DNA of 64,000 nucleotides. Source: Arachnia propionica. GTDB lineage: Bacteria; Actinomycetota; Actinomycetes; Propionibacteriales; Propionibacteriaceae. Where the stretch lies: the NCBI RefSeq assembly GCF_003859805.1, contig NZ_RQZG01000010.1, positions 1 through 64,000 of the forward strand, written 5' to 3'. The notes below the pieces were generated by a model. The model saw nothing but the letters and a program-made list of their open reading frames with translations, was not told the origin of the DNA and made no database searches. The translations under genes and the position numbers were made by a program. The first letter of the stretch is position 1, and each line of letters begins with the position of its first letter. Below, in pieces: positions 1 to 64,000 of this stretch.

Positions 1-59
1 GACACCCCACAAATCTAACACACGCCAGCATGAAAACAGAGGAAACTTCTGTCACCCCA

Positions 60-341
60 TCACCCCGTCAGGTTTTGTTTAAAGAGGGCTATACTACCCA
101 ACAGATCCTCCCACTCCGTGACGAGAGCATCCTCGAAATGACTTCACATGGTCTGCACGCGATGCTGCACACGGTCCGCCAGATGGGGATGCATGTGAAC
201 CACCGCACGCGTCATTTCATCAAGGATCTCATCACTCCAGAGAGGGCGGAACAGGCCTGCGTCGGCCAGACGAAGGAGGGTGTCTGCCAGAGTGACCGGC
301 ACCAAGGAGCAGGCATCCAGCAGAGCGGTGAATCGGGTCAC
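60..341 (-). pseudogene. PIN-domain (VapC-like) toxin, interrupted by an in-frame stop
   Basis: The frame opens at 341 with MTRFTALLDACSLVP, typical of a PIN ribonuclease N-terminus with its first acidic residue, and continues to HRVQTM where TGA (144-146) ends it at 65 aa. The same frame goes on after the stop with SHFEDALVTEWEDLLGSI, which still looks like PIN sequence, and reaches a second stop at 60-62. PIN toxins of this kind are usually 130-190 aa, so the gene has lost its C-terminal half and is broken once. It starts 6 nt after the HTH gene at 348-848, the usual antitoxin-toxin order. A functional toxin is unlikely unless the stop is read through. Confidence 0.6.
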
Positions 342-347
342 GACGCG

Positions 348-848
348 TCAACTCTCCTTGCCGCGCGCCCGACGCAAGGCCTCGGAGTAGTCGACCTCCT
401 CGTCGTAGAGTCCCGCCTCGGACGCCTCCGCGGTCAACTCGTCGAGGGCAGCGCGTCTCCTGTTGCTGGTTTCCTGCTGGTACTCGAGCAGGTCCGAGAG
501 ACGAACACGACGGTGCCGCCCCATCCCCGGGGCCTCATGGGGGATGACCTCGGCGGTGAGGAGCTTCACCAACGTCGGCCGGCTGATGCCGAGGAAGTCA
601 GCCGCCTCCTGGGTGGTCAGCAACTGATCCACAGGCGCAACGGTGATGGCCTTTCCCTGGCGCATGGCGTCGGCGACGCGGCACAGGATCGTGAAGACCT
701 CCAGAGGGAGGGGAACCGTCTGCCCGTCGGGGCCGACGAGCACCGCGGGTTCAGTCACCTGTGCCAGGAACTGTGACAGGTCGAGCATCGGCTCCAGATC
801 GCGAGGTGGAAGTACGGTTGCCTGGTCTGCCCTCGTTGCTGTTCCCAT
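348..848 (-). CDS. HTH (excisionase/MerR-like) antitoxin-type DNA-binding protein
   Basis: 166 aa. Residues about 75-125 (LLTTQEAADFLGISRPTLVKLL and the downstream HRRVRLSDLLEYQ) form a classic excisionase-type helix-turn-helix with wing. The flanking parts look helical and charged. Proteins like this are commonly encoded just upstream of PIN toxins and act as antitoxin and autorepressor; the broken PIN frame follows after 6 nt. The ATG at 848 lies 6 nt from TAGAGT (complement of 855-860), so the mRNA may be leaderless. Two TCGAAA-type direct repeats at 868-882 sit upstream and could be operator half-sites. It now appears to be an antitoxin without a working toxin. Confidence 0.7.
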   Translation of the reverse strand: MGTATRADQATVLPPRDLEPMLDLSQFLAQVTEPAVLVGPDGQTVPLPLEVFTILCRVADAMRQGKAITVAPVDQLLTTQEAADFLGISRPTLVKLLTAEVIPHEAPGMGRHRRVRLSDLLEYQQETSNRRRAALDELTAEASEAGLYDEEVDYSEALRRARGKES

Positions 849-908
849 GGGACTACTCTACAGTAAATCGAAAAAATCGAAACATGGAGCGTGACGCTCT
901 CGACGTGG

Positions 909-936
909 TTGCGAGGAGGCCGGGGCCCTATATACT
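909..936 (+). promoter_or_regulatory. Predicted sigma-70 promoter of the NADAR gene
   Basis: TTGCGA (909-914), 16-bp spacer, TATACT (931-936), giving a short leader with the SD GGAGG just before ATG 967. It shares its 118-bp intergenic region with the divergent HTH gene. Confidence 0.5.
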
Positions 937-966
937 GTCACTCCAACACTATTTACTGGAGGTCCC

Positions 967-1509
967 ATGTACAGCATCGAATGGCTCCGCCGCGAGTATG
1001 CCCGGAAGCGGAGCTTCAAGTACCTCTTCTTCTGGGGGCACCGGCCGAGCCCCAGCGGCGAGATCACGGCCAGCTGTCTCAGCCAGTGGTGGGCCTCGAA
1101 GTTCGTGATCGACGACGTCACCTACGCCACCGCCGAGCACTGGATGATGGCCAGCAAGGCCCGCCTGTTTGGCGACGACGAGATGGTGCCCCGCATCGTC
1201 GCCGCCAGCCACCCCGACCAGGCGAAGAAGCTCGGCCGCCAGGTGCGGGGCTTCGACGAGGAGGTCTGGAAGGAGCACCGGTTCCGGCTGGTGACCGAGG
1301 GCAACGTCGCGAAGTTCTCGCAGAACGCCGAGTTGAAGCGGTTCCTGCTCGGCACGGGCGAGCGGGTGCTGGTGGAGGCCAGCCCCCGCGACCGCATCTG
1401 GGGCATCGGGATGGGCGCGAAGAACGAGCAGGTCCACAACCCCGAGAACTGGCGGGGACTCAACCTGCTGGGCTTCGCCCTGATGGAGACCCGCGACCAG
1501 CTGCGCTGA
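967..1509 (+). CDS. NADAR-family protein (YbiA-like N-glycosidase)
   Basis: 180 aa, normal for the family. Diagnostic parts are FFWGHRPS near residue 20, CLSQWW, the TAEHWMMASKARLF segment (about 57-70) and the C-terminal WGIGMGAKN...NWRGLNLLG. NADAR proteins hydrolyse N-glycosidic bonds; YbiA/RibX act on reactive riboflavin-pathway intermediates, and others remove ADP-ribose from nucleic acid bases, countering DarT-type toxins. The start is fixed by GGAGG seven bases before ATG. The position between a toxin-antitoxin relic and a likely conflict-gene block fits either a metabolite-repair or an immunity role; the sequence cannot separate these. Confidence 0.85.
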   Translation: MYSIEWLRREYARKRSFKYLFFWGHRPSPSGEITASCLSQWWASKFVIDDVTYATAEHWMMASKARLFGDDEMVPRIVAASHPDQAKKLGRQVRGFDEEVWKEHRFRLVTEGNVAKFSQNAELKRFLLGTGERVLVEASPRDRIWGIGMGAKNEQVHNPENWRGLNLLGFALMETRDQLR

Positions 1510-1626
1510 GCGGTTTCTCGGCCCGCTCGATAGACTTTTCGGGCATCAGTTGTACGTTTTGTCGAAAACATGCCCGATAACTCACTGAAATGACATAACG
1601 TGGGTCAGGGGTCCGAAGGAGGCGGC

Positions 1627-3171
1627 ATGACCACCCTGGAGCAACGCATCGTCGAGGCCGACCACCACGGCGACCTCGACCAGGCGATCCACCTGGCCGC
1701 CCGGCAGCTGTTGCTCCACGATCCCGTCGAGCAGCGGATCACCCGTTTCATCCGGCTCTCCCGGACACTGCGACACCGCGGCCTGGGCGACGACCTGCAG
1801 CGGGCCCAGGCGGCCGCCCATGAGGCAGTCCGGCTGTCCCGCCTGCCCACCGCCCCGGATCACCTGCTGCCCCACGCGCACCTCGCCCAGGCCGGTGTCC
1901 TGCTCGCCCTGGGCGATGAGGCAGGGTGCCAGGAGATCACGCTCCCCCTCGTCCGGCCCGGACGCGACACCGAACCGGGCGTGGCCGCCCGGGCATGGCG
2001 CCTCCTCGGCGAGACCGCCCTGGGACGACGCGCGATGGCCGAGGCCATCGCCTGCCTGCTGAACTCCGTCGCCGAGGAACCGGGCTTCCCACGGCAGTCC
2101 GACGAGGTCACCCCGATCCTCCTCCTGGAGGCCTTCAGCCGGGCCGGGCAGATCCTGGACGCCGACCGCGTGGCCGAGGAGACCGTCACCCTGGACCTTT
2201 CCCCGCGACGGCGGGCCATCTTCCTGCTGACCCGCGCCGGACACGAGCGTCGCTTCGGGCACATCGACCGAGCGCTGGACACCCTCGGTGACGCCGAGAC
2301 ACTGCTGCGACGCGGGTCGGGGCTGAACCGGCTGCTGGCGCACCTGCACCGGTTGCGCGCCGCTTGCCTCGACGACTGGCAGCTGACCGCCGAGGCCGAG
2401 CAGCAACGGCTGCTGGCGCAGGAGCTGACCACCTGGTCACGCCCCGCCCCCACCCGCAGCGCGGTCGTCCCGCTCCCACGGCACCCGGCCCGGATCACAC
2501 CGACTCCCCTGACCCGCAGGCTCCCCGACAGCCGCGCGGTGGCCGAGCTGATCAACGACGTCCAGCGTCTGCCCCGTCTCGAATCCCGGCACGCCCTGGC
2601 GCTGGAACAGGCCACCCAGCTGCTCCACGGCATCCCCGGCGAGGAGCGTTCCGAGGCCCTGGCCCTGGTCAAGGCCGGGACGTTGCTGGCCCGCGGCCCG
2701 GAGCACCTCCACCCGACGGCGGCGCGGCTGCTCCGGCGTGCCCTGGCCCGCCTGACCTACCTGGAGGGGACACAGCTGTGGCAGGCCCGGTGCCGGTGCG
2801 AGCTGGGTCTGCTGCTGACCCCGTCACGACCGGAGCAGGCCCTGGAGCTGCTGGTCGCCGCGGTGGCGGGGTTGAGCGAGCAGCGGCACCGGATGCGTCG
2901 ACGTGCTCACCGCTGCACCTGGCGTGAGTCCGTGGAGGACCCACCGTTCGCCGCCACCATCGAGCTGGCCCACCGGTTGGGTCGCGATGATCTCGCCGCG
3001 GACCTCATCATCGCCTCCCGGCTGGCCGGGGTGGTGACCCCGGACGGGCGTGGTGACCCGTCCCCCGGGGACCGGGTCCAGGAGGTGCCCCTGCAGCAGG
3101 TGCCGACGCTGATCCACATCGACGGCACACCGTCACGGTTCGGTGGTTCCGCGGTCTGCCGTCTCCTGTGA
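1627..3171 (+). CDS. TPR-like helical repeat protein
   Basis: 514 aa. ATG 1627 is preceded by AGGAGG. The protein is almost wholly alpha-helical with degenerate 34-residue-like repeats, for example GDLDQAIHLAARQLL (residues 14-28), then AWRLLGETALGRRAMAEAIAC, and paired helices around 190-230 and 320-420. No catalytic motif, signal peptide or membrane segment is visible. Its 3' end overlaps the convergent CHAT protease gene by 39 bp. TPR proteins often act as sensor or scaffold for CHAT proteases, and the neighbouring genes encode a CHAT domain and RyR domains, so I infer a scaffold or regulator of that block. The family assignment is weak. Confidence 0.6.
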   Translation: MTTLEQRIVEADHHGDLDQAIHLAARQLLLHDPVEQRITRFIRLSRTLRHRGLGDDLQRAQAAAHEAVRLSRLPTAPDHLLPHAHLAQAGVLLALGDEAGCQEITLPLVRPGRDTEPGVAARAWRLLGETALGRRAMAEAIACLLNSVAEEPGFPRQSDEVTPILLLEAFSRAGQILDADRVAEETVTLDLSPRRRAIFLLTRAGHERRFGHIDRALDTLGDAETLLRRGSGLNRLLAHLHRLRAACLDDWQLTAEAEQQRLLAQELTTWSRPAPTRSAVVPLPRHPARITPTPLTRRLPDSRAVAELINDVQRLPRLESRHALALEQATQLLHGIPGEERSEALALVKAGTLLARGPEHLHPTAARLLRRALARLTYLEGTQLWQARCRCELGLLLTPSRPEQALELLVAAVAGLSEQRHRMRRRAHRCTWRESVEDPPFAATIELAHRLGRDDLAADLIIASRLAGVVTPDGRGDPSPGDRVQEVPLQQVPTLIHIDGTPSRFGGSAVCRLL

Positions 3172-4308
3172 CCCACCGTGGTCGAGGCCGAGGTGGCGTT
3201 CGCGGGGCGCGGTCAGCGCCATCGCCGCACCCCACAGGATCGGCGAGTTCCGCAGCCCACCTTCGTCCCGCCAGGCCCGGAGCCGGTCCCGCTGGTACCG
3301 GCAGAGACCTGCGACGGGGTCGTCGGTGTGACCGGCACTGACGAAGCCCGCCACCAGCTCCGAGAAGGCCTTGCCCGCGCCGTCCACCTGCTGGTCGAGC
3401 CCGTGTGCGGTGGGGAGCACCCACAGCGTCGCCAGGACCGTCTCGGCCCCTCTGTGGAGGAATCCGGTGGCGAGTCCGAGCGGTTCGGGGGCGGCCAGGT
3501 CCACCCCCGAGGCGCAGGCGATGATCGCCACCCGGGAGGGCATCACCGTGTCGTCGAAGATCAGGTCCTTCGCCCCCAACCGGTCCACGCTGGTGTGGAA
3601 GAAGGTCTCGCCCGGGTGGTCGGGGTGGTGGCTGACGTGGCCGACGAGGCCCAGCCAGTCGGCCCTGCCCATCAGCTCCAGTGCGACGGATTCGGGCAGG
3701 ATCCGGTCGTGGCGTCGTCCTCCCGGGATCCGCCCGACGAGGTGGCTGTCGCCGCGCACTCCCCAGTCCTCAGGCCGGACGCCCTGGGGGAGCACCGCTC
3801 CCAGGCCCTTGGCGAAGGGGTCGATGACGTAGAGGTCCTGTCCGGTCTCGAAGCGCGGGGGAGCATCCGGCACCGTATCGATGTCGCGGGGCAGGATCGG
3901 CCCCATCCAGGAGACGTCGGCCACCTCGAGGAGTCGGCGTTCCCCGTCGACGGGAAGCAGCCCCCACGGCACCTGCGCCAGTGGTGGGCTGGGCATCACC
4001 CGGACCTGGATCCGTTCCTCGCGGCTGCGGAGCTGAGCCAGCAGGTCCTCCGGCAGCAGCGCCGTCGCCAGGTCCTGCATCAGTGCGAGTTCCGCATCCG
4101 GGTGGGTCAGGGGGCCGTCGAGGTTGAGGGCGGCCAGAGGTCCCTCTGCCGGGAGGGCGACACGGAAGCGCTCCAGCACCCTGTGCAAATCCTCGAGTCG
4201 CTGCACCCCGACGGGGTGGGACCGGTCACTCCACCGCCAGGTCAGCCAGTGGCCCTGCATGCCGTCTCCGATGATCTGGAGCACCGGTGGTATCCGGTCG
4301 TCCGTCAT
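3133..4308 (-). CDS. CHAT-domain caspase-like protease
   Basis: 391 aa. The C-terminal half carries the two CHAT hallmarks: GHVSHH with catalytic His about 224, and AIIACASG with catalytic Cys about 265, followed by ATGFLHRGAETVLATLW, the usual post-cysteine strand and helix, and the end motif SPILWGAAM. The N-terminal about 130 residues are an unassigned alpha/beta region. Known CHAT proteases cleave partner proteins on activation, as in TPR-CHAT of type III-E and SAVED-CHAT of some type III-B systems. Strong SD GGAGGAGG before ATG 4308. It is divergent from the RyR gene (37 bp apart) and its 3' end overlaps the convergent TPR-like gene. Both catalytic residues are present, so it should be active. 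Confidence 0.8.
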   Translation of the reverse strand: MTDDRIPPVLQIIGDGMQGHWLTWRWSDRSHPVGVQRLEDLHRVLERFRVALPAEGPLAALNLDGPLTHPDAELALMQDLATALLPEDLLAQLRSREERIQVRVMPSPPLAQVPWGLLPVDGERRLLEVADVSWMGPILPRDIDTVPDAPPRFETGQDLYVIDPFAKGLGAVLPQGVRPEDWGVRGDSHLVGRIPGGRRHDRILPESVALELMGRADWLGLVGHVSHHPDHPGETFFHTSVDRLGAKDLIFDDTVMPSRVAIIACASGVDLAAPEPLGLATGFLHRGAETVLATLWVLPTAHGLDQQVDGAGKAFSELVAGFVSAGHTDDPVAGLCRYQRDRLRAWRDEGGLRNSPILWGAAMALTAPRERHLGLDHGGSQETADRGTTEP

Positions 4309-4345
4309 CGCCCCACCTCCTCCCCGTCGGTGTCACACTGGATGC

Positions 4346-5911
4346 ATGTCACAGCATGCCACCGACCCCGAGGTCCTGTGGGGCCACGACGACGACCACA
4401 CGGCCCGACTGCTCACCGAGCACCTGGGACAACACCCCGGGGCGGGTGTGACGGTGCTGTTCGAGGACGACCAGGTGGCGCAGCTGTGGGAGGGACGGCC
4501 GGGGGTCACGGCGCGGGCGTGGGCACCGACGCTGGTGCGTGACGTGCTGACGGCGTTCCCGCCGCAGCCTCTGGAGCGGGTGGCCCCGCCCCCGGTGGTG
4601 GTGGGGGATTCAGCCCTGGCCCGTCGGCTGGTGGAGGCGATCACCGCTGGGTGGAGTGGGGGCGCCGAGGCCGTCACCGTCCACTGTGTCGGAGGTGACG
4701 CGCTCTGGGCGCAGGAGGCCGCGGCCTCGGCCCGCCATGCGGAGGTGACGTGGTTGTCGGCCCCGTTGCAGCCCGCATCGGTGGTGGCGGCGGTGTCGTC
4801 GTTGGTGGATCAGTGGCAGCGGCCGCAACCGAATCGGGGCACCCCCACCGGACCGACGATCTACGTCGTGGCCGCGCCGGAGTCTCAGGCGCTGGCGGCG
4901 GCCCGGGCGGTGGCCGCCGAGGTGCCGGATGCGCGCGTGGTGGTGGTGCTCTCCGGGGAGATCACCTGGCCGCGGCCCGACGGGGTCGGGGTGTTCACCG
5001 TCGCCGAGGTGCGCGACCGCCTGTCCCGGGAGCCGGAGGACCCGACCGCGCGGTTGGCTCAGCTGCTGTTCGAGGACGTGGCGTGGCTGGCGGCCCCGGA
5101 TGCCGCGGCGACCGCACCTGATCAGCCCCTGTTTCCCGAGGTCGTGCACGATGCGACGGGGCGGGCGCTCTGGGAGGGACAGCACGAGCAGACCCGGCGA
5201 CGGTTCCTGGCCGTGGCGGAGGCGGCTCCGCGGATCTTCGACGCAGGCGGGCTGGAGGTGCGTCGTCGGGCCAGGATCCCGGATGCGGTGGTGCTGGATC
5301 CGTCACGGCTGTCGGGAATGGCGGAGCAGCTGTTGGCGGTGCTGGGCCAGGGGCGCACCGAGGGGTCGTGGTTGACGGCGTTGGAGCTGGTGGCCAGGCT
5401 GCCGGTGCTGGCGGCGCGGGCAGGGCTGGTGCTGGTGCCCACCGGTGAGGACGTGTTGTTGACCCCCGAGCTGGTGGAGCTGCTGGCCCCGCAGGTGCAT
5501 CTGGCCTACCAGGAGGTCAGTGAGGAGACCGGGAATGCGTCGGGTTCTCCGTTGGCGCTGCAGCTGTGGGCGGGGCTGAGCGAGTTCGAGCAGGCCAGCA
5601 ACCGGGCGACCATCATCGGCTGCGCCGTCGCCCATGCGGCGCAGGGATTGGCGTGGCGGCGGGTCACCGATCAGGGCGGGGTCGACATCGAGCCTCACGT
5701 GGAGAGCCTGGGGCGCCTGGAGAACCGCCGCTGGGCCATCCACGAGCGACGTCACGGACGTCCCGACCACACGTGGGCGAGGCCGTGGGGAGATCTGGGA
5801 GAGGCCCTGCGGGAGTACGACTTCATGATCATGCGGGCGGTCCCTGCGATCCTGGCCGATGCCGGGCTGGAGATCTACGAGGTGGGGCGCACCGGTTCCT
5901 CGATGACGTGA
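4346..5911 (+). CDS. RyR-domain protein with TrkA-N-like regions
   Basis: 521 aa from ATG 4346; no clear SD. The C-terminus (about 440-515) matches a prokaryotic RyR domain: LGRLENRRWAIHERR, a Trp in DHTWARPW, then LGEALREYDFMIMRAVPAILADAGLEIY. Upstream there are two nucleotide-binding-like stretches, PPVVVGDSALARRLVEAI (about 85) and a strand-rich IYVVAAPESQALAAARAV (about 170). RyR domains are thought to sense a nucleotide-like ligand in conflict systems. The divergent start next to the CHAT gene and the convergent 37-bp overlap with a membrane TrkA-N/RyR gene suggest a shared role. A soluble partner or ligand sensor is my inference. Confidence 0.65.
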   Translation: MSQHATDPEVLWGHDDDHTARLLTEHLGQHPGAGVTVLFEDDQVAQLWEGRPGVTARAWAPTLVRDVLTAFPPQPLERVAPPPVVVGDSALARRLVEAITAGWSGGAEAVTVHCVGGDALWAQEAAASARHAEVTWLSAPLQPASVVAAVSSLVDQWQRPQPNRGTPTGPTIYVVAAPESQALAAARAVAAEVPDARVVVVLSGEITWPRPDGVGVFTVAEVRDRLSREPEDPTARLAQLLFEDVAWLAAPDAAATAPDQPLFPEVVHDATGRALWEGQHEQTRRRFLAVAEAAPRIFDAGGLEVRRRARIPDAVVLDPSRLSGMAEQLLAVLGQGRTEGSWLTALELVARLPVLAARAGLVLVPTGEDVLLTPELVELLAPQVHLAYQEVSEETGNASGSPLALQLWAGLSEFEQASNRATIIGCAVAHAAQGLAWRRVTDQGGVDIEPHVESLGRLENRRWAIHERRHGRPDHTWARPWGDLGEALREYDFMIMRAVPAILADAGLEIYEVGRTGSSMT

Positions 5912-8406
5912 CCTTGGGCCAGCTCCGCTGAGGTGATGATCCAGCGGGCCCCGGAGGGATCCCTCATCACCCAGGAGTCCGGGCCCGCGACCTGGGGGCC
6001 TTCCGTGGAGTCGACCCGTTCCCCGACGGCGGCGACCCTGGCGTCGCATGTGCCGGTGCGCTCGTACCGGTCTTCTCCGACGTGCCGGTGGGTGGCGGTG
6101 AAGCGTTCGGCCGTGATGCTGCGTGGGCTGCCGGGTGGGTCGGTGTCGTCGGCGATCCACAGGTCACCGGGGGCGGCGGTCAGGTCGTTGCCGTTGTCGT
6201 CGTGCCATGTCCTGGCCTCGGTCAGGGTCTCCAGCAGTGTGACGTCGCCGACGCGGCGGAAGCGCCACCAGTGGTCGTGTGGTTCCTTCGGGGCGACGGG
6301 GTGGAAGCCGAGGATCTCGAGGATGCCCAGCAGGCCACGGAGGTTGTCACGGGTGTTCCTGACGGCTTCCTCACGGCGGGTGTCGTCGAGTTCGTCGAGC
6401 GGGTGCAGGAACCGGTTGAGGCGACGGTCGCGGTCGTTGTTCTCCCCGTCGGAGCCGATCCACCCGGTGTCGTGCTTGAAGGTCATCCAGGCCAGGTGTT
6501 CCAGGGGGACGAGCAGGCCGAGGAGGTCGTCGCTCGGGGGTTGGTGGCCCTCGGGACGGGTGGTCGACCAGGTGTACCCGAGCTCGGCCAGCCAGGTGAG
6601 CAGGCTCCACACGGCCCGGAGGTTGCTGTCGCGGTCGGTGGCGGTGAGGCTGTCCCAGCTGCTCGGTGACTCATCGATGCCGTAGGAGTCGGCCACCAGT
6701 TTCGCGGCCCGGAACCAGGAGTCCTGCGGGACGCCGTGGAGTGGGGTGGGTTGGGTGGATCCGCCCTGCTCGTGTGGTTCGACGACACCACCGCCGAGGC
6801 TGGGCCCGAAGAGGTGGAGGCAGCCGAGCAGTGGGGCGCGTGTCAGGCCCCGCACCCCGGTGGTGGGGATGAAGATGCGGATGGGCTGGCCGGTCAGTTC
6901 GACGGCGAGGCTCTCCAGCCGGGAGCGTGTGGTCTCGTCGGGTTCCTGGGCGAGGATGACGCTGACCCGTCCGTCCCGTCCGTCCCGTCCGTCCACGCAG
7001 AGCTGTTGCAGCTCCGCCGCGTCGGGCAGGGTGGGGCGGTGGTGGGGTTCGGGGAGCCGGGCCTGTCGTTCCAGGGCGTCGCGCCAGGTCGGGTCCGTGG
7101 TCATCCTGTCCAGGAGGAGCCCTGCTGAGGCGCGTTGGAGCCGCCATTCGTCGTCGAGGGCGTGGGAGAGGTCGGATTCCCCGACGACGACGAGGTGGCT
7201 GGGTCTGCCGCGGGTGGCGATGTGCTCGGCCAGGGCGTGGGCGGTGACCTGGGTGGTGCCCAGGGTGGAGATGAACACGCGGGGACCGGTGTGCAGGTCC
7301 GGTTCTGGTTCGGTGGTGGGCCGGTCGTCGATGCGCCACCAGCTGGTCTGTTCGGCGGCGTGGTGGCGGGCGGGGCGGTAGCGGTCGATCCGGACGATGA
7401 GCCTGGTGGGGGCGCGGTGCTCGTCGCGGTAGTCGGGGCCGAGCCTGGTGAGGACCTCGCGGATCACCTCTGCGGCCTGGAGGTTGGCCTGCTCGTCGTC
7501 GGCGAGGAGGTAGGCCCGCCGCAGTGAGACTCGTCTACCCCACGCCTTGCACATGCCCTTGAGCCAGCGCTGCTCCGCGGTTCGTGTGGAGATCTCCCCC
7601 TTGATGACGCGGGCTCCGTAGCGTCGGGCCTGGTGGATCAGGGGATGGTCGGGGTTGGGTTCAGCCACGACGACCAGGCAGCGGTCGGGGTCGGCGGTGA
7701 GGGACCGGATGACCGGGAGGGTGTCGTCGCTCAGCCCGGTGACGAGGATGACCCGGGAGGCGAGGCTGGCGCGCCACCGGGCGATGGGTCCGGAGCTGAT
7801 CTCGTTGATGACGGCGAGGACGGTGGCGAACAGCACGATGAGGCCGCCCAGTTCAGCAACCTGGAGGCTGAAGGGGACCTCCTGGCAGGCTTCGGCACCG
7901 GTGCTGCCGGTGAACAGCAGGAGGGAGTAGTAGATGTGGGCGAAGATGGGTACCCTGCCCGTGAAGCAGTCGCGCATGGCGTAGCTGCCGAGCAAGATGA
8001 CATAGATGGAGAGCCCGGCCAGGATGCAGTAGCGGTTGCACTGGGGGACGCCACGGTGCAGGAACCAGGCCGTCGCTCCTCCGATTGTGAGCAGGGCACC
8101 CATGAACATGCCCTGCGTGATGCCGCTCCACCCATCGCCCCCGGCCAGCACGAGGAGGAAGGTGAGGCTGAGGAAGACCACTGCCGAGCCACCTGGCACC
8201 ACCCGGCGGTTGAGCAGGCAACGGATGCGGCCCTGGTCATCGAAGCGTCCGAGCCGCACCCACAGCCGCCCGATCCGCCCGTGCCACGGCAGACCTGCTG
8301 CACCGACGTCGCTCCTGCCGAGGAGAATGCGGGCACACCGCCTGATCTCCTCCCAGCACGAACGCCACCAGGACGGTTTGTCCCTCGATGTATCAGTTCT
8401 GGCCAC
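5875..8406 (-). CDS. Membrane protein with TrkA-N-like and RyR domains (channel-like)
   Basis: 843 aa from GTG 8406. Residues about 70-205 hold four to five membrane segments, such as AVVFLSLTFLLVLAGG, MGALLTIGGATAWFL, ILAGLSIYVILLGS and GGLIVLFATVLAVI. Then comes a Rossmann-like RCK/TrkA-N module (SRVILVTGLSDDTLPVIRSL, about 218-280) whose glycine loop is atypical, and a second one (SHLVVVGESDLSHALDDEW). The C-terminal part contains a RyR-like domain (LVPLEHLAWMTFKHDTGW ... NRFLHPLDELDD ... GILEILGFHPV). This resembles a ligand-gated ion channel or membrane effector controlled by a nucleotide. It is convergent with the soluble RyR gene and overlaps it by 37 bp. Confidence 0.65.
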   Translation of the reverse strand: MARTDTSRDKPSWWRSCWEEIRRCARILLGRSDVGAAGLPWHGRIGRLWVRLGRFDDQGRIRCLLNRRVVPGGSAVVFLSLTFLLVLAGGDGWSGITQGMFMGALLTIGGATAWFLHRGVPQCNRYCILAGLSIYVILLGSYAMRDCFTGRVPIFAHIYYSLLLFTGSTGAEACQEVPFSLQVAELGGLIVLFATVLAVINEISSGPIARWRASLASRVILVTGLSDDTLPVIRSLTADPDRCLVVVAEPNPDHPLIHQARRYGARVIKGEISTRTAEQRWLKGMCKAWGRRVSLRRAYLLADDEQANLQAAEVIREVLTRLGPDYRDEHRAPTRLIVRIDRYRPARHHAAEQTSWWRIDDRPTTEPEPDLHTGPRVFISTLGTTQVTAHALAEHIATRGRPSHLVVVGESDLSHALDDEWRLQRASAGLLLDRMTTDPTWRDALERQARLPEPHHRPTLPDAAELQQLCVDGRDGRDGRVSVILAQEPDETTRSRLESLAVELTGQPIRIFIPTTGVRGLTRAPLLGCLHLFGPSLGGGVVEPHEQGGSTQPTPLHGVPQDSWFRAAKLVADSYGIDESPSSWDSLTATDRDSNLRAVWSLLTWLAELGYTWSTTRPEGHQPPSDDLLGLLVPLEHLAWMTFKHDTGWIGSDGENNDRDRRLNRFLHPLDELDDTRREEAVRNTRDNLRGLLGILEILGFHPVAPKEPHDHWWRFRRVGDVTLLETLTEARTWHDDNGNDLTAAPGDLWIADDTDPPGSPRSITAERFTATHRHVGEDRYERTGTCDARVAAVGERVDSTEGPQVAGPDSWVMRDPSGARWIITSAELAQGHVIEEPVRPTS

Positions 8407-8534
8407 ACTCCATCCTCTCAGCTGACATCGACGATGCCGTTGTTCCCGTCACCCGGAACGCAGACCGGACCCACTGGCCGAACCGCCTGCTCAAGACCTC
8501 ACAGCGGCTCGAACCGGCAACCCTTCGGTCAACA

Positions 8535-9220
8535 GTTTCCACTCCGCTTTGGTTCTCGCAAGCGCATTCAGATCCGGGATGTAGCTCAACGGTAGAGCCA
8601 CGCCGTTTCAATCCGCTTTGGTTCTCGCGGGTGTCTCAGACGGGCACATGGGAGATCGAGATCGACCCACCCGACACGTTTCAATCCGCTTTGGTTCTCG
8701 CGGGTGTCTCAGACTGAAATTGCAGACCGGTACGACCTGGCCCAGTATGCCGGGTTTCAATCCGCTTTGGTTCTCGCGGGTGTCTCAGACCGGGAGTGTT
8801 CCTCATCGTCTCCCAGATGGTCGCTGCCGTTTCAATCCGCTTTGGTTCTCGCGGGTGTCTCAGACCGGCGGCTATGGAGACCGTTGAGCGCTGGCTCAAC
8901 GAGTTTCAATCCGCTTCGGTTCTCGCGGGTGTCTCAGACGTGGGGTGATCGGGCCGAGGTCGCCCCGGGGGTTGTTTCAATCCGCTTCGGTTCTCGCGGG
9001 TGTCTCAGACGACCTCATCTTCCCGGCCGGGATGGTGCGGGACGAGTTTCAATCCGCTTCGGTTCTCGCGGGTGTCTCAGACCTGAGAGTCACCTGTATA
9101 GGCGATGAAGTTTTGTTTCAATCCGCTTCGGTTCTCGCGGGTGTCTCAGACCTGGGTCCGGCATGGCCAACGTATCGGGACGAGTTTCAATCCGCTTCGG
9201 TTCTCGCGGGTGTCTCAGAC
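8535..9220 (-). CRISPR. CRISPR array 1 (9 intact repeats plus one degenerate)
   Basis: Nine intact 37-bp repeats start at 8605, 8678, 8754, 8829, 8903, 8974, 9046, 9115 and 9184. On the + strand each begins GTTTCAATCCGC and ends GGTGTCTCAGAC. Spacers are 32-39 bp. A degenerate terminal repeat lies at about 8535-8572. The type III handle ATTGAAAC lies at the 3' end of the repeat on the minus strand, so transcription runs leftwards from the leader at 9221-9385. The four leader-distal intact repeats have GCTTTGG and the five leader-proximal ones GCTTCGG. The 128 nt between the membrane gene and the array hold no recognisable gene. Confidence 0.97.
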
Positions 9221-9385
9221 CCTACCCCTGTGGAGGGCCGGTTGACAAGGGGGTTTGCGGACCGTTTGCACACCAAGGCTGTCTCGGGCGTGTCGCGGAG
9301 GCCCCCAGAGGGCCAAAAACGGGTGTTTGGGCTTGTCAGGTGGCATACACACCTCGGCGGGTTTTCGCTCATCCCGGGACCACCC
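9221..9385 (-). promoter_or_regulatory. CRISPR leader 1
   Basis: About 165 bp conserved with leaders 2 and 3 (same block read on the opposite strand near cas6). Next to the first repeat, on the minus strand, it carries TTGTCA, an 18-bp spacer and TAGGGT, a good promoter for array 1. The distal end is the conserved TCCCGGGATGA segment. Confidence 0.85.
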
Positions 9386-9659
9386 TGTTTGAGGGGTGTC
9401 GCAAGACCTTGGACAGCCATCCTCACCTCCTGCCTCACCACAGTACAGCCCCGCTCCGCTCTGCTCACGGACCGACAGGTACTCACGCCACCTCATGGTC
9501 TCGCTGCAACGCGGTCGAGGTCTCATCATGGGGTCTCCGCTCCGGCAGCCCGGGCCGTCAGCGTGGGGAGGACTTTCACGGCAGGAGGTTCCCACCCGTG
9601 CCATGGGGCATGAGCACGTGAAGCCGATCCAGTCATCTCGTCGTACCTCAGCGAGGTCA
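9386..9659. other. Gene-free spacer beyond leader 1
   Basis: No convincing coding frame. The first about 70 nt retain weak similarity to sequence beyond leader 2 (CCAT..TCCTCACCTCC followed by CCACAG), so the duplicated leader block may extend to about 9460. The rest holds nothing I recognise. Confidence 0.4.
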
Positions 9660-10484
9660 TCACACACGGCGTCTGCGCATTCGTCTGACATGTCCTTGCG
9701 CGCGACGGATGTTCCTGTGATGTCGTCGGGACCACGTCAGCAACCTCTGGTCACGCGCCTTCCAGCTCGCCCGACGCAGTTCCGAGATCAGGGCGAGGGT
9801 TTGTTCGAGCCCAGCGTGGCGAAGCGCCGCCACGACGAGGGGAAGCCGCGCCCGACACAGGAGCCCGGCGTCGCCGAGCATCCCAGCCTCCCGGCGCGCC
9901 TGCTCACCGAGATCCAGCCCATCCCGCGTCGACCCCATGGCAACCTTGGCGCTGCTCAACCTGATCCAGCTCTCCACCACCTTCGCCCGGTCTCCCCTCA
10001 GCTCCGCGAGCGTGACACCTTTCTCGAGGAGAGCCACCACTTCTTCGATGCAGCTGGGCTCCAGCTTGTCCGCATCCGCGAGCTGGAGGATGCCTTCCAT
10101 GAGCGTGATGTCCCACACCACCTCGAGTGTGCGTTCCTGCAGCTCGACCGAGGTGATGTGTCTCCCCAACCACCAGATGGGTCCGTGATCCCGCCCGGCC
10201 TGGGCGAACACCTCGACCAGTTCCCGGACCATCACCTCGGGGCGAGGGGAGAACCATCGCACGGCGAGTTGAACGACCAGGAACATCCCGGCCGCCCAGG
10301 TACCCGGGAACCGTTGCCGGTCCAGCTGCTCCAGGGCGACCCGGAGCTCCTTGTCCGCCACCACCCTGTCCCGGTACCTCCTGCTCTGCGCGTACGTGGC
10401 CATGCAGGCATGCACCCTGGCAGGACCACACTCATCGCTGTCCACCACCACAACGACATTCTCCCAGCCCAGCCCCAGCACCAC
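9660..10484 (-). CDS. Uncharacterised helical protein between CRISPR arrays 1 and 2
   Basis: About 274 aa if it starts at GTG 10484; GTG 10481 or an upstream TTG are alternatives, and the open frame runs back into the array 2 terminal repeat, so the start is uncertain. Begins VVLGLGWENVVVVVDSDEC, a strand-rich entry. The body is a string of amphipathic helices resembling TPR or other helical repeats (LADADKLEPSCIEEVVALL, GDRAKVVESWIRLSSAK), with a basic C-terminus ending in an Arg-rich tail. No catalytic motif. Its place inside the CRISPR locus suggests an ancillary type III protein or a cargo gene; I do not recognise a known CRISPR accessory family. Confidence 0.55.
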   Translation of the reverse strand: MVLGLGWENVVVVVDSDECGPARVHACMATYAQSRRYRDRVVADKELRVALEQLDRQRFPGTWAAGMFLVVQLAVRWFSPRPEVMVRELVEVFAQAGRDHGPIWWLGRHITSVELQERTLEVVWDITLMEGILQLADADKLEPSCIEEVVALLEKGVTLAELRGDRAKVVESWIRLSSAKVAMGSTRDGLDLGEQARREAGMLGDAGLLCRARLPLVVAALRHAGLEQTLALISELRRASWKARDQRLLTWSRRHHRNIRRAQGHVRRMRRRRV

Positions 10485-10562
10485 CGTGTCAAAACCCGGC
10501 CACCCCCACTGGTCGAGCCGGAGGGGCAAGTGTGCGGGACAACCTGAGCCAAGACCCGGCTC

Positions 10563-11462
10563 AACCAGCGGGAAGAAGGTTCTCGCGGGTATCTCAGACA
10601 GGTAGCGTTCCGGTTGGTGCGAGTGACAGTCGGTTTCAATCCGCTTCGGTTCTCGCGGGTGTCTCAGACGCGTGGGCAAACGTATGAGGAGTTCCGTGCT
10701 GAGTTGTTTCAATCCGCTTCGGTTCTCGCGGGTGTCTCAGACCTGAAGAGGTGAAGTCGCGGGTCCGTGAGGACATCCGGTTTCAATCCGCTTCGGTTCT
10801 CGCGGGTGTCTCAGACCTGTTCTGGCCCGACCATGGGGGCGATCCGGTATGTTTCAATCCGCTTCGGTTCTCGCGGGTGTCTCAGACGGGAGCTACTTGC
10901 TGCTCACAGCTATGGCATGGCGTTTCAATCCGCTTCGGTTCTCGCGGGTGTCTCAGACGAGCGAGAAGAACCTCCGGGCCTGGGTCCGCGACGAGTTTCA
11001 ATCCGCTTCGGTTCTCGCGGGTGTCTCAGACAATCCCTATGAGCCGAATCACTTTTATCAAAAGTGTTTCAATCCGCTTCGGTTCTCGCGGGTGTCTCAG
11101 ACAGGTCGTCGACGGTGACGACATCTACTGCCAGGCCTGTTTCAATCCGCTTCGGTTCTCGCGGGTGTCTCAGACCTCGACAAAGACCCTCGGGACATCG
11201 GAGAAGGAGAGGTTTCAATCCGCTTCGGTTCTCGCGGGTGTCTCAGACTTGGTTCAGGTAGCGACATGGGCGACCTCCGGGCGCGAGGTTTCAATCCGCT
11301 TCGGTTCTCGCGGGTGTCTCAGACGCGAGGATCTCATGGGGTGCCACCTGAAGAGCGGTTTCAATCCGCTTCGGTTCTCGCGGGTGTCTCAGACACGCAG
11401 GGGTTGAGTGCCCCTGCGTCATGATGTTTCAATCCGCTTCGGTTCTCGCGGGTGTCTCAGAC
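10563..11462 (-). CRISPR. CRISPR array 2 (12 intact repeats plus one degenerate)
   Basis: Intact 37-bp repeats start at 10633, 10706, 10780, 10851, 10922, 10995, 11066, 11139, 11212, 11288, 11358 and 11426; all carry the GCTTCGG variant. A degenerate terminal repeat at 10563-10599 keeps only its last about 22 bp. Spacers are 31-39 bp. The ATTGAAAC handle orientation means it is transcribed on the minus strand from the leader at 11463-11627. The newest, leader-adjacent spacer (11395-11425) is a near-complete hairpin with 9-bp arms. Confidence 0.97.
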
Positions 11463-11627
11463 CCTACCCCTATGGAGGGCCGGTTGACAAGGGGGTTTGC
11501 GGGCCGTTTACACACCGGAGGGGCTTCGGGCGTGTCGTGGAGGTGCCCAGAGGGCTGAAAACGGGTGTTTGGGCTTGTCAGGTGGCATACACACCTCAGC
11601 GGGTTTTCGCTCATCCCGGGACCACCC
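11463..11627 (-). promoter_or_regulatory. CRISPR leader 2
   Basis: Near-copy of leader 1, with the same TTGTCA-18 bp-TAGGGT promoter abutting the first repeat on the minus strand and the same CCCGGGATGA distal motif. It lies upstream of cmr1 but points away from it. The 190 bp from here to cmr1 must hold the cmr operon promoter, which I could not place confidently. Confidence 0.85.
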
Positions 11628-11817
11628 TGTCCCGGGGTGTCGCACGTCCCGGCTGCCATGGTCCTCACCTCCCGTGTCATCCCGCCACAGCTGTGCCTGG
11701 ACGCGGTCCCGCTGCTCAGCTCCTGCTGTGACCTGCTCAGGATGCCATGTCCCGGGACCTCTGGGGGCCTGTCCGTCAGTGAGATGTACAGCGCGAACAG
11801 ACTCGAAAGGAGTGAAC

Positions 11818-12783
11818 ATGGCACGGAAGCCACCGGGGGTTGCTCCCCCGGTTCTCAACCCCTCGGACGTGCTGCCCAGGCATGCTGCCCGGGAACACAC
11901 GATCGTGCTCTCCACCATCACACCGATGTTCGGAGGCTCACCGCAACCGACGAAGGTGGACCTGAGCAACCCCGTGAGTGCCCGGACCGTGCGCGGACAT
12001 CTGCGGTTCTGGTGGCGCGCCCTCAACGGGGGCCGCTTCAGCTCCCTTCCCCAGCTGTTCCAGGCCGAGTCCCGCATCTGGGGTAGCGCTGCCTCCAGCC
12101 ACGGCAATCCCTCGCGGGTGGACATCACGGTCAATCTCCGGAACGCCCCGGAACTTCTGACCGGCAAACGTCGCAGGGAACTGCGCCATCACGACGGTGT
12201 GGCCTACGGCGGCTACGGCCTCTTCGACTCCAAGACCCCGGTCGAGGGCGTGGAACGCTTCGCCTTCGAGGTGGTGGCCACCTGCGACGACGAACTCTGG
12301 GAGACCGATGTCGCTCCCGCCATCCGTGCCTGGAGCCTCCTCGGTGGCGTGGGACGACGCACCCGCCGGGGCTTCGGTTCCCTTCGGCAGTATCACCAGG
12401 CGCGGGCTCTCCTCGGTGTTCCCGGTGATGTCCGCCATGCCCCGCGACACTCGCTGCTTCCCACCCACTGGCTCGTCGGTCCCCGCATGTCCCCGTCCGA
12501 AGGCGAGGACTCCTCCAAGGCCGGCGAGAAGGCGTGGTTCTGGATCCTGGACACGTTCAAGGCGCAGGAACGACAAGGCCCCAAGCCCCGCGGCCGCCTG
12601 GCCTCACCCGTGGTGGTGAAGGCCGTGGCGGATCCCCGCCACAACACGGTGTTCTGGCCCGTCGCCTGCCAGCTCAAGGCCCCCGCCACCCCCGACCGCA
12701 GACGGATCGACCACGTCTGGCGCGAACTGACCACCGCCGAGGGCCTCCGCACGCTCCCCATCGGAGAGTTCCCCCATGACTGA
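11818..12783 (+). CDS. cmr1: Type III-B RAMP protein Cmr1
   Basis: 321 aa. SD GAAAGGAG before ATG 11818. The N-terminal RAMP ferredoxin fold starts with TIVLSTITPMFGG and SARTVRGHLRFWWRAL, the Cmr1 signature; a glycine-rich loop GGVGRRTRRGFGSL lies near residue 185. Cmr1 caps the 3'-end side of the Cmr ribonucleoprotein and helps select target RNA. First gene of an eight-gene operon with overlapping junctions; its stop overlaps cmr2 by 8 bp. Confidence 0.92.
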   Translation: MARKPPGVAPPVLNPSDVLPRHAAREHTIVLSTITPMFGGSPQPTKVDLSNPVSARTVRGHLRFWWRALNGGRFSSLPQLFQAESRIWGSAASSHGNPSRVDITVNLRNAPELLTGKRRRELRHHDGVAYGGYGLFDSKTPVEGVERFAFEVVATCDDELWETDVAPAIRAWSLLGGVGRRTRRGFGSLRQYHQARALLGVPGDVRHAPRHSLLPTHWLVGPRMSPSEGEDSSKAGEKAWFWILDTFKAQERQGPKPRGRLASPVVVKAVADPRHNTVFWPVACQLKAPATPDRRRIDHVWRELTTAEGLRTLPIGEFPHD

Positions 12784-14284
12784 ACATCTGCTCGCCATTC
12801 ACATCGGCCCGGTGCAGGAATTCATCGCAGCAGCCCGCCGCACCGCCGACCTGTGGGCCGGGTCACAGCTGCTGCTCGAGACCGTCGGGGCGGCCGCCGC
12901 CACCTTCGACGACACCGACCGCATCTTCCCCCAGAACCCAGGAGGCGGCGGGGCCAATCGCATCCTGACCTTCGTCGACGACGATCCCGCTGCCGCCCTG
13001 CGGAAGGCGGAACAGGCCGCCCGGGACCATCTCGTCCGGTCCTGGGACATCCACACCGGCAGATTGAGTGACGCCCAACGTCAAGCCCTGGACCTGGACC
13101 GGGGTGGCCGCCAGATCCGTGACTTCCTCACCGTGATGGGGGCCTGGGTCCCCGTTGCCTCCCGCGCCGAGTACGGGAAGGCCAGGGAACGGGTGGAACT
13201 CCTGCTGCGGGGCCGCAAGGCCACCCGGGACTTCTCCCCTGCCAGCGAGGACGACCGTGGTCTGCCGAAATCCCCACTCGACCCCTCCCTGCCGACGATC
13301 CGCCGTCCCGGCAAGGAGCACGACCACGCCCTCGGGCAAGGCCCACTGTTCCTGAAACGCACCGAGTCACTGGACGCGGTCTCCCTCCTCAAACGCATCA
13401 AAGGGGTCACCGAGGGCCAGAAGGTGCTCAGCACACGCGCCCTGGCCCAACGTGCCAAGGACCCGGAGGCGACGGACTCCCCCACCCGGGACGACGACCG
13501 GGACGGCGACGACACCCCACCCGATCACGCCTACTTCGCCATCGTGGTGGCCGACGGCGACCGCATGGGTCAGCTGCTGGGGCGTCTGGCCAGTGCCCCG
13601 GACGGCGTCCAGCAGCACCTTGACATCGGCAGGCGGCTGGACCGGTTCGCGGCCACGGCCCGTCAGCGGCTCCGCGGTTCCGGCCAGCCGGTCTACTGCG
13701 GTGGTGACGACGTGATGGCCTTCCTGCCCGTCACGACGGCACTGACCATCACCCGGGACCTGGCGGTCGAGTTCCGCAACACGCTGGGCGATGCCTCGAG
13801 CCTGTCAGCGGGCATCGCCGTCGTCCACTACAAGGAACCGCTCAGCACGGGCCTGGCACGCGCACGCCGGGCCGAGCAGGAGGCCAAGCGGCTGCGCGAC
13901 GCGGTCTGCGTGGCCATCCACACCCGGGGTGGTTTCCCGCGCGTCATCACCTGCCGCTGGGAGCATCTCCGGCTGGACGACTGGCAACGGCACTTCGCCG
14001 AGGACCACCTGCCCGCCGGGCTGCCCTACGAGTTGCACCAGCTCGCCGTCGGCTGGCCCACCGGGCTTCCCGCGGCGGCCCTCGCAGCAGAGGCCGAACG
14101 TGTCATCGACCGCAAGATCGAGCGCACCCAGGACAGCGACGCGGTCAAGGCCTCGCTGGTCCGGTTCATCGCCGAGGCCTTGGCGGTGGAGGACCCCGCA
14201 GAGGCACTGACCCGAATCGCCGAGGAGCTGACCATGGCGCGGTTCCTCGCCGGAACCATCCAGGAGAAGGAGGGGGACAGATGA
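12776..14284 (+). CDS. cmr2: Type III-B Cas10/Cmr2, short form with GGDD and no HD domain
   Basis: 502 aa, much shorter than the usual 800-1000 aa Cmr2. It starts directly with LLAIHIGPVQEFIAAAR, the beginning of the first palm-like region, so the N-terminal HD nuclease domain is absent; I see no HD pair. The second palm carries FAIVVADGDRMGQLLG and VYCGGDDVMAFLPV with GGDD at residues 309-312, the cyclase metal site. Cas10 makes cyclic oligoadenylates when the complex binds target RNA. Retained cyclase and missing HD predict signalling rather than direct ssDNA cleavage, which fits the SAVED effector two steps downstream. Overlaps cmr1 by 8 bp and cmr3 by 4 bp. Confidence 0.93.
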   Translation: MTEHLLAIHIGPVQEFIAAARRTADLWAGSQLLLETVGAAAATFDDTDRIFPQNPGGGGANRILTFVDDDPAAALRKAEQAARDHLVRSWDIHTGRLSDAQRQALDLDRGGRQIRDFLTVMGAWVPVASRAEYGKARERVELLLRGRKATRDFSPASEDDRGLPKSPLDPSLPTIRRPGKEHDHALGQGPLFLKRTESLDAVSLLKRIKGVTEGQKVLSTRALAQRAKDPEATDSPTRDDDRDGDDTPPDHAYFAIVVADGDRMGQLLGRLASAPDGVQQHLDIGRRLDRFAATARQRLRGSGQPVYCGGDDVMAFLPVTTALTITRDLAVEFRNTLGDASSLSAGIAVVHYKEPLSTGLARARRAEQEAKRLRDAVCVAIHTRGGFPRVITCRWEHLRLDDWQRHFAEDHLPAGLPYELHQLAVGWPTGLPAAALAAEAERVIDRKIERTQDSDAVKASLVRFIAEALAVEDPAEALTRIAEELTMARFLAGTIQEKEGDR

Positions 14285-15363
14285 AACTCACGAAGGTCAC
14301 CGGTCTCGCCCCACTGCTGTTCCGAGACGGGCGGCCGTTCACCGCCGATTCGGACGAGAGCCGGGCCCGCGGCCCACTCCTGCCGCCGCCGTCCGTGGTG
14401 GCAGGGCTCATCCGCACCGCTCACGGCACGGAGCAGGGGTGGGACTGGAGTCGGCCCGGGGTCCCTGAGCAGGCCCGGGGCATCTCCATCGGCTTCCACG
14501 GACTGCGGGTCTGCCGGGGCGACACGACGACATTCCTGCTTCCCGCCCCGGCAGATGCCGTCGTGCACCGCGACGGCGAGACGCTTCGAACCGCGAAGCT
14601 CACCCCCCTCACCCTGGCCGACGGGGAGGGCAGTGACCTGCCCCCGGGCCTGGCCCTGCTGGCCGACGACTCCACCGGCAAACCGGAACCGGGCCACGAC
14701 CTGTGGGCCTGGCCGGACGTGCTGAACTGGCTGAAGGGGCACGTCGTGGTCCCGGCTGTCCAACCGCATCCCCCCGTCGATGAACGGGTCCAGGTGGCCA
14801 TCGACCCCACCCGTCGTGCCGTGGCCGAGGGGATGCTCTTCACCGTCGAGTTCCGGGCCTGGGAGCACGGCTCCTCGACCGAGGACCTGATCCAGTTCGA
14901 GCTGGTGGTGGATGCCTCCGAGCATCCGACGGGAATCGCCCACCTGGGCGGTGAGACCCGCCCTGTGGTGCTGAGCCCCTCGGAGGGGGACCTGCCGCAG
15001 CCCGATGCGGAGCTGTGGGAGGCGCTGACCCGGGCCACGACCCTGCGCTGCGTCCTCACCACTCCGGCGGTGTTCACCAACGGCTGGCGGCCGCAGTGGC
15101 TGCTCAGCGACTCACCGCTGGCCGCAGCCGGTCCTCGTCTGGTCGCAGCCGCCGTCGGGGCTCCCATGGCGCTCAGCGGGTGGGACCACGAGACACGTGG
15201 CCCCAAACCCGCCCGGCGCCTGGCCCCTGCGGGGAGCGTCCACTTCATCCAGCTCGATCGGCCCCTCAGCCACGACGAGCTGTCATCTCTGTGGCTGAGC
15301 AGCATCTCTGACAACGAACAAGACCGTCGCGACGGCTTCGGCGTCGCTTTGTGGGGAGTGTGA
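14281..15363 (+). CDS. cmr3: Type III-B RAMP protein Cmr3
   Basis: 360 aa. N-terminus TKVTGLAPLLFRDGRPFTADSD and the LPPPSVVAGLIRTA helix are typical of Cmr3, which binds the crRNA 5' handle with Cas10. A glycine-containing C-terminal loop around APAGSVHFIQLD is consistent with a second RAMP fold. The ATGA overlap with cmr2 indicates translational coupling. Confidence 0.9.
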   Translation: MKLTKVTGLAPLLFRDGRPFTADSDESRARGPLLPPPSVVAGLIRTAHGTEQGWDWSRPGVPEQARGISIGFHGLRVCRGDTTTFLLPAPADAVVHRDGETLRTAKLTPLTLADGEGSDLPPGLALLADDSTGKPEPGHDLWAWPDVLNWLKGHVVVPAVQPHPPVDERVQVAIDPTRRAVAEGMLFTVEFRAWEHGSSTEDLIQFELVVDASEHPTGIAHLGGETRPVVLSPSEGDLPQPDAELWEALTRATTLRCVLTTPAVFTNGWRPQWLLSDSPLAAAGPRLVAAAVGAPMALSGWDHETRGPKPARRLAPAGSVHFIQLDRPLSHDELSSLWLSSISDNEQDRRDGFGVALWGV

Positions 15364-15368
15364 ACACA

Positions 15369-16184
15369 ATGACTGAACAGGTGACCCTCAACCTTCTCTG
15401 GCAGGCCATCACGCCACTGCACGTCGGCACCGGGCAGGACGGCGGAGGTCTCGTCGACCTGCCGGTGGCCCGGGAGGCCGCCACCGGGTTCCCGATCCTC
15501 CCGGCCTCGGGGATCAAGGGTGGTTTCCGAGACGGTGTGTACGACGAGGCGGCCAACGCACGCTACGGCACCACGGAGAAGCAGGGTGATGTGACCTTCA
15601 CCGACGCCCGACTGTTCGCCCTGGCGGTCCCCTCCTTCAAGGGGACGTTCGCGCTGGTGACCTGCCCGCTCGTGCTCCACCGGTTGCGCCGGGACCGCGA
15701 GTACCTGCTCCCCGGTCAGGGCACACTGCCCCAGATCTCGGTGAACGATGACGGCGTCATCGCCCCTGATGCGCTCGTGACCGGTGAGCACGTGCGGCTG
15801 CGGGACCACCGGCTGCCCCGGGCAGGCTCCGCCACACGGCTGGGCCGGTACGCGGACATCCTGCTGGCGGGTCTGCCGGAGACGGACCGGCAGACGGTCA
15901 CCGAGCGGCTCTGCGTGGTCAGCGATCAGGTGTTCTCGTTCCTGTGCGAGACCAGCCTGGACATCTCCCCGCACGTGCGGCTCAACCCGGATTCGAAGAC
16001 CGTGGAGCACGGCGCCCTGTGGTGGGAGGAGTGCATCCCTGCGGAGTCGTTGCTGACCAACTTCGTGATCTGCCGCCGGGGCACCGACGCCGGCGTCTTC
16101 CGCTCCCGACAGCTGCGACGTGTCGGCGGCAAGGGCACCGTCGGACGAGGCCTGGTGCTGACCGTGGCCGCGAAGGAGGCATGA
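15369..16184 (+). CDS. cmr4: Type III-B backbone RNase Cmr4 (Cas7)
   Basis: 271 aa. I chose ATG 15369, six bases after the cmr3 stop, over an upstream in-frame GTG because GGGGAG lies 9 nt before it. LLWQAITPLHVGTGQDGGG then LVDLPVAREAATGFPILPAS is the Cas7/Csm3/Cmr4 signature; the Asp in LVDLP corresponds to the residue that cleaves target RNA at 6-nt intervals, so RNase activity should be intact. A C-terminal glycine-rich loop, GGKGTVGRGLV, closes the RAMP fold. Multiple copies form the filament backbone. Confidence 0.93.
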   Translation: MTEQVTLNLLWQAITPLHVGTGQDGGGLVDLPVAREAATGFPILPASGIKGGFRDGVYDEAANARYGTTEKQGDVTFTDARLFALAVPSFKGTFALVTCPLVLHRLRRDREYLLPGQGTLPQISVNDDGVIAPDALVTGEHVRLRDHRLPRAGSATRLGRYADILLAGLPETDRQTVTERLCVVSDQVFSFLCETSLDISPHVRLNPDSKTVEHGALWWEECIPAESLLTNFVICRRGTDAGVFRSRQLRRVGGKGTVGRGLVLTVAAKEA

Positions 16185-16582
16185 TGATCGAGACCCTGTC
16201 CCAGCAGCGCGTCAGGCTGGCCCACGACCTGGTCAGTTCCCGTCTGGGCCGGGACGAGGCGACGGTGTACGGCCGCCTGTGCCACCGCTTCCCCATGATG
16301 GTGATGCAGGGTGGGCTGATCACCGCCACCTTGTTCATCGACAGCAAGAGCACCGGCAAGGATGCCCGCGCGAAGGCGCACCAGGCGATCCTCTCGGATC
16401 TCGCCCGGGTCCTGGGGCTGGGTGATGCTGATGTCGTCGGCACCCTGACCCGGCAGCAGGATGCCCTGACGCTCATGGCGTGGACCCACGAGGTGCTGCA
16501 CACCTGGGCGATGATGCGTCGCTTCGCGGTGTCCATCCTCAAGGTCGAATCCGGCGGTGAGGACGACGGGGAGGCCGTGTGA
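16184..16582 (+). CDS. cmr5: Type III-B small subunit Cmr5 (Cas11)
   Basis: 132 aa, all helical, the expected size for Cmr5 (LSQQRVRLAHDLVSSRLG ... GRLCHRFPMMVMQGGLITATLFI ... HEVLHTWAMMRRFAVSIL). It overlaps the cmr4 stop; AAGGAGG at 16173-16179 serves ATG 16184 (ATG 16181 is an in-frame alternative). Cmr5 forms the minor filament along target RNA. Confidence 0.9.
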   Translation: MIETLSQQRVRLAHDLVSSRLGRDEATVYGRLCHRFPMMVMQGGLITATLFIDSKSTGKDARAKAHQAILSDLARVLGLGDADVVGTLTRQQDALTLMAWTHEVLHTWAMMRRFAVSILKVESGGEDDGEAV

Positions 16583-17304
16583 TGAAGGCATCCGATGTCT
16601 CCCGGTGCCAGCACGCCGGTATCGCGCTGGCCACCGTCGATCCGCCTCCGACGGGCAAGACCTGGCTGGATCACCTCCTGCCTTTCACCACGCTGCGTTC
16701 GCCGCGTGACTACGGGGTGGCCGCTGCGCGTTGGGCCCGGCTGTCCGCCGGTCTTCCCGGGGTGGTGCAGCGGCAGGTGACCACGAGCAGTTCCTTGGCC
16801 ATCGGGACCGGGAACTTCTCCCCGGTGGAGAACGGGTTGACCCTGCACGGCACCTGGGGGGTGCCGTACCTGCCGGGGGCGGCCCTGAAGGGGCTGGCAC
16901 TGCGGGCGGCTGTCCGGTTCGGGCTGAGCGAGCTGGAGTCGGAGGTGATCTTCGGCACCACGGCTTCCCGGGGGTATGTGAACTTCGACGACGGCTGGCT
17001 GCTGCCCGACCCGGACAGGCCGCTGTTCGAGCTGGATGTGATGACCCCGCACGCGGGCGAGTACTACTCGTCGCAGGGGAAAGAAGCCCCGGATGACTCC
17101 CGGGAACCGGTTCCGATCCAGTTCCTGGTGGTCCCGAAGGACACCCGGTTCCTGGTGACGCTGGACTGCCCGGAGAGCGGGGACTGGGCCGAGGCCGCCA
17201 TGACCATCCTGGCCTTCGGCCTGCAGAAGCTCGGCCTGGGAGGGATGACCAGTTCCGGGTACGGGCGTTTCACCGTCGAACCGGTCGGGAAGGGGCAGTC
17301 GTGA
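16582..17304 (+). CDS. cmr6: Type III-B RAMP protein Cmr6
   Basis: 240 aa. Contains TSSSLAIGTGNFSPVENGLTL, then TWGVPYLPGAALKGLALRA, the Cmr6/Csm5 family signature for the complex's distal cap, and ends GLGGMTSSGYGRFTVEP, the glycine-rich loop. Starts at ATG 16582 within TGATG shared with the cmr5 stop. Confidence 0.9.
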   Translation: MKASDVSRCQHAGIALATVDPPPTGKTWLDHLLPFTTLRSPRDYGVAAARWARLSAGLPGVVQRQVTTSSSLAIGTGNFSPVENGLTLHGTWGVPYLPGAALKGLALRAAVRFGLSELESEVIFGTTASRGYVNFDDGWLLPDPDRPLFELDVMTPHAGEYYSSQGKEAPDDSREPVPIQFLVVPKDTRFLVTLDCPESGDWAEAAMTILAFGLQKLGLGGMTSSGYGRFTVEPVGKGQS

Positions 17305-19190
17305 TGATCGGTCGCAGTCTGACCCGGACCGGGAGGCGGCTCGGGCGTCACGACGGACCGGTGTTCATCTCGTACCGGCAGAGCGACGGCACCGGGATCG
17401 CGAATTTCGTGGAGACCTACCTGAGGTGTGGCGGGATCATTCCGTGGCGGGACCTCGCCGACCTCCCGGCGGGTGAGGTGGCCCGGTCCGTCCAGGAGGC
17501 GATGGAGGACGGGATCAGCGCGGGCATTCTCATCGTGACCCCCGAGCTGGGCAACAGCGCTTTCGTCCGCGACCACGAGGTGCCGATACTCCTGGAGATG
17601 CAGCGCAGCGATCCCCGTCGGTTCCGCCTCTACGTCATCAACACCATCCGTGACGCTGCGGGCGGGAAGCGATTCGACGTCGGAGCCCCTGACCGGCTCC
17701 TGAAGTTCACCGCCGAGGCCAGGACTTCCCCGCGTCGTCGACGCATCGAGAAAGGGCTGCTGACCCGGAAGCGGGCTGCGGATCATCTGCTGCAGAATGC
17801 GAAACAGTACGCCCTGCTGGAGCAGACCCGGGATGCCTCAGCCGTCTCGGAGCTTGAGAAGCTGCTGCGAGATCTGCTGCGCCACCGACTTCGCGCCCGT
17901 CGCCCGAACCTGCTGGACCGGGAGGTGAAGATCGCGGTTCAGACCCGTCCGGAACCGAGCAGTGAGGAGGCCACCCGGGGTGCTCGGCGAAGTGCTGACC
18001 TGACCATCCGGATGCGACAGGACCCCAGGACCCAGATCCCGGCGGAGCTGGACTACCGGTGTCTGCGGGAGACCTTGCCGATCCTCATCGACTCCATCCA
18101 CAACAAAGGCATCAACAAGGTGACCTTCTCGGGAGGGTGTCATCCGAGCATCGCCTGGGCGCTCGGGGCGTCGCTGCCGGATGCGCGTGGCCTGAAGGAG
18201 TTCTCCTGGCAGGACGCCTACGATCCGGAGCAGGTCTGGAGCTCGCAGTCCAACAAACCGGTGAGCTCCTCGATTCACATGAAGGTCGGCGAGGCGGAGG
18301 CTGTACCGATCAATCTGGATCGGCCCCCTTCTGCTGAGGAGCTCAAGACCCTGCTGGGGAATGCCGATCCCAGCCTGGGGATCGTGGTGCACCTGTCAAC
18401 GGGACGCCACCACACTGAGCCCGTGGCCGACCTGGCCCGGCATCTGGGCGGCGCACCGATCGTCGTCCTCGACGTGGTGGGACCTCAGGCCGCGGCGGGA
18501 CGCAACGCCTGGGTGCCACCGGAGGAGGGCGAGAAGCTGGCACGCCTGCTGGGCACCGTGCTCCGCAACCTGGCGAAGGCCGGGACGGAGCCACTGCATC
18601 TCAGCTTCTCCGGAGCAGTACCGCTGGCTGCACTGACCGCACGTCACTGCAACACCGTCGCGGTTCAGATCTACGAGTTCGCCCATCACACCGATGGCCG
18701 GCCGGACGGATACGTCCCCGTGCTCACAACGGTTTCCGGTGTCAAACATCCCGTGACGCACGTCTTCGAGCAGGGGGCGAGCGACGGCGGGATCACCCAC
18801 CTGGTCAACCTCACTCCACATGCTGTGACGCTGTACTGGGAGGACGAGCCCATCCATGTCTGGGAGAGGCCCGGGGAGAACACGCCCTGGGTTCGGCAGG
18901 GGGAGAGTCGTGTCCCGTCGGCTCCGCTGCAGGTCGAGGGGGTCGAGGTGCCGCACACCCACGTCATCCCCGGCTCTCTCACGGGGTTGCCCACGGCCGA
19001 GGAAGGGACGGGATTCATCGTCTCCCGGATCAGTGCGGCCGCTGCGCGTCGCGGTGATTTCTTCTTCCCCGACGGGGAGGTCCGTGATGGACGCAACGTG
19101 GTGGTGGGATGTCGAGGGTTGGGCAGCTTTCCCGCCCATTCGGACGAGGTGCGGCCCTACCTCCAGTGGCTGCCGGATCGTGAGGGGTGA
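17304..19190 (+). CDS. TIR-SAVED effector with an extra C-terminal domain
   Basis: 628 aa from ATG 17304, which shares TGATG with the cmr6 stop. Residues about 18-110 are a TIR domain: PVFISYRQSD, WRDLADLPAG, SAGILIVTPELGNS and a conserved Glu near 92 (RDHEVP) in the NADase catalytic position. About 115-230 is a helical linker. About 235-480 is a SAVED domain (VTFSGGCHPSIAWALG; IVVHLSTGRHH; LHLSFSGAVPLAAL), which binds cyclic oligonucleotides. About 495-628 is an added module with VNLTPHAVTLYW, EGTGFIVSRISAAAA and VVVGCRGLG, similar to a small stand-alone protein family common in phages and actinomycetes. TIR-SAVED proteins form filaments on ligand binding and destroy NAD+. Being inside the cmr operon, the ligand should come from Cas10. 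Confidence 0.85.
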   Translation: MIGRSLTRTGRRLGRHDGPVFISYRQSDGTGIANFVETYLRCGGIIPWRDLADLPAGEVARSVQEAMEDGISAGILIVTPELGNSAFVRDHEVPILLEMQRSDPRRFRLYVINTIRDAAGGKRFDVGAPDRLLKFTAEARTSPRRRRIEKGLLTRKRAADHLLQNAKQYALLEQTRDASAVSELEKLLRDLLRHRLRARRPNLLDREVKIAVQTRPEPSSEEATRGARRSADLTIRMRQDPRTQIPAELDYRCLRETLPILIDSIHNKGINKVTFSGGCHPSIAWALGASLPDARGLKEFSWQDAYDPEQVWSSQSNKPVSSSIHMKVGEAEAVPINLDRPPSAEELKTLLGNADPSLGIVVHLSTGRHHTEPVADLARHLGGAPIVVLDVVGPQAAAGRNAWVPPEEGEKLARLLGTVLRNLAKAGTEPLHLSFSGAVPLAALTARHCNTVAVQIYEFAHHTDGRPDGYVPVLTTVSGVKHPVTHVFEQGASDGGITHLVNLTPHAVTLYWEDEPIHVWERPGENTPWVRQGESRVPSAPLQVEGVEVPHTHVIPGSLTGLPTAEEGTGFIVSRISAAAARRGDFFFPDGEVRDGRNVVVGCRGLGSFPAHSDEVRPYLQWLPDREG

Positions 19191-20077
19191 TGATGGGCAT
19201 CTCACTCATCCACGCCGGGGGCGGGCTTCCTCCTGCCCCGGTCCGGCTGCTCCCGAATCGCACCTCATCCACACCGTCGAGACGCACTGCCCTGCCGAGG
19301 GGTCAGGTACGGCGGTGGCAGGTGACGCTGAAAGCGGTGCCGGATCAGAGGTGGTCCTTGAGTCCTGTCCCGGCAGGGATCCATTCCCTGATCTCCTCGT
19401 GGCTGCACAGCAGTGTCCTCGACCCGGCGGGGGAGGCCCATCACGGTCCTCACACCTATGCGGCCCGTTGGCGGCGGTGCTCCCCTGACACCGTGACCAT
19501 CACGCTGCACCTGTTCCGGGATGAGCTGTCGGCTGTTCTGGTCAGACGCTTGTTCCTCGGGCGTGCAGAGCGGTTGGGGCAGGTCGCCCTGCTGGTGACA
19601 GCTGTCGAGGAGCTCGGTGCCACGGCGTTGACCTCGTTGTCAGGCGTGCCGGGCACACGGTGGCTGCTCCGGTTCCCCAGCGGGGTGACGTTCAAACGTG
19701 GTGACGTGTTCATGCCGTGGCCCTCCCCTGAGGCGGTGCTGGGCAGCATTCGCCGTCGTCTGGTCGAGACGTGGGGGTGGGAGCCGGAGGCTGCTGTCAT
19801 GCGGGAGGCCGTTCGGGCCGTCGCCCCGATCCGGACCGAGCTGACCACCCGTCGGTGGCGGGAGGGTCGCGGTGGCCGGGGGCGTGATGTCTCCTTGGCT
19901 GTGGGAGAGCTCGAGTGGGTCGCCAGTGGGGATGAGGAGATCCGGGCCATCGTCGATCTGCTGCTCCGGGCGGGTGAGCTCACAGGAGTCGGGGCCAGGA
20001 CCACGTGGGGAGCAGGAGCCCTGGAGGTGACCCGTCCCTCTTCTGCAACCCGATTGCAGAAGGTGGTCCCGGGATGA
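19190..20077 (+). CDS. cas6: CRISPR pre-crRNA endoribonuclease Cas6
   Basis: About 295 aa; ATG 19190 or 19193 (TGATG overlap with the effector stop). Two RAMP-type halves; the C-terminal glycine-rich loop GVGARTTWGAGALEV and the preceding LLLRAGELTGVG helix are typical of Cas6. It processes repeats to leave an 8-nt AUUGAAAC handle on crRNAs. Last gene of the operon; its stop codon lies inside the conserved segment of leader 3, and its final codons contain a perfect 8-bp stem (20041-20061). Confidence 0.88.
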   Translation: MMGISLIHAGGGLPPAPVRLLPNRTSSTPSRRTALPRGQVRRWQVTLKAVPDQRWSLSPVPAGIHSLISSWLHSSVLDPAGEAHHGPHTYAARWRRCSPDTVTITLHLFRDELSAVLVRRLFLGRAERLGQVALLVTAVEELGATALTSLSGVPGTRWLLRFPSGVTFKRGDVFMPWPSPEAVLGSIRRRLVETWGWEPEAAVMREAVRAVAPIRTELTTRRWREGRGGRGRDVSLAVGELEWVASGDEEIRAIVDLLLRAGELTGVGARTTWGAGALEVTRPSSATRLQKVVPG

Positions 20078-20224
20078 CCGAAAACTGGCTGAGGTGTGTA
20101 TGCCACCTGACAAGCCCAAACACCCGTTTTTGGCCCTCTGGGGGCCTCCGCGACACGCCCGAGACAGCCCTGGTGTGCAAACGGTCCGCAAACCCCCTTG
20201 TCAACCTACCCTCCGGCGGGGTAG
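20062..20224 (+). promoter_or_regulatory. CRISPR leader 3
   Basis: Same block as leaders 1 and 2 in the opposite orientation: starts GGTGGTCCCGGGATGA and ends with TTGTCA, 18 bp, TAGGTC directly against the first repeat. The start of the block encodes the last residues and stop of cas6, so operon end and leader are fused. Confidence 0.85.
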
Positions 20225-21046
20225 GTCTGAGACACCCGCGAGAACCAAAGCGGATTGAAACCCCGCACCACATGCAGTGATACTCTTCCCCGGCGTCTGA
20301 GACACCCGCGAGAACCAAAGCGGATTGAAACGTCAGTCGGACTCAATCACCCGGAAAGTTCCGGTCTGAGACACCCGCGAGAACCAAAGCGGATTGAAAC
20401 GAACGGCCACAAGAGGGCGGTCCTTGCCTTCTCTAGTCTGAGACACCCGCGAGAACCAAAGCGGATTGAAACTGGCCATCACTATGATGGCCCAAGTAAA
20501 CGCTGCCGGTCTGAGACACCCGCGAGAACCAAAGCGGATTGAAACATGTAGCCCACACTAATGAAATTCTCAAGCATCTTGCGCCCGGTCTGAGACACCC
20601 GCGAGAACCAAAGCGGATTGAAACCGTCTGACACGGAAAGGGTGACTGTTGGTTCGCGTCTGAGACACCCGCGAGAACCAAAGCGGATTGAAACCCTCGT
20701 GACACCAGAAGGCGATCGCGTGTTGCAGGTCGTCTGAGACACCCGCGAGAACCAAAGCGGATTGAAACATCTGCTTCGTCGTCGACCGGTCGATGTTCAG
20801 GTCTGAGACACCCGCGAGAACCAAAGCGGATTGAAACGCCCTGCTCATCCCGCACCATCGAGATGGGGAAGTCTGAGACACCCGCGAGAACCAAAGCGGA
20901 TTGAAACTCGCGGGTCCAGTACATGCCCTTCCCATCCAGTCTGAGACACCCGCGAGAACCAAAGCGGATTGAAACGTTGCGTCGATACCGGGAGTGTCGA
21001 GCGAGTGACGAGCTGAGACACCCGCGATCCTTCAACCCCGCTGGTC
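20225..21046 (+). CRISPR. CRISPR array 3 (11 intact repeats plus one degenerate)
   Basis: Intact repeats start at 20225, 20295, 20364, 20436, 20509, 20588, 20658, 20732, 20801, 20871 and 20939. On the + strand they begin GTCTGAGACACC and end GGATTGAAAC; all carry the T variant (AACCAAAGCGG). A degenerate repeat lies at about 21011-21046. Spacers are 31-42 bp. Transcribed rightwards from leader 3, towards RT-cas1. Confidence 0.97.
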
Positions 21047-21201
21047 GAGCCATGAAGCAGAGCGAGCGCGTCGAGGCCTCAGTGCCGTGTGCTGGGGCTC
21101 ATCGCCGGGGTCTCGAACCGGACTGCTCACTGAGGCTCGCGGTCGGGCTCGACCAGCCGAGGAACGAGAACACCACCATTCGTACCGTCGAGGAGGACAT
21201 G

Positions 21202-23094
21202 ATGAGCACTGAAGCTCTTCACCGCTCCGAACCACCGACCTGTCTGCAACGTGCCGCACTGGCTCGGGCGTGGGAGCGAGTGCTGAGGAAGGACGCACAG
21301 GACGGGGACCTGAGCACCGGTGTGGAACGCTTCGCCGAGGATGCCGAGGCACATCTCGCCGCGTTGGCGGATGAGCTGGCGGACGGGACCTACCGACCCC
21401 GGACCCTGTCCAGGGCGGTGATCCCGAAGAAGGGTGGGCAGCGTTTCCTGGACATCCCGCCGGTCAGGGACCGGATCGTGGAGCGCGCCATCCACGAGCA
21501 CCTCACCCCCCGGCTCGACCCGCTGTTCGGCTGCAGTGCCTACGGGTACCGCCCTGGGCTCGGGGTCGCAGACGCCGTCGCCGAGGTGGTGCGGCTCCGC
21601 GAGGAGGGCTGCACCCACGTGCTGCGCACCGATGTCCGGGACTGTTTCCCGTCGCTGCCGGTGCATCTCATCCGCCGTCAGCTGGAGGCCCTCATCGACG
21701 ACCCGACCATCCGCCACCTGGTGGGGTTGCTGCTGGAACGCACCACCCGGCTGCCCGGTGGCCGGGTGGTGGCCTTCCCCGGTCTGCCGCAGGGCGCGGC
21801 CCTGTCACCGATGCTGGCCAATCTCGCCCTCATCCCGCTGGATGAGGCGCTCATGGATGCCGGTTTCCCTGTCATCCGCTATGCCGACGACCTCGTCGTC
21901 GGGCTTGAGGATCCCGGCGACGGCGCCGAGGCATTGCGGGTCGCCACAACTGTGCTGAGAGGAATCAACATGGAACTGGGTGCTGAGAAGACTGGAATCA
22001 CGAGTTTCGAGGACGGGTTCGCCTTCCTGGGTGAGGAGTTCGGGCCACGCTACCCACCGTCGACGGGCGAGGCGCGCATTCAGGAACCTGACAAGAAGGT
22101 GCTGTACGTGGCGCGTCAGGGAAGCCGCATCCAGGTGTCGAAGGGCCGCCTGGAGGTGGTGCTGAATGATCGTGAACTGCTGTCAGCGCCGGTGAGTGAC
22201 ATCTCCCGGATCGTCTGTTTCGGCTCCGTCGGGATCTCGGCCTGGGCACGCAGCTGGGCGTTGCGCAACAACGTGGACATCCTGCTGGCCTCGCGACGGG
22301 GAAGCTACATGGGGGCCATCGTGAATGATTCGTGGCCCGCCCGCCGGAGTCGGCTCCTGGCGCAGCTGTCCATCGACGGCACGCAACGGGAGGTGGAGAT
22401 TGCGCGTGAGATCGTCGCCGCGAAACTGCGCCACCAGGTGACGTTGCTCAGGAAGTTCTCCAAACGGACCGAGGCGGAGCGGACCGCTGAGGTCACCAGG
22501 CACATCCAGGCCCTGGCCAGGATGATCCCGGATGCGAACACCCGCGACGAGTTGATGGGTCTGGAGGGGGCGGCTGCGAAGGCCTACTGGCCGCGCTTCG
22601 GGGCCCTCGCCCCACCGGAGGTGAGCTTTGTGGAGCGTTCCCGCCAGCCGCCGCGGGATGTGACGAATGCGGCCCTGTCGTTCCTGTACACACTGCTGCT
22701 GGGTGAGGCGGTGACGGCGATCCGGGCGACGGGGCTGGACCCGGACATCGGGGTGCTGCACGCCGATCACGACACCCGCCCCAGCCTGGCCCTGGACCTG
22801 ATGGAGGAGTTCCGGCCCCTGGTGGTGGATCACGTGGTGCTGACCGCGGCACGTCGCGGCACCCTCACCGCTGCCCATGGCCGGGAGATCGAGGGCAAGG
22901 GCGGGGTGTACCTGACGGCGGCAGGACGTGAGGCGATGATCGCGGCCTTCGAGCAACGGATGCTGACCCATGTCGCCGGGGCTCTCGACGACATGCGTGC
23001 GACCCGTCGTCATCACCTGTACCGGCAGGCCCAGCGCTTGCGTGCGGCCATCATGGATCCGACACAGAGATGGACGGGGCTGGCATGGCGGTGA
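21202..23094 (+). CDS. cas1: Reverse transcriptase-Cas1 fusion
   Basis: 630 aa; AGGAGG at 21191 serves ATG 21202 (ATG 21199 also possible). Residues about 15-290 are a group II intron-type RT: AVIPKKGGQRFLDIPPVRDRIV, YGYRPG, VLRTDVRDCFPSLP, GLPQGAALSPMLANL and the active-site YADD at 227-230. The Cas1 integrase follows from about 300, with GLEGAAAKAYW (Glu455), GVLHADHDTRPSL (His520) and DLMEEFRP (Glu535 or Glu536) as metal ligands. No N-terminal Cas6 part is present. RT-Cas1 proteins acquire spacers from RNA via reverse transcription and are typical of type III loci. Overlaps cas2 by 10 bp. Confidence 0.95.
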   Translation: MSTEALHRSEPPTCLQRAALARAWERVLRKDAQDGDLSTGVERFAEDAEAHLAALADELADGTYRPRTLSRAVIPKKGGQRFLDIPPVRDRIVERAIHEHLTPRLDPLFGCSAYGYRPGLGVADAVAEVVRLREEGCTHVLRTDVRDCFPSLPVHLIRRQLEALIDDPTIRHLVGLLLERTTRLPGGRVVAFPGLPQGAALSPMLANLALIPLDEALMDAGFPVIRYADDLVVGLEDPGDGAEALRVATTVLRGINMELGAEKTGITSFEDGFAFLGEEFGPRYPPSTGEARIQEPDKKVLYVARQGSRIQVSKGRLEVVLNDRELLSAPVSDISRIVCFGSVGISAWARSWALRNNVDILLASRRGSYMGAIVNDSWPARRSRLLAQLSIDGTQREVEIAREIVAAKLRHQVTLLRKFSKRTEAERTAEVTRHIQALARMIPDANTRDELMGLEGAAAKAYWPRFGALAPPEVSFVERSRQPPRDVTNAALSFLYTLLLGEAVTAIRATGLDPDIGVLHADHDTRPSLALDLMEEFRPLVVDHVVLTAARRGTLTAAHGREIEGKGGVYLTAAGREAMIAAFEQRMLTHVAGALDDMRATRRHHLYRQAQRLRAAIMDPTQRWTGLAWR

Positions 23095-23369
23095 CCCATC
23101 TGGCTGCCTACGACGTGACGGAGGATCAACGTCGGGCCCAACTGGCGGCCCTCCTCCAAGCCTTCGGCGACCGCATCCAGTACTCGGTGTTCCTGCTCAA
23201 CACCACCCCGGAGGAGTTGGAGCACATCAAGACCAGGGCAGCGGAGATCATCGACGAGGACACCGATTCACTGTGGATCATCCGCCAGTGCGCGGGATGT
23301 TGGAACGATGTCTCCTGCATCGGTCAGGCAGCACCGCCCGCCCGGGTCCTCCACTACGCGGTGCTGTGA
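23085..23369 (+). CDS. cas2: Cas2
   Basis: 94 aa, normal size. Starts MAVTHLAAYDVTEDQRR, where the Asp of YDV is the conserved family residue; ferredoxin-like pattern with YSVFLLNTTPEELEHIK. Forms the adaptation complex with RT-Cas1, whose stop it overlaps. Confidence 0.93.
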   Translation: MAVTHLAAYDVTEDQRRAQLAALLQAFGDRIQYSVFLLNTTPEELEHIKTRAAEIIDEDTDSLWIIRQCAGCWNDVSCIGQAAPPARVLHYAVL

Positions 23370-23397
23370 GGCCAGTTCTTGTGGCTCCCCCAGAACA

Positions 23398-23455
23398 GGG
23401 TGCTCCCGGGATGACCGAAAACCCGCTGCGGAGTGTATGCCGTCTGGCAATCTGA
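23398..23455 (+). repeat. Relic of the CRISPR leader downstream of cas2
   Basis: TGCTCCCGGGATGACCGAAAAC followed by a GTGTATGCC..CTG.CAA pattern matches the first about 55 bp of leaders 1-3 and then diverges. No repeat follows. It looks like the remains of a fourth leader, or a conserved insertion boundary. Confidence 0.7.
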
Positions 23456-23566
23456 AGCAGCACGATTTCCGGGCAACTCGTCACCCGACATTCCCCCACG
23501 AGGTCGAGTTCATCCACCACCTTTCGAGCGAATCTTGACGAAAATCGTCGATGTTGCGTTGCGGGC

Positions 23567-23617
23567 ATGCGCACCACGGTCACGCTGGATGAGGGCCTAC
23601 TGCACCACACAACGTAG
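23567..23617 (+). pseudogene. N-terminal stub of a VapB-like antitoxin
   Basis: ATG then RTTVTLDEGLLHH, the standard beta-strand opening of ribbon-helix-helix VapB antitoxins, stops at TAG after 16 codons. No toxin follows. A remnant of decayed toxin-antitoxin genes next to the CRISPR locus. Confidence 0.45.
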
Positions 23618-23627
23618 GGAGTGAGCC

Positions 23628-24063
23628 ATGATTCAACGAGATCAGCTCCACGGCCCCGGCGTTCCCACGACCCTGTGCCTCACATCTGCCCTGTTTGCCT
23701 CCACAGGCAACCGATTCGCGGGCTTCTCCCACCCATCCTCCTTCCACTCAGAACCCACACCTGAGTTCCTCACCTTTGAACCGCCTTCCCGGCCCGACTG
23801 GCTGCCTGAGGAGACCATCGAGGAACTGCAACCCGCCATGTCCTTCCTCCCGTGGAGGTGGACACACCACCTGCTCTTCACAGTGGAGTACCCTGTGGCG
23901 GACTGCATGATCGAGGCGTGGCAACACCACTTCACGACGGGGCCACGAGACCTTCCAGCACATCCAGTACCAGAGCGGAATCGGATGGGCAGCTCGCAAG
24001 GTCAGGGCCAGAAACAGCCAGGAGATCACCCATCGCCTCGAGTTGCAGACCACGAGCACCTGA
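23628..24063 (+). pseudogene. Unrecognised gene, apparently frameshifted
   Basis: ATG 23628 follows GGGAG. The first about 95 codons have plausible composition (WLPEETIEELQPAMSFLPWRW, ADCMIEAWQHHF). Around 23940 the plausible reading moves to another frame, which gives HETFQHIQYQSGIGWAARK and later EITHRLELQTTST with a stop at 24061-24063. I read this as one gene with a single frameshift. No family recognised. Confidence 0.35.
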
Positions 24064-24144
24064 TGCTTCCTCCGGGCCGGAGCGACGCCGAGACCCCCGG
24101 CTCCCATGAGTCCTGCACCTACTGGACAGGACGAGGCTTCCATG

Positions 24145-24372
24145 TCACCACCTTGCAGGACGGATCGTCCCCGCCGGCATGGTGGACTGAGCTGCAACTT
24201 GACGGCAGACCTGCCCCCTCATCCCGCTGCAAACGTGCGGAGCGTTGCTCCTGAGAGCGCTTTCCGAAAGAACGCTCCGCACGTTTGCAGCGATCCGACG
24301 TCCGGTCTCGTCATGCCGCACAGCTGGTTCAGACACCGAGCAGGGACGGGTATCCAAGTCCTGGTCAGACAT
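24145..24372 (-). CDS. Small ORF with a strong ribosome-binding site (75 aa)
   Basis: AAGGAGGTG five bases before ATG 24372 is one of the best SD sequences in the window. The peptide starts MSDQDLDTRPCSVSEPAVRHDE. From about residue 30 it reads through the palindromic element at 24225-24292, so its C-terminal half is probably not original. Divergent from the first micro-ORF unit. No family recognised; expression is plausible, function unknown. Confidence 0.4.
   Translation of the reverse strand: MSDQDLDTRPCSVSEPAVRHDETGRRIAANVRSVLSESALRSNAPHVCSGMRGQVCRQVAAQSTMPAGTIRPARW
24225..24292. repeat. Palindromic repeat element, copy 1 (22-bp arms)
   Basis: Left arm 24225-24246 (CGCTGCAAACGTGCGGAGCG...) and right arm 24271-24292 are perfect reverse complements separated by 24 bp. 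A second copy with nearly the same arms lies at 58383-58456. Confidence 0.9.
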
Positions 24373-24589
24373 CGTCACCTCCTTGTCGTCGTATTCACCC
24401 CAGGTCTGCTGGCCAGCCGAGGACGACCGTGTCCAGGAGCCAGTCCACGCCAGCCCCAGGCACAGTGAGTGATCAGGCCCCTGAGGCCTCCCTTCCCCTC
24501 GGCCCAACCCGGCCAGCGGACAATGCCCTGATCCGGATGCGTAGGTCAAGCGAGCGGATTGCTCACCGAACCTACGAAAGGAGCACACC

Positions 24590-24607
24590 ATGTGGATCGT
24601 CTGGTGA
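24590..24607 (+). CDS. Micro-ORF A, five codons: MWIVW
   Basis: ATG TGG ATC GTC TGG TGA, preceded by GAAAGGAG at 7-nt spacing. The first of three near-identical units. About 45 nt upstream lies GATGCGTAGGTCA, shared with unit C and containing a possible -10 TAGGTC. A 15-bp hairpin follows 29 nt after the stop. In units A and C the stop sits inside CTGGTGACCAG, a near-palindrome. Could be a translated micro-peptide, a stalling minigene or the start site of a small regulatory RNA. Confidence 0.5.
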   Translation: MWIVW

Positions 24608-24636
24608 CCAGCATGAAGTGAATCGACGGCGACAGG

Positions 24637-24670
24637 CATGGGGTCGGTACCACAGGGTACCGACCCCATG
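24637..24670 (+). terminator. Hairpin of micro-ORF unit A
   Basis: Perfect 15-bp stem (CATGGGGTCGGTACC / 24656-24670) with loop ACAG. No U-tract follows, so it may be an RNA structural element rather than a simple terminator. Confidence 0.6.
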
Positions 24671-24772
24671 ACCCCGTCCCCAGGCCCTGCTTCAGAGTGG
24701 TCCGCAGCGGCCTGCGCATCTGCCGGATTGGCATCATCGACAACACCACTGGACCCGACGAAGGAGCTCATC

Positions 24773-24790
24773 ATGTGGCTCTTCTGGTGA
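24773..24790 (+). CDS. Micro-ORF B, five codons: MWLFW
   Basis: ATG TGG CTC TTC TGG TGA with GAAGGAG at suitable spacing. Same length and Trp positions as A and C, but Ile-Val is replaced by Leu-Phe, which argues that the peptide pattern MW-two hydrophobics-W is conserved rather than the DNA alone. Confidence 0.5.
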   Translation: MWLFW

Positions 24791-24816
24791 GACGAACCGT
24801 GGCCATCCCTGTCTGC

Positions 24817-24858
24817 ACAACCGGGGCCAGTCCTCCACCAGGACCTGGCCCCGGTTGT
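24817..24858 (+). terminator. Hairpin of micro-ORF unit B
   Basis: About 18-bp stem (ACAACCGGGGCCA ... TGGCCCCGGTTGT, then TCCT/AGGA) with one bulge and loop CCACC. Confidence 0.6.
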
Positions 24859-24882
24859 CGGTGGATTCCAGATGCGTAGGTC
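24855..24882 (+). promoter_or_regulatory. Candidate promoter of micro-ORF unit C
   Basis: TTGTCG (24855-24860), 16-bp spacer, TAGGTC (24877-24882). The TAGGTC box is inside GATGCGTAGGTCA, which is repeated upstream of unit A (24536-24548), and equals the -10 of CRISPR leader 3. Confidence 0.35.
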
Positions 24883-24920
24883 AGGGCAGAAGATGTCCCG
24901 CCACGCGAAAGGAATCCGAC

Positions 24921-24938
24921 ATGTGGATCGTCTGGTGA
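24921..24938 (+). CDS. Micro-ORF C, five codons: MWIVW
   Basis: Same 18 bases as unit A including the stop and the following CCAGCA, with GAAAGGA upstream. Lies 70 bp before the 3' end of the convergent gene at 25008-26351. Confidence 0.5.
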   Translation: MWIVW

Positions 24939-24966
24939 CCAGCACATGACCTTGGTTGATGAATGC

Positions 24967-25000
24967 TCAGGGGTCGGCACCGCAGGGTGCCGACCCCTGA
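24967..25000 (+). terminator. Hairpin of micro-ORF unit C
   Basis: Perfect 15-bp stem (TCAGGGGTCGGCACC / 24986-25000), loop GCAG, close in sequence to hairpin A. Being symmetric, it may also terminate the minus-strand operon ending at 25008. Confidence 0.65.
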
Positions 25001-25007
25001 TGCCGTC

Positions 25008-26351
25008 TCAGGCCTGTTCCGCGACGAGGATGGTCTCGGCGACGGTGAGGGTCTCGGTCCACTCCCCGGCATCGGCCAGGGCGAGTTCCAGCAGCTCCCG
25101 GGTGGCGTCGTGTTCCGCCGGGCGCTCAGCCAGTGCCCACAGACCCATCGCCTGCTCCAGAGCGGCCTCCGCACTGCCCAGCAGATCGAGGTCGGCCACG
25201 ACGTTGCGCAGACGCAGGGCGCACACCGCACGGGCACACCACCGCTCGGCCTCCGCCACCAACGGATTCCGCTGCGGCGACGGACCGGCTCCGCGCACCC
25301 GAACGTCCAGCCGGGCACCGTCACCCACCAGCCGGTTCGCCAGGGCGACCTGCTCACCGGACAGCTCCGCCACCCCACTCCACGGCCCGCCGTCGTCGGA
25401 GCGGGTGAGCCCCCCGGTCGCGATCGGCATCGGCCATCCGGGAGCCAGCACGTCGAAGAGCATCCCCCCCGGCGGGTTCGGGGCCGCACCGAGCAGCCGG
25501 AACACCTCCCCGGTCCCCTCCACGGTGACCGTGACCCGCCCCGAGCCGTCACCCTGCTCGACCTGCCAGCTGACATTGCCCTCACGCCGCGAGACCAGCC
25601 CCAGCGGGATGTCCTGCCAGTCCACCGTCGAGGTCCCCACCACGGTCGCCCCGCCCGCTGCCAGCGCCAATTCGGGCCGCAACTGCCCTGCCCAGTCGAC
25701 GACACCCGTCGAGCGGGGTGTGGAGGCCTCCGACTCGATGCCGTGTGCCCACGTGACGGCGGTGGCATGGGCGTCGCTGAGCGGGCTGGTCTCGGCGATG
25801 AGGAGGTCGAGGGCCCTGGTGAGCAGGGCACGGACCGCTGGCTGGGCCATGGCCGCGCCCACGGCCACGGGACGAGACATCAGGGCCCCCAGCAGCTGCT
25901 GGAGATCGGACAGCCAGTCGTCGTCGGTCTCGACGATGCCCCTGAGCTCGGCCAGCAGGGTCATCTCCTCCAACAGCAGCAACGCCGGGTCGAGGGGCAG
26001 GGCCGCGTTGCGCTGACACCAGCGGTTCTCGGCCAGGCGGATGAGCAGCGCCAACGACGGCTGGGCGACGACCGGGCAGGTCACATGTGTGTCGTCGCGG
26101 TGCAGGGCACGCTCCAACACCTCATCGGCGACGGCGTTGCCGTACAGCTGTTCCAGCACGGGCACGGCCAGGCCGGGGTCGGCCACCAGGCAGGACGGCA
26201 ACCGGTCCGGGCGCGACGGATCGAGTTCGAGGGTTGCGCCGAAGATGTCCAAGGTCACCGCCCCGGCCGGTGCCACCGGTTCCTCACCAATCATGACGGC
26301 ACCGAATCCGACGTGACGGATCACCACCTCTCGGGGCTGGTCGAACGTCAT
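25008..26351 (-). CDS. Uncharacterised protein, second gene of a minus-strand pair
   Basis: 447 aa. ATG 26351 overlaps the stop of the upstream gene by 4 bp. The N-terminus is strand-rich (VVIRHVGFGAVMIGEEPVAP), the centre helical (LLLLEEMTLLAELRGI) and the middle again strand-rich with paired Trp and Gly (VSWQVEQGDGSGRVTVTVEG); the C-terminus has helical pairs like a short TPR tail. No membrane segment or catalytic motif. Function unknown. The neighbours suggest a regulatory or effector partner of the sigma-like genes. Confidence 0.75.
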   Translation of the reverse strand: MTFDQPREVVIRHVGFGAVMIGEEPVAPAGAVTLDIFGATLELDPSRPDRLPSCLVADPGLAVPVLEQLYGNAVADEVLERALHRDDTHVTCPVVAQPSLALLIRLAENRWCQRNAALPLDPALLLLEEMTLLAELRGIVETDDDWLSDLQQLLGALMSRPVAVGAAMAQPAVRALLTRALDLLIAETSPLSDAHATAVTWAHGIESEASTPRSTGVVDWAGQLRPELALAAGGATVVGTSTVDWQDIPLGLVSRREGNVSWQVEQGDGSGRVTVTVEGTGEVFRLLGAAPNPPGGMLFDVLAPGWPMPIATGGLTRSDDGGPWSGVAELSGEQVALANRLVGDGARLDVRVRGAGPSPQRNPLVAEAERWCARAVCALRLRNVVADLDLLGSAEAALEQAMGLWALAERPAEHDATRELLELALADAGEWTETLTVAETILVAEQA

Positions 26352-27706
26352 GGATTTTCCTTTTCAACAAGATTCATCATGTAGTCGAGGTCAGGAAGGA
26401 GGAATTCTTCGGCTGCACGACGATACTCCTCCATCCGTTCCGGGTCGTGTTCGCGGAGCCCTTCAGCCACCTCTGGGTTTTTCACGAACCAGGCATAGGC
26501 ACGATTGAGGGCATCCGGATCAGGTGACGAGAAGAGCACCTCGGCGGCTGGATCGGCCTCAGGGCAGGTGAGGTCCGCAACACTCAGGGTGAGTGCACGC
26601 CGTCGGTGTTCCTCCCCCGAGGGAATCCCCTTGAACACGGCCCGGGTGACGATCCTCCGCGCCTCGGTGGCCTCGATGGGACGGCGACGACGATCCTGCA
26701 TGAGGCAGTCCATCCAGGCACGTCGCATCGCGTGCTGGTGGGCGCGTTCCATCTGCTCGTTCCGCAGCAGGTAGCGGCCCTGCTCCTGCCTGGCGCAGAA
26801 GGTGCGGATCATGGCCTCCGCCAGCGCCGTGAGCTCGTCGTTGACCGGGAGATCACTCGTCCCGGTGGCGGTGACCGGGCCAGGGGTCCGTTCCCAGGAG
26901 CGGTCCTCGTCAGGGTCCTGGCAGGGCTGGTCGGCCACGGAGGCACGCCCCATCAGCAGCCCCTTCAGCAGGCTGTAGAGCACCACCAGGGCTGATTCCT
27001 GGTGGAGCCCCAGCCGTCCGCAGGCCCGGGCCACCTCGGCACGGGCGAGCTCCTCACCGTCCCCGGGCACGACGGTGTCCTTGACCGCCAGGCGGAACCG
27101 GGAGTGGACGGAGCGGGCCAGGCCGTCCCAGGTGTTCTCCCGCCCGGAGCGGGTCAGTGGCGGACGTTCGTCGTCGCCCAGCATGACCCGGCTGTGGGGA
27201 TGGGCCAACAGGTGTGCTTCACCCTCGGCCAGCCAGAGCTGGTCGTAGAGCTCCTGGAACCGGCCGAACTCCTCCCGCTCAAGCATCCGTCCCAGTGACG
27301 GTGCATTGGCCAGGTGGGTGCTGACCACGGCCTCGAGCTCCATCTCCCCCAACGGCTCGTCCCTGAGCCATCCCTTCGCGACGGCCCGCACCAGGCACTC
27401 GGCGGCCGTCCCGGCCGTGACGTCCAGTCCCCGTCGCCTCACCTCGTCCATGGCATGGTCCACGACACGGCGCACCAGCCTCAGGTCGACCAGGATCTGC
27501 GGCTCGTGCTCGGCCAGCCACGATCCCAGGCGTCGGTCCTCGTCCTCCTTGACCAGAGAGTCGGGGAAGTTCTTCCGGTACACGCGCAACAGCCAGTGCC
27601 TCGTCGCCAACGGGGCGCTCAACCCTCCACCCCGGGGGGCGAGGACACGCCAGTCCTGCAACTGCTCCAGCCACTGGGCGCACAGCCGGGAGAGTCTCTC
27701 GGTCAT
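26348..27706 (-). CDS. Uncharacterised helical protein, first gene of the minus-strand pair
   Basis: 452 aa from ATG 27706 with SD GAGGAGGTG. All-helical, charged, with LSRLCAQWLEQLQDWR at the start and a helical core AMRRAWMDCLMQDRRRRPIEATEARRIV that loosely resembles sigma-factor-like proteins; I would not call it a sigma factor on this alone. The 148-bp gap to the divergent gene at 27854 probably carries promoters for both. Confidence 0.7.
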   Translation of the reverse strand: MTERLSRLCAQWLEQLQDWRVLAPRGGGLSAPLATRHWLLRVYRKNFPDSLVKEDEDRRLGSWLAEHEPQILVDLRLVRRVVDHAMDEVRRRGLDVTAGTAAECLVRAVAKGWLRDEPLGEMELEAVVSTHLANAPSLGRMLEREEFGRFQELYDQLWLAEGEAHLLAHPHSRVMLGDDERPPLTRSGRENTWDGLARSVHSRFRLAVKDTVVPGDGEELARAEVARACGRLGLHQESALVVLYSLLKGLLMGRASVADQPCQDPDEDRSWERTPGPVTATGTSDLPVNDELTALAEAMIRTFCARQEQGRYLLRNEQMERAHQHAMRRAWMDCLMQDRRRRPIEATEARRIVTRAVFKGIPSGEEHRRRALTLSVADLTCPEADPAAEVLFSSPDPDALNRAYAWFVKNPEVAEGLREHDPERMEEYRRAAEEFLLPDLDYMMNLVEKENP

Positions 27707-27853
27707 GGGTCTCACCTCCTCAGGTCGCATGTCTACACACGCATCTGACGGACAGCCTGCCCGCTCACTTCCTCCGCCACGGCCACCTCGCCCACGCGAC
27801 AGGGGTTGCCGAGAGTTAAGATCCAAAAGGATGACCGAGGGGGAGGAATCTCA

Positions 27854-28789
27854 GTGGCGGGACGCGCAACAGAAGTGGACGTGAAGGCCTTGGAGCAGGA
27901 GGTCCTGGCGCTGTGTCGCCATGGCCTGCGGAACAGTGATCCGCCCGCCACTCCTGGGCTTCGTGACGTGTTGAGGATTCCGGGCGACCTCTCCGATGCA
28001 CAGGCCCTGCCCCAGCTCCGGAAGGGCATCATGAACGCCATCAGCGGGCTCCCGGTGGAGATCCGCGACGCCTTCCTCGTGGCCTCCGGGGCTCGCCCCG
28101 GCTCATCGACCCGCAGGAACGTCCGCCTCCAGGAAGCCGCCAGTTTGGAGAAGGTCTCGGAGCGGACCATCCGCCGGAACGAGATCGAGGCGGTTCCCCT
28201 GCTCGTCGCTCGTCTGCTCGAGGGCGAGGAGCACGCGGTCGAGGCCTCCCGGTTCACCGTGACACACCTCCACCTCTGGCTGGACCTGAGTCTGCCCCGT
28301 CCGGTCCTCTCCCAGCAACGCACCATCAAGGTCCTGGCTCCTCACATGGAGGGGTTCTACGAAGAGTTCACCATCCCGGACCTCAGCGAGGGTGCTCCCG
28401 TGTGGCGGGATCTGGGTGGCTGCTCCGTGGACCATGTCGCCACCCTGGGAGGTGGGATGTGGGGTGTCAGCCACAGCTTCCCGCACCCGCTGTGGCAGGG
28501 TGACACCCACACCTTCTCCACGGCCATGCGTCTGCCGGACCACACCTCGCTCCGGCCCGAGATCAGGTTCCGTCCCTCCAACACCACCCTCGACACCGTC
28601 GTGGACATCCGTTTCGGCGACCACCTGCCCTCCCGGATCGAGTGCTTCGAGACGACAGCCGTCCTGGAGAACGTGCCTGACAAGGACATCACCCACCGGA
28701 TCGTCCCTGACGCAAGTGACCAGCGCATCGAGTTCAAGGAAATCCGGTTGGGATGCACGGCCGGTGTCCGCTGGTTCATGGATGACTGA
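27854..28789 (+). CDS. HTH-containing protein with beta-rich C-terminus
   Basis: 311 aa from GTG 27854 (SD GGGAGG), preferred to an upstream TTG in the same frame. Residues about 75-125 (NVRLQEAASLEKVSERTIRRNE) look like a helix-turn-helix of sigma region 4 or LuxR type. From about 140 on the protein is beta-rich (EFTIPDLSEGAPVWRDLGG ... DIRFGDHLPSRIECF), suggesting a sensor or interaction domain. Divergent from the minus-strand pair and 115 bp upstream of the next gene. Probable regulator; family not identified. Confidence 0.65.
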   Translation: MAGRATEVDVKALEQEVLALCRHGLRNSDPPATPGLRDVLRIPGDLSDAQALPQLRKGIMNAISGLPVEIRDAFLVASGARPGSSTRRNVRLQEAASLEKVSERTIRRNEIEAVPLLVARLLEGEEHAVEASRFTVTHLHLWLDLSLPRPVLSQQRTIKVLAPHMEGFYEEFTIPDLSEGAPVWRDLGGCSVDHVATLGGGMWGVSHSFPHPLWQGDTHTFSTAMRLPDHTSLRPEIRFRPSNTTLDTVVDIRFGDHLPSRIECFETTAVLENVPDKDITHRIVPDASDQRIEFKEIRLGCTAGVRWFMDD

Positions 28790-28904
28790 TCTGCTGACAG
28801 ATCCCTGACAATCGTCGCCGAACCCTTCCCTTTCGGCCATGTCGTCCATCAGGCTTGGAGTCACACCGGCCACGGCGGCCGGTGGATGTCAGAAGGGACT
28901 GCAG

Positions 28905-29822
28905 ATGACGACGATCAGCCTCCCCGAGTTCGCGGAGATCACGTGGCAGGCCACGGCTGCGTGGCGCGTCACCACCTGCCACGACGGCGGACGCTGCCCC
29001 ACCACCCGGGTCCCTTACGGCCACGAGGATCCCCGCGCGGAGCTGATGGCCGCGGAGTGCATCCAGGCCGGTTGCCTGGATCTGATCCACGAGCTGTGGC
29101 GTCATGTCACGGAGACCTTGGACAGGAGGTCCGCGAAGGGTGGGCTGCCCCGGGTCGACAACCTCGGCGGCTACATCCGGCAGATGGTGACCCGCAGGCT
29201 GGCCGACATCAGACGCCAGGAGCGGGTGAGGCGCGGGTTTCCCGCCAAGACCCATCGTGACGACGGCGCTCCCGGCCGGGTGAATGCGGCGCTGCTGGCG
29301 GGTGGGGATCGTCGCGGGCCGTGGCTGGTGCAGCTCTTCCGGATCCTGCGCTCCTACCCCTTCGGGGCGAACCACGTGCCGGGGCACTGGCCGGTCAGCG
29401 GACTGATGACGGAGCACCGGAAGACCTACGGGGAACCCCTCGACGAGGCGCAGGTGCTGGCCGACATCAAGACGGTGCTGCGGGTGGCCCGGGCGACCCT
29501 GGGGGATGTCTGGGTCCACGACCACCTGACCCTGCCGATATACAGCAGTGGTCACTGCGAGGCCCTGTCGGACACCAGTGCCCTGGCCGAGCCACCCACC
29601 ATCGACCACGTCGGGTTGAGCATGGTGCTGTCCCGCTACGCCCGGCTCCGACGAACGGGGCGTTGCGAGGAGGACGCCCTGCAGGAGGCCGTCCGGGAGA
29701 TCTTCGGTATCGAGGTCGTCGTGGGCCGGGAGCTCCGTGAGGCCCTGGCGGAGTTCCGGCAGGCCGAGTGGGACACGACCATCGAGGGACCGGGTGTGAG
29801 GTCACATCGACCCCACCCCTGA
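28905..29822 (+). CDS. Sigma-factor-like protein
   Basis: 305 aa; AGAAGGGA before ATG 28905. Residues about 45-115 (GCLDLIHELWRHVTETLD ... NLGGYIRQMVTRRLADIRRQ) match the sigma-70 region 2 pattern of a core-binding helix followed by an YIRQMVTRRLADIRR DNA-contact helix. Region 4 is not obvious. It follows the HTH gene and may form a regulatory pair with it. Confidence 0.55.
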   Translation: MTTISLPEFAEITWQATAAWRVTTCHDGGRCPTTRVPYGHEDPRAELMAAECIQAGCLDLIHELWRHVTETLDRRSAKGGLPRVDNLGGYIRQMVTRRLADIRRQERVRRGFPAKTHRDDGAPGRVNAALLAGGDRRGPWLVQLFRILRSYPFGANHVPGHWPVSGLMTEHRKTYGEPLDEAQVLADIKTVLRVARATLGDVWVHDHLTLPIYSSGHCEALSDTSALAEPPTIDHVGLSMVLSRYARLRRTGRCEEDALQEAVREIFGIEVVVGRELREALAEFRQAEWDTTIEGPGVRSHRPHP

Positions 29823-30302
29823 TCAGGCTGGTCTGACGGACCTGACACCACGAGGCCGAAACGAGGAGCGACAGGCGGGAGAACCACCCGAGGTTCGGTG
29901 AGGTCAGCAACCTCCGGGCATTGTCCGCGTCGCATTCTTCCACTGCCCACACCGGGGCGCGAGTGTCAGCGAGCAGTCCGCCTCGAGCCCCGGGCATGAG
30001 CTCCAGGGGGCCCGGGCGTGGTCTCGACGATCAGCCGCTGGGTGCCCCCGTCATCACCTCGGGAACCATCTGCTGCTCCTCCCGATCTGCCCACCGTCGC
30101 GCTCCAGGGGTCAAGGCGATCCACATCGTCGGCTCCGCGCGGACAGCCATCCCACTCCCGTCGTCGACCGTGACCTCCCCGGAAGGGACCACGAAGCAGA
30201 ACCCCACCCGCTCACCTTCGGTACCGAACTTCTGTCCTTTTCGTCGGCCGGTTTCTGTAACGTTGGGCGCGTTGACGGTGACGTGAGTGGAGGTGTGTGG
30301 TG
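29823..30302. other. 480-bp stretch without an intact gene; possible minus-strand remnants
   Basis: Two minus-strand stretches look like decayed coding sequence: one around 30055-30220 reading FCFVVPSGEVTVDD and WIALTPGARRWADREE to a stop, and one around 29860-29960 reading AVEECDADNARRLLTSPN. They lie in different frames and lack good starts. The last 60 bp hold the promoter and SD of the next gene. Confidence 0.35.
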
Positions 30303-33083
30303 ATGGACGAGCTGGTGACCCTGGCCACCGAGGCCCCGTCGAGTGCTTCGCTGGCGCGTTGGTTGCAGGGGCTCAGCCGTGCCGAGCGGACCACCCACCA
30401 GGCGACGTGGCTCGCCCACCAGCGCGACATCCGGACCCAGCTGATCGAGGCCGGGGCCCAGGCGCGCCACATGATGCTCGCCGCCAGCTTCGGCACCCGA
30501 CCCGAGCCGCTGCTCTCCGAGCTCGGCGGCAAGGGGCTGCGCTCCCTGGTCCGCGACGACGCCGCCCTCGACCACATCGCCGCCGCCAGCGCCGCCCAGG
30601 GCCGCGCCTGGTGCGAGGCCCTGATCCGGCTGGCCACCCACGACGAGGACACCGCCCGGCAGGCCTGGCCACTGACCAGCCGCGTCGCCACCGCAGCCCG
30701 CCTCCCACTGCCCACCGACCGGGGCTCCTGGCTCGGCAGGCTCCGCCCACCCCGCGCCGGACAGGACCGCAGGCTCTTCGACCACATCGTCGCCGAACTG
30801 GCCACCCTCACCCCCGCCGAGCACCGTTCCGCCGTCGCTGCTCTGAAGAAGGCCCTCACCAGCCGCACCCACGAGACCTGGCGGGAGCCCCTGCACGGCT
30901 GGACCGCCCCGCTGATGCTGGAGATCGGTGGCACCCCCGGCCAGGTGGCCCGCACCTCCGTCGGTCTGGCCTGGAGCGGCACCGCCGCCCGCGACCACCT
31001 GGTCCGGGCCCTGCTCACCCGCGACGACACCTACATCCGCGCCTTCATCGACGCCATGCTGCAGGCCCAGCTCTCCACCCTGCCCGTCCCTCTCCTCGAC
31101 CCCCTCATCGACGCCCTGGACCTGCCCATCCCCAATCATCCGCACTACCTGGAGGACTGGGTGCAGGACCACTCCCGGCCCCGCCCCGGCACCCGCTGGG
31201 TGGAGCGTTTCGTCGCGGCCTGCCAGGTCCCCAACCTGCTGGTCCGGCTGCCCGAGTTCCAGCACTCCATGCAGGCCGACGTCGCGCGGATGCGTTCCCA
31301 GGAGGTCGTGGACGACGACGCCCTGGTGATCGCGTTGCTGTCGGTGCTGGAACGCGGCGACCGGCGCGGCCCGCAACGCCAGGCCTGGCAGTGGCTCACC
31401 GGGCTGGGCCTCACGGGCACCCTCATCGCGCACCGGGACCGTGCCATCGACGCCGCCCGCCACACCGACTCCTCCGTGCTGCGCAGCGTCGCCGAGGTGC
31501 TGCTGGCCAGCGGCGCCCTCGACCAGGAGCAGCTCACCCGGTTGTCCCTGACCTTCCTGCCCCGCAAGGAACGTGAGGCCAAACGCAGGATGCTGCGCGC
31601 CCTCAGCCACGTCGGGTCCCCCTCACCGGAGCTGATCGACGCCGTCCGGGCCGTGGCCTCCGACGCCGACCCCCGCACCGCGGTGATCGCCGCCGATCTG
31701 CTGTCCCGGTGGTTCGGTGAGGAACCTGCCCCGGAGCCCCCCGCCTCTCCCCGTGGTCTGTGGCGGGACCCGGTGGGGAGACCACCGCGGCCACTGCCCG
31801 AGTTCGACACCGACGCCCTTGTCGTCGATGCCGACCGCTGGTCGACGATCCTCGCCACCGCCCAGGTCTGGCCGCAGCCCGTCGTCGCGCAGGAGCGGGC
31901 CCTGGCCGCACTCGTCGCGACGGCCCACGCCCGGGGGGTCGAGGCGTTGCTGGAGTTCACCCCGGATCACGAGACCCCGGACGAGGCCCACGCGGCCCTG
32001 CTGGGGCAGCTCGGCTGGGAGGTCGGGCTCCAGGATCGTGCGGACCTGCTCGCGGGGCTGCTGCACCGTCGCACCGCCGAGCTGGGGGCCCGCCTCGGTC
32101 GGGTCCCGTGCATGCTCTCCGCGCCGTCGCACACCCGGCTACGGTTGTCGTGGGAGATGCTCGCGCAGCGTGTCGCGCAGTACCGCGAAGCCGGCCGGGC
32201 AGCGCTGCCCGCGGATGTCGCCGTCGCGCTGGGACGTCTCGATCGGGCCACCGTCCCCGACGACCTCTCCGGGTACCGGCTGCCCATCGACGGCTGCGGC
32301 CATGGTCTCGACGAGGTGCTGACCGCCTGGCGGGACACCCCGGTGACCCCCGCTGCCCTGACGCTGCTGCCACCGCCGGAGCAGCCGCTGCACGGCTCCG
32401 TGTCGTCGATCCGTTCGGTCCCGGAGGTGACGGGCGACGAGCCGGGTGGTCTCGACCTGCTCGGGATCACCTCGCCGTGGAACTCCACCTTCCGCCCCGG
32501 TCGTGACGAGGGCCCGTGGGAGCATGCGCTGCTGCCGAATCATCCGTCGCGGGGGGCGGCGGTGCAGCTGCGGGCCCTCGAGGGCACCCACACCCCGCAG
32601 CTGTTGAGTTTCCTCGCCCTCGCGGAGGTGGCGGGATCGTTCGGGCCGGTGATGGGTCTCGCGACGGTGGTGGCCGCCGCCGATGCGACCTCCCCGGACC
32701 GCGAGGCCCTGGCCGCCACCCTCATCGACGCCTGGGACGAGGGTCGTCTCCACCCCGATGACCTCGCCGCCGCCTGGGCATCCCCGGAGCGGGAGGGCTG
32801 GCCGTTCTCCGTCCCGAAGTTCGCGATGCTGCTGCGGCTCATCGCCGACAACGGTGGGCTGGCGCTGGCGTGGCCGAGCCTGGCGGCCCTGGTCGAGGAC
32901 ATGGCTGGCCAACCCAAGGTCCCGAGCATCATGGCCAGCACCCTGGAGGCCCTGCTGGGCTACCTGCCCGAGGTGCCCGGCCCCGTCGCCCTCCCCAACG
33001 TCGCGGCGCTGGCGGAGCGGGGCGGCAAGGCCAAGGCCCCCCAGATGGCGCGCAGGGTGGTGGCGGAGCTGCACCGCAGGTGA
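30303..33083 (+). CDS. Large helical-repeat protein, DUF6493-like, copy 1
   Basis: 926 aa; GGAGGTG before ATG 30303. Helical throughout, with HEAT/ARM-like pairs (LLSVLERGDRRGPQRQAWQWL; LRALSHVGSPSPELIDAV). Shared landmarks with the next gene are PLTSRVATAA, FDHIVAELATLTPAE, RVPCMLSAPSHTRLRLSW, VTGDEPGGLDLLGITSPW and LLPNHPSRGAAVQL. Proteins of this size and pattern in actinomycetes are annotated DUF6493 and have no known activity. No signal peptide. The domain name is from memory. Confidence 0.65.
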   Translation: MDELVTLATEAPSSASLARWLQGLSRAERTTHQATWLAHQRDIRTQLIEAGAQARHMMLAASFGTRPEPLLSELGGKGLRSLVRDDAALDHIAAASAAQGRAWCEALIRLATHDEDTARQAWPLTSRVATAARLPLPTDRGSWLGRLRPPRAGQDRRLFDHIVAELATLTPAEHRSAVAALKKALTSRTHETWREPLHGWTAPLMLEIGGTPGQVARTSVGLAWSGTAARDHLVRALLTRDDTYIRAFIDAMLQAQLSTLPVPLLDPLIDALDLPIPNHPHYLEDWVQDHSRPRPGTRWVERFVAACQVPNLLVRLPEFQHSMQADVARMRSQEVVDDDALVIALLSVLERGDRRGPQRQAWQWLTGLGLTGTLIAHRDRAIDAARHTDSSVLRSVAEVLLASGALDQEQLTRLSLTFLPRKEREAKRRMLRALSHVGSPSPELIDAVRAVASDADPRTAVIAADLLSRWFGEEPAPEPPASPRGLWRDPVGRPPRPLPEFDTDALVVDADRWSTILATAQVWPQPVVAQERALAALVATAHARGVEALLEFTPDHETPDEAHAALLGQLGWEVGLQDRADLLAGLLHRRTAELGARLGRVPCMLSAPSHTRLRLSWEMLAQRVAQYREAGRAALPADVAVALGRLDRATVPDDLSGYRLPIDGCGHGLDEVLTAWRDTPVTPAALTLLPPPEQPLHGSVSSIRSVPEVTGDEPGGLDLLGITSPWNSTFRPGRDEGPWEHALLPNHPSRGAAVQLRALEGTHTPQLLSFLALAEVAGSFGPVMGLATVVAAADATSPDREALAATLIDAWDEGRLHPDDLAAAWASPEREGWPFSVPKFAMLLRLIADNGGLALAWPSLAALVEDMAGQPKVPSIMASTLEALLGYLPEVPGPVALPNVAALAERGGKAKAPQMARRVVAELHRR

Positions 33084-33162
33084 GTCCTTCGAGGCTCCCG
33101 GGACACGGTTGTCGGTCCCGTTGTACAGTCTCCCCTGTCGTTGACGACGGCGTGGAGGTGTG

Positions 33163-35940
33163 ATGTCCGGGCAACTGGTGGAACTGGCCAGGCGGGCCTC
33201 GTCGAGTGCCGCCCTGGCGGAGCGGCTGCAGGATCTCAGTGACGACGAGCACGCAGCCCTGGCGCAGCAGTGGCAGCAGCACCACCGCGACATCCAGCAC
33301 GACCTGTTCGCCGTCGGGGCCCTGACCCGGTTCGCGATGCTCGCGGGCTCCTTCGACACCGAGCCGGAGCTGCTGCTCGCCGCGCTGACCGCCAAGGTCT
33401 GGCGTTCTCTGGCGCGCGATGCCGCCGCGCTGGACCACATCGCCGGGGCGGCCGCGTCCCGGGGGCAGCAGTGGTGCCGACAGCTGTTGGCCGCAGCCAC
33501 CCGGGGTCAAGCCGAGGCCTGCCGGTTCTGGCCGCTGACCAGCCGTGTCGCCACTGCCGCCGAGCTGCCGCAGCCCGACGACCTCGGCTCGTGGCTGGGG
33601 AGGTTCCGCCCACCACGATCCGGCAAGGAACGTGCCCTGTTCGACCACATCGTCGCGGACCTCGCCACCCTTACCCCGGGGGAGCGTCGCTCGGCGGTCA
33701 CCGCGTTGAAGAAGGCCCTGGTCAGCAGCGCCCACGAGCAGTGGCGTGATCCGCTGCAGGGCTGGGCGGTACCGCTGATGCTGGAGATCGGCGGCACCCC
33801 GGCCCAGGTAGTCCGCGCGCTCACCGTGCGGTGGAGCCGGATCGGCTCCGCCCCACGCGAGCACCTCACCCGGCAGTTGCTGACCCGCGACGACGACACC
33901 GTCGGCGACTTCGTCGCTGCGGCCTTGAGGTCCCGGGGCGTCGCGGGGCAGGTGATGCTGCTGGACCCGATCCTCGAGGCCCGCCAGCTGCCGATCCCCG
34001 ACTCCCCCGCCTACTTGGGGTCGTGGCTGCGCTCCTGCCCCGAGCCGAGGCCCGGCATCCGCTGGGTGGAGCGGTTCGTCGCCGCCTGCCGGGTCCCGAA
34101 CGCCTTCGCGACCGACGGGGGCTTCCCCGAGTGGATGAGGGCGACGTTCCAGAAGTTCCGTGCCGCCGAACCCGTCGACGACGACGCCCTGGTGGTCGCG
34201 CTGCTCGGCCCACTCGAACGGGGGGATCGTCCCGGCGCGCAGCGGTCGGCCTGGCAGTGGATCGTCGGGCTTCAGTTGGAGGCCGCGCTCACCGCCCACA
34301 CCGATCGGGTCATCGAGGCGCTGTCCAGCACCGACGGGGCCGTCGCGAAACAGCTGGTGACGCTGCTGCTCGAGGCCGACACCCTCAGTGACGACCACCT
34401 GGGGCGCATCGCATTGGCCGTTCTGCCCCGCACGGAGCAGGGACTGCGGCGACAGGTGGTGAAGGCACTGCGTCGCCTCGATGTCCCCTCCACGGACCTG
34501 CAGGACCTCGTCACGGCGTTGGCCGAGGACCCGGACGTCACGACGGCGGGGCTCGCCGCTGACCTGCTGTCCCGCTGGGGTGCCGCCCCCGCGGCCGGGG
34601 CGACGGCTCAGGCGGAGCTCCTGGGGCTGTGGCGGGACCCTGCAAGGACCACGCCCCAGCCCAGCCCCGAGTTCGAGCCGGACCACCTGGTGGTCGATGC
34701 CGTGCAGTGGCAGGAGCTGCTGGCGGGCCTGGCACGGTGGCCGAAACCGATCGTCCCGCAGGAGCAGGCCGTGGCGGCTCTCGTCGCCACCGCCCACGCC
34801 CGGGGATTCGGGGCTCTGGCGGAGCTGGACCAGGGCGGCAAGCACGCCGACCCCTCACCCGAGGCGCTCCGGCGACGGCTGTTGCATCCGCTCAGCACCT
34901 GGGAGGCGGACAAGCACCACCACCCGGACCAGCTCTCCCGGCTGCTGCATCGCCGCACCGGGGAGCTCGGCGCCCACCTCGGCCAGGTGCCGTGCATGCT
35001 CTCCGCGCCGTCGCACACCCGGCTCAGAATCTCCTGGCAGGTGCTGGCCGAACGCGTCGCGCAGTATCGCGAGGCGGGTCGAGCGGCGTTGCCGACGGAT
35101 GTCGCCGTCGCGCTGGGCCGTCTGGAGCGGGCAGCCATCCCCGACGACCTCTCGCGCTACCGGCTGCCCATCGCCGACTGCCCCCATGGTCTCGACGAGG
35201 TGCTCGCGGCCTGGCGCGACACGCCCGTCACACCTGCCACCCTGAAGCCCTTGTCACGGCCTGGTACCTCGTGGCCCACCCCGGAGCTGACCGGGGATGA
35301 GCCGGGCGGTCTCGACCTGCTCGGTGTCACCTCGGTGTGGACCGCGCCCTTCCGCCCTGAACGTGATGACGTCGTCTGGGCGCTGGCGCTGCTGCCGAAC
35401 CATCCGTCGCGCGGGGCCGCCGTCCAGCTGCAGCAGCTGCAGCGTGGGGCACCGGTGCTCGATCCGTTCCTGGCCCTGGCCGAGGTGGCGGACCCGTTCG
35501 GCCCGGTGCTGGCGTTCACGGCCCTGGTGCTGGCCGGTCAGAGCTCACTGCGGGAGCGGGAGGGCCTGGCCGCGGCCCTCCTGGCTGCCTGGGAGGAGGG
35601 CCGTCTCGGTCCGGATGACCTCACCGTCGCCTGGTCCTCCCCGTGGCGAGACGGCTGGCCGTTGTCCGCCCCGAAGATCACCCCGATGCTCCTGGGCATC
35701 GCGGAGGCCGAGGGCCTGGCCCTGGTCTGGCCGCTGCTGGCTGCCATGGCGGAGGAGATCGCGGCCCGGTCGAAGATCCCCGGCACCGCCGCGACCATCC
35801 TGGAGGCCGTCCTCGCCCTGCTCCCGGAGGTCCCCGGACCCGTGGAGCTACCCGCCATCACGGCCCTGGCCGACCGGCGCGGCACCTCCAAGGCCGTGAC
35901 CCTGGCCCGAGGGATCGCGGCAGCACTCAAGCGACGCTGA
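33163..35940 (+). CDS. Large helical-repeat protein, DUF6493-like, copy 2
   Basis: 925 aa, tandem paralogue of the previous gene, aligned end to end and identical in many blocks (FDHIVADLATLTPGE, VPCMLSAPSHTRLRISW, GDEPGGLDLLGVTSVW, LLPNHPSRGAAVQL). The 5' regions are also alike (GTTGACG, then GGAGGTGTG and TGATG), so the duplication included the leader. Separate start at ATG 33163, 79 bp after the first copy. Confidence 0.65.
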   Translation: MSGQLVELARRASSSAALAERLQDLSDDEHAALAQQWQQHHRDIQHDLFAVGALTRFAMLAGSFDTEPELLLAALTAKVWRSLARDAAALDHIAGAAASRGQQWCRQLLAAATRGQAEACRFWPLTSRVATAAELPQPDDLGSWLGRFRPPRSGKERALFDHIVADLATLTPGERRSAVTALKKALVSSAHEQWRDPLQGWAVPLMLEIGGTPAQVVRALTVRWSRIGSAPREHLTRQLLTRDDDTVGDFVAAALRSRGVAGQVMLLDPILEARQLPIPDSPAYLGSWLRSCPEPRPGIRWVERFVAACRVPNAFATDGGFPEWMRATFQKFRAAEPVDDDALVVALLGPLERGDRPGAQRSAWQWIVGLQLEAALTAHTDRVIEALSSTDGAVAKQLVTLLLEADTLSDDHLGRIALAVLPRTEQGLRRQVVKALRRLDVPSTDLQDLVTALAEDPDVTTAGLAADLLSRWGAAPAAGATAQAELLGLWRDPARTTPQPSPEFEPDHLVVDAVQWQELLAGLARWPKPIVPQEQAVAALVATAHARGFGALAELDQGGKHADPSPEALRRRLLHPLSTWEADKHHHPDQLSRLLHRRTGELGAHLGQVPCMLSAPSHTRLRISWQVLAERVAQYREAGRAALPTDVAVALGRLERAAIPDDLSRYRLPIADCPHGLDEVLAAWRDTPVTPATLKPLSRPGTSWPTPELTGDEPGGLDLLGVTSVWTAPFRPERDDVVWALALLPNHPSRGAAVQLQQLQRGAPVLDPFLALAEVADPFGPVLAFTALVLAGQSSLREREGLAAALLAAWEEGRLGPDDLTVAWSSPWRDGWPLSAPKITPMLLGIAEAEGLALVWPLLAAMAEEIAARSKIPGTAATILEAVLALLPEVPGPVELPAITALADRRGTSKAVTLARGIAAALKRR

Positions 35941-36051
35941 CCCCGCTGCTCCCACCAGCACGAACCGGTCTCGAACCGTCAGGAACGACACGTCACGACC
36001 ACTGGTGTGGGGAACCGGTCACCTCCTTCCTGTCCTCGGCAGACCGGGACG

Positions 36052-37608
36052 TCACACCTCGGCCGCTGGGGCCGACGACGACTTCGATGGTGCAGGCGCA
36101 TCCGAGATCGGAACCGCCGACGGGGTCGGTGACGGTTCCGGGGTCGGGGCCGGTGGGACGGTCTCCTCCATCACCTCGGCCTCGTCCGTGGTCAGGATGC
36201 CCGGCTCCGGATCGCAGACATCGCCGATCCCGTCGCCGTCGACGTCCGCCTGGGCATGGTTGGCGACATCCGGGCAGTTGTCCTGCGCATCGGGGATGGC
36301 GTCGCCGTCCCGGGAGACGTCCACCGTCGTGGTGGCGACGGCGACCTGGCCGCTGGCATCGGTCACCCTGAGCCCCACCTCGCCGCTGAACTCCGCCTGC
36401 CAGGTGTGGGCGAGGGTCGGGCCGTCGCCCACGGTCTCGAAGACGCCGTCGCCGTCGAGGTCCCACTCGAACCGCGTCAACGCACCTGTCGGCGTGAACG
36501 AGGCCCGGGCGTCCAGCACCGTCTCCTGTCCCGTCGCCACGACGTAGGGGCCCTGGATCCAGGCGAACGGCTGCAAGGACGCCTGCTGCGCGCCGTCCGC
36601 CGTCGTCACCATGTGTCCGGCAGCCACCGGGCGGGCGTTCGCCGGAACCCCCACGCCGCCCCTGACCGCCTCGGCCAGCTGCTCATGACCGATCAGGTTG
36701 GGGTGGTACCACTCCTGGCTCTCCCACGAGAACCGCGACTCGGTCTGCCCCGAGGCCCCGAGCCGTCCCTCGGTCTCCAGGAACTCGTTGAGCCAGCGGT
36801 GGGCGTTGCGGGACCCGGAGCTGGGATCCGGCTCATGCCCGGCGAACATCGTCAGGACCGAGTCGACGAAGCGGACCCGCTGCCCGGAGTGCTCGTTCCA
36901 TGAGGCGACGATCGTGGCCTGGAGCTCGGCGGCCTCCTTCGCGACGGCCCGCACCTCGGTCGCCGCCGGGTAGGAGAACCGCTCCTTGCAGCGCCCCCAG
37001 TGCCGCTTCACGCACTCGCTCAGCACATACCCCGGACGGTCGAGGCTGAGATGCGGGTACCCGACGAGCACGATCTGGGCGTGGTCCCCGGGCAGCCGCT
37101 CGTCCAGGGCGCGCAGCATCGCGGTGACCCGCTCCTTCAACACGCCGTCGCGGATGAGGGAGCGTGCCCGCTCCACCGCGTCCCGGCAGCCCGTCGCATC
37201 ACGCAACCCCACCACGAAACACTGCGAGAGAATGTCTGCGAATCCCGCGTCGTTGCCCCCGACGGTGAGCATCACCAGGTCGGCCGACTGCGGTACGTCC
37301 GGGACCTGTCCGTGCTGAACCTGCTCGGCGGTGGCCCCGGAGTGCGCCAGCACGGTCAAGGTGGCGTGAACCCCCGAGGAGTTGAGCCACTCCACATATC
37401 TGTGCCCCCAGTTGTTCCGACTGCGGAAGGAGCCCTTCGGGCCGTAGTAGGCCCCGGCCCCGTTGCCCGCCGAGTACGAGTCACCGATGACGACCACCGA
37501 CAGCTGTCGCTCCGGGGCGGCCTCAGCGGGAACACCACGCACCCCGGACAACCCGGTGAGAGCCATCACGACGGCCACGAGCACCGCCGTCATCCTGCTG
37601 TTGTTCAT
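36052..37608 (-). CDS. Secreted SGNH (GDSL-like) hydrolase with PKD and calcium-repeat region
   Basis: 518 aa; AGGAGG before ATG 37608. A signal peptide of about 31 residues (MTAVLVAVVMALTGLSG ... AEAAP) is followed by the SGNH blocks: VVVIGDSYSAGNGAG with the catalytic Ser, Gly in LAHSGATA, VGGNDAGF with Asn, and YHPNLIGHEQLA with the catalytic His. Then a PKD-like domain (about 375-450, VVATGQETVLDARASF, RFEWDLDGDGVFE) and a thrombospondin type 3-like calcium repeat (DGDAIPDAQDNCPDVANHAQ). A Pro/Ser/Ala tail ends the protein. Likely an extracellular esterase or lipase. It interrupts the row of DUF6493-like genes on the opposite strand. Confidence 0.88.
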   Translation of the reverse strand: MNNSRMTAVLVAVVMALTGLSGVRGVPAEAAPERQLSVVVIGDSYSAGNGAGAYYGPKGSFRSRNNWGHRYVEWLNSSGVHATLTVLAHSGATAEQVQHGQVPDVPQSADLVMLTVGGNDAGFADILSQCFVVGLRDATGCRDAVERARSLIRDGVLKERVTAMLRALDERLPGDHAQIVLVGYPHLSLDRPGYVLSECVKRHWGRCKERFSYPAATEVRAVAKEAAELQATIVASWNEHSGQRVRFVDSVLTMFAGHEPDPSSGSRNAHRWLNEFLETEGRLGASGQTESRFSWESQEWYHPNLIGHEQLAEAVRGGVGVPANARPVAAGHMVTTADGAQQASLQPFAWIQGPYVVATGQETVLDARASFTPTGALTRFEWDLDGDGVFETVGDGPTLAHTWQAEFSGEVGLRVTDASGQVAVATTTVDVSRDGDAIPDAQDNCPDVANHAQADVDGDGIGDVCDPEPGILTTDEAEVMEETVPPAPTPEPSPTPSAVPISDAPAPSKSSSAPAAEV

Positions 37609-37691
37609 CCTCGACCTCCTGCTGATCGATCCACGGTGATCTGAGGATGAGGCTACGTGATGGCCCTGACATTTTTGTCCGAGTCGCTGCT

Positions 37692-37704
37692 TATGCTCTT
37701 CCCA
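37692..37704 (+). promoter_or_regulatory. Leaderless -10 box TATGCT of the third helical-repeat gene
   Basis: TATGCT at 37692-37697 lies 6 nt before ATG 37704 and there is no SD, so the transcript probably starts at the ATG. The same TATGCT box precedes tRNA-Ala (40122) and the VapB gene (45541). Confidence 0.5.
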
Positions 37705-40073
37705 TGACCACCACTCCGCCCGGCCCGATCGATCTGCGTGACCTCGTGCTGACCGATCGGCCACTCACGGAGATGCTCGATCTCGCCGCACGGCTGGAAC
37801 TGACCGCCAAGGAGGCTATGCAGCAGCTCCGGGTGATCCAGGCCGAGGGGACGGGCGGAGACCTCGAATGGCTCCGCAGCAGGAACGACGACGTCAGGTT
37901 CAACCGCGAGCTGCGGTACCAGGCGCTCGCGCTGGTGTTGCCGTTGACTCCCCTCCAGTTCACCAGGGTGAGTTCGGCGGTGAACCTGGGCCACCTCATC
38001 GTCGACCCGGGGTCTCGACCTCGGTTCCTCGACCTGTTCCGGGCCCGGGGACGGGACTGGCTGGAGGACTACCTGCGACGGATCACCGCCGTCGCCCTGC
38101 CCCTGGTGGCCCATCGAGGGGTGCATGAGCTGATCCTTCACCTCGGCCTGCCGCTGCCCACCGAGCCCCGGTTCTGGGTCGAGTGGGTGCTCGGCGACGG
38201 GTTCCCCCGGCCCGGGCGCGAGTGGCAGCGTTTCTTCCTCGCCGCCTGCGCCAGCCCCGAGGCGTTCCGGGGCCCCCGGGTCACCCGCGACGAACACCGT
38301 CGCCTGGTCCGGATCGACGAGCTGCGCGCGGTGGAACCCATCGACGACGACGCCCTGCTGCACGCCCTGGTCACCGCCCTCGTCCGGGGTGAGCGGCCCG
38401 CCAACCAACGGCACCTCATGATCTGGCTGGAGGACCTCGGTCTGCTGCCCCGCCTCCACGAGAAGGCCGACCTGCTGGTCGGGGCGGTGCCGCTGCTGGA
38501 CTCGACGGTGGTGAAGGAGCTGCTGGCCCAGACCCTGCGCGACGCCTCGCCGGAGTACCTGGGGCGTCTGGCCCCGGAGGTGCTGAGCCGCAGGGAGAAG
38601 ACGATGCGACGGCAGGTGTTGCGTGCCCTGGAGCGCCTCGATCAGCCCTCGCCGGAGCTGGTGGATGCCGTGACGCTGGCCGCCTCGGACCCGGATGCCG
38701 AGATCGCGGCACTCGCCGTCGGACTCAGTCAGCGCTGGGGTGCCGAGGTGGCCTCCGGGCTCGGGCTGTGGCAGGATCCGTCGCTGCCGCAGGCGACGGA
38801 GCTGGCCGAGACGACGGCGACGGACCTGCCCCGGCTGCTGCTCCAGGAGCCGGTCGAGGGTGATCTGCACGTTCCCGTCGAGAACTTCACGTGGCTGGAG
38901 CAGGTCCTGGCGGCGCTCGTCGCCCACGGGTACGAGCACGGCCGGGCGGACACCGTCACCGTGGTCTCCACCACCTTCGAGCGCGGCCTCGACCTGTCGT
39001 TGCCGCGAAAGATCCTCGACGACTGGGTCGCGGCCGAGCACGAGGCCAGAAAGCTCTCCCCCGTCGGGTGGCGCAAGGGACTGGACCTGTGGGCTGAGGC
39101 GCGGATCCTCGACGCGCTGGGCGCGGTGGGCCGGGTGCCGTGTCTGCTGTCCACCCCGACCCACAGCGATGGTCATCTCGCCTGGCAGGTGTTGGTGGAG
39201 CGGCTCGGGAGGTACGAGGCTGCGGGGGTGGAGCCCGTCGCCTCGGACCTCTACGTCGCGCTGGGGCGGGTCTTCGACGATGACGGGTCGCCGGTGCCCA
39301 TCGCCGAGGAGGCCGTCCGGGCGTGGCGGGCCACCCCGCCCGGGGAGCCGGAGCCGGTGGTCGCGGAGCAGTCGGTGCTGATGCGGATGCTCAAGGGGCA
39401 GCGTCGCGGCATCAAGGTGACAGGTGATGAGTCGCCGCTGGTGAAGGTGTTGGGGCTGGGATCGCCGTGGGATCGCTCGCCGTGGTGGCGGCCACAGCTG
39501 GCCGACTGGGGCTGGGGGACCCGGCTGCTGCCGCGGCATCCCGGCCAGGCGTGGGGGTATCTGCTGAAGTCCCGCAGATCGTGGTCCGCTGCGTCGTGGC
39601 TGGGAACCATCGGGGGGACGGTGCCCCGATTCGGGGCACTGGGCAGCTTCGTCGCGCTGGTCATCACGGTGATCGGGCACCGGGAGAGGGAGGAGGAGAT
39701 GGCGACGGCCCTGGTCGAGGCCTGGGACGAGGGCCGGGTCACCGCCGATGATCTCATGACTGCCTGGCGGTCGCCGTGGTGGCAGGAGTGGTGGTGGCGT
39801 GGCCAGCGGGACCCGAGGCCGTTGGCCCGGGTACTCATCATGGTGGCCGAGTCCGGTGGGCTGCAGCTGGCGTGGCCGCTGCTCGTCACGGCGGCGGAGG
39901 AGATCGCCGCGATGGACCCCCTCCCCGAGGACGCCTTCGCGGTGCTCGAGGCCGTGCTCCGCTACCTGCCGGAGGTCCCGGAGGTCCCACCGATGCCCGC
40001 CGTCGCGGCCCTGGCGAGGCGGCGGTCGTCGTCGAAGGCCGTCCGGGCCGCCAAGCAGATCGCGAGGACCTGA
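37704..40073 (+). CDS. Large helical-repeat protein, distant DUF6493-like paralogue
   Basis: 789 aa from ATG 37704. Shares layout and landmarks with the two copies upstream (VEPIDDDALLHALVTALVRGERPANQ; VLRALERLDQPSPELVDAV; RVPCLLSTPTHSDGHLAWQ; KVTGDESPLVKVLGLGSPW; LLPRHPGQAWGYLL) but is far more divergent and about 135 aa shorter at the N-terminus. Unknown function; cytoplasmic by sequence. It probably belongs with the tandem pair despite the intervening hydrolase gene. Confidence 0.65.
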   Translation: MTTTPPGPIDLRDLVLTDRPLTEMLDLAARLELTAKEAMQQLRVIQAEGTGGDLEWLRSRNDDVRFNRELRYQALALVLPLTPLQFTRVSSAVNLGHLIVDPGSRPRFLDLFRARGRDWLEDYLRRITAVALPLVAHRGVHELILHLGLPLPTEPRFWVEWVLGDGFPRPGREWQRFFLAACASPEAFRGPRVTRDEHRRLVRIDELRAVEPIDDDALLHALVTALVRGERPANQRHLMIWLEDLGLLPRLHEKADLLVGAVPLLDSTVVKELLAQTLRDASPEYLGRLAPEVLSRREKTMRRQVLRALERLDQPSPELVDAVTLAASDPDAEIAALAVGLSQRWGAEVASGLGLWQDPSLPQATELAETTATDLPRLLLQEPVEGDLHVPVENFTWLEQVLAALVAHGYEHGRADTVTVVSTTFERGLDLSLPRKILDDWVAAEHEARKLSPVGWRKGLDLWAEARILDALGAVGRVPCLLSTPTHSDGHLAWQVLVERLGRYEAAGVEPVASDLYVALGRVFDDDGSPVPIAEEAVRAWRATPPGEPEPVVAEQSVLMRMLKGQRRGIKVTGDESPLVKVLGLGSPWDRSPWWRPQLADWGWGTRLLPRHPGQAWGYLLKSRRSWSAASWLGTIGGTVPRFGALGSFVALVITVIGHREREEEMATALVEAWDEGRVTADDLMTAWRSPWWQEWWWRGQRDPRPLARVLIMVAESGGLQLAWPLLVTAAEEIAAMDPLPEDAFAVLEAVLRYLPEVPEVPPMPAVAALARRRSSSKAVRAAKQIART

Positions 40074-40140
40074 GTCACGACCCGGCCGACCTGCGAAGTT
40101 CCCACTTCAGCCCGGCACCGGCTATGCTGTCGTGGTCCTC

Positions 40141-40213
40141 GGGGCATTAACTCAATTGGTAGAGTGCCACCTTTGCAAGGTGGAAGTTAGGGGTTCGAGT
40201 CCCCTATGCTCCA
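40141..40213 (+). tRNA. tRNA-Ala (anticodon TGC)
   Basis: Full cloverleaf: 7-bp acceptor with G3:U70, the alanine identity pair; D arm ACTC..GAGT; anticodon arm CCACC TTTGCAA GGTGG with anticodon TGC; T arm with GTTCGAGTC. Discriminator A at 40213; CCA is not encoded. TATGCT at 40122-40127 is its likely -10 box. Confidence 0.98.
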
Positions 40214-40215
40214 CA

Positions 40216-40247
40216 GAGCCCTTGGCCGATCACCTCCGGCCGGGGGC
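40216..40247 (+). terminator. Hairpin after tRNA-Ala
   Basis: GAGCCC..GGCCG / CGGCC..GGGGCTC stem followed by CTCCTGTTCC; plausible tRNA terminator. Confidence 0.5.
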
Positions 40248-40272
40248 TCCTCCTGTTCCTTCCATGGGTTCT

Positions 40273-40337
40273 GGTGTTTTCTGCCATTCCTCGAGCCCCG
40301 AGGCCCCCATGACGGCCGAGGAATGGCAGAAAACACC
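40273..40337. repeat. Long perfect inverted repeat (21-bp arms)
   Basis: Arms 40273-40293 and 40317-40337 are exact reverse complements (GGTGTTTTCTGCCATTCCTC...), 23-bp loop. It sits between tRNA-Ala and the end of the tetR-type gene, so it may terminate both. Geometry resembles the palindromes at 24225 and 58383, but the sequence does not. Confidence 0.85.
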
Positions 40338-40341
40338 GTAC

Positions 40342-41013
40342 TCACCGCTCGACCTGGTCCCGGAGCCGTCCCAGGAACTCGACGACCGCCTGCCGCAGGG
40401 CCCGGGGGTTGCGGACCGGTCCGGACAAGATGCCCCGTTCCACCACCAGGGTGAGGGCCGCCAGCGCCCCCTCGAGTTGCTCCTTCGACAGCGGCCCGAA
40501 GGCCGACGAGGCCTGGAGCAGCCCCAGGGTGGTCGCACTCAGGGCGACGGCGAGCCCGTCGAGGTCAAGGTCCGGCGGGATGGCCCCGGACTCCGCGAAG
40601 ACCCCCAGCAGCACCCGCACCCAGCCGAGTCGCGACGCATAGCGCTGCGATCCCATCGCCTCGACCTGGCTCCCGAGGACGTCCCGATCGCTCAGCAGTG
40701 CCGCCGTCGCGAGTCGATCCGACAGCAGCGCCTCGATGCCCACCCGGTACAGGAGCGCGAAACTCAGCTCACCGTCGGGCACCTCGTCGAGGGCGCGCTG
40801 GCTGTGGCGGATCATCCGTCCCATGGCGCGGGTCAGCAACGCCTCCAGCAGGGCCCCCTTGGACCGGAACTCCAGATAGACGGCCCCCTTCCCGACCCCG
40901 GCCTGACGGGCGACGTCAGCGATCCGGACCGCGTCGAATCCCTGCTGCAGGATCTGCTCCTCGGCGACATCCAGCAGCACCGATCGCCGGTTGGGAATCG
41001 TTGGACGCGGCAT
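40342..41013 (-). CDS. TetR-family transcriptional regulator
   Basis: 223 aa from ATG 41013; an upstream extension of the frame is not needed. Residues 10-55 (RRSVLLDVAEEQILQQGFDA, then IADVARQAGVGKGAVYLEFRSKGALL) are the TetR helix-turn-helix; the rest is an all-helical ligand-binding domain. Divergent from an alpha/beta hydrolase gene, which it probably represses along with itself. Confidence 0.88.
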   Translation of the reverse strand: MPRPTIPNRRSVLLDVAEEQILQQGFDAVRIADVARQAGVGKGAVYLEFRSKGALLEALLTRAMGRMIRHSQRALDEVPDGELSFALLYRVGIEALLSDRLATAALLSDRDVLGSQVEAMGSQRYASRLGWVRVLLGVFAESGAIPPDLDLDGLAVALSATTLGLLQASSAFGPLSKEQLEGALAALTLVVERGILSGPVRNPRALRQAVVEFLGRLRDQVER

Positions 41014-41079
41014 CACTGGCCACTCCCGGTCGCACTCTGTTCCATCCACGTCATTATCCACGCGATGGTCTTCCCCCAT

Positions 41080-41111
41080 GTAGTGACCTGATGTAAACTT
41101 CTGGTCACTAC
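41080..41111. promoter_or_regulatory. Candidate TetR operator
   Basis: Exact 9-bp inverted repeat GTAGTGACC (41080-41088) / GGTCACTAC (41103-41111), 14 bp apart, overlapping TAAACT, the likely -10 of the hydrolase gene. Confidence 0.6.
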
Positions 41112-41125
41112 GATGGGAGGACCCG

Positions 41126-42067
41126 ATGTCCACGAGAAACGACACCGGAGGCGTCGTCGCCACACCCGGCTGGCGACACCACCTGTTCGAGGTCGCCGGA
41201 GGACCGATGTCGGTCCATGAGGCAGGAGTGGAAGGACGCCCCGTCGTGGTGCTGCTGCACGGCGCTATGTACGACGAGGCGCGTTTCTCCTGGGATCAGC
41301 TCTTCCCCACGCTCGCCGAGCACCACCACGTGTATGCCGTGGACACCCCCCGCCACGGTTCCTCGCGCCCCTGGGCAGGACGCCTGACGCACCGTCGCCT
41401 CCTGACGATCCTCGAGGCGACCTTCCACCACCTGGCCCTCGACACCTTCCACCTGGTCGGCCTGTCCATGGGAGGGGCCCTCGCGATCGGTCACGCCGCC
41501 AGCCACCCCCGCCAGGTCGACAGCATGGTGCTGGTCGAGCCGGGCGGACTCGGGCGTCGCCTCAGGCACCACTTCCCCCTCTGGCTCTACCTCCACACCC
41601 CGGGCACCCGACGGGTGTTCAACCGGCTGCACCGGGGCAAGGACACCACCGCCTTGATGCGCACCCTCGCCTCGTTCTTCACCAGGGGCACGACGCCGAC
41701 CGCCCCCGAGCGGCTCGCTCAGATCCTCAAGGAGGAGATCGACGGCAAGGGCAGGTACGCCGAGGCCGATCTGGACGACTGGCAGGTCGACGCGATCGGA
41801 GCTCTCCGACTCTCCTGGAATCTCCTCGACGAGATACCGGCCCTGCGCTGCCCCACCCTGTGGCTGCGCGGCGCCGAGAGCACCCTCGTCAGCCAGGAGG
41901 AGATGGCCCACGCCGTCTCCCTGCTCACCGACGCGGAACTCCGGGTGATCCCGAACGCCGGCCACCTGCTGCCCCTGGAACAACCCGATGCGGCGGCCCG
42001 GGCGGTCCTGGAATTCCTCGACCGGACGAAACGACCAGGACCGCCCGGAGAGCACCAGACCCGGTAG
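41126..42067 (+). CDS. Alpha/beta hydrolase
   Basis: 313 aa; GGGAGG before ATG 41126. VVVLLHGAMYD provides the oxyanion-hole HG, LVGLSMGGALAIGHAA the nucleophile elbow with Ser in GLSMGG, and PNAGHLLPLEQP the catalytic His; the acid is probably in the strand before TLWLRGAEST. Substrate unknown. Its divergent TetR partner suggests induction by its substrate or a related small molecule. Confidence 0.85.
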   Translation: MSTRNDTGGVVATPGWRHHLFEVAGGPMSVHEAGVEGRPVVVLLHGAMYDEARFSWDQLFPTLAEHHHVYAVDTPRHGSSRPWAGRLTHRRLLTILEATFHHLALDTFHLVGLSMGGALAIGHAASHPRQVDSMVLVEPGGLGRRLRHHFPLWLYLHTPGTRRVFNRLHRGKDTTALMRTLASFFTRGTTPTAPERLAQILKEEIDGKGRYAEADLDDWQVDAIGALRLSWNLLDEIPALRCPTLWLRGAESTLVSQEEMAHAVSLLTDAELRVIPNAGHLLPLEQPDAAARAVLEFLDRTKRPGPPGEHQTR

Positions 42068-42080
42068 ACTCCTGCCCCAC

Positions 42081-42150
42081 GGCGTGTAGCTCAACAGTCC
42101 AGAGCATCGGGCTGGGACCCGAAGGGAGCAGGGGCAGCACCTGCCACGCC
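42081..42150 (+). ncRNA. tRNA-like cloverleaf in the 5' region of the 714-aa gene
   Basis: All four stems pair without mismatch: 42081-42086/42145-42150 (6 bp), D-like GCTC/GAGC (42089/42102), anticodon-like TCGGG/CCCGA with loop CTGGGA (42107-42122), T-like GCAGG/CCTGC (42128-42144). It departs from a normal tRNA: 6-bp acceptor, 6-nt anticodon loop, no GG in the D loop and GGCAGCA in place of a TTC-type T loop. It ends 23 nt before ATG 42174. Either a decayed tRNA-Pro(GGG)-like gene or, more interesting, a tRNA mimic used for control. Confidence 0.55.
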
Positions 42151-42173
42151 GACCCGACGACGCGGAGACCACC

Positions 42174-44318
42174 ATGGAGATCAACCCCGGGTATGCCGGA
42201 GGGCAGCAGGACAGGGCCGCCCACACCGCTGCCGCCCACCCGGACGAGACCATCCGCAGCGCGGCCCGGGACCGGGTGGCGCAGTGGCAGCAGGTCATCG
42301 ACGGCATGGCCGACGGCACCCTGACCATCGGCAGCCGCACCCCGGTCGCCGGAGTCCCGGTCTGGGTGACCCAGCGGGTCCTGCGGGGCGGGTTCAGCAC
42401 CGGGCGGGCCGTGGCGGCGGTACCACCGCAACACGACGAGAAACTGCGTGCCGAACGCCTCGGCATCCCCGCCGAGCGCCGGGCGATCTTCGAGTCCTGG
42501 CTGACCGCCGACGGCCTGGCCGAGCTCGAGGAGATGCTCACCACCCGCGGGTACGGCATCCACTGGCCGCAGCACGCGATGCTGCCCGCCGTCGCCGTGC
42601 TGCTGCGTCGCGGCGACCACGAGGCGGCCCGTCGGCTGCTCGACGAGGTGGAGCCCTTCGTCGACTCGCTGCGGTTCGCTCCCCCACCCGCGGCCCCCGT
42701 GAGCCTTCCCGACGGTCACGTGTTCCGGGCGACGACCGCCGAGGTCCGCGACGCGCTCCGGGCGATGCGCCCGAGACGACAGGTCGCGGCCGAGCACGAG
42801 GCGTTGACGGTGTGGGCGCCGTTGACCGACGAGGTGGTGGCGCTGTGGGCCCGCATCATCGACGACCCCGCGCCCACCGCCTCCGATCTGGATGCCGCGG
42901 GCGGCCTCATCGACTCGTACGAGACCGCCCTGCGACACCACACCCGTTGCCGCCGGTACCGGCGGGACGGCGAGACCCTGCCCGTCCTGCTCCAGGCCCT
43001 GCGGCACCTCGTCGCGGGCACCCTGACCGACGGTGTCCGTGACCGGGTCCGGCACCGGCTGGCCCGCGTCGACGCCAAACGGGGACTGCCCGGCAGCACC
43101 ACGAACACGACGCTGCGGCAGCGCCAGGCCGCCACCACCGCCCGGCCCCTGCACCAGGAGGTCGCGGTGGTGCTGGCCGCGCGGCTGGACCGGCTGCGCG
43201 GTGACATCGGGATCACGGATCTGGCCGATGCGCTCGCCCCGATCCGGGCCGACGAGGCGACCGACCGGGTGCCCGCGGGCACGAAGGTGCCGCCGGGTGC
43301 GGTGCGCGTCATCCGGCAGGGTGCGGTCGCGGAGATCGGCTCGCTGGTGGAGCTCGGGGTGCTTCCCTCCGCGGAGACCCTGGCCCAGCTGGTGCCGCAA
43401 CTCACCGCGGCCCAGGTCTCCGCCCACGTCGGCGACGGTGACGTCGGGGCGTTGCTGGCCGCGACCTACCGGGCCTTCCGTCGCACCCGCAGCCTGTTGT
43501 TGCTGAACCTGGAGTCACAGACCCGGTTCGAGGAGTTCCCGTGGGTGGCGGCCCTGCTCGAGGGCACGGCGGGAGTGGCCGACGACCCGGTGGTGGTCGC
43601 CCGTCGGCTGGCGACACTGGCGGTGGAGCACTTCCCCGGCACGCTGCTGCCGAACCCGCTGGTCCGCGAACTCGGGGTGCTGCTGCGCCTCGGTGGGGTG
43701 GAGCTGCCACTCACGGAGGAGTTGGCGGTCGACATCTTCATGGGCCGTTTCACACCGAAGTTCCAGCGGGCCGCGAAGGTCGCGGCGGACCTGCTGCAGG
43801 GCACCCTGTACGAGCGCTACCACGGTCTCGACCTCGCTCGGGTCGAGGCGCTGCCGGAACCGGTCGGCAGGGAGGTTCCCGCCTTCGACGAGCTGTGTCG
43901 TCGCGACGCCGTGCCCAGGCGCTCCCTGGCCGACAACGGCCGGATCATCGAGCGGCAGCAGATCCTCACCGCCGGGAACCTGGCGGTGCTGGTGAGCCTC
44001 GGGGTCGAGCCTCGCGACGGGTGGGGAGAGCTCGCGCTGCGGGCGGCGCGGCACGCGTTCCGGCTGCTCCGCCTGGCACAGCGCCAGGAGTACCCGCAGA
44101 CCACCGTCAAGAATGCCGCCATCGCCTGGCGGCAGGCCCTGTTCTTCCAGGCCATGTCCGGTGACGACGCCGTCGTCGACGCGATCATGGCGGATCCGCT
44201 GGCCCGGCGGTGGCCGCCCAGCGAGGTGGTCGCGGGACTGGCGGCGTGTCGTCGCGGTGAGACGGTGGTCCCGCTCACGGGGTGGGATGTCGGTGGGGTC
44301 CGGTTCCACCGTCGGTGA
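42174..44318 (+). CDS. Uncharacterised 714-aa helical protein
   Basis: 714 aa. Helix-rich with Ala/Arg/Leu-dense segments (PAVAVLLRRGDHEAARRLLDEV; DEVVALWARIIDDP; SLLLLNLESQTRFEEFPWVAAL). Contains ITDLADALAPIRADEATDRVP near the middle and ends VPLTGWDVGGVRF. No signal peptide, membrane segment or catalytic motif. ATG 42174 lacks a good SD, which makes the tRNA-like structure just upstream a candidate control element. Overall style is close to the helical-repeat proteins at 30-40 kb, but I see no shared landmarks. Confidence 0.7.
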   Translation: MEINPGYAGGQQDRAAHTAAAHPDETIRSAARDRVAQWQQVIDGMADGTLTIGSRTPVAGVPVWVTQRVLRGGFSTGRAVAAVPPQHDEKLRAERLGIPAERRAIFESWLTADGLAELEEMLTTRGYGIHWPQHAMLPAVAVLLRRGDHEAARRLLDEVEPFVDSLRFAPPPAAPVSLPDGHVFRATTAEVRDALRAMRPRRQVAAEHEALTVWAPLTDEVVALWARIIDDPAPTASDLDAAGGLIDSYETALRHHTRCRRYRRDGETLPVLLQALRHLVAGTLTDGVRDRVRHRLARVDAKRGLPGSTTNTTLRQRQAATTARPLHQEVAVVLAARLDRLRGDIGITDLADALAPIRADEATDRVPAGTKVPPGAVRVIRQGAVAEIGSLVELGVLPSAETLAQLVPQLTAAQVSAHVGDGDVGALLAATYRAFRRTRSLLLLNLESQTRFEEFPWVAALLEGTAGVADDPVVVARRLATLAVEHFPGTLLPNPLVRELGVLLRLGGVELPLTEELAVDIFMGRFTPKFQRAAKVAADLLQGTLYERYHGLDLARVEALPEPVGREVPAFDELCRRDAVPRRSLADNGRIIERQQILTAGNLAVLVSLGVEPRDGWGELALRAARHAFRLLRLAQRQEYPQTTVKNAAIAWRQALFFQAMSGDDAVVDAIMADPLARRWPPSEVVAGLAACRRGETVVPLTGWDVGGVRFHRR

Positions 44319-44412
44319 CCCCCGGATCCGACGCGTCGTGATGCCTTCCCGGTAGCCTGACCGGACTGTCGACGCGGAGCACCTGCGTTCTCCGCCACGT
44401 GGGAGGAAACAC

Positions 44413-45033
44413 ATGTCCGATACCCTGGCCCCTGCCTCCCCTGGCCGCATCAACGCCGTGCTGAGGACCATCGCGGGTTGGGACCGACTGTCGATGACCC
44501 TGCTCAGGATCGGTGTCCTCGTCGTCCTGTTCTGGATCGGCGGGTTGAAGTGGTTCAAGTACGAGGCGGACGGCATCGTCCCGTTCGTCGCGAACTCACC
44601 GCTGATGAAGTGGATGCTCGGGGATCCCGCGAACTACAAGGCCCACATGAACCCCGAGGGTGCCCTCATCGACGCGAACCGAGCCTGGCACGAGGCGAAC
44701 GGCACCTACCCGATGTCCATCTTCGTCGGGGTGTGCATCGTCGGCATCGGTGTCCTCATCGCCCTGCACTGGGTGCGTGCCGAGATCGGCGTGATCGGCG
44801 CCGTCGCCCTCATCGGCTTCAGCGTCGTCACCCTCTCGTTCCTGGTCACCACCCCACAGGTCTGGGTGGCGGCCCCGGCCCAGGGCGCAGCCGACGCGGA
44901 TCTCGGCTTCCCCTTCCTGTCGGGCAGGGGTCGCCTGGTGCTCAAGGACTGCATCCAGATCGGGGCCGGTTTCGTGCTCCTGGTCGACTCCGCAAGGCTG
45001 GCCCTCAAGCGCCGCGAGGCCAAGGCGGCCTGA
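44413..45033 (+). CDS. DUF417 (YkgB/RclC-like) membrane protein
   Basis: 206 aa; GGGAGGA before ATG 44413. Four membrane segments (LRIGVLVVLFWIGGLKWF; FVGVCIVGIGVLIAL; GVIGAVALIGFSVVTLSFLV; IQIGAGFVLLVDS) with the DUF417 signature WIGGLKWFKYEADGIVPFVANSP. E. coli RclC of this family supports survival under hypochlorous acid; the role here is inferred only. Confidence 0.88.
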   Translation: MSDTLAPASPGRINAVLRTIAGWDRLSMTLLRIGVLVVLFWIGGLKWFKYEADGIVPFVANSPLMKWMLGDPANYKAHMNPEGALIDANRAWHEANGTYPMSIFVGVCIVGIGVLIALHWVRAEIGVIGAVALIGFSVVTLSFLVTTPQVWVAAPAQGAADADLGFPFLSGRGRLVLKDCIQIGAGFVLLVDSARLALKRREAKAA

Positions 45034-45064
45034 CAGGACTTTCGGTCGCTCATACAATGGCACC

Positions 45065-45457
45065 ATGACGCCACGACGCATCAACCGCGACCGGCTGGGG
45101 CGGTGGAGCCTTCGCCTCGACGCTGGCTACTGCACCGTGCTGGGAGTCGCCCTCGTCTGTTCCTCAGGCTGGATCACCCACGGTCTCCCCCTCCCTCCTC
45201 CACTGATCGTCGTCATCGGTGTGGCGGTGGTGATCTGGGCGGCGGGCATCGTGTGGATGCTGAAACGACTGAGCCTGTCCTTGGCCCTTCGAGTCGTCAT
45301 GGTCGCCAACACCGTGGCTGCCATCGCCGTCGGCCTGGTGTCGGTGGCCGCTGCCACTCCCCTCGTCGTGATCGCTGTCCTCGCCGTCGCCATCGACATC
45401 GCCCTGTTCGCCGTGAGCCAGGCCGTGGCGCTGCGGCCCTCGCCCCAACTGCCCTGA
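45065..45457 (+). CDS. Small four-pass membrane protein
   Basis: 130 aa. After a basic N-terminus (MTPRRINRDRLGR) there are four hydrophobic segments at about 20-40, 46-66, 75-97 and 100-120. No family recognised. Follows the DUF417 gene by 31 bp on the same strand, so possibly co-transcribed. Confidence 0.6.
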   Translation: MTPRRINRDRLGRWSLRLDAGYCTVLGVALVCSSGWITHGLPLPPPLIVVIGVAVVIWAAGIVWMLKRLSLSLALRVVMVANTVAAIAVGLVSVAAATPLVVIAVLAVAIDIALFAVSQAVALRPSPQLP

Positions 45458-45552
45458 AAAGGGCACCCACCGGTCACACTGCCAACTCGAGACTGGCTGA
45501 GGTCCTCATCACCGACGTCGGCGTGTCAGGATCATCGACCTATGCTTTGTGC

Positions 45553-45795
45553 ATGAGAACGACTGTGCGCTTGGACCCTGAAGTGGCCGCCGCAGTGGAG
45601 CACATGCGCGCGCAGCGTCACATCGGCCTGGGCGAAGCCGTGAACGAGCTGGCCCGAGCCGGCCTGTCGCACAAGAAACAGACCACCCGTTTCGAGCAAC
45701 GCACGGCCGACGTGGGACTGAAGGGAGACGTCACCAACATCGCCGACACCACCGGAATCGCCACGGACCCGCCGCGTTGGCAGCCTCCCCTGTGA
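45553..45795 (+). CDS. Orphan ribbon-helix-helix antitoxin (VapB-like)
   Basis: 80 aa. MRTTVRLDPEVAAAVEHM then GLGEAVNELARAGLS is the strand-helix-helix of VapB/CopG antitoxins; the C-terminal part (DVGLKGDVTNIADTTG) would wrap a PIN toxin. TATGCT at 45541-45546 lies 6 nt before ATG 45553, so the mRNA is probably leaderless. No toxin gene follows: the next 58 bp lead to the end of a convergent transporter gene. Confidence 0.75.
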   Translation: MRTTVRLDPEVAAAVEHMRAQRHIGLGEAVNELARAGLSHKKQTTRFEQRTADVGLKGDVTNIADTTGIATDPPRWQPPL

Positions 45796-45852
45796 GCTGT
45801 CCCCCACTGCCTCACCTCGTGGTGATGTACCCTGCAGGATCCATGACGCCGG

Positions 45853-47172
45853 TCACCGCCGGAGGAGGTCCTCGGTGCCCTTCTCGAACTCCGCCGCGCC
45901 GGTCCTGCCCGAGGCCCACCAGAACACGGCCGCGAGCAGCAGCCACGCCGCCGCCAGCCCCGGCGCGACCCCCGGCCCGATGCCCGTCGTCGGCAGCAGC
46001 ACGGCCGCGACGACCGCCGCCAGCACGAACGCCCCGTTGAAGGCCATGTCGTAGAACGTGAACGCCCGACCCTTGAACTCCTCCGCCACGTGCGCCTGCA
46101 CGAAGGTGTCGGCCGCGATCTTGTAGCACTGGGTCCCCAGCCCCACCAGCACCGACAACCCCAGCAGAAGGGGCCGTACCCCGCTCAGCGCACCCCCCGT
46201 CGCCACCGCGGCCACCACCAGCACCACCACGGCGCTCCACCGCAGCCCGAGACGCCTGACCAGCGGCGGCACGACGGCGCTCGCCCCGATGAACCCGACC
46301 CCGGCCAGCGTCCCCCACAACGTGAGGTCCGCCAGGGCCGCCACCGGATCGTCGTTGAGGAGGTTCCGGAACGCCAGGATCACGGCCACCGAGAACAGCC
46401 CGAACAGCATCCGCACCCCGAACAGCACCCCGATCGCCAGGCCCGCCACCGGCCGCCCGGCCAGGTGCTGCAGCGCGACGGCGAGTTCACGCCCCACCTG
46501 CCGCGCCCGAACCCGCGCCGCTCCCGGCACCGGACCGAGGGCGTCACGCCGGAACCCGAGACCCAGGGCCACCGACCCCAGGAACAGTGCCGCCGCCACC
46601 CAGAACACCACCGCATTCGCCGGATCCACCCCCAGCCACGGGGCAAGCCCCAGCCGGGCCGCCATCCCGAGCAGCGCCCCGACGACCACCCCCATCGGCC
46701 CGACCATCGGCAGGATCGACGACGCCGTGAGGTACTCGTCCTCGTCGACGACGTGCTGCAGCCCCGCGGTCAGGCCCGCCAGCATGAACCGGTTGATGCT
46801 GAGCAGGGCCAGCAGCCCCGCGAACAGCGCCACCTGCCATCCGCTCGTCGTCGCCCCCACGAGGATCAGCGCCCCGACCAGCACGGACAGGGCGGCCCGG
46901 AGCAGGTCCGAGACCACCACCACCTGCCGCCTCGACCAGGTGTCCAGCAGCGGCGAGACGAACGGTCCGAGCAGCGTGAACGGCAGGAACGTGATCGCCA
47001 GGATCGCGGCGATCGACCAGGCGTCGGGCTGACTCGCGGGTGAGAACAGCAGGTAGGCGGCCATCCCCACCTGCACCGTCCCGTCGGCCGACTGGGACAG
47101 TGCACGCAGCGTCAGGAGCCGCCGGAACCCGGCGTGCCGCCAGAGTCGTCGCAGTGCTGCGCCAGCCCCCAT
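45853..47172 (-). CDS. MFS transporter
   Basis: 439 aa with about 12 membrane segments in two halves; LLDTWSRRQVVVVSDLLRAA is the loop 2-3 signature. Most like drug/solute efflux MFS proteins of actinomycetes. Starts 1 nt after the terC-type stop, so it is in the same operon. Substrate unknown. Confidence 0.85.
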   Translation of the reverse strand: MGAGAALRRLWRHAGFRRLLTLRALSQSADGTVQVGMAAYLLFSPASQPDAWSIAAILAITFLPFTLLGPFVSPLLDTWSRRQVVVVSDLLRAALSVLVGALILVGATTSGWQVALFAGLLALLSINRFMLAGLTAGLQHVVDEDEYLTASSILPMVGPMGVVVGALLGMAARLGLAPWLGVDPANAVVFWVAAALFLGSVALGLGFRRDALGPVPGAARVRARQVGRELAVALQHLAGRPVAGLAIGVLFGVRMLFGLFSVAVILAFRNLLNDDPVAALADLTLWGTLAGVGFIGASAVVPPLVRRLGLRWSAVVVLVVAAVATGGALSGVRPLLLGLSVLVGLGTQCYKIAADTFVQAHVAEEFKGRAFTFYDMAFNGAFVLAAVVAAVLLPTTGIGPGVAPGLAAAWLLLAAVFWWASGRTGAAEFEKGTEDLLRR

Positions 47173-47173
47173 C

Positions 47174-48352
47174 TCAGACGTCGCCGTGCACGGAATGCAC
47201 CTTGGCGAGCGCCAGCTCCGCGCCGGTGACCTTCATGTAGTGCTCGACGAGCTCCGGGTCGAGGGTCTTCAGCTTCGCCTCACGCCGCAGGATGTCCTCG
47301 TAGAGGGCCGTCCGTTCCTCCTCCGCACCGTGGTACTCGTCGTGGAGGTAGGCGTGACACTTCCGGTCAAGGGTCTTGACGACGCTGGCGACGGCGCCCT
47401 TGCGGCTGAACAGGGAGGCGACGACCGTGATGGTCAGCAGCCCGACCACCACCAGCAGCGCCTGGATCTTGTCGAAGACGAACACCGGGACGTGCTGGCC
47501 ACCGTTGATGAAGGGCAGGGTGTTGGTGTGGAGGGCCTCCAGGATCAGCTTGACACCGATGAACCCGAGGATCGCGGCCAGCCCGTACTTGAGGTAGATG
47601 AGCCGGTCGAGCAGGTCGTCGATGAGGAAGTACAGCTGCCTGAGCCCCATCATGGAGAAGGCCGTGGCCGTGAACACGATGTAGACGTTGGTGGTGATGC
47701 CGTAGATGGCCGGGACGGAATCGACGGCGAAGAGGATGTCGGTGCCACCGATCGCCACCATCACCAGCAGCATCGGGGTGAGGACGCGGCGACCGTTCTC
47801 GATCGTGAACAGCTTGTCGCCGTCGTAGTGGTTGGAGGTGTGCAGGTACTTGCGGGCCAGGCGGATGACGAAGTTGTCCGCCTCGTCGGACTCCGCTCCC
47901 TCCGGCACCAGCAGCTTCCCGGCGGTCACGATGAGGATCAGACCGAAGAAGTAGAAGGTCCACGACCAGGCCTCGACCATGGCCTTGCCCGCGGCGATGA
48001 ACGCGGAGCGGGCGATGAGGGCGAAGACGATGCCGAACAGCAGCACCTTCTGCTGGTCCTCACGTGGCACCGCGAAGGACCCCATGATGATGAGGAAGAC
48101 GAACAGGTTGTCCACACTCAGTGCCTTCTCCACCAGCCATCCGGTGAAGTAGTCGGCACCCATCTCGTGTCCGCCGAAGACGAGGACGAAGATGCCGAAG
48201 ACGATGGCCAGTCCGACGTAGATCGCAGACCAGACGGCTGCTTCCTTGAGGGTCGGCGAGTGGGCCTTGCGGACGTGGAAGAAGAAGTCAAAGGCGAGCA
48301 GACCGACGATGACGACGATGGTCAGGGCCCAGACCCACAGGGGAACGGACAA
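47174..48352 (-). CDS. TerC/Alx-family membrane protein
   Basis: 392 aa from TTG 48352, with AAGGAG at proper spacing. Nine-pass pattern with the family's acidic metal-site motifs: EKALSVDNLFVFLIIMGSF and GTDILFAVDSVPAIYGIT, both with conserved Asp. TerC/Alx proteins export manganese or accompany metal loading of exported proteins. The long C-terminal tail (about 330-392) is charged and cytoplasmic. I looked for a yybP-ykoY manganese riboswitch upstream and did not see its conserved core. Confidence 0.9.
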   Translation of the reverse strand: MSVPLWVWALTIVVIVGLLAFDFFFHVRKAHSPTLKEAAVWSAIYVGLAIVFGIFVLVFGGHEMGADYFTGWLVEKALSVDNLFVFLIIMGSFAVPREDQQKVLLFGIVFALIARSAFIAAGKAMVEAWSWTFYFFGLILIVTAGKLLVPEGAESDEADNFVIRLARKYLHTSNHYDGDKLFTIENGRRVLTPMLLVMVAIGGTDILFAVDSVPAIYGITTNVYIVFTATAFSMMGLRQLYFLIDDLLDRLIYLKYGLAAILGFIGVKLILEALHTNTLPFINGGQHVPVFVFDKIQALLVVVGLLTITVVASLFSRKGAVASVVKTLDRKCHAYLHDEYHGAEEERTALYEDILRREAKLKTLDPELVEHYMKVTGAELALAKVHSVHGDV

Positions 48353-48506
48353 CCGAATTCACTCCTTGGGAGGTGGGGGTTGAGCTGGGTTCCCGCGGGC
48401 TGCGGGGCTCCCGTCAAGGGTACCGGCAGCAGGGGGCTTGACCAACTGACGATTTTGTCACCTCCTCCCGGTACCCTCGTGTGTGAACTCGGAGGAAGGT
48501 GTAGCC

Positions 48507-50432
48507 ATGTCGAGGACGGGGTTCGGCCGATCGGTCATGCATCGTTGGGTGACGGCCCTGCTCGTCACGGCGTTCCTCCTCGTCTCGTGTGCCCCGGCGG
48601 GCGATTCCCCGCAGTCGGGTCAGGATCCGTCGGTCCCGCCGAAGGGGGCTCCCGACGCGGCCCCCCTGGTGGCGAGGCTGGCGCAGGGGCTGCAGACGTC
48701 GGACCTGAGCGGCGTGCAGCTCACCTCGTCGCCGTCGGATGCCACCACCGAGTTGACGACCATCTTCGCGGGGATGGACGGGATCACCCCCACGGTGACC
48801 CCCGGTGAGATCACCTACGACCCCGACGGCACCACGGCGACGGCGGTCCTGGCCCACTCCTACCCCGTCGGTGAGGAGGGATGGTCCTTCCAGACGACGG
48901 TGCCGCTGGAGCTGGTGAACGGGACCTGGTTGGCGGTGTGGTCGCCGACGGTGGTGCATCCGCAGCTGACCGCCGAGACCCGTCTCAGGCATCGCCGCAC
49001 CCAGCCCCGTCGTGCCCCGATCAACGACCGCGACGGCCTGGCCCTGGTGGAGGAGCTGACCCTCCACCAGCTGGGTATCGACAAGGGGACGCTCGAGGAG
49101 GCGTCGTGGCCGCAGGCCGCACAGCAGCTGGCCCAGCTGCTCGGCATCGACCCGGAGGCCTACACCCAGAAGGTGCTCCAGGGCGGCCCGAAGCAGTTCG
49201 TCGTGGCCAGGACGGTCCGGCAGGAGGACATCCCCGCCGCCATCGGGAACATCCCGGGGGTGGGCATCATCGACGTGAAGTCGGTGGCCGGGCAGTCGGA
49301 GACGTTCGCCATCGGATTGCTGGGGAAGGTCGGCAATCCGTCCCAGGAGCAGATCGACAAGGCCGAGGGTGCCGTCGTCGCCTCCGACCTGGTGGGGTTG
49401 AGCGGGCTCCAGTCCCGCTACGACGAACAGCTGCGGGGTGTGGCCGGGATCAGCATCGACCAGGTCGGCAGGAAGGGCGTGCAGTTCACCGAGGTGCCGT
49501 TGTTCACGCAGGAGCCGAGCATCGGCCAGCCCTTGGAGCTGTCCCTGGACCGCACCCTCCAGGAGAAGGCGGAGACGGTGCTGGCCACCAACTTCCCGAC
49601 CTCGGGGGTGGCTGCGATGGTGGTGCTCGACGTGCGGACCGGTGGGGTGCTGGCGGCGGCCACCTCCCCGGCCGCGGGTGAGTACCCGCATGCCACCTAC
49701 GGGGCCTTCGCACCGGGCTCGACGTTCAAGATCGTCACCTCGTTGGCGATGATCCGCAAGGGGGCGACGGCGAGTTCCACCGTCGAGTGCCCGCCGAGCT
49801 TCACCCTCGGCGACTACACGCAGAACAACTATCCGGGGTATCCGAGTTCCCAGACCGGCAGCATCACGCTGGCCGACGCCGTCGCGTACTCCTGCAACAC
49901 CGCGTTCGGTCTGAACCACGACCGCATCAGTGCGGAGGAGCTGCAGAGCGCGGCCGCCAGTCTCGGGGTCGGGGTCGACCACGACGCCGGCTTCACCTCC
50001 AACTTCGGGACGGTGGAGCCGCGCAACTCGAAGATCGACCTGGCGGCCAGCATGATCGGTCAGGGTCAGGTCCGGATGTCGCCGCTGGGGATGGCCTCGG
50101 TGGCGGCCAGCGTCGCCTCCGGACGCACCACGATCCCGTGGCTGGTCAAGGGGCATGAGGCCAGCTCCACGGCGACACCGTTGACCGAGGCGGAGACGAA
50201 GGAGCTGCAGGCGGTGATGAAGGCGGTGCTCGATCGTTCACGGGGCTCCAGGCTGGGTCAGGTGATGACGGGGGGCAAGACCGGTACCGCCGAGTACGGT
50301 GACGCGGCCGGTCAGACCGCGCACGCCTGGATGATCACGTGGAACGAGGAGTACGCGGTGGCGGCGTTCGTGGAGGACGGTGATTCGGGGTCCGGGACCG
50401 CGGCCCCACTGATCGAGCAGTTGTTCAGCTGA
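48507..50432 (+). CDS. Penicillin-binding protein (class B transpeptidase, lipoprotein)
   Basis: 641 aa; GGAGGAAGG before ATG 48507. The N-terminus ends in LVSC, a lipobox. An NTF2-like MecA_N domain (about 50-155) precedes a dimerisation region and the transpeptidase: APGSTFKI (SxxK), SCNTAF (SxN) and GGKTGTAE (KTG). Crosslinks peptidoglycan outside the membrane; the MecA_N layout is the one found in PBPs of Gram-positives, including low-affinity forms. Resistance cannot be inferred from this. Confidence 0.9.
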   Translation: MSRTGFGRSVMHRWVTALLVTAFLLVSCAPAGDSPQSGQDPSVPPKGAPDAAPLVARLAQGLQTSDLSGVQLTSSPSDATTELTTIFAGMDGITPTVTPGEITYDPDGTTATAVLAHSYPVGEEGWSFQTTVPLELVNGTWLAVWSPTVVHPQLTAETRLRHRRTQPRRAPINDRDGLALVEELTLHQLGIDKGTLEEASWPQAAQQLAQLLGIDPEAYTQKVLQGGPKQFVVARTVRQEDIPAAIGNIPGVGIIDVKSVAGQSETFAIGLLGKVGNPSQEQIDKAEGAVVASDLVGLSGLQSRYDEQLRGVAGISIDQVGRKGVQFTEVPLFTQEPSIGQPLELSLDRTLQEKAETVLATNFPTSGVAAMVVLDVRTGGVLAAATSPAAGEYPHATYGAFAPGSTFKIVTSLAMIRKGATASSTVECPPSFTLGDYTQNNYPGYPSSQTGSITLADAVAYSCNTAFGLNHDRISAEELQSAAASLGVGVDHDAGFTSNFGTVEPRNSKIDLAASMIGQGQVRMSPLGMASVAASVASGRTTIPWLVKGHEASSTATPLTEAETKELQAVMKAVLDRSRGSRLGQVMTGGKTGTAEYGDAAGQTAHAWMITWNEEYAVAAFVEDGDSGSGTAAPLIEQLFS

Positions 50433-51327
50433 GTGCCAGGACCCGCACGACGACGGCGGCGAGGCAGAGCAGCGCCACCGCCCCGACCAGCGGCCACTGC
50501 CAGGTGCGACGGAGTTTCTTCGGCAGGAACACCAGCGCCGCGGTGACGGCCAGGCCGCCCAGGAACCCACCGAGGTGGCCCTGCCAGGAGATCGTGCCCG
50601 CACCGAAGACGGTGATGGCGATGTTGATGCCGATCCACAGGAGGATCTGCTGGTAGTTGCCACCGAGCTTCCAGGCCAGCAACAGCAGTGCCGCCATCAT
50701 CCCGAAGATGGCACCGGAGGCACCGAGGGTGGTGACGTGGGGTTCGGTGAGCCACATCACCAGGGCGGACCCGGCGACGGCGGAGATCAGGTACAGCGCC
50801 AGGAACCGGATCCGGCCGAGGACACGTTCCAGCTGTGGGCCGAGGAAGTACAACGCCACCATGTTGAATCCCAGGTGGACCAGGTGCAGGTGGACGAACG
50901 CGCTGGTGAGGACCTGCCACCAGCCACCGCTGGCGACACCGGTCCACCACTGTCCCCCGACCCCGGCGCACTGTGAGGCCGCGGCATCCACCACGTAGCG
51001 GCCGTCGATGACGCACATGCCGTCGGACTGGAGGGCCAGCAGGTGGAGCAGTGGACTGGTGGAACTCCCCGTCGCGAGGATCAGCAGCCACACCGCCAGG
51101 TTGATGCCGATGAGCACCCACGAGGTGAGTTCCGGTTGGCGGCTGCGGGTGCCACCGTAGGGCAGTTCTGCCTGCCGGGTCTGCCGGATGCCGGTCTGCA
51201 CGCACAGCGGGCACTGGAAGCCGACGGCTCCGGGGATCATGCAACGCGGGCAGATCGGACGCTGGCAACGCTGGCAGGAGATGCCGGTGAGTTCACCGGG
51301 ATGCCGGTAGCACGCGCTCGAGGTCAT
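50425..51327 (-). CDS. Rhomboid-family intramembrane serine protease
   Basis: 300 aa from ATG 51327; a TAGCCT box 7 nt upstream suggests a leaderless start (ATG 51348 is an alternative). The first about 45 residues hold four CxxC-like pairs (CYRHPGELTGISCQRCQRPICPRC), a B-box-type zinc finger common in actinomycete rhomboids. The membrane core has HLHLVHLGFNM (His), the catalytic Ser in LGASGAIFG and the second-site His in GHLGGFLGG. Overlaps the end of the PBP gene by 8 bp, convergent. Confidence 0.9.
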   Translation of the reverse strand: MTSSACYRHPGELTGISCQRCQRPICPRCMIPGAVGFQCPLCVQTGIRQTRQAELPYGGTRSRQPELTSWVLIGINLAVWLLILATGSSTSPLLHLLALQSDGMCVIDGRYVVDAAASQCAGVGGQWWTGVASGGWWQVLTSAFVHLHLVHLGFNMVALYFLGPQLERVLGRIRFLALYLISAVAGSALVMWLTEPHVTTLGASGAIFGMMAALLLLAWKLGGNYQQILLWIGINIAITVFGAGTISWQGHLGGFLGGLAVTAALVFLPKKLRRTWQWPLVGAVALLCLAAVVVRVLALS

Positions 51328-51678
51328 GGGGTTCAGGCTACCGTCCATGTGGAGGTGTCGGGCATCCCACCTCGCCGGCCCGGTCCTCTCCCCGACTCCG
51401 CCGGGCATCGCCCCGATCCGGGGACGAATCGTCGTCCTGCTCGTCCGGCAACGTCAGGCGGTGTGGGTGGTGTGTGTGCCCGCGTCGGCGTTTCTCGCCA
51501 CGGAGCCGGGCCGCCAAAACGCCGTGCCTCAAGTTTCAGGGCCGCGTCCTCACCGCTGGGTCGGTACGGCTCCATGCAGCCGACCACGGTGTCCCCGGGA
51601 TACATCACGAGGCGGCAGGCGAGGCGTCATGGAACCTCCTGGGTTTGGTTCCGATCCAGCTGAAGGAGAATCGGAACA

Positions 51679-51960
51679 TGCCCGAGAAGTCCCTCCCGAG
51701 TTGCGTGAGCGCGTGGTCCGATTGGTCCTGGAACATCAAGCGGCCGGGGGAGCTCCGCGTTCGCACTTGATCCGGGCCATCGCCCCGCAGGTCAGCACCG
51801 GTGAGGAGACCTTGCGGTTGTGGTGCAACCGACACGGCCAGGAGGTGGGGCCAACGCCTGTGGCCGAGAGCCTGCAGGAGCAGAACGAGCGCCTCAAGCG
51901 CGGGCTTGCCGAAGCCCGCCGGACCAATGGCCCAGCGCCTTCGAGGTCGAGCTCCACACC
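51679..51960 (+). pseudogene. Relic of an IS3-family orfA transposase
   Basis: ATG 51679 reads MPEKSLP and then leaves the right frame. One frame over the sequence gives PPELRERVVRLVLEHQ, HLIRAIAPQVSTGEETLRLW and ESLQEQNERLKR, the helix-turn-helix and leucine-zipper pattern of IS3 OrfA. Frameshifted and truncated; no orfB found. Confidence 0.65.
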
Positions 51961-52304
51961 ATGTGCCGGGGGCACCTGATGGAACAACCACCCCCGCCAC
52001 CAGACCCTCCACCTTGGGACTGGGCCAGTCATCACTTGATCGCGCAGGAGTCGGGTGCCCTTCGACGGTGCGGAGCGTGGCTCACAAGGCGGGGACGGTG
52101 TTGTCGAAGGACCGGGTGGGAGGGGCGTTGTGTCGCGCAGGCACCCCGCCGGTTCGCGTTTGGGTCCCCTGACACACGGTGCAGGAACACGGGATGGGCG
52201 CCTCCTCCCCGAGGAGCAGCCTGGGCAGGAACCGCCGAGGTCAGTGGCACCATCACGGCGATGAGAACCACTTCGAACCTGACGACGAGGTATCGTCCTC
52301 TGGC
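51961..52304. other. Intergenic stretch after the IS relic
   Basis: No coding frame with good start or composition. Probably leftover insertion-sequence flank. TATCGT at 52291-52296 may be the -10 of the following gene. Confidence 0.35.
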
Positions 52305-53519
52305 ATGGGAGCTGGACACTCACACAACCACGAGGACCTGGACCACGTCGAGGTCGGGGCCCGGGCGCGAACCGTGTTGGTGGTCTTCCTGGCGGTCATC
52401 GGGGTGCTGGCGGTTGCCGGGATGATCTGGTTGTGGCCGAGCGGCAAGGAGCTGTCCACCCACATCGACCGGATCCCGGACGCGCCCAATTTCTCCTACC
52501 AGCAGGGCAGGATCACCGAGGTCGTGGAAGGGTGCGGGAACACCAACCCGAGCCGTGTGACCTGTGCCACGGCGACGGTGGAGCTGACGTCGGGCCCGGA
52601 GGCCGGGCAGCAGGTGTCGGTGCAGCTGGAGGGTCCCCCGGCGCAGGCGGGGCTGCGGGCCGGCGACGACATCACCGTCGGCCGGATCGCCGCCGAGGCG
52701 GGGCCGTTGTACCACTACACCGATGCGTCACGGCTGCCGTTCATCATCGCGTTGGCGGTGCTGTTCATCGCGGTGGTGGCGGCGGTGGCCCGGTGGAAGG
52801 GATTGTTCGCGCTGCTCGGACTGGGTTTCGCCGGGGCGGTGCTCATCGGTTTCATGCTGCCGGCGCTGTTGGCCGGCAAACCGGGCATCGCCGTCGCGCT
52901 GGTCGGTGGCACGGCCATCATGTTCGTGGTGCTCTACGTCGCACACGGGGTCTCGATCCGCACCTCGACGGCGTTGGCGGGCACGCTGCTCGGGGTGGCG
53001 ATCACGACGGGGCTGGGTGCGCTCTCGGTGGAGTTGGCGAGGCTGTCCGGTTTCGCGGAGGAGAGCGACTTCGACCTGGCGAGCATCGCCACCGTCCTGG
53101 ACTTCCGGGAGCTGCTCATGGTCGCGATCATCATCGGTGGTCTGGGTGTGCTCAACGACGTGACCATCACGCAGAGCTCAGCGGTGTGGGAGCTGCGGGC
53201 GGCGGCCCCGACGATGAGTCGTCGGAAGTTGTTCGCGGCGGGGATGCGGATCGGTCGTGATCACATCGCCTCCACCATCTACACCATCGTCTTCGCCTAT
53301 GCGGGCAGCACGTTGGCCGTGCTGCTGATGCTGTACTACAGCACCGAGCCGGCCCTGTTGCTCATCAACAAGGAGATGTTCTCCAGTGAGATCGTCCGCA
53401 CCCTGGGTTCGGCCATCGGCCTGATCCTGAGTGTCCCCATCACGACGGGGATCGCAGCACTCACCGTCGCCGGTCCGAAGCCCGACGAGGAACCGGCCAA
53501 GCACGCCGCCCCGGCCTGA
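52305..53519 (+). CDS. YibE/F-like membrane protein
   Basis: 404 aa from ATG 52305 (TATCGT box 8 nt upstream, no SD). His-rich start (GHSHNHEDLDH), one N-terminal membrane segment, a small OB-like periplasmic part (ITEVVEGCGNTNPSRVTCAT; GLRAGDDITVGRI), then seven membrane segments with GLGVLNDVTITQSSAVWEL, the YibE/F signature. Function unknown, possibly transport. Confidence 0.85.
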   Translation: MGAGHSHNHEDLDHVEVGARARTVLVVFLAVIGVLAVAGMIWLWPSGKELSTHIDRIPDAPNFSYQQGRITEVVEGCGNTNPSRVTCATATVELTSGPEAGQQVSVQLEGPPAQAGLRAGDDITVGRIAAEAGPLYHYTDASRLPFIIALAVLFIAVVAAVARWKGLFALLGLGFAGAVLIGFMLPALLAGKPGIAVALVGGTAIMFVVLYVAHGVSIRTSTALAGTLLGVAITTGLGALSVELARLSGFAEESDFDLASIATVLDFRELLMVAIIIGGLGVLNDVTITQSSAVWELRAAAPTMSRRKLFAAGMRIGRDHIASTIYTIVFAYAGSTLAVLLMLYYSTEPALLLINKEMFSSEIVRTLGSAIGLILSVPITTGIAALTVAGPKPDEEPAKHAAPA

Positions 53520-53638
53520 CCCTCCCCCGCCCATCCCATCCGCTCTCTCCATCCCCCGCCCTGTCTCCACCCACCCCGTTCTCTTCTCAGCCACCCACCC
53601 TCTCCTCACCCGTCCCACTCTCTGCAGCCATACCTTGA

Positions 53639-53783
53639 TTTCGCCTGTCTTATGAGCGGTTCGCCTGTCTTGTGACGGGTTCGCCTGTCTTGAGGAGGAA
53701 ACGCCTGCCCAAAATCGAATTGCCTGTCCAATAAGACAGGCAATTCGATTTAAGACAGGCAAACCGCGCCCAAGACAGGCGAA
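53639..53783. repeat. Nested palindrome element, copy A
   Basis: Seven units of the type TTCGCCTGTCTT or its complement, arranged symmetrically about a core with 17-bp perfect arms (53712-53728 / 53735-53751) and loop CAATAA. Lies just upstream of the AbiEi/DUF559-like gene. The 120 bp before it are unusually pyrimidine-rich and hold no gene. Confidence 0.85.
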
Positions 53784-53909
53784 ATGGCGGGGGACGACGG
53801 ACGCACAGGCTGCGGCACAGAGACGACGACGCGTCAGCAGGCCAGAGTTTTCCACAGCTTGTCGCCAGCCTCTTGACAGGCATCAGTTCCCATGGGCTGA
53901 ACTGGACGC

Positions 53910-54827
53910 ATGACCAACAACGACGTATGGACCCGCGCCCACCTGACCTCGCTGGGACTCACCCCCTCCCAGCTCGACCGACAACTCGAGGACGGAACCC
54001 TGACCCGGCTGCGTCGAGGTTTCTACTCCCACACCGAGGCCCTCGACTCCCGAGAGGGACATCTACGACGAATCCGTGCGACCGCAGAGCAGGTTGACGA
54101 CACGAGCGTCTTCAGTCATGTCTCAGCGGCCGTGCTGCACGGACTCCCGGTTCCGTTCGAAGCACTGGAGACCGTGACGATGACCCGTCGCTCGCCGGGC
54201 CATGGGGACCGAACCCTCCGCCTGCTCGTGCGCCGCACCGCCATCGAGGATGCAGAGATCACCTCGATCGACAACCTTCCGGTGACCACGCTCGCCCGCA
54301 CCACGACCGACCTCGCCCGGACCTCGGACTTCGGTTGGGCGCTCGTCGTCGCCGATGCCGCCCTGGCTCGGGGCGCGACCAGGCAGGACCTGCTGAACCA
54401 GCTGGCTCTGCATCCTCGACTGCACGGGACGAGTCAGGCCCGCCGGGTGATCCATCTCGCCGACGAGCGGGCGGAGTCCCCTGCGGAGTCCTTCAGTCGC
54501 CTGAACATCATGCGTGCCGGGCTGCCAGAGCCTCAGCTCCAGGTCGAGATCATCGACGCAAACGGTGAGGTCATCGCCCGTCCGGACTTCCTGTGGCCGG
54601 AGTTCGGCGTGGCCGGAGAGGTGGACGGGATGATCAAGTACCGCGACCTCCTCAAACCGGGACAGGCCCCGTCAACGGTGATCCTCGCCGAGAAACGCCG
54701 CGACGTGAAGCTGGAGCAGCACGGTTATCGGGTGATCCACTGGGGATGGGCAGAGGCGACGAACGCCAGCACCCTGGCCCACCTGCTCGGCCCGGCGCTC
54801 AGGACATCGCTCAATCGTCGCGCCTGA
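53910..54827 (+). CDS. AbiEi/DUF559-like protein with a PD-(D/E)XK-type C-terminus
   Basis: 305 aa. The N-terminus (VWTRAHLTSLGLTPSQLDRQLEDGTLTRLRRGFY) is the winged-helix domain typical of AbiEi antitoxin-like proteins. The C-terminus (ANGEVIARPDFLWPEFGVAGEVDG, then VILAEKRRDVKLEQHGYRVIHWGW) follows the Vsr/DUF559 restriction-endonuclease fold with an Asp and Glu-x-Asp in metal-site positions. No dedicated toxin partner. Bracketed by nested palindromes A and B, 126 bp before and 18 bp after. Confidence 0.7.
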   Translation: MTNNDVWTRAHLTSLGLTPSQLDRQLEDGTLTRLRRGFYSHTEALDSREGHLRRIRATAEQVDDTSVFSHVSAAVLHGLPVPFEALETVTMTRRSPGHGDRTLRLLVRRTAIEDAEITSIDNLPVTTLARTTTDLARTSDFGWALVVADAALARGATRQDLLNQLALHPRLHGTSQARRVIHLADERAESPAESFSRLNIMRAGLPEPQLQVEIIDANGEVIARPDFLWPEFGVAGEVDGMIKYRDLLKPGQAPSTVILAEKRRDVKLEQHGYRVIHWGWAEATNASTLAHLLGPALRTSLNRRA

Positions 54828-54844
54828 CCTCCCAGCCCCACCAG

Positions 54845-54972
54845 TTTCGCCTGTCCTGGGACGGGTTCGCCTGCCTTAAATCGAATTGCCTGTCTTATTA
54901 GACAGGCAATTCGATTTAAGGCAGGCGAACCGGACTCAGGACAGGCAAACCCCTCACAAGACAGGCGAACCA
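54845..54972. repeat. Nested palindrome element, copy B
   Basis: Core of two perfect 29-bp arms (54866-54894 / 54901-54929) around TTATTA, flanked by further CGCCTGTC- and GACAGGCG-type units. Could fold into a very long hairpin in the 3' region of the upstream gene and of ileS. Confidence 0.9.
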
Positions 54973-55054
54973 AGCAGGGCGACGGGTGAGGATGGAGTGG
55001 AGGAAGGTTCCGGGGGCGACGGTGGGCCGCCGGGCGGCCCCCGTCCCCGACACC

Positions 55055-58000
55055 TCAGGCCTTGACGACCTGCACCCTCAGACCCAGCTCCTGCTCCTCG
55101 GCCGTCACCGCGGAGACCTCGCCCTGGCTCAGCCGGACCGCCAGCACCTCGTCGGCGATCAGTCCCGCATGCTCGGTGATGGCCTCGGCCAGCTCGCCCT
55201 CGGCCTGGAGCAGCAGCGTGATCCGGTCGGTCACCTCCAGCCCCGACGACTTCCGGGCCTCCTGCACCACCCGGATCACCTCCCGGGCCAGGCCCGCCCG
55301 CACCAGCTCCGGGGTCAGCTCCAGGTCAAGCGCCACCGTCTCACCCTGCTCGTTGACCACGGACCAGCCCTCACGGGGACGCTCGCTCAGCAGCACCTCC
55401 TCGGTGCCCACCTCCACCTGCTCGCCCTCGACCTCGACGACGCTCCGGCCGTCACGACGCAGCTCCAACGCCAACCTGGCCGCATCCGCCGCGGCGATCG
55501 CCGCCGCCACCAGCGGGGTCCGCTTGCCGAACCGCTTGCCGAGGCTGCGGAAGTTGCCCTTCGCCGAGTGGTCCACGAGATCACCGGCCGAGGTGAACGA
55601 GTCGATCTCCTGCACGTTCAGCTCCGCACGCACCTCGGCGCGCAGCTCGTCGGACAACTGCTCCAGAGCCGCCGTCGGGATGAGCATCCGACGCAGCACC
55701 TGCCTCACCTTCCGCTTCGACTCCGCCCGGGCGGAACGCCCCAGCTCCACGACGCGACGTGCCGTCGCCATCGAGGCCGACAGCCTCTCGTCGATGAGGG
55801 AGGGATCGAAGCTCGGCCACGAGGCCAGGTGCACCGACTCCGGACCCGACGGGTCCGTGGTGACGAACAGGTCCTGCCACACCCGTTCAGTGACGAACGG
55901 CATGATCGGGGCCATGAGCCTGGTCACGACGTTCAACGTCTCGTGCAGCGTCGCGAGCGCCCCGGCGTCCCCCGCCCAGAACCGACGACGCGACCGGCGC
56001 ACGTACCAGTTCGACAGGTCGTCGACGAAGGCCGCGAGATGCGACCCCGCCTTCTGCGTGTCGAAGTCCTCCAACGCGACGGTGACGTCGCGGATCAGCT
56101 CATTGGTCGCCGAGACCAGCCACCGGTCCAGCACGTGCTGACTGGTCGCCCGCTCACCACTCGGGCCCCACCCGGCGGCCCGCGCGTACAGCGACTGGAA
56201 GGCGACGGTGTTCCAGTAGGTCAGCAGCACCTTCCGCACCGTCTCCGCGATCGTCGAGTGCCCCACCCGGCGCGCCATCCACGGCGACCCGGAGCAGGCC
56301 ATGAACCAGCGCACCGCGTCCGCCCCGTGGGAGTCCATCAGCGGGATCGGCTCCAGGATGTTGCCGAGATGCTTGCTCATCTTCCGGCCGTCCTCGGCGA
56401 GGATGTGCCCGAGACACACGACGTTGCGGTAGCTGGACTGCTCGAACACCAGCGTGCCGACCGCCATGAGCGAGTAGAACCAGCCACGGGTCTGGTCGAT
56501 GGCCTCGCAGATGAAGTCGGCCGGGTAGTTGGCCTCGAGCTTCTCCGCCGACCCCGGAACGTGCGGGTAGCCCCACTGCGCGAACGGCATCGCCCCGGAG
56601 TCGAACCACGCGTCGATCACCTCCGGGACGCGACGGTAGGTGGCGCCGTCCTGGACGATCTCCACGTCGTCGATGAAGGGACGGTGCGGGTCGAGCCCAC
56701 TGAGATCGCGACCGGCCAGCTCACCGAGTTCCGCCAGGGAGCCGACGCAGATCAGGTCCGAGGGGTCGTCGACGTTGCGCCAGATCGGCAACGGGGTGCC
56801 CCAGTAGCGGCTGCGCGACAGCGCCCAGTCGATGTTGTTGTCGAGCCAGTCGCCGTAGCGGCCGTGCTTGATGGAGGCGGGGTACCAGGTCGTCGCCTCG
56901 TTCTCGGCCAGCAGCTGGTCCTTGATGCGCGTGGTGCGGATGTACCACGACGGCTGGGCGTAGTACAGCAGCGCGGTGTGGCAGCGCCAGCAGTGCGGGT
57001 AGGAGTGGAGGTAGTCGAGCCTGCGGAACAGCAGGCCGCGGGCCTCGAGGTCCGTCACGAGGGTGGCGTCGGCGGTCTTGAAGAACACCCCACCCACCAG
57101 CGGGAGGTCCTCGTCGAAGGTGCCGTTCGCCCGGATCGGGTTGACGAACGGCAGCCCGTAGGCGCGGCAGACCTGCATGTCGTCCTCGCCGAAGGCCGGT
57201 GCCTGGTGGACCAGACCGGTGCCGTCCGAGGTGGTGACGTAGTCGGCCAGCACCACCAGGTGCGCGGCCTCGGGGAACTCCACCAGGTCGAAGGGCCGCT
57301 GATAGGTCCAGCGTTCCATCTCGGTGCCGCGGAAGGTCTCGCCACGGCTCCACTCCTCGCCCAGCACGGCGTCGAACAGCGGTTCCGCCACGACGAGGCG
57401 GCCCAGCTCAGGATGGGTGCCGACCACGTAGTCCACCTCGGGGTGCACGGCGACGGCGGTGTTGGAGACCAGCGTCCACGGCGTCGTCGTCCACACCAGC
57501 AGGTCGGCCGACCCGGCGAGCGGACCCGAGGTGACGGGGAACCGGACGTAGACCGACGGGTCGGTGACGTCCTCGTAGCCCTGGGCCAGTTCGTGGTCGG
57601 ACAGGGTGGTGCCGCAGCGCGGGCAGTAGGGGGCGACGCGGTGGTCCTCCTGCAGCAGCCCCTTGTCGAAGATCTGTTTGAGCGCCCACCAGCACGACTG
57701 CACGTACTCCGGGGTCATGGTGACGTAGGCGTCGTCGAGGTTGACCCAGTAACCCATGCGACGGGTCAGTTCGGCGAAGGCGTCGACGTGCCGCAGCACG
57801 GATTCGCGACACCTCGCGTTGAACGCCTCGACCCCGTAGGCCTCGATGTCGGGTTTGCCGGAGAAGCCGAGTTCCTTCTCGACGGCGAGCTCGACGGGCA
57901 GGCCGTGGCAGTCCCAGCCGGCCTTGCGGTCGACACGACGACCCTGCATGGTCTTGAAGCGTGGGAACAGGTCCTTGAACACGCGGGCCTCGATGTGGTG

Positions 58001-58174
58001 GGTGCCGGGCATGCCGTTCGCGGTGGGCGGGCCCTCGTAGAAGGTCCACGGTTCGCCGTCGCGGGAGGCCTCCAACGACTTGGCGAAGGTGTCCTGCTGT
58101 GCCCAGAGCTGGATGATCTCGTGTTCCAGGGCAGGGAAGTCGACGGCGGCTGGGACCTGGTTGTAGGAGCTCAT
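55055..58174 (-). CDS. ileS: Isoleucyl-tRNA synthetase
   Basis: 1039 aa from ATG 58174 (MSSYNQVPAAVDFP). Class I synthetase: ATP-binding HIGH-type motif in GPPTANGMPGTHH, the CP1 editing region with DLLVWTTTPWTL, and KMSKS-type DGRKMSKHLGN. The tail has a C-terminal anticodon-binding region and ends with VTAEEQELGLRVQVVKA. Size and N-terminus fit the eukaryote-like IleS type found in many actinomycetes. Expression is controlled by the T-box upstream. Confidence 0.97.
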   Translation of the reverse strand: MSSYNQVPAAVDFPALEHEIIQLWAQQDTFAKSLEASRDGEPWTFYEGPPTANGMPGTHHIEARVFKDLFPRFKTMQGRRVDRKAGWDCHGLPVELAVEKELGFSGKPDIEAYGVEAFNARCRESVLRHVDAFAELTRRMGYWVNLDDAYVTMTPEYVQSCWWALKQIFDKGLLQEDHRVAPYCPRCGTTLSDHELAQGYEDVTDPSVYVRFPVTSGPLAGSADLLVWTTTPWTLVSNTAVAVHPEVDYVVGTHPELGRLVVAEPLFDAVLGEEWSRGETFRGTEMERWTYQRPFDLVEFPEAAHLVVLADYVTTSDGTGLVHQAPAFGEDDMQVCRAYGLPFVNPIRANGTFDEDLPLVGGVFFKTADATLVTDLEARGLLFRRLDYLHSYPHCWRCHTALLYYAQPSWYIRTTRIKDQLLAENEATTWYPASIKHGRYGDWLDNNIDWALSRSRYWGTPLPIWRNVDDPSDLICVGSLAELGELAGRDLSGLDPHRPFIDDVEIVQDGATYRRVPEVIDAWFDSGAMPFAQWGYPHVPGSAEKLEANYPADFICEAIDQTRGWFYSLMAVGTLVFEQSSYRNVVCLGHILAEDGRKMSKHLGNILEPIPLMDSHGADAVRWFMACSGSPWMARRVGHSTIAETVRKVLLTYWNTVAFQSLYARAAGWGPSGERATSQHVLDRWLVSATNELIRDVTVALEDFDTQKAGSHLAAFVDDLSNWYVRRSRRRFWAGDAGALATLHETLNVVTRLMAPIMPFVTERVWQDLFVTTDPSGPESVHLASWPSFDPSLIDERLSASMATARRVVELGRSARAESKRKVRQVLRRMLIPTAALEQLSDELRAEVRAELNVQEIDSFTSAGDLVDHSAKGNFRSLGKRFGKRTPLVAAAIAAADAARLALELRRDGRSVVEVEGEQVEVGTEEVLLSERPREGWSVVNEQGETVALDLELTPELVRAGLAREVIRVVQEARKSSGLEVTDRITLLLQAEGELAEAITEHAGLIADEVLAVRLSQGEVSAVTAEEQELGLRVQVVKA

Positions 58175-58350
58175 CTGCGGTACCTCGGGTCGGTGGACAG
58201 GACCGGAGGGACGAGCCGGGGCCCGCGGTACCACCCTCCTTGGACGCGATGCGTCCCGCTTGATTCGTGCTCGCGGCCGGGTCTAGTGAGCGTGCGCCGT
58301 TCTTCCGGCAGCTCCGGGGTGATGGCCCCATCGTCGCCTTGCGATGCGCA
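58175..58350 (-). promoter_or_regulatory. T-box leader of ileS (Ile specifier ATC)
   Basis: On the minus strand the leader carries AGGGTGGTACCGCG (58224-58237), the T-box sequence that binds the tRNA acceptor end. Further 5' is the stem-I segment GGCCATCACCCC with specifier ATC at 58321-58323 and the downstream GGAAGAAC. This is the layout of the short stem-I translational Ile T-boxes of actinomycetes: uncharged tRNA-Ile should free the ribosome-binding site. CATAAT (complement of 58354-58359) may be the -10 box. Confidence 0.85.
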
Positions 58351-58382
58351 TCAATTATGCGCGGGACCGTGGCGAACCGGAA

Positions 58383-58456
58383 ATCCGCTGCAAACGTGCG
58401 GCGCGTTGCGCCTGGGAACGCTCTCATCAGGAACGCTCCGCACGTTTGCAGCGGAT
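58383..58456. repeat. Palindromic repeat element, copy 2 (25-bp arms)
   Basis: Arms 58383-58407 and 58432-58456 pair with one mismatch; the arm core GCTGCAAACGTGCGG is shared with the element at 24225-24292. Lies between the end of the propeller-like gene and the ileS leader, so it could act as a terminator for the former. Confidence 0.9.
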
Positions 58457-58463
58457 CCGTGGC

Positions 58464-60515
58464 TCAACCTCTCGTGACGCTGTGCCGGAACAGCTCAGCC
58501 CCCTTGGAGTAGTAGAGGTATCCGTCATGCCCGAGGGTCAGGCAGGCGACCCAGTGGTCCCCCCGGCCCACACCCACGACCACCTCGGCATCCCCGAACC
58601 TCCCGGTGGGGATCCGCCACAGTTGGCCGCCGACGACGGCGTACAGCACCCCGCCCTGCTCCAGCAGCCAGCTGCGGTTGAACTCACCCGCCCGGTTGGT
58701 GAGGGCCTGCGCCTCGATGCGACCGTCCACCATCTTGAACACGTGCTGCCCGGTGATGCCGTACAGCACGCCGTCGGCACCGACGGTGAGTCCGGTCACC
58801 GCGACCTGCTGGTCGAGCACGCGGGTGATGCGGGTCACCTTCCGTTTGCCGAGGTCGAACTCGACGACGTAGGCCTCACGGGTCTCGGCGAAGGTCTGGT
58901 GACCGCCCCGGGTGCTGGTTCCCATGTAGATCGTGTTCCCGATGCGGGCCAGGGAGACGGGGGACAGTTTCGCGATCTGGCTCCCGTCGACACCCGGGGC
59001 GTAGGTGCTGGAGGCGACGAAGGGGTAGGTCTCGAGTCCACCGGTGGCCCGGTCGTAGATGCTGAGTGCCCCGCCGAGCTGCCCGTAGCCCGGCACCGAG
59101 CCGAAGGCGAAGTCACCGTTGCCCAGGGAGAGCGCCGCGTAGGGCCGGTCCTGGCGGTGTCCGATCGCGATGTCCTTGGTCTTCGTCGCGTCGTCGAGTG
59201 ACTCGATGTGCACCTTCCCACCGGGGTACAGGCCGGTGGCCAACCACTCGCCGTCGGAGGCCATGCTCTCGGCCTGCGCGACGGGGCCGTCGTGGTGCCC
59301 GTAGCTCGTCGCGTCCGCCGTCGCTCCCGGGGTGATCTCCAGCAGCCCCTTGGACGTCATGTACCAGGAGGCGTACAGCTTGCCGTTCGCGGCTGCGGTC
59401 ATCGACTGGACGGCACGCGCCCTGCTCACGACCTGGTCGTCCCGGACCGTCACCCTGCCCGCGGGGATGTGCGCGATGCTGAACTCGCCGTTGGTCATCT
59501 CGTTGGAGGTGAAGATGTCCGTGGTCGCCCAGCTGAGTGGGCTCAGGCGTCCCCTGAGCGACGGGTCGTGCAGCACGGCCTCACGGGTCCCCGTGGTGGG
59601 GTCGTAGGAGTACAGCCAACCGCCGGAGTGCTCACCGATGTGGGTGAAGTACACCTTCGTCGGGTCCCCGGGCCGGGTGACGACGTGCTTGCCGTAGGTG
59701 TCGAGGTCCTGCCTGGCCCCGGTGGTGAGGTTGTAGGCCACACCGCCGTACGAGCCGATCTTGTTGGTGTAGAGCCACCCGCCGTGGACCTCGAGGTGCT
59801 CGTGCGTGCCCGACTGCGGCTGCCCGGTGAGCACCGGCAGCACCGTCCTGGCCCCCGTCGAGACGTTGATGCGGATCACCTGCGGGGTGGTGGGTCCGGT
59901 GCCGACGTAGACGTGGCCGTCGGCGTGGTCGATGGACTGCGCGTACTGGGCCTCGGAGACCGGGGCACCGCCGGGCAGCAGACCCCATCCCCGGTCGGCC
60001 CGCCAGGTCAGGACGTGAGCACCGCCGTTCTTGGCGTTGGTGGCCAGGTAGGCGGTGCCGGAGTCGTCGACGGCGATGTCCCAGATGGACTCGAACCTCG
60101 CGTCGACATCCTTCCAGCCGGGCGCGCCCTCGACGCTGAGCTGCGTGACCTCGTCGCCCGTCGGGTCGTAGCGGAACAGGTGGTGGGCGGACCCGATGAG
60201 CAGGCTGTCGTCGGGCATCCTCGCGAACCCCCAGGCCTGGACGTCGATGTCCTGGTTGCTGAGCGGCTTGGACGTGGTGGTCTTCCCGGTGGCGAGGTCG
60301 ATGACGTTGAGCATGCCACCGATGCCGCTGGCCACCACCACGGCGACGGGGGTGCCGTCGGGGCGCACCGTCGTGCCGAAGTTGGGGACGTTGGCCGGTG
60401 CGGGCGGTGGGTCGGGCAGTTTCTCCTCCTGGCCGGGGGCGGCGAGCGCCGCCCTCGGGGCCAGTAGCGCGAGCAGTGCCAGCAGTGCGGTCAGGAATGC
60501 AGTTGCGTGCTTCAT
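58464..60515 (-). CDS. Secreted beta-propeller-like protein
   Basis: 683 aa. Signal peptide MKHATAFLTALLALLALLAP...ALAAP. The mature part is a series of repeated beta units of about 45-60 residues (WGFARMPDDSLLIGSAHHLFRYDP; WDIAVDDSGTAYLATNAKNGGAHVLTW; MTAAANGKLYASWY; LTVGADGVLYGITGQHVFKM), as in YVTN/NHL/PQQ-type propellers. No lipobox or sortase signal. Ligand unknown. Confidence 0.8.
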   Translation of the reverse strand: MKHATAFLTALLALLALLAPRAALAAPGQEEKLPDPPPAPANVPNFGTTVRPDGTPVAVVVASGIGGMLNVIDLATGKTTTSKPLSNQDIDVQAWGFARMPDDSLLIGSAHHLFRYDPTGDEVTQLSVEGAPGWKDVDARFESIWDIAVDDSGTAYLATNAKNGGAHVLTWRADRGWGLLPGGAPVSEAQYAQSIDHADGHVYVGTGPTTPQVIRINVSTGARTVLPVLTGQPQSGTHEHLEVHGGWLYTNKIGSYGGVAYNLTTGARQDLDTYGKHVVTRPGDPTKVYFTHIGEHSGGWLYSYDPTTGTREAVLHDPSLRGRLSPLSWATTDIFTSNEMTNGEFSIAHIPAGRVTVRDDQVVSRARAVQSMTAAANGKLYASWYMTSKGLLEITPGATADATSYGHHDGPVAQAESMASDGEWLATGLYPGGKVHIESLDDATKTKDIAIGHRQDRPYAALSLGNGDFAFGSVPGYGQLGGALSIYDRATGGLETYPFVASSTYAPGVDGSQIAKLSPVSLARIGNTIYMGTSTRGGHQTFAETREAYVVEFDLGKRKVTRITRVLDQQVAVTGLTVGADGVLYGITGQHVFKMVDGRIEAQALTNRAGEFNRSWLLEQGGVLYAVVGGQLWRIPTGRFGDAEVVVGVGRGDHWVACLTLGHDGYLYYSKGAELFRHSVTRG

Positions 60516-60617
60516 CGTGGGCCTCCTGACAACGACCCTAGACAGAGCTTGATACGTTCAAAAGTCGTCTCATCAGACCTTCCTTGACAAGCCGAAAGTT
60601 GACATCCGTTCACCTCG

Positions 60618-60630
60618 TAGAATCCTTGTC
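60618..60630 (+). promoter_or_regulatory. Leaderless promoter of the MalY-type gene
   Basis: TAGAAT (60618-60623) lies 7 nt before ATG 60631; no SD. TTGACA (60599-60604) is only 13 bp upstream, which is short for a -35 box. Confidence 0.4.
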
Positions 60631-61743
60631 ATGCGCATCTTCGACGTACCCTTGGAGGAACTCCGCCGACGCCGCAGCATCAAGTGGTCACGGTTCGAAC
60701 CGGACGTGTTGCCGATGTTCGTCGCCGAGATGGACGTCCACCTGCTGCCCGCCGTGCAGGAGCGGCTGAACCAGATGCTGGCCGACGGGGACACCGGCTA
60801 CCCGGAGCAGCCGGAGTACCAGGAGGCGTACGCCGATTTCGCGGCCGAGACGTGGGGGCTGCGACTGGACCCGGGCTCCTTCCGGGTCGGCTGCGACACG
60901 ATGGCCCCCATCCGCGAGTTGACGGCGGCCCTCACCGAGCCGGGAGACGGCGTGGCGTTCAACCCGCCGATCTACCCGCCGTTCCGCTGGGTGGTCCGGG
61001 CCGCCGGGTGTCGCCCGGTCGAGGTCCCCCTCAAGGACGGTCGGCTGGACCTGGAGGCGCTGGAGCAGGCCTTCGCGACGGAGCAGGTGAAGGTGTACCT
61101 GCTGTGTTCCCCGCACAACCCGAACGGCACCCTCCACACCCAACAGGAACTGACCCGGGTGATGGAGTTGGCGAACCGTCACGGCGTCGCGGTGATCAGC
61201 GACGAGATCCACGCACCGCTCAGCGGTGGGCGCCACACCCCGATCCTCATGGTGCCGGGTGGGGAGCGGGCGTTCATGGTGGTCTCGTCGTCGAAGGCGT
61301 TCAACCTGGCGGCGCTCAAGGCAGGGTTGATCGTTCCGGGTGCGGCGGTGGTGGAGGTGGTCGCAGGGCTCGGCCCACAGGTCCACGAGGCGGCCTCCTA
61401 CTTCGGGGTGACGGCGAATGCGACGGCGCTTCGGCACGGCCGCGACTGGCTGGCGCAGCTGCGTGAGGAGATCGAGGAGAACAAGGCCCATTTCGTGGCT
61501 GAGCTGGCGGCCCGGCTGCCGCAGCTGACCTGGACCCCGTCGGAGGGAACCTACCTGGCGTGGTTGGACTGCACTCCGCTGGGTCTGGAACATCCAGGGC
61601 AGCACTTCCACGAGCAGGCGCGGGTGCGGTTCAACTTCGGCCAGGACTTCGATCCCCGGGCCACGCAGCACGTCCGGGTGAACCTCGCGACGTCGAAGGA
61701 GCTGATCTCGGAGGCTGTCCGCCGCATGGCCGACAGCATCTGA
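60631..61743 (+). CDS. PLP-dependent aminotransferase of the MalY/PatB type (cystathionine beta-lyase-like)
   Basis: 370 aa, class I/II fold. WVVRAA aromatic segment, LLCSPHNPNGTLHTQQEL (substrate-binding Asn), VISDEIHAPLSGG (Asp for the pyridine nitrogen) and SSSKAFNLAALKAG with the PLP lysine. C-terminal Arg in RVNLATSKEL binds the carboxylate. MalY/PatB enzymes cleave C-S bonds of cystathionine or cysteine conjugates. Confidence 0.88.
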   Translation: MRIFDVPLEELRRRRSIKWSRFEPDVLPMFVAEMDVHLLPAVQERLNQMLADGDTGYPEQPEYQEAYADFAAETWGLRLDPGSFRVGCDTMAPIRELTAALTEPGDGVAFNPPIYPPFRWVVRAAGCRPVEVPLKDGRLDLEALEQAFATEQVKVYLLCSPHNPNGTLHTQQELTRVMELANRHGVAVISDEIHAPLSGGRHTPILMVPGGERAFMVVSSSKAFNLAALKAGLIVPGAAVVEVVAGLGPQVHEAASYFGVTANATALRHGRDWLAQLREEIEENKAHFVAELAARLPQLTWTPSEGTYLAWLDCTPLGLEHPGQHFHEQARVRFNFGQDFDPRATQHVRVNLATSKELISEAVRRMADSI

Positions 61744-61828
61744 GCGGGGTCAGTTTTTGCGGTTGGTTCTTCGTCATCCCCGGCTCCCTTTGGCTAGTCT
61801 GGGGGCGACTAGAACGATGGGAGATCTG

Positions 61829-63139
61829 ATGTCGCTTCCGATTGGGCCGTGGCGCTTGACCTACACCCCGGGTCAGTGGATCGTGCTGGCCGGACCGAAA
61901 CTCGTCGCGGTCATGCAGCCCGCGCCGCCCAAGATGTCGTCGCTGGTGAACCAGCTGTGGAGCGACATCCAGGCCGCTCGCTCGCTCAGTTCGCTGCTGA
62001 ACGTGCTGCGCGGGTACTCCTTGGACCAGATGCCGGACTTCGCGGCCTTCGTCTGGGAGGGTGGCTCGCTGCACGGTCTGGCGCGCGGCCGGATCCATGT
62101 GGTGGACTCCAGCACCGGGGAGACGGCGCTCGACGGCGAGGGTGCGCTGACGTGGCACGAGGCCCACTTCGGGCAGGTGCGTGGCCTGCGCATCGAGATG
62201 ACTCCCGTGGATCACGAGACCGTGCTGCACCTGCCGCTCGTGGTGGGCGCGGTGGGCGCCTCCGCACTGCACCTGACCACTGACCCGGCGCAGTTGGTGA
62301 TGTTCCCGGACACCGAGAACCAGATCCCGGAGCCGAGTGCCCCGGCCCCGACACGCGCCCCGGAGCCGCTGGCCCCGGTGGTCGACCCGGAACCGTCGCC
62401 AGTGGTCGAGGAGTCCCCGAGGCTGTACGAGAGCCCGATCTCCCAGTCCTACGACGAACCGCGCAGCTACGAGGAGCCGAAGCTCTACGAGGAGCACCGT
62501 CCCTACGAGGAGCAGCACAGCTACGGGGATCCCATCGCGCAGCCCCAGCCCTCCTACGAGGAGCCCCGCAGCTACCAGGAGTCACCGGCCCAACCGCCGT
62601 ACGGGCACGATCCGTACGCGGCTCCGCAGCCGACGCCCTACCAGTCGCCGGTGGCACCGGCCCCGGTCCCGGTCGCGCCTGCACCGTCGCCGATCGTGCC
62701 GCCGCCCGCCCCGTCGCCGGTGGCCCTCGATGCCACCGAGGGCATGGAGCACGACGACTTCTCGCAGTCCTCCTTCTCGCGTCCGGAGCCCGTGATGCCG
62801 TCGATCGCGATGGGCATCCAGACCAACACGGGCGAGTTCCAGAACCTGATGAACGGCCTGGTGATCGGGCGTGCCCCGGACTCCTCGCGCGGCCCGGCAG
62901 GGGTCGGCACGATGCGGGTCCCCAGTCCAGGCAACGACATCTCCCGTAGTCACGTCCTGGTGCAGCCGGAAGGTCGGCAGGCCCGGATCACGGATCTCGA
63001 CTCCACCAACGGCACCACCATCCAGCTGGCCGACGATGAGCCGTTCCTGCTGGAGGACGGACAGTCCGTGGTGGTCCCGATCGGCACGGTGCTGAACCTG
63101 GGTGACGGCGTGAGCATGCGCATCGAGCAGGCCCGCTGA
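61829..63139 (+). CDS. FHA-domain protein with a Tyr/Glu/Pro-rich linker
   Basis: 436 aa from ATG 61829 (GGGAGA at good spacing; TAGTCT at 61795 as -10), preferred over ATG 61817. The N-terminal about 160 residues are an alpha/beta domain (MSLPIGPWRLTYTPGQW). A low-complexity linker (about 185-310) repeats SYEEP and PYEE. The C-terminal FHA domain (about 335-436) has LVIGRAPDS, NDISRSHVLV and TDLDSTNGT, the phosphothreonine-binding loops. FHA proteins link Ser/Thr kinases to cell-wall or secretion partners; the kinase is not in the window. Confidence 0.85.
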   Translation: MSLPIGPWRLTYTPGQWIVLAGPKLVAVMQPAPPKMSSLVNQLWSDIQAARSLSSLLNVLRGYSLDQMPDFAAFVWEGGSLHGLARGRIHVVDSSTGETALDGEGALTWHEAHFGQVRGLRIEMTPVDHETVLHLPLVVGAVGASALHLTTDPAQLVMFPDTENQIPEPSAPAPTRAPEPLAPVVDPEPSPVVEESPRLYESPISQSYDEPRSYEEPKLYEEHRPYEEQHSYGDPIAQPQPSYEEPRSYQESPAQPPYGHDPYAAPQPTPYQSPVAPAPVPVAPAPSPIVPPPAPSPVALDATEGMEHDDFSQSSFSRPEPVMPSIAMGIQTNTGEFQNLMNGLVIGRAPDSSRGPAGVGTMRVPSPGNDISRSHVLVQPEGRQARITDLDSTNGTTIQLADDEPFLLEDGQSVVVPIGTVLNLGDGVSMRIEQAR

Positions 63140-63156
63140 CCTGCCCCCACCTCCAA

Positions 63157-63187
63157 CCGGTGCCCCACGACGGGGCACCGGTTTCTG
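63157..63187 (+). terminator. Rho-independent-type terminator after the FHA gene
   Basis: AACCGGTGCCCC / GGGGCACCGGTT with a short ACGAC loop, followed by TCTGCTT. Confidence 0.75.
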
Positions 63188-63260
63188 CTTCCGGAAGTCA
63201 CGACATCGTCACCCTGTCACCGGGGCACGACGGCCACCCTCCCTGCTCCCAACCGTCCGT

Positions 63261-63384
63261 TTCACCTGTCTTGGTGCCGCTTTGCCCACGTTGGCGTGGA
63301 ATTGCCTGTCTTAAATCGAATTACCTGCCTAATAAGACAGGTATTTCCGAACAAGACAGGCGAACCGCACCCAGGACAGGCGAA
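63261..63384. repeat. Nested palindrome element, copy C (decayed)
   Basis: Contains TTCACCTGTCTT, ATTGCCTGTCTTAAATCGAA, AATAAGACAGGTATT and two GACAGGCGAACC units, clearly the family of copies A and B but with mismatches. Located between the FHA gene and dcd. Confidence 0.8.
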
Positions 63385-63417
63385 CCCTGTCCTCATCCCG
63401 TCTCCGGGCACGACGAT

Positions 63418-63993
63418 CTAGACGTTCGTGCGGTGGAAGTTCAGGTGGGAGCGCGACGGGGTGGGGCCTCGCTGACCCTGGTAGCGGGAGCCGTACTCCT
63501 TCGAGCCGTAGGGGTGCTCGGCGGGTGAGGACAGCTGGAAGAAGCACAGCTGCCCGATCTTCATGCCCGGCCACAGCTTCACCGGCAGCGTCGCCATGTT
63601 CGACAGCTCCAGCGTGACGTGCCCCGAGAACCCGGGGTCGATGAAACCGGCCGTGGAGTGGGTGAGCAGCCCGAGCCGCCCCAGCGACGACTTGCCCTCC
63701 AGCCGCGCCGCGACGCCGGGGCCGAGGCTCACCTGCTCCCAGGTGGAACCGAGCACGAACTCGCCGGGGTGCAGCACGAAGGCTTCACCGTCGTCGACCT
63801 CGATGAGCCGGGTCAGCTCGGACTGGTCCTCGGCCGGGTCGATGTGCGGGTACCGATGGTTCTCGAACACCCGGAAGAACTTGTCCAGGCGCACGTCGAC
63901 ACTCGACGGCTGGATCATCGTGGGCTCCCACGGGTCCAGTGCGATCCCCCCGGTGCTCACCTCGGCCAGGATGTCACGGTCGCTCAGCAGCAT
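63418..63993 (-). CDS. dcd: dCTP deaminase (probably bifunctional dCTP deaminase/dUTPase)
   Basis: 191 aa, complete. [23 protein letters not shown], the catalytic Glu/Arg region [15 protein letters not shown] and [17 protein letters not shown] are the Dcd/Dut signatures; the C-terminal [13 protein letters not shown] closes the active site. The trimeric enzyme makes dUMP (or dUTP) from dCTP. The actinomycete enzymes of this length are usually bifunctional; that part is inference. Confidence 0.95.
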
Positions 63994-64000
63994 GACCTGA

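Follow-up and report, generated by a model that had tools for sequence, protein, structure and literature searches.

A tandem array of five-codon minigenes

The window, the whole 64-kb stretch of Arachnia propionica DNA analyzed here, carries on its forward strand three copies of the arrangement SD-ATGTGG-NTCNTC-TGGTGA, with starts at 24590, 24773 and 24921. Minigene A (24590..24607) and minigene C (24921..24938) share the sequence ATGTGGATCGTCTGGTGA and encode MWIVW, and minigene B, between them (24773..24790, ATGTGGCTCTTCTGGTGA), encodes MWLFW; the original prediction had placed three ATG TGG..TGG TGA units at these positions. It had also credited each with a good SD, which holds for A (AAAGGAG) and B (GAAGGAG), the SD of C (AAAGGAA) being weaker. 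Each ORF is followed on the same strand by a terminator-like hairpin: 24637..24670 in unit A (15 bp, 29 nt after the stop), 24817..24858 in unit B (14 bp, 26 nt after) and 24967..25000 in unit C (15 bp, 28 nt after), those of A and C showing covariation. The spacing of 26-29 nt was as announced; the stems measure 14-15 bp, against a claimed 14-18 bp. The hairpin of unit C also sits just beyond the stop of a convergent gene, gene A.

Upstream of minigenes A and C lies a conserved element, GATGCGTA (24536..24543 and 24871..24878, forward strand), accompanied in each case by a hairpin in the 5' UTR. That of A (24540..24576, forward strand) abuts the SD and has a z of -3.57, none of 200 shuffles being as stable; that of C (24874..24907, forward strand, ends approximate) has a z of -2.78, with 4 of 200 shuffles as stable. 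Unit B has neither the element nor the 5' hairpin. The upstream sequence said to be common to units A and C was recovered as GATGCGTAGGTCA (family D2). The genome to which the window belongs has five copies of the pattern ATGTGG(6N)TGGTGA, three of them inside 350 bp here and two elsewhere. Rfam, at gathering scores, gave no match at the minigene locus.

Four genes follow, with starts taken from a crude gene caller: gene A (25008..26351, reverse strand, 447 aa), convergent with the minigenes; gene B (26348..27706, reverse strand, 452 aa), their most constant 3' neighbour; gene C (27854..28789, forward strand, about 311 aa); and gene D (28905..29822, forward strand, about 305 aa). Genes A, B and D match no known family, no match to a curated family being convincing, and gene C has a helix-turn-helix signal below cut-off. 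These neighbours had been described as sigma- and HTH-like. Searches with A, B and D returned no sigma family, and gene D was rejected as a sigma factor after hhalign against one ECF-like protein, a weak test, gave a probability of 0.2%. Trp codons with a terminator-like hairpin behind them could reflect a trp-type attenuator, or ORFs that happen to cluster beside terminators, but the first gene downstream on the same strand is gene C, with its start called at 27854, and the arrangement recurs in 12 genomes at one kind of site (see below). We hold both possibilities to be very improbable. The locus had already been judged different from an ordinary trp leader, and rightly so: no same-strand biosynthetic gene lies directly downstream in the window.

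On the other side of the minigenes, the predicted CRISPR locus is real. It is of type III-B (8532-23400) and comprises Cmr3, Cmr4, a Cas6-like gene, an RT-Cas1 fusion and three CRISPR arrays, together with a TIR-SAVED gene (17304..19190, forward strand) located about 5 kb from the minigene array (G000), whose C-terminal part matches PADLOC Unk_01. A long inverted repeat, CGCTGCAAACGTGCGGAGCG..., occupies 24225-24292, and similar sequence is found near 58.4 kb (from about 58385); the pair is perhaps a small mobile element. Elsewhere in the window, two adjacent genes of about 926 aa (30303-33083 and 33163-35940) both match one gene lying beside D in G010, the first with a DUF7824 match below cut-off, and positions 42080-42152 give an Rfam tRNA match of 44.2 bits with no ARAGORN call.

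A minigene family across the genus Arachnia

Across the genus, the family counts at least 22 units (a lower bound, because some weak matches lay outside the loci inspected), encoding 14 distinct peptides in 12 of 39 genomes. Its least biased support is a short-ORF scan, which looked for an SD and 1-11 codons after the start within 1.5 kb 3' of gene A at 14 loci (about 0.3 kb only in L033). Apart from three ORFs within coding sequence, it returned 16 minigenes: MWIVW (twice), MWLFW, MWFFW, MWFVW, MWIAW, MWLMF (four times), MLWRW (twice), MLWSW (twice), MLCRW and MVWGW, an alternative start two codons earlier being possible for one MLWSW unit. A scan of 15 stretches with no demand for Trp gave 20 ORFs, 6 of them minigenes and 14 devoid of Trp.

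A sequence-only model built from 13 units, R1, was then searched on the 39 genomes of the genus. It added MWFYW (twice in G024, once in G026), MWFYWWR (G011) and MWWYW (G016), and reading of the sequence revealed MFWKL in G018. Three weak matches above E 0.01, in G016 (0.0109) and G006 (0.0207 and 0.157), were kept because each combined an SD with a Trp-containing ORF of five codons and a hairpin; the other weak matches inspected, at 18 loci (L065-L082), had no SD with a short ORF nearby. MWxxW, proposed as the conserved pattern, does not stand as a rule, since MWLMF, MLWRW, MLWSW, MLCRW, MVWGW, MFWKL and MWFYWWR also occur.

No minigene was found outside the genus in the sampled genomes of the family, order and class. 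On 198 genomes of the family, at E ≤ 0.01, R1 matched 11, all within the genus, and on 394 genomes of the class, at E ≤ 0.001, it matched the window's own genome only, both searches having stricter filters that lose weak matches. A pattern combining an SD and NTN middle codons (GGA, 4-10 nt, then ATGTGGNTNNTNTGGTGA) was searched in 391 genomes of the order and found at 5 sites in 3 genomes, all of them Arachnia and all beside gene A homologues; read backward as a control, it had none. On viral contigs, ATGTGGNTCNNCTGGTGA gave 43 matches, with an SD in one and a strong hairpin in none. Both R1 and the sequence patterns favour peptides resembling those known beforehand.

Anatomy of the units and constraint on the peptide

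The ORF has exactly five codons in 21 of the 22 units. All 22 contain Trp and end with UGA, the latter only a modest excess given that UGA also ends 141 of the 178 called genes that have a stop. Trp immediately precedes the UGA in 16 units, six units carry a single Trp, and adjacent Trp codons are limited to two (MWWYW and MWFYWWR).

The segment 3' of the ORF folds more stably than its dinucleotide-shuffled versions (Stouffer z -18.2 over the 22 units), and a strong hairpin (z ≤ -2.2) is present in 19 of them, the exceptions being G024c, G006c and G018. Most stems begin 26-40 nt past the stop. Many have GGGG/CCCC at the base, and none is trailed by a long stretch of T. In G006, four mini-ORFs seem to be arranged two ahead of each strong hairpin. 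In an alignment of four 3' hairpins, few and related sequences, two-sided changes affect 6 of the 15 pairs and 96.7% of cells are paired. RNAalifold predicted no pairs on a 13-unit alignment, probably because stems misalign, and hairpins were for this reason judged unit by unit. Upstream of the SD, folding is less pronounced (Stouffer z -8.2 overall, z ≤ -2 in 9 of 22 units), the 5' hairpin being slight or absent in window unit B, G024c, G006a-d, G005b, G002a, G002b, G018 and G016. Most units have a GATSCGTA-like element upstream, also written GATSCGTANGT. All these fold statistics, like the residue statistics below, ignore the kinship of the genomes.

Such features could belong to small structured RNAs acting by base-pairing or protein binding, with translation of the mini-ORF only stabilizing or timing the RNA. 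The strong 3' hairpins, the 5' hairpins with z ≤ -2 in 9 of 22 units and the upstream element fit this idea, which we consider unlikely: beyond the element, SD and ORF the units align poorly with one another, and constraint on the encoded residues is not needed.

Such constraint is what the peptides suggest. Beyond their initial Met, the 14 distinct peptides comprise 58 residues, 27 of them Trp, against a background of 2.0%. Of the 18 residues that fill positions 3 and 4 of the nine distinct MW-type peptides, 17 belong to the set V, I, L, M, F, W and Y, which has a background of 30%; this test treats the 14 peptides as independent, and its classes were set after the peptides were known. Because the variable codons mostly encode bulky hydrophobics, the peptide itself seems to be under selection. 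A hydrophobic middle would be superfluous for a pure tRNA-sequestering element, which again points to the peptide. The family-wide pattern supports the original suggestion of selection on either the peptide or Trp decoding.

Pentapeptide minigenes that counter macrolides act on the ribosome by being translated, and they too are five-codon ORFs coding for hydrophobic residues. To our knowledge they have no defence context, and the Arachnia minigenes, which resemble them in having a five-codon hydrophobic ORF, differ in that no drug link is apparent here.

A second pentapeptide system is that of the biarylitides, whose 18-bp precursor gene bytA evades automatic detection; as described in PMC13417212, the pentapeptide starts with Met, contains aromatic residues, occurs in several copies in some strains and is paired with a P450, with Tyr (rarely Trp) at position 3 and an aromatic residue or His at position 5. 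Since 21 of the 22 minigenes are also 18-bp pentapeptide genes, with aromatic residues and multiple copies, and since Trp variants of bytA exist (PMC13417212), they might be precursors of a tiny modified peptide of this kind. No P450 is found near them: at E 0.001 there is none in G000, G006, G009 and G018, and in the other 8 of the 12 genomes the matches are separated from the minigenes by more than 150 kb or found on a different contig. Moreover, Tyr is at position 3 in none of the 14 peptides, and Trp occupies both positions 3 and 5 in four of them (MLWRW, MLWSW, MVWGW and MWWYW) but not in the 10 others. The minigenes also differ in the hairpin following each unit and in their immune gene context, and we regard a bytA-like role as quite improbable.

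Linkage to genes A-D and to TIR-type genes

Recurrence of the units beside homologues of the 25008-29822 genes had been named in advance as the thing to look for, and it was found: in 11 of the 12 minigene genomes they lie near, 3' of and convergent to, a B-A pair or a B remnant. We searched 24 stretches with profiles of the four genes. Among those from the genus, 13 contain B or a B-like piece (the window, L011, L032-L038, L040, L042, L083 and L085), of which 11 bear minigenes in this 3', convergent position; the two others are L035, with a full B, and L040, with a B/A hybrid. In G018 the minigene is 3' of B, with gene A apart, and G026 and G016 retain no more than B remnants (E 2e-16 and 6e-5, respectively), with minigenes kept. 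The exception is G011, where the minigene is on contig C148 and a weak A-like gene (E 2e-5) lies 2.7 kb off. Two of the three G024 units are on contig C140, the end of which overlaps the start of C69, where the third unit and gene A are located. No minigene was found in the stretches having A and D without B (L039, L041 and L043). Among 393 other genomes of the class, distant homologues of D were seen in 5 and of B in 1, and the six stretches around them contained no Trp minigene. Gene B gave no tblastn match on plasmids and phages. We consider the family, its anatomy and its positional linkage well supported at the level of sequence comparison.

TIR-type genes were detected on the examined stretch of 9 of the 12 minigene genomes. 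Besides G000, TIR-SAVED homologues lie directly opposite the minigene array in G002, G004 and G005. In G009 and G024, TIR with an AAA/NB-ARC-like ATPase (the ATPase above the Pfam cut-off in G024 only) is located about 0.9 kb and 9 kb from the arrays, respectively. A short TIR ORF is found in G010, a TIR in G011, and TIR matches below the Pfam cut-off in G016; none was seen among the scanned genes of G006 (a 7.5-kb contig), G018 and G026. The window's Cas6, TIR-SAVED and RT-Cas1 had no match in the stretches of G006, G009, G010, G018 and G024:C69. Also near minigenes are a Tubulin-like (Tubulin_2) gene in G024 (L086:3435-6866) and a MATCAP-type peptidase gene in G011 (L084:3228-4325).

An element, GTCCGTCA, lies upstream of gene B (27746..27753, reverse strand) and is followed by GATGCGTGTGTA; in three cases (the window, G009 and G024) the sequence after the B copy is GATGCGTRTGTA, similar to the GATSCGTANGT element of the minigenes. 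The word GTCCGTCA, picked after it had been noticed in these loci, occurs 48 times in 277 kb (18 stretches), and a called start lies 8-110 nt downstream of 25 copies, the distance being 32-52 nt for 22 of these; for seven scrambled words, the figure was 1 of 96. Of the 25 start-proximal copies, 10 precede B or its remnants and 6 precede TIR-type genes, 16 in all. The window, L011, L032-L036, L038-L042 and L083-L086 carry the element at 32-52 nt from B genes and several TIR-type genes, which may perhaps form one regulon.

The main rival of the interpretation we propose below is that a released pentapeptide (formyl-MWxxW and kin) could be a signal or ligand, with A, B, C or the TIR effectors as its sensors, and would set the threshold of the immune module. 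The constraint at the peptide level, the five residues kept in 21 of 22 units and the nearby TIR genes with an ATPase in G009 and G024, at about 0.9 kb and 9 kb, are in its favour. So is the precedent of actinobacterial TIR-AP-ATPase conflict systems carrying short processed peptides: in PMC7159879, FxSxx-COOH and related modules couple a short peptide gene to an effector of this type, a metallopeptidase cleaves the small protein, and the FxSxx type adds a radical SAM enzyme. No radical SAM gene, exporter or peptide-modifying enzyme was recognized among the minigene neighbours scanned, the MATCAP-type peptidase of G011 being the one peptidase. The peptides also vary inside the arrays of G000, G002, G004, G005 and G024. 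We regard a sensed ligand as rather doubtful.

Proposed role in defence

The nearest working analogue is CreT, although we do not class the minigenes as CreT. In PMC8501985, CreT has a mini-ORF of a few codons that is efficiently initiated, ends in UGA and precedes a stem-loop; it acts by tRNA sequestration through adjacent rare codons, its peptide is irrelevant, and it is paired with a CRISPR-like antitoxin. Judged from their letters only, the minigenes share the initiation signal, the few-codon ORF, the UGA and the downstream stem-loop, and in the window a CRISPR locus is nearby. They differ in being tandem, with a conserved peptide chemistry, and in having adjacent Trp codons in only 2 of 22 units, as opposed to the two adjacent rare codons of CreT; furthermore, the window CRISPR locus is of type III-B, not type I. 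No creA-like antitoxin was detected at 24301-25010, where the best match to the CRISPR repeat scores 18, a value reached by 194 of 300 shuffles. The scarcity of adjacent Trp codons, the six units with a single Trp and the bulky hydrophobic middles, which point to the peptide, argue against a CreT-like action.

As judged across the genus, the unit is a compact, conserved and often tandem cassette, tied in position to the A-B-C-D module, and this module occurs with TIR-type immune genes. We tentatively propose that the minigenes serve a defence module linked to TIR, as RNAs that cause arrest when translated, in the manner of CreT. The cassettes would be transcribed and translated as small RNAs, held low in healthy cells by the A-D module and released upon infection. 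Heavy initiation on the five-codon ORF would then draw Trp from a seemingly single tRNA-Trp gene (one was found in G000 with a degenerate pattern), and UGA termination combined with this Trp demand would tie up tRNA-Trp and ribosomes, leading to growth arrest. The tie-up might proceed by peptidyl-tRNA drop-off, of the early-elongation kind treated in PMC10192219, or by slow termination aided by the bulky hydrophobic nascent chain. Minigenes kept beside B remnants in G016 and G026 are odd for a toxin restrained by B, and L035 and L040, with a B or B-like gene and no minigenes, also count against the arrest RNA proposal.

In the same tentative spirit, the arrest or alarm signal of the TIR/SAVED/ATPase-linked A-D module may consist of unprocessed five-residue Trp-rich peptides, or of the act of translating them, operating with neither a CRISPR-guide antitoxin nor a modifying enzyme. 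Among the titles listed in our literature search, in which subscription papers and preprints were little represented, none dealt with Trp pentapeptide minigenes in defence loci, and genes of 18 bp are easily overlooked by annotation. A conserved, peptide-constrained family tied to immune-type genes would suggest that translated minigenes take part in defence beyond CreT. If our proposal is true, tandem, hairpin-terminated minigenes would provide a new class of immune output.
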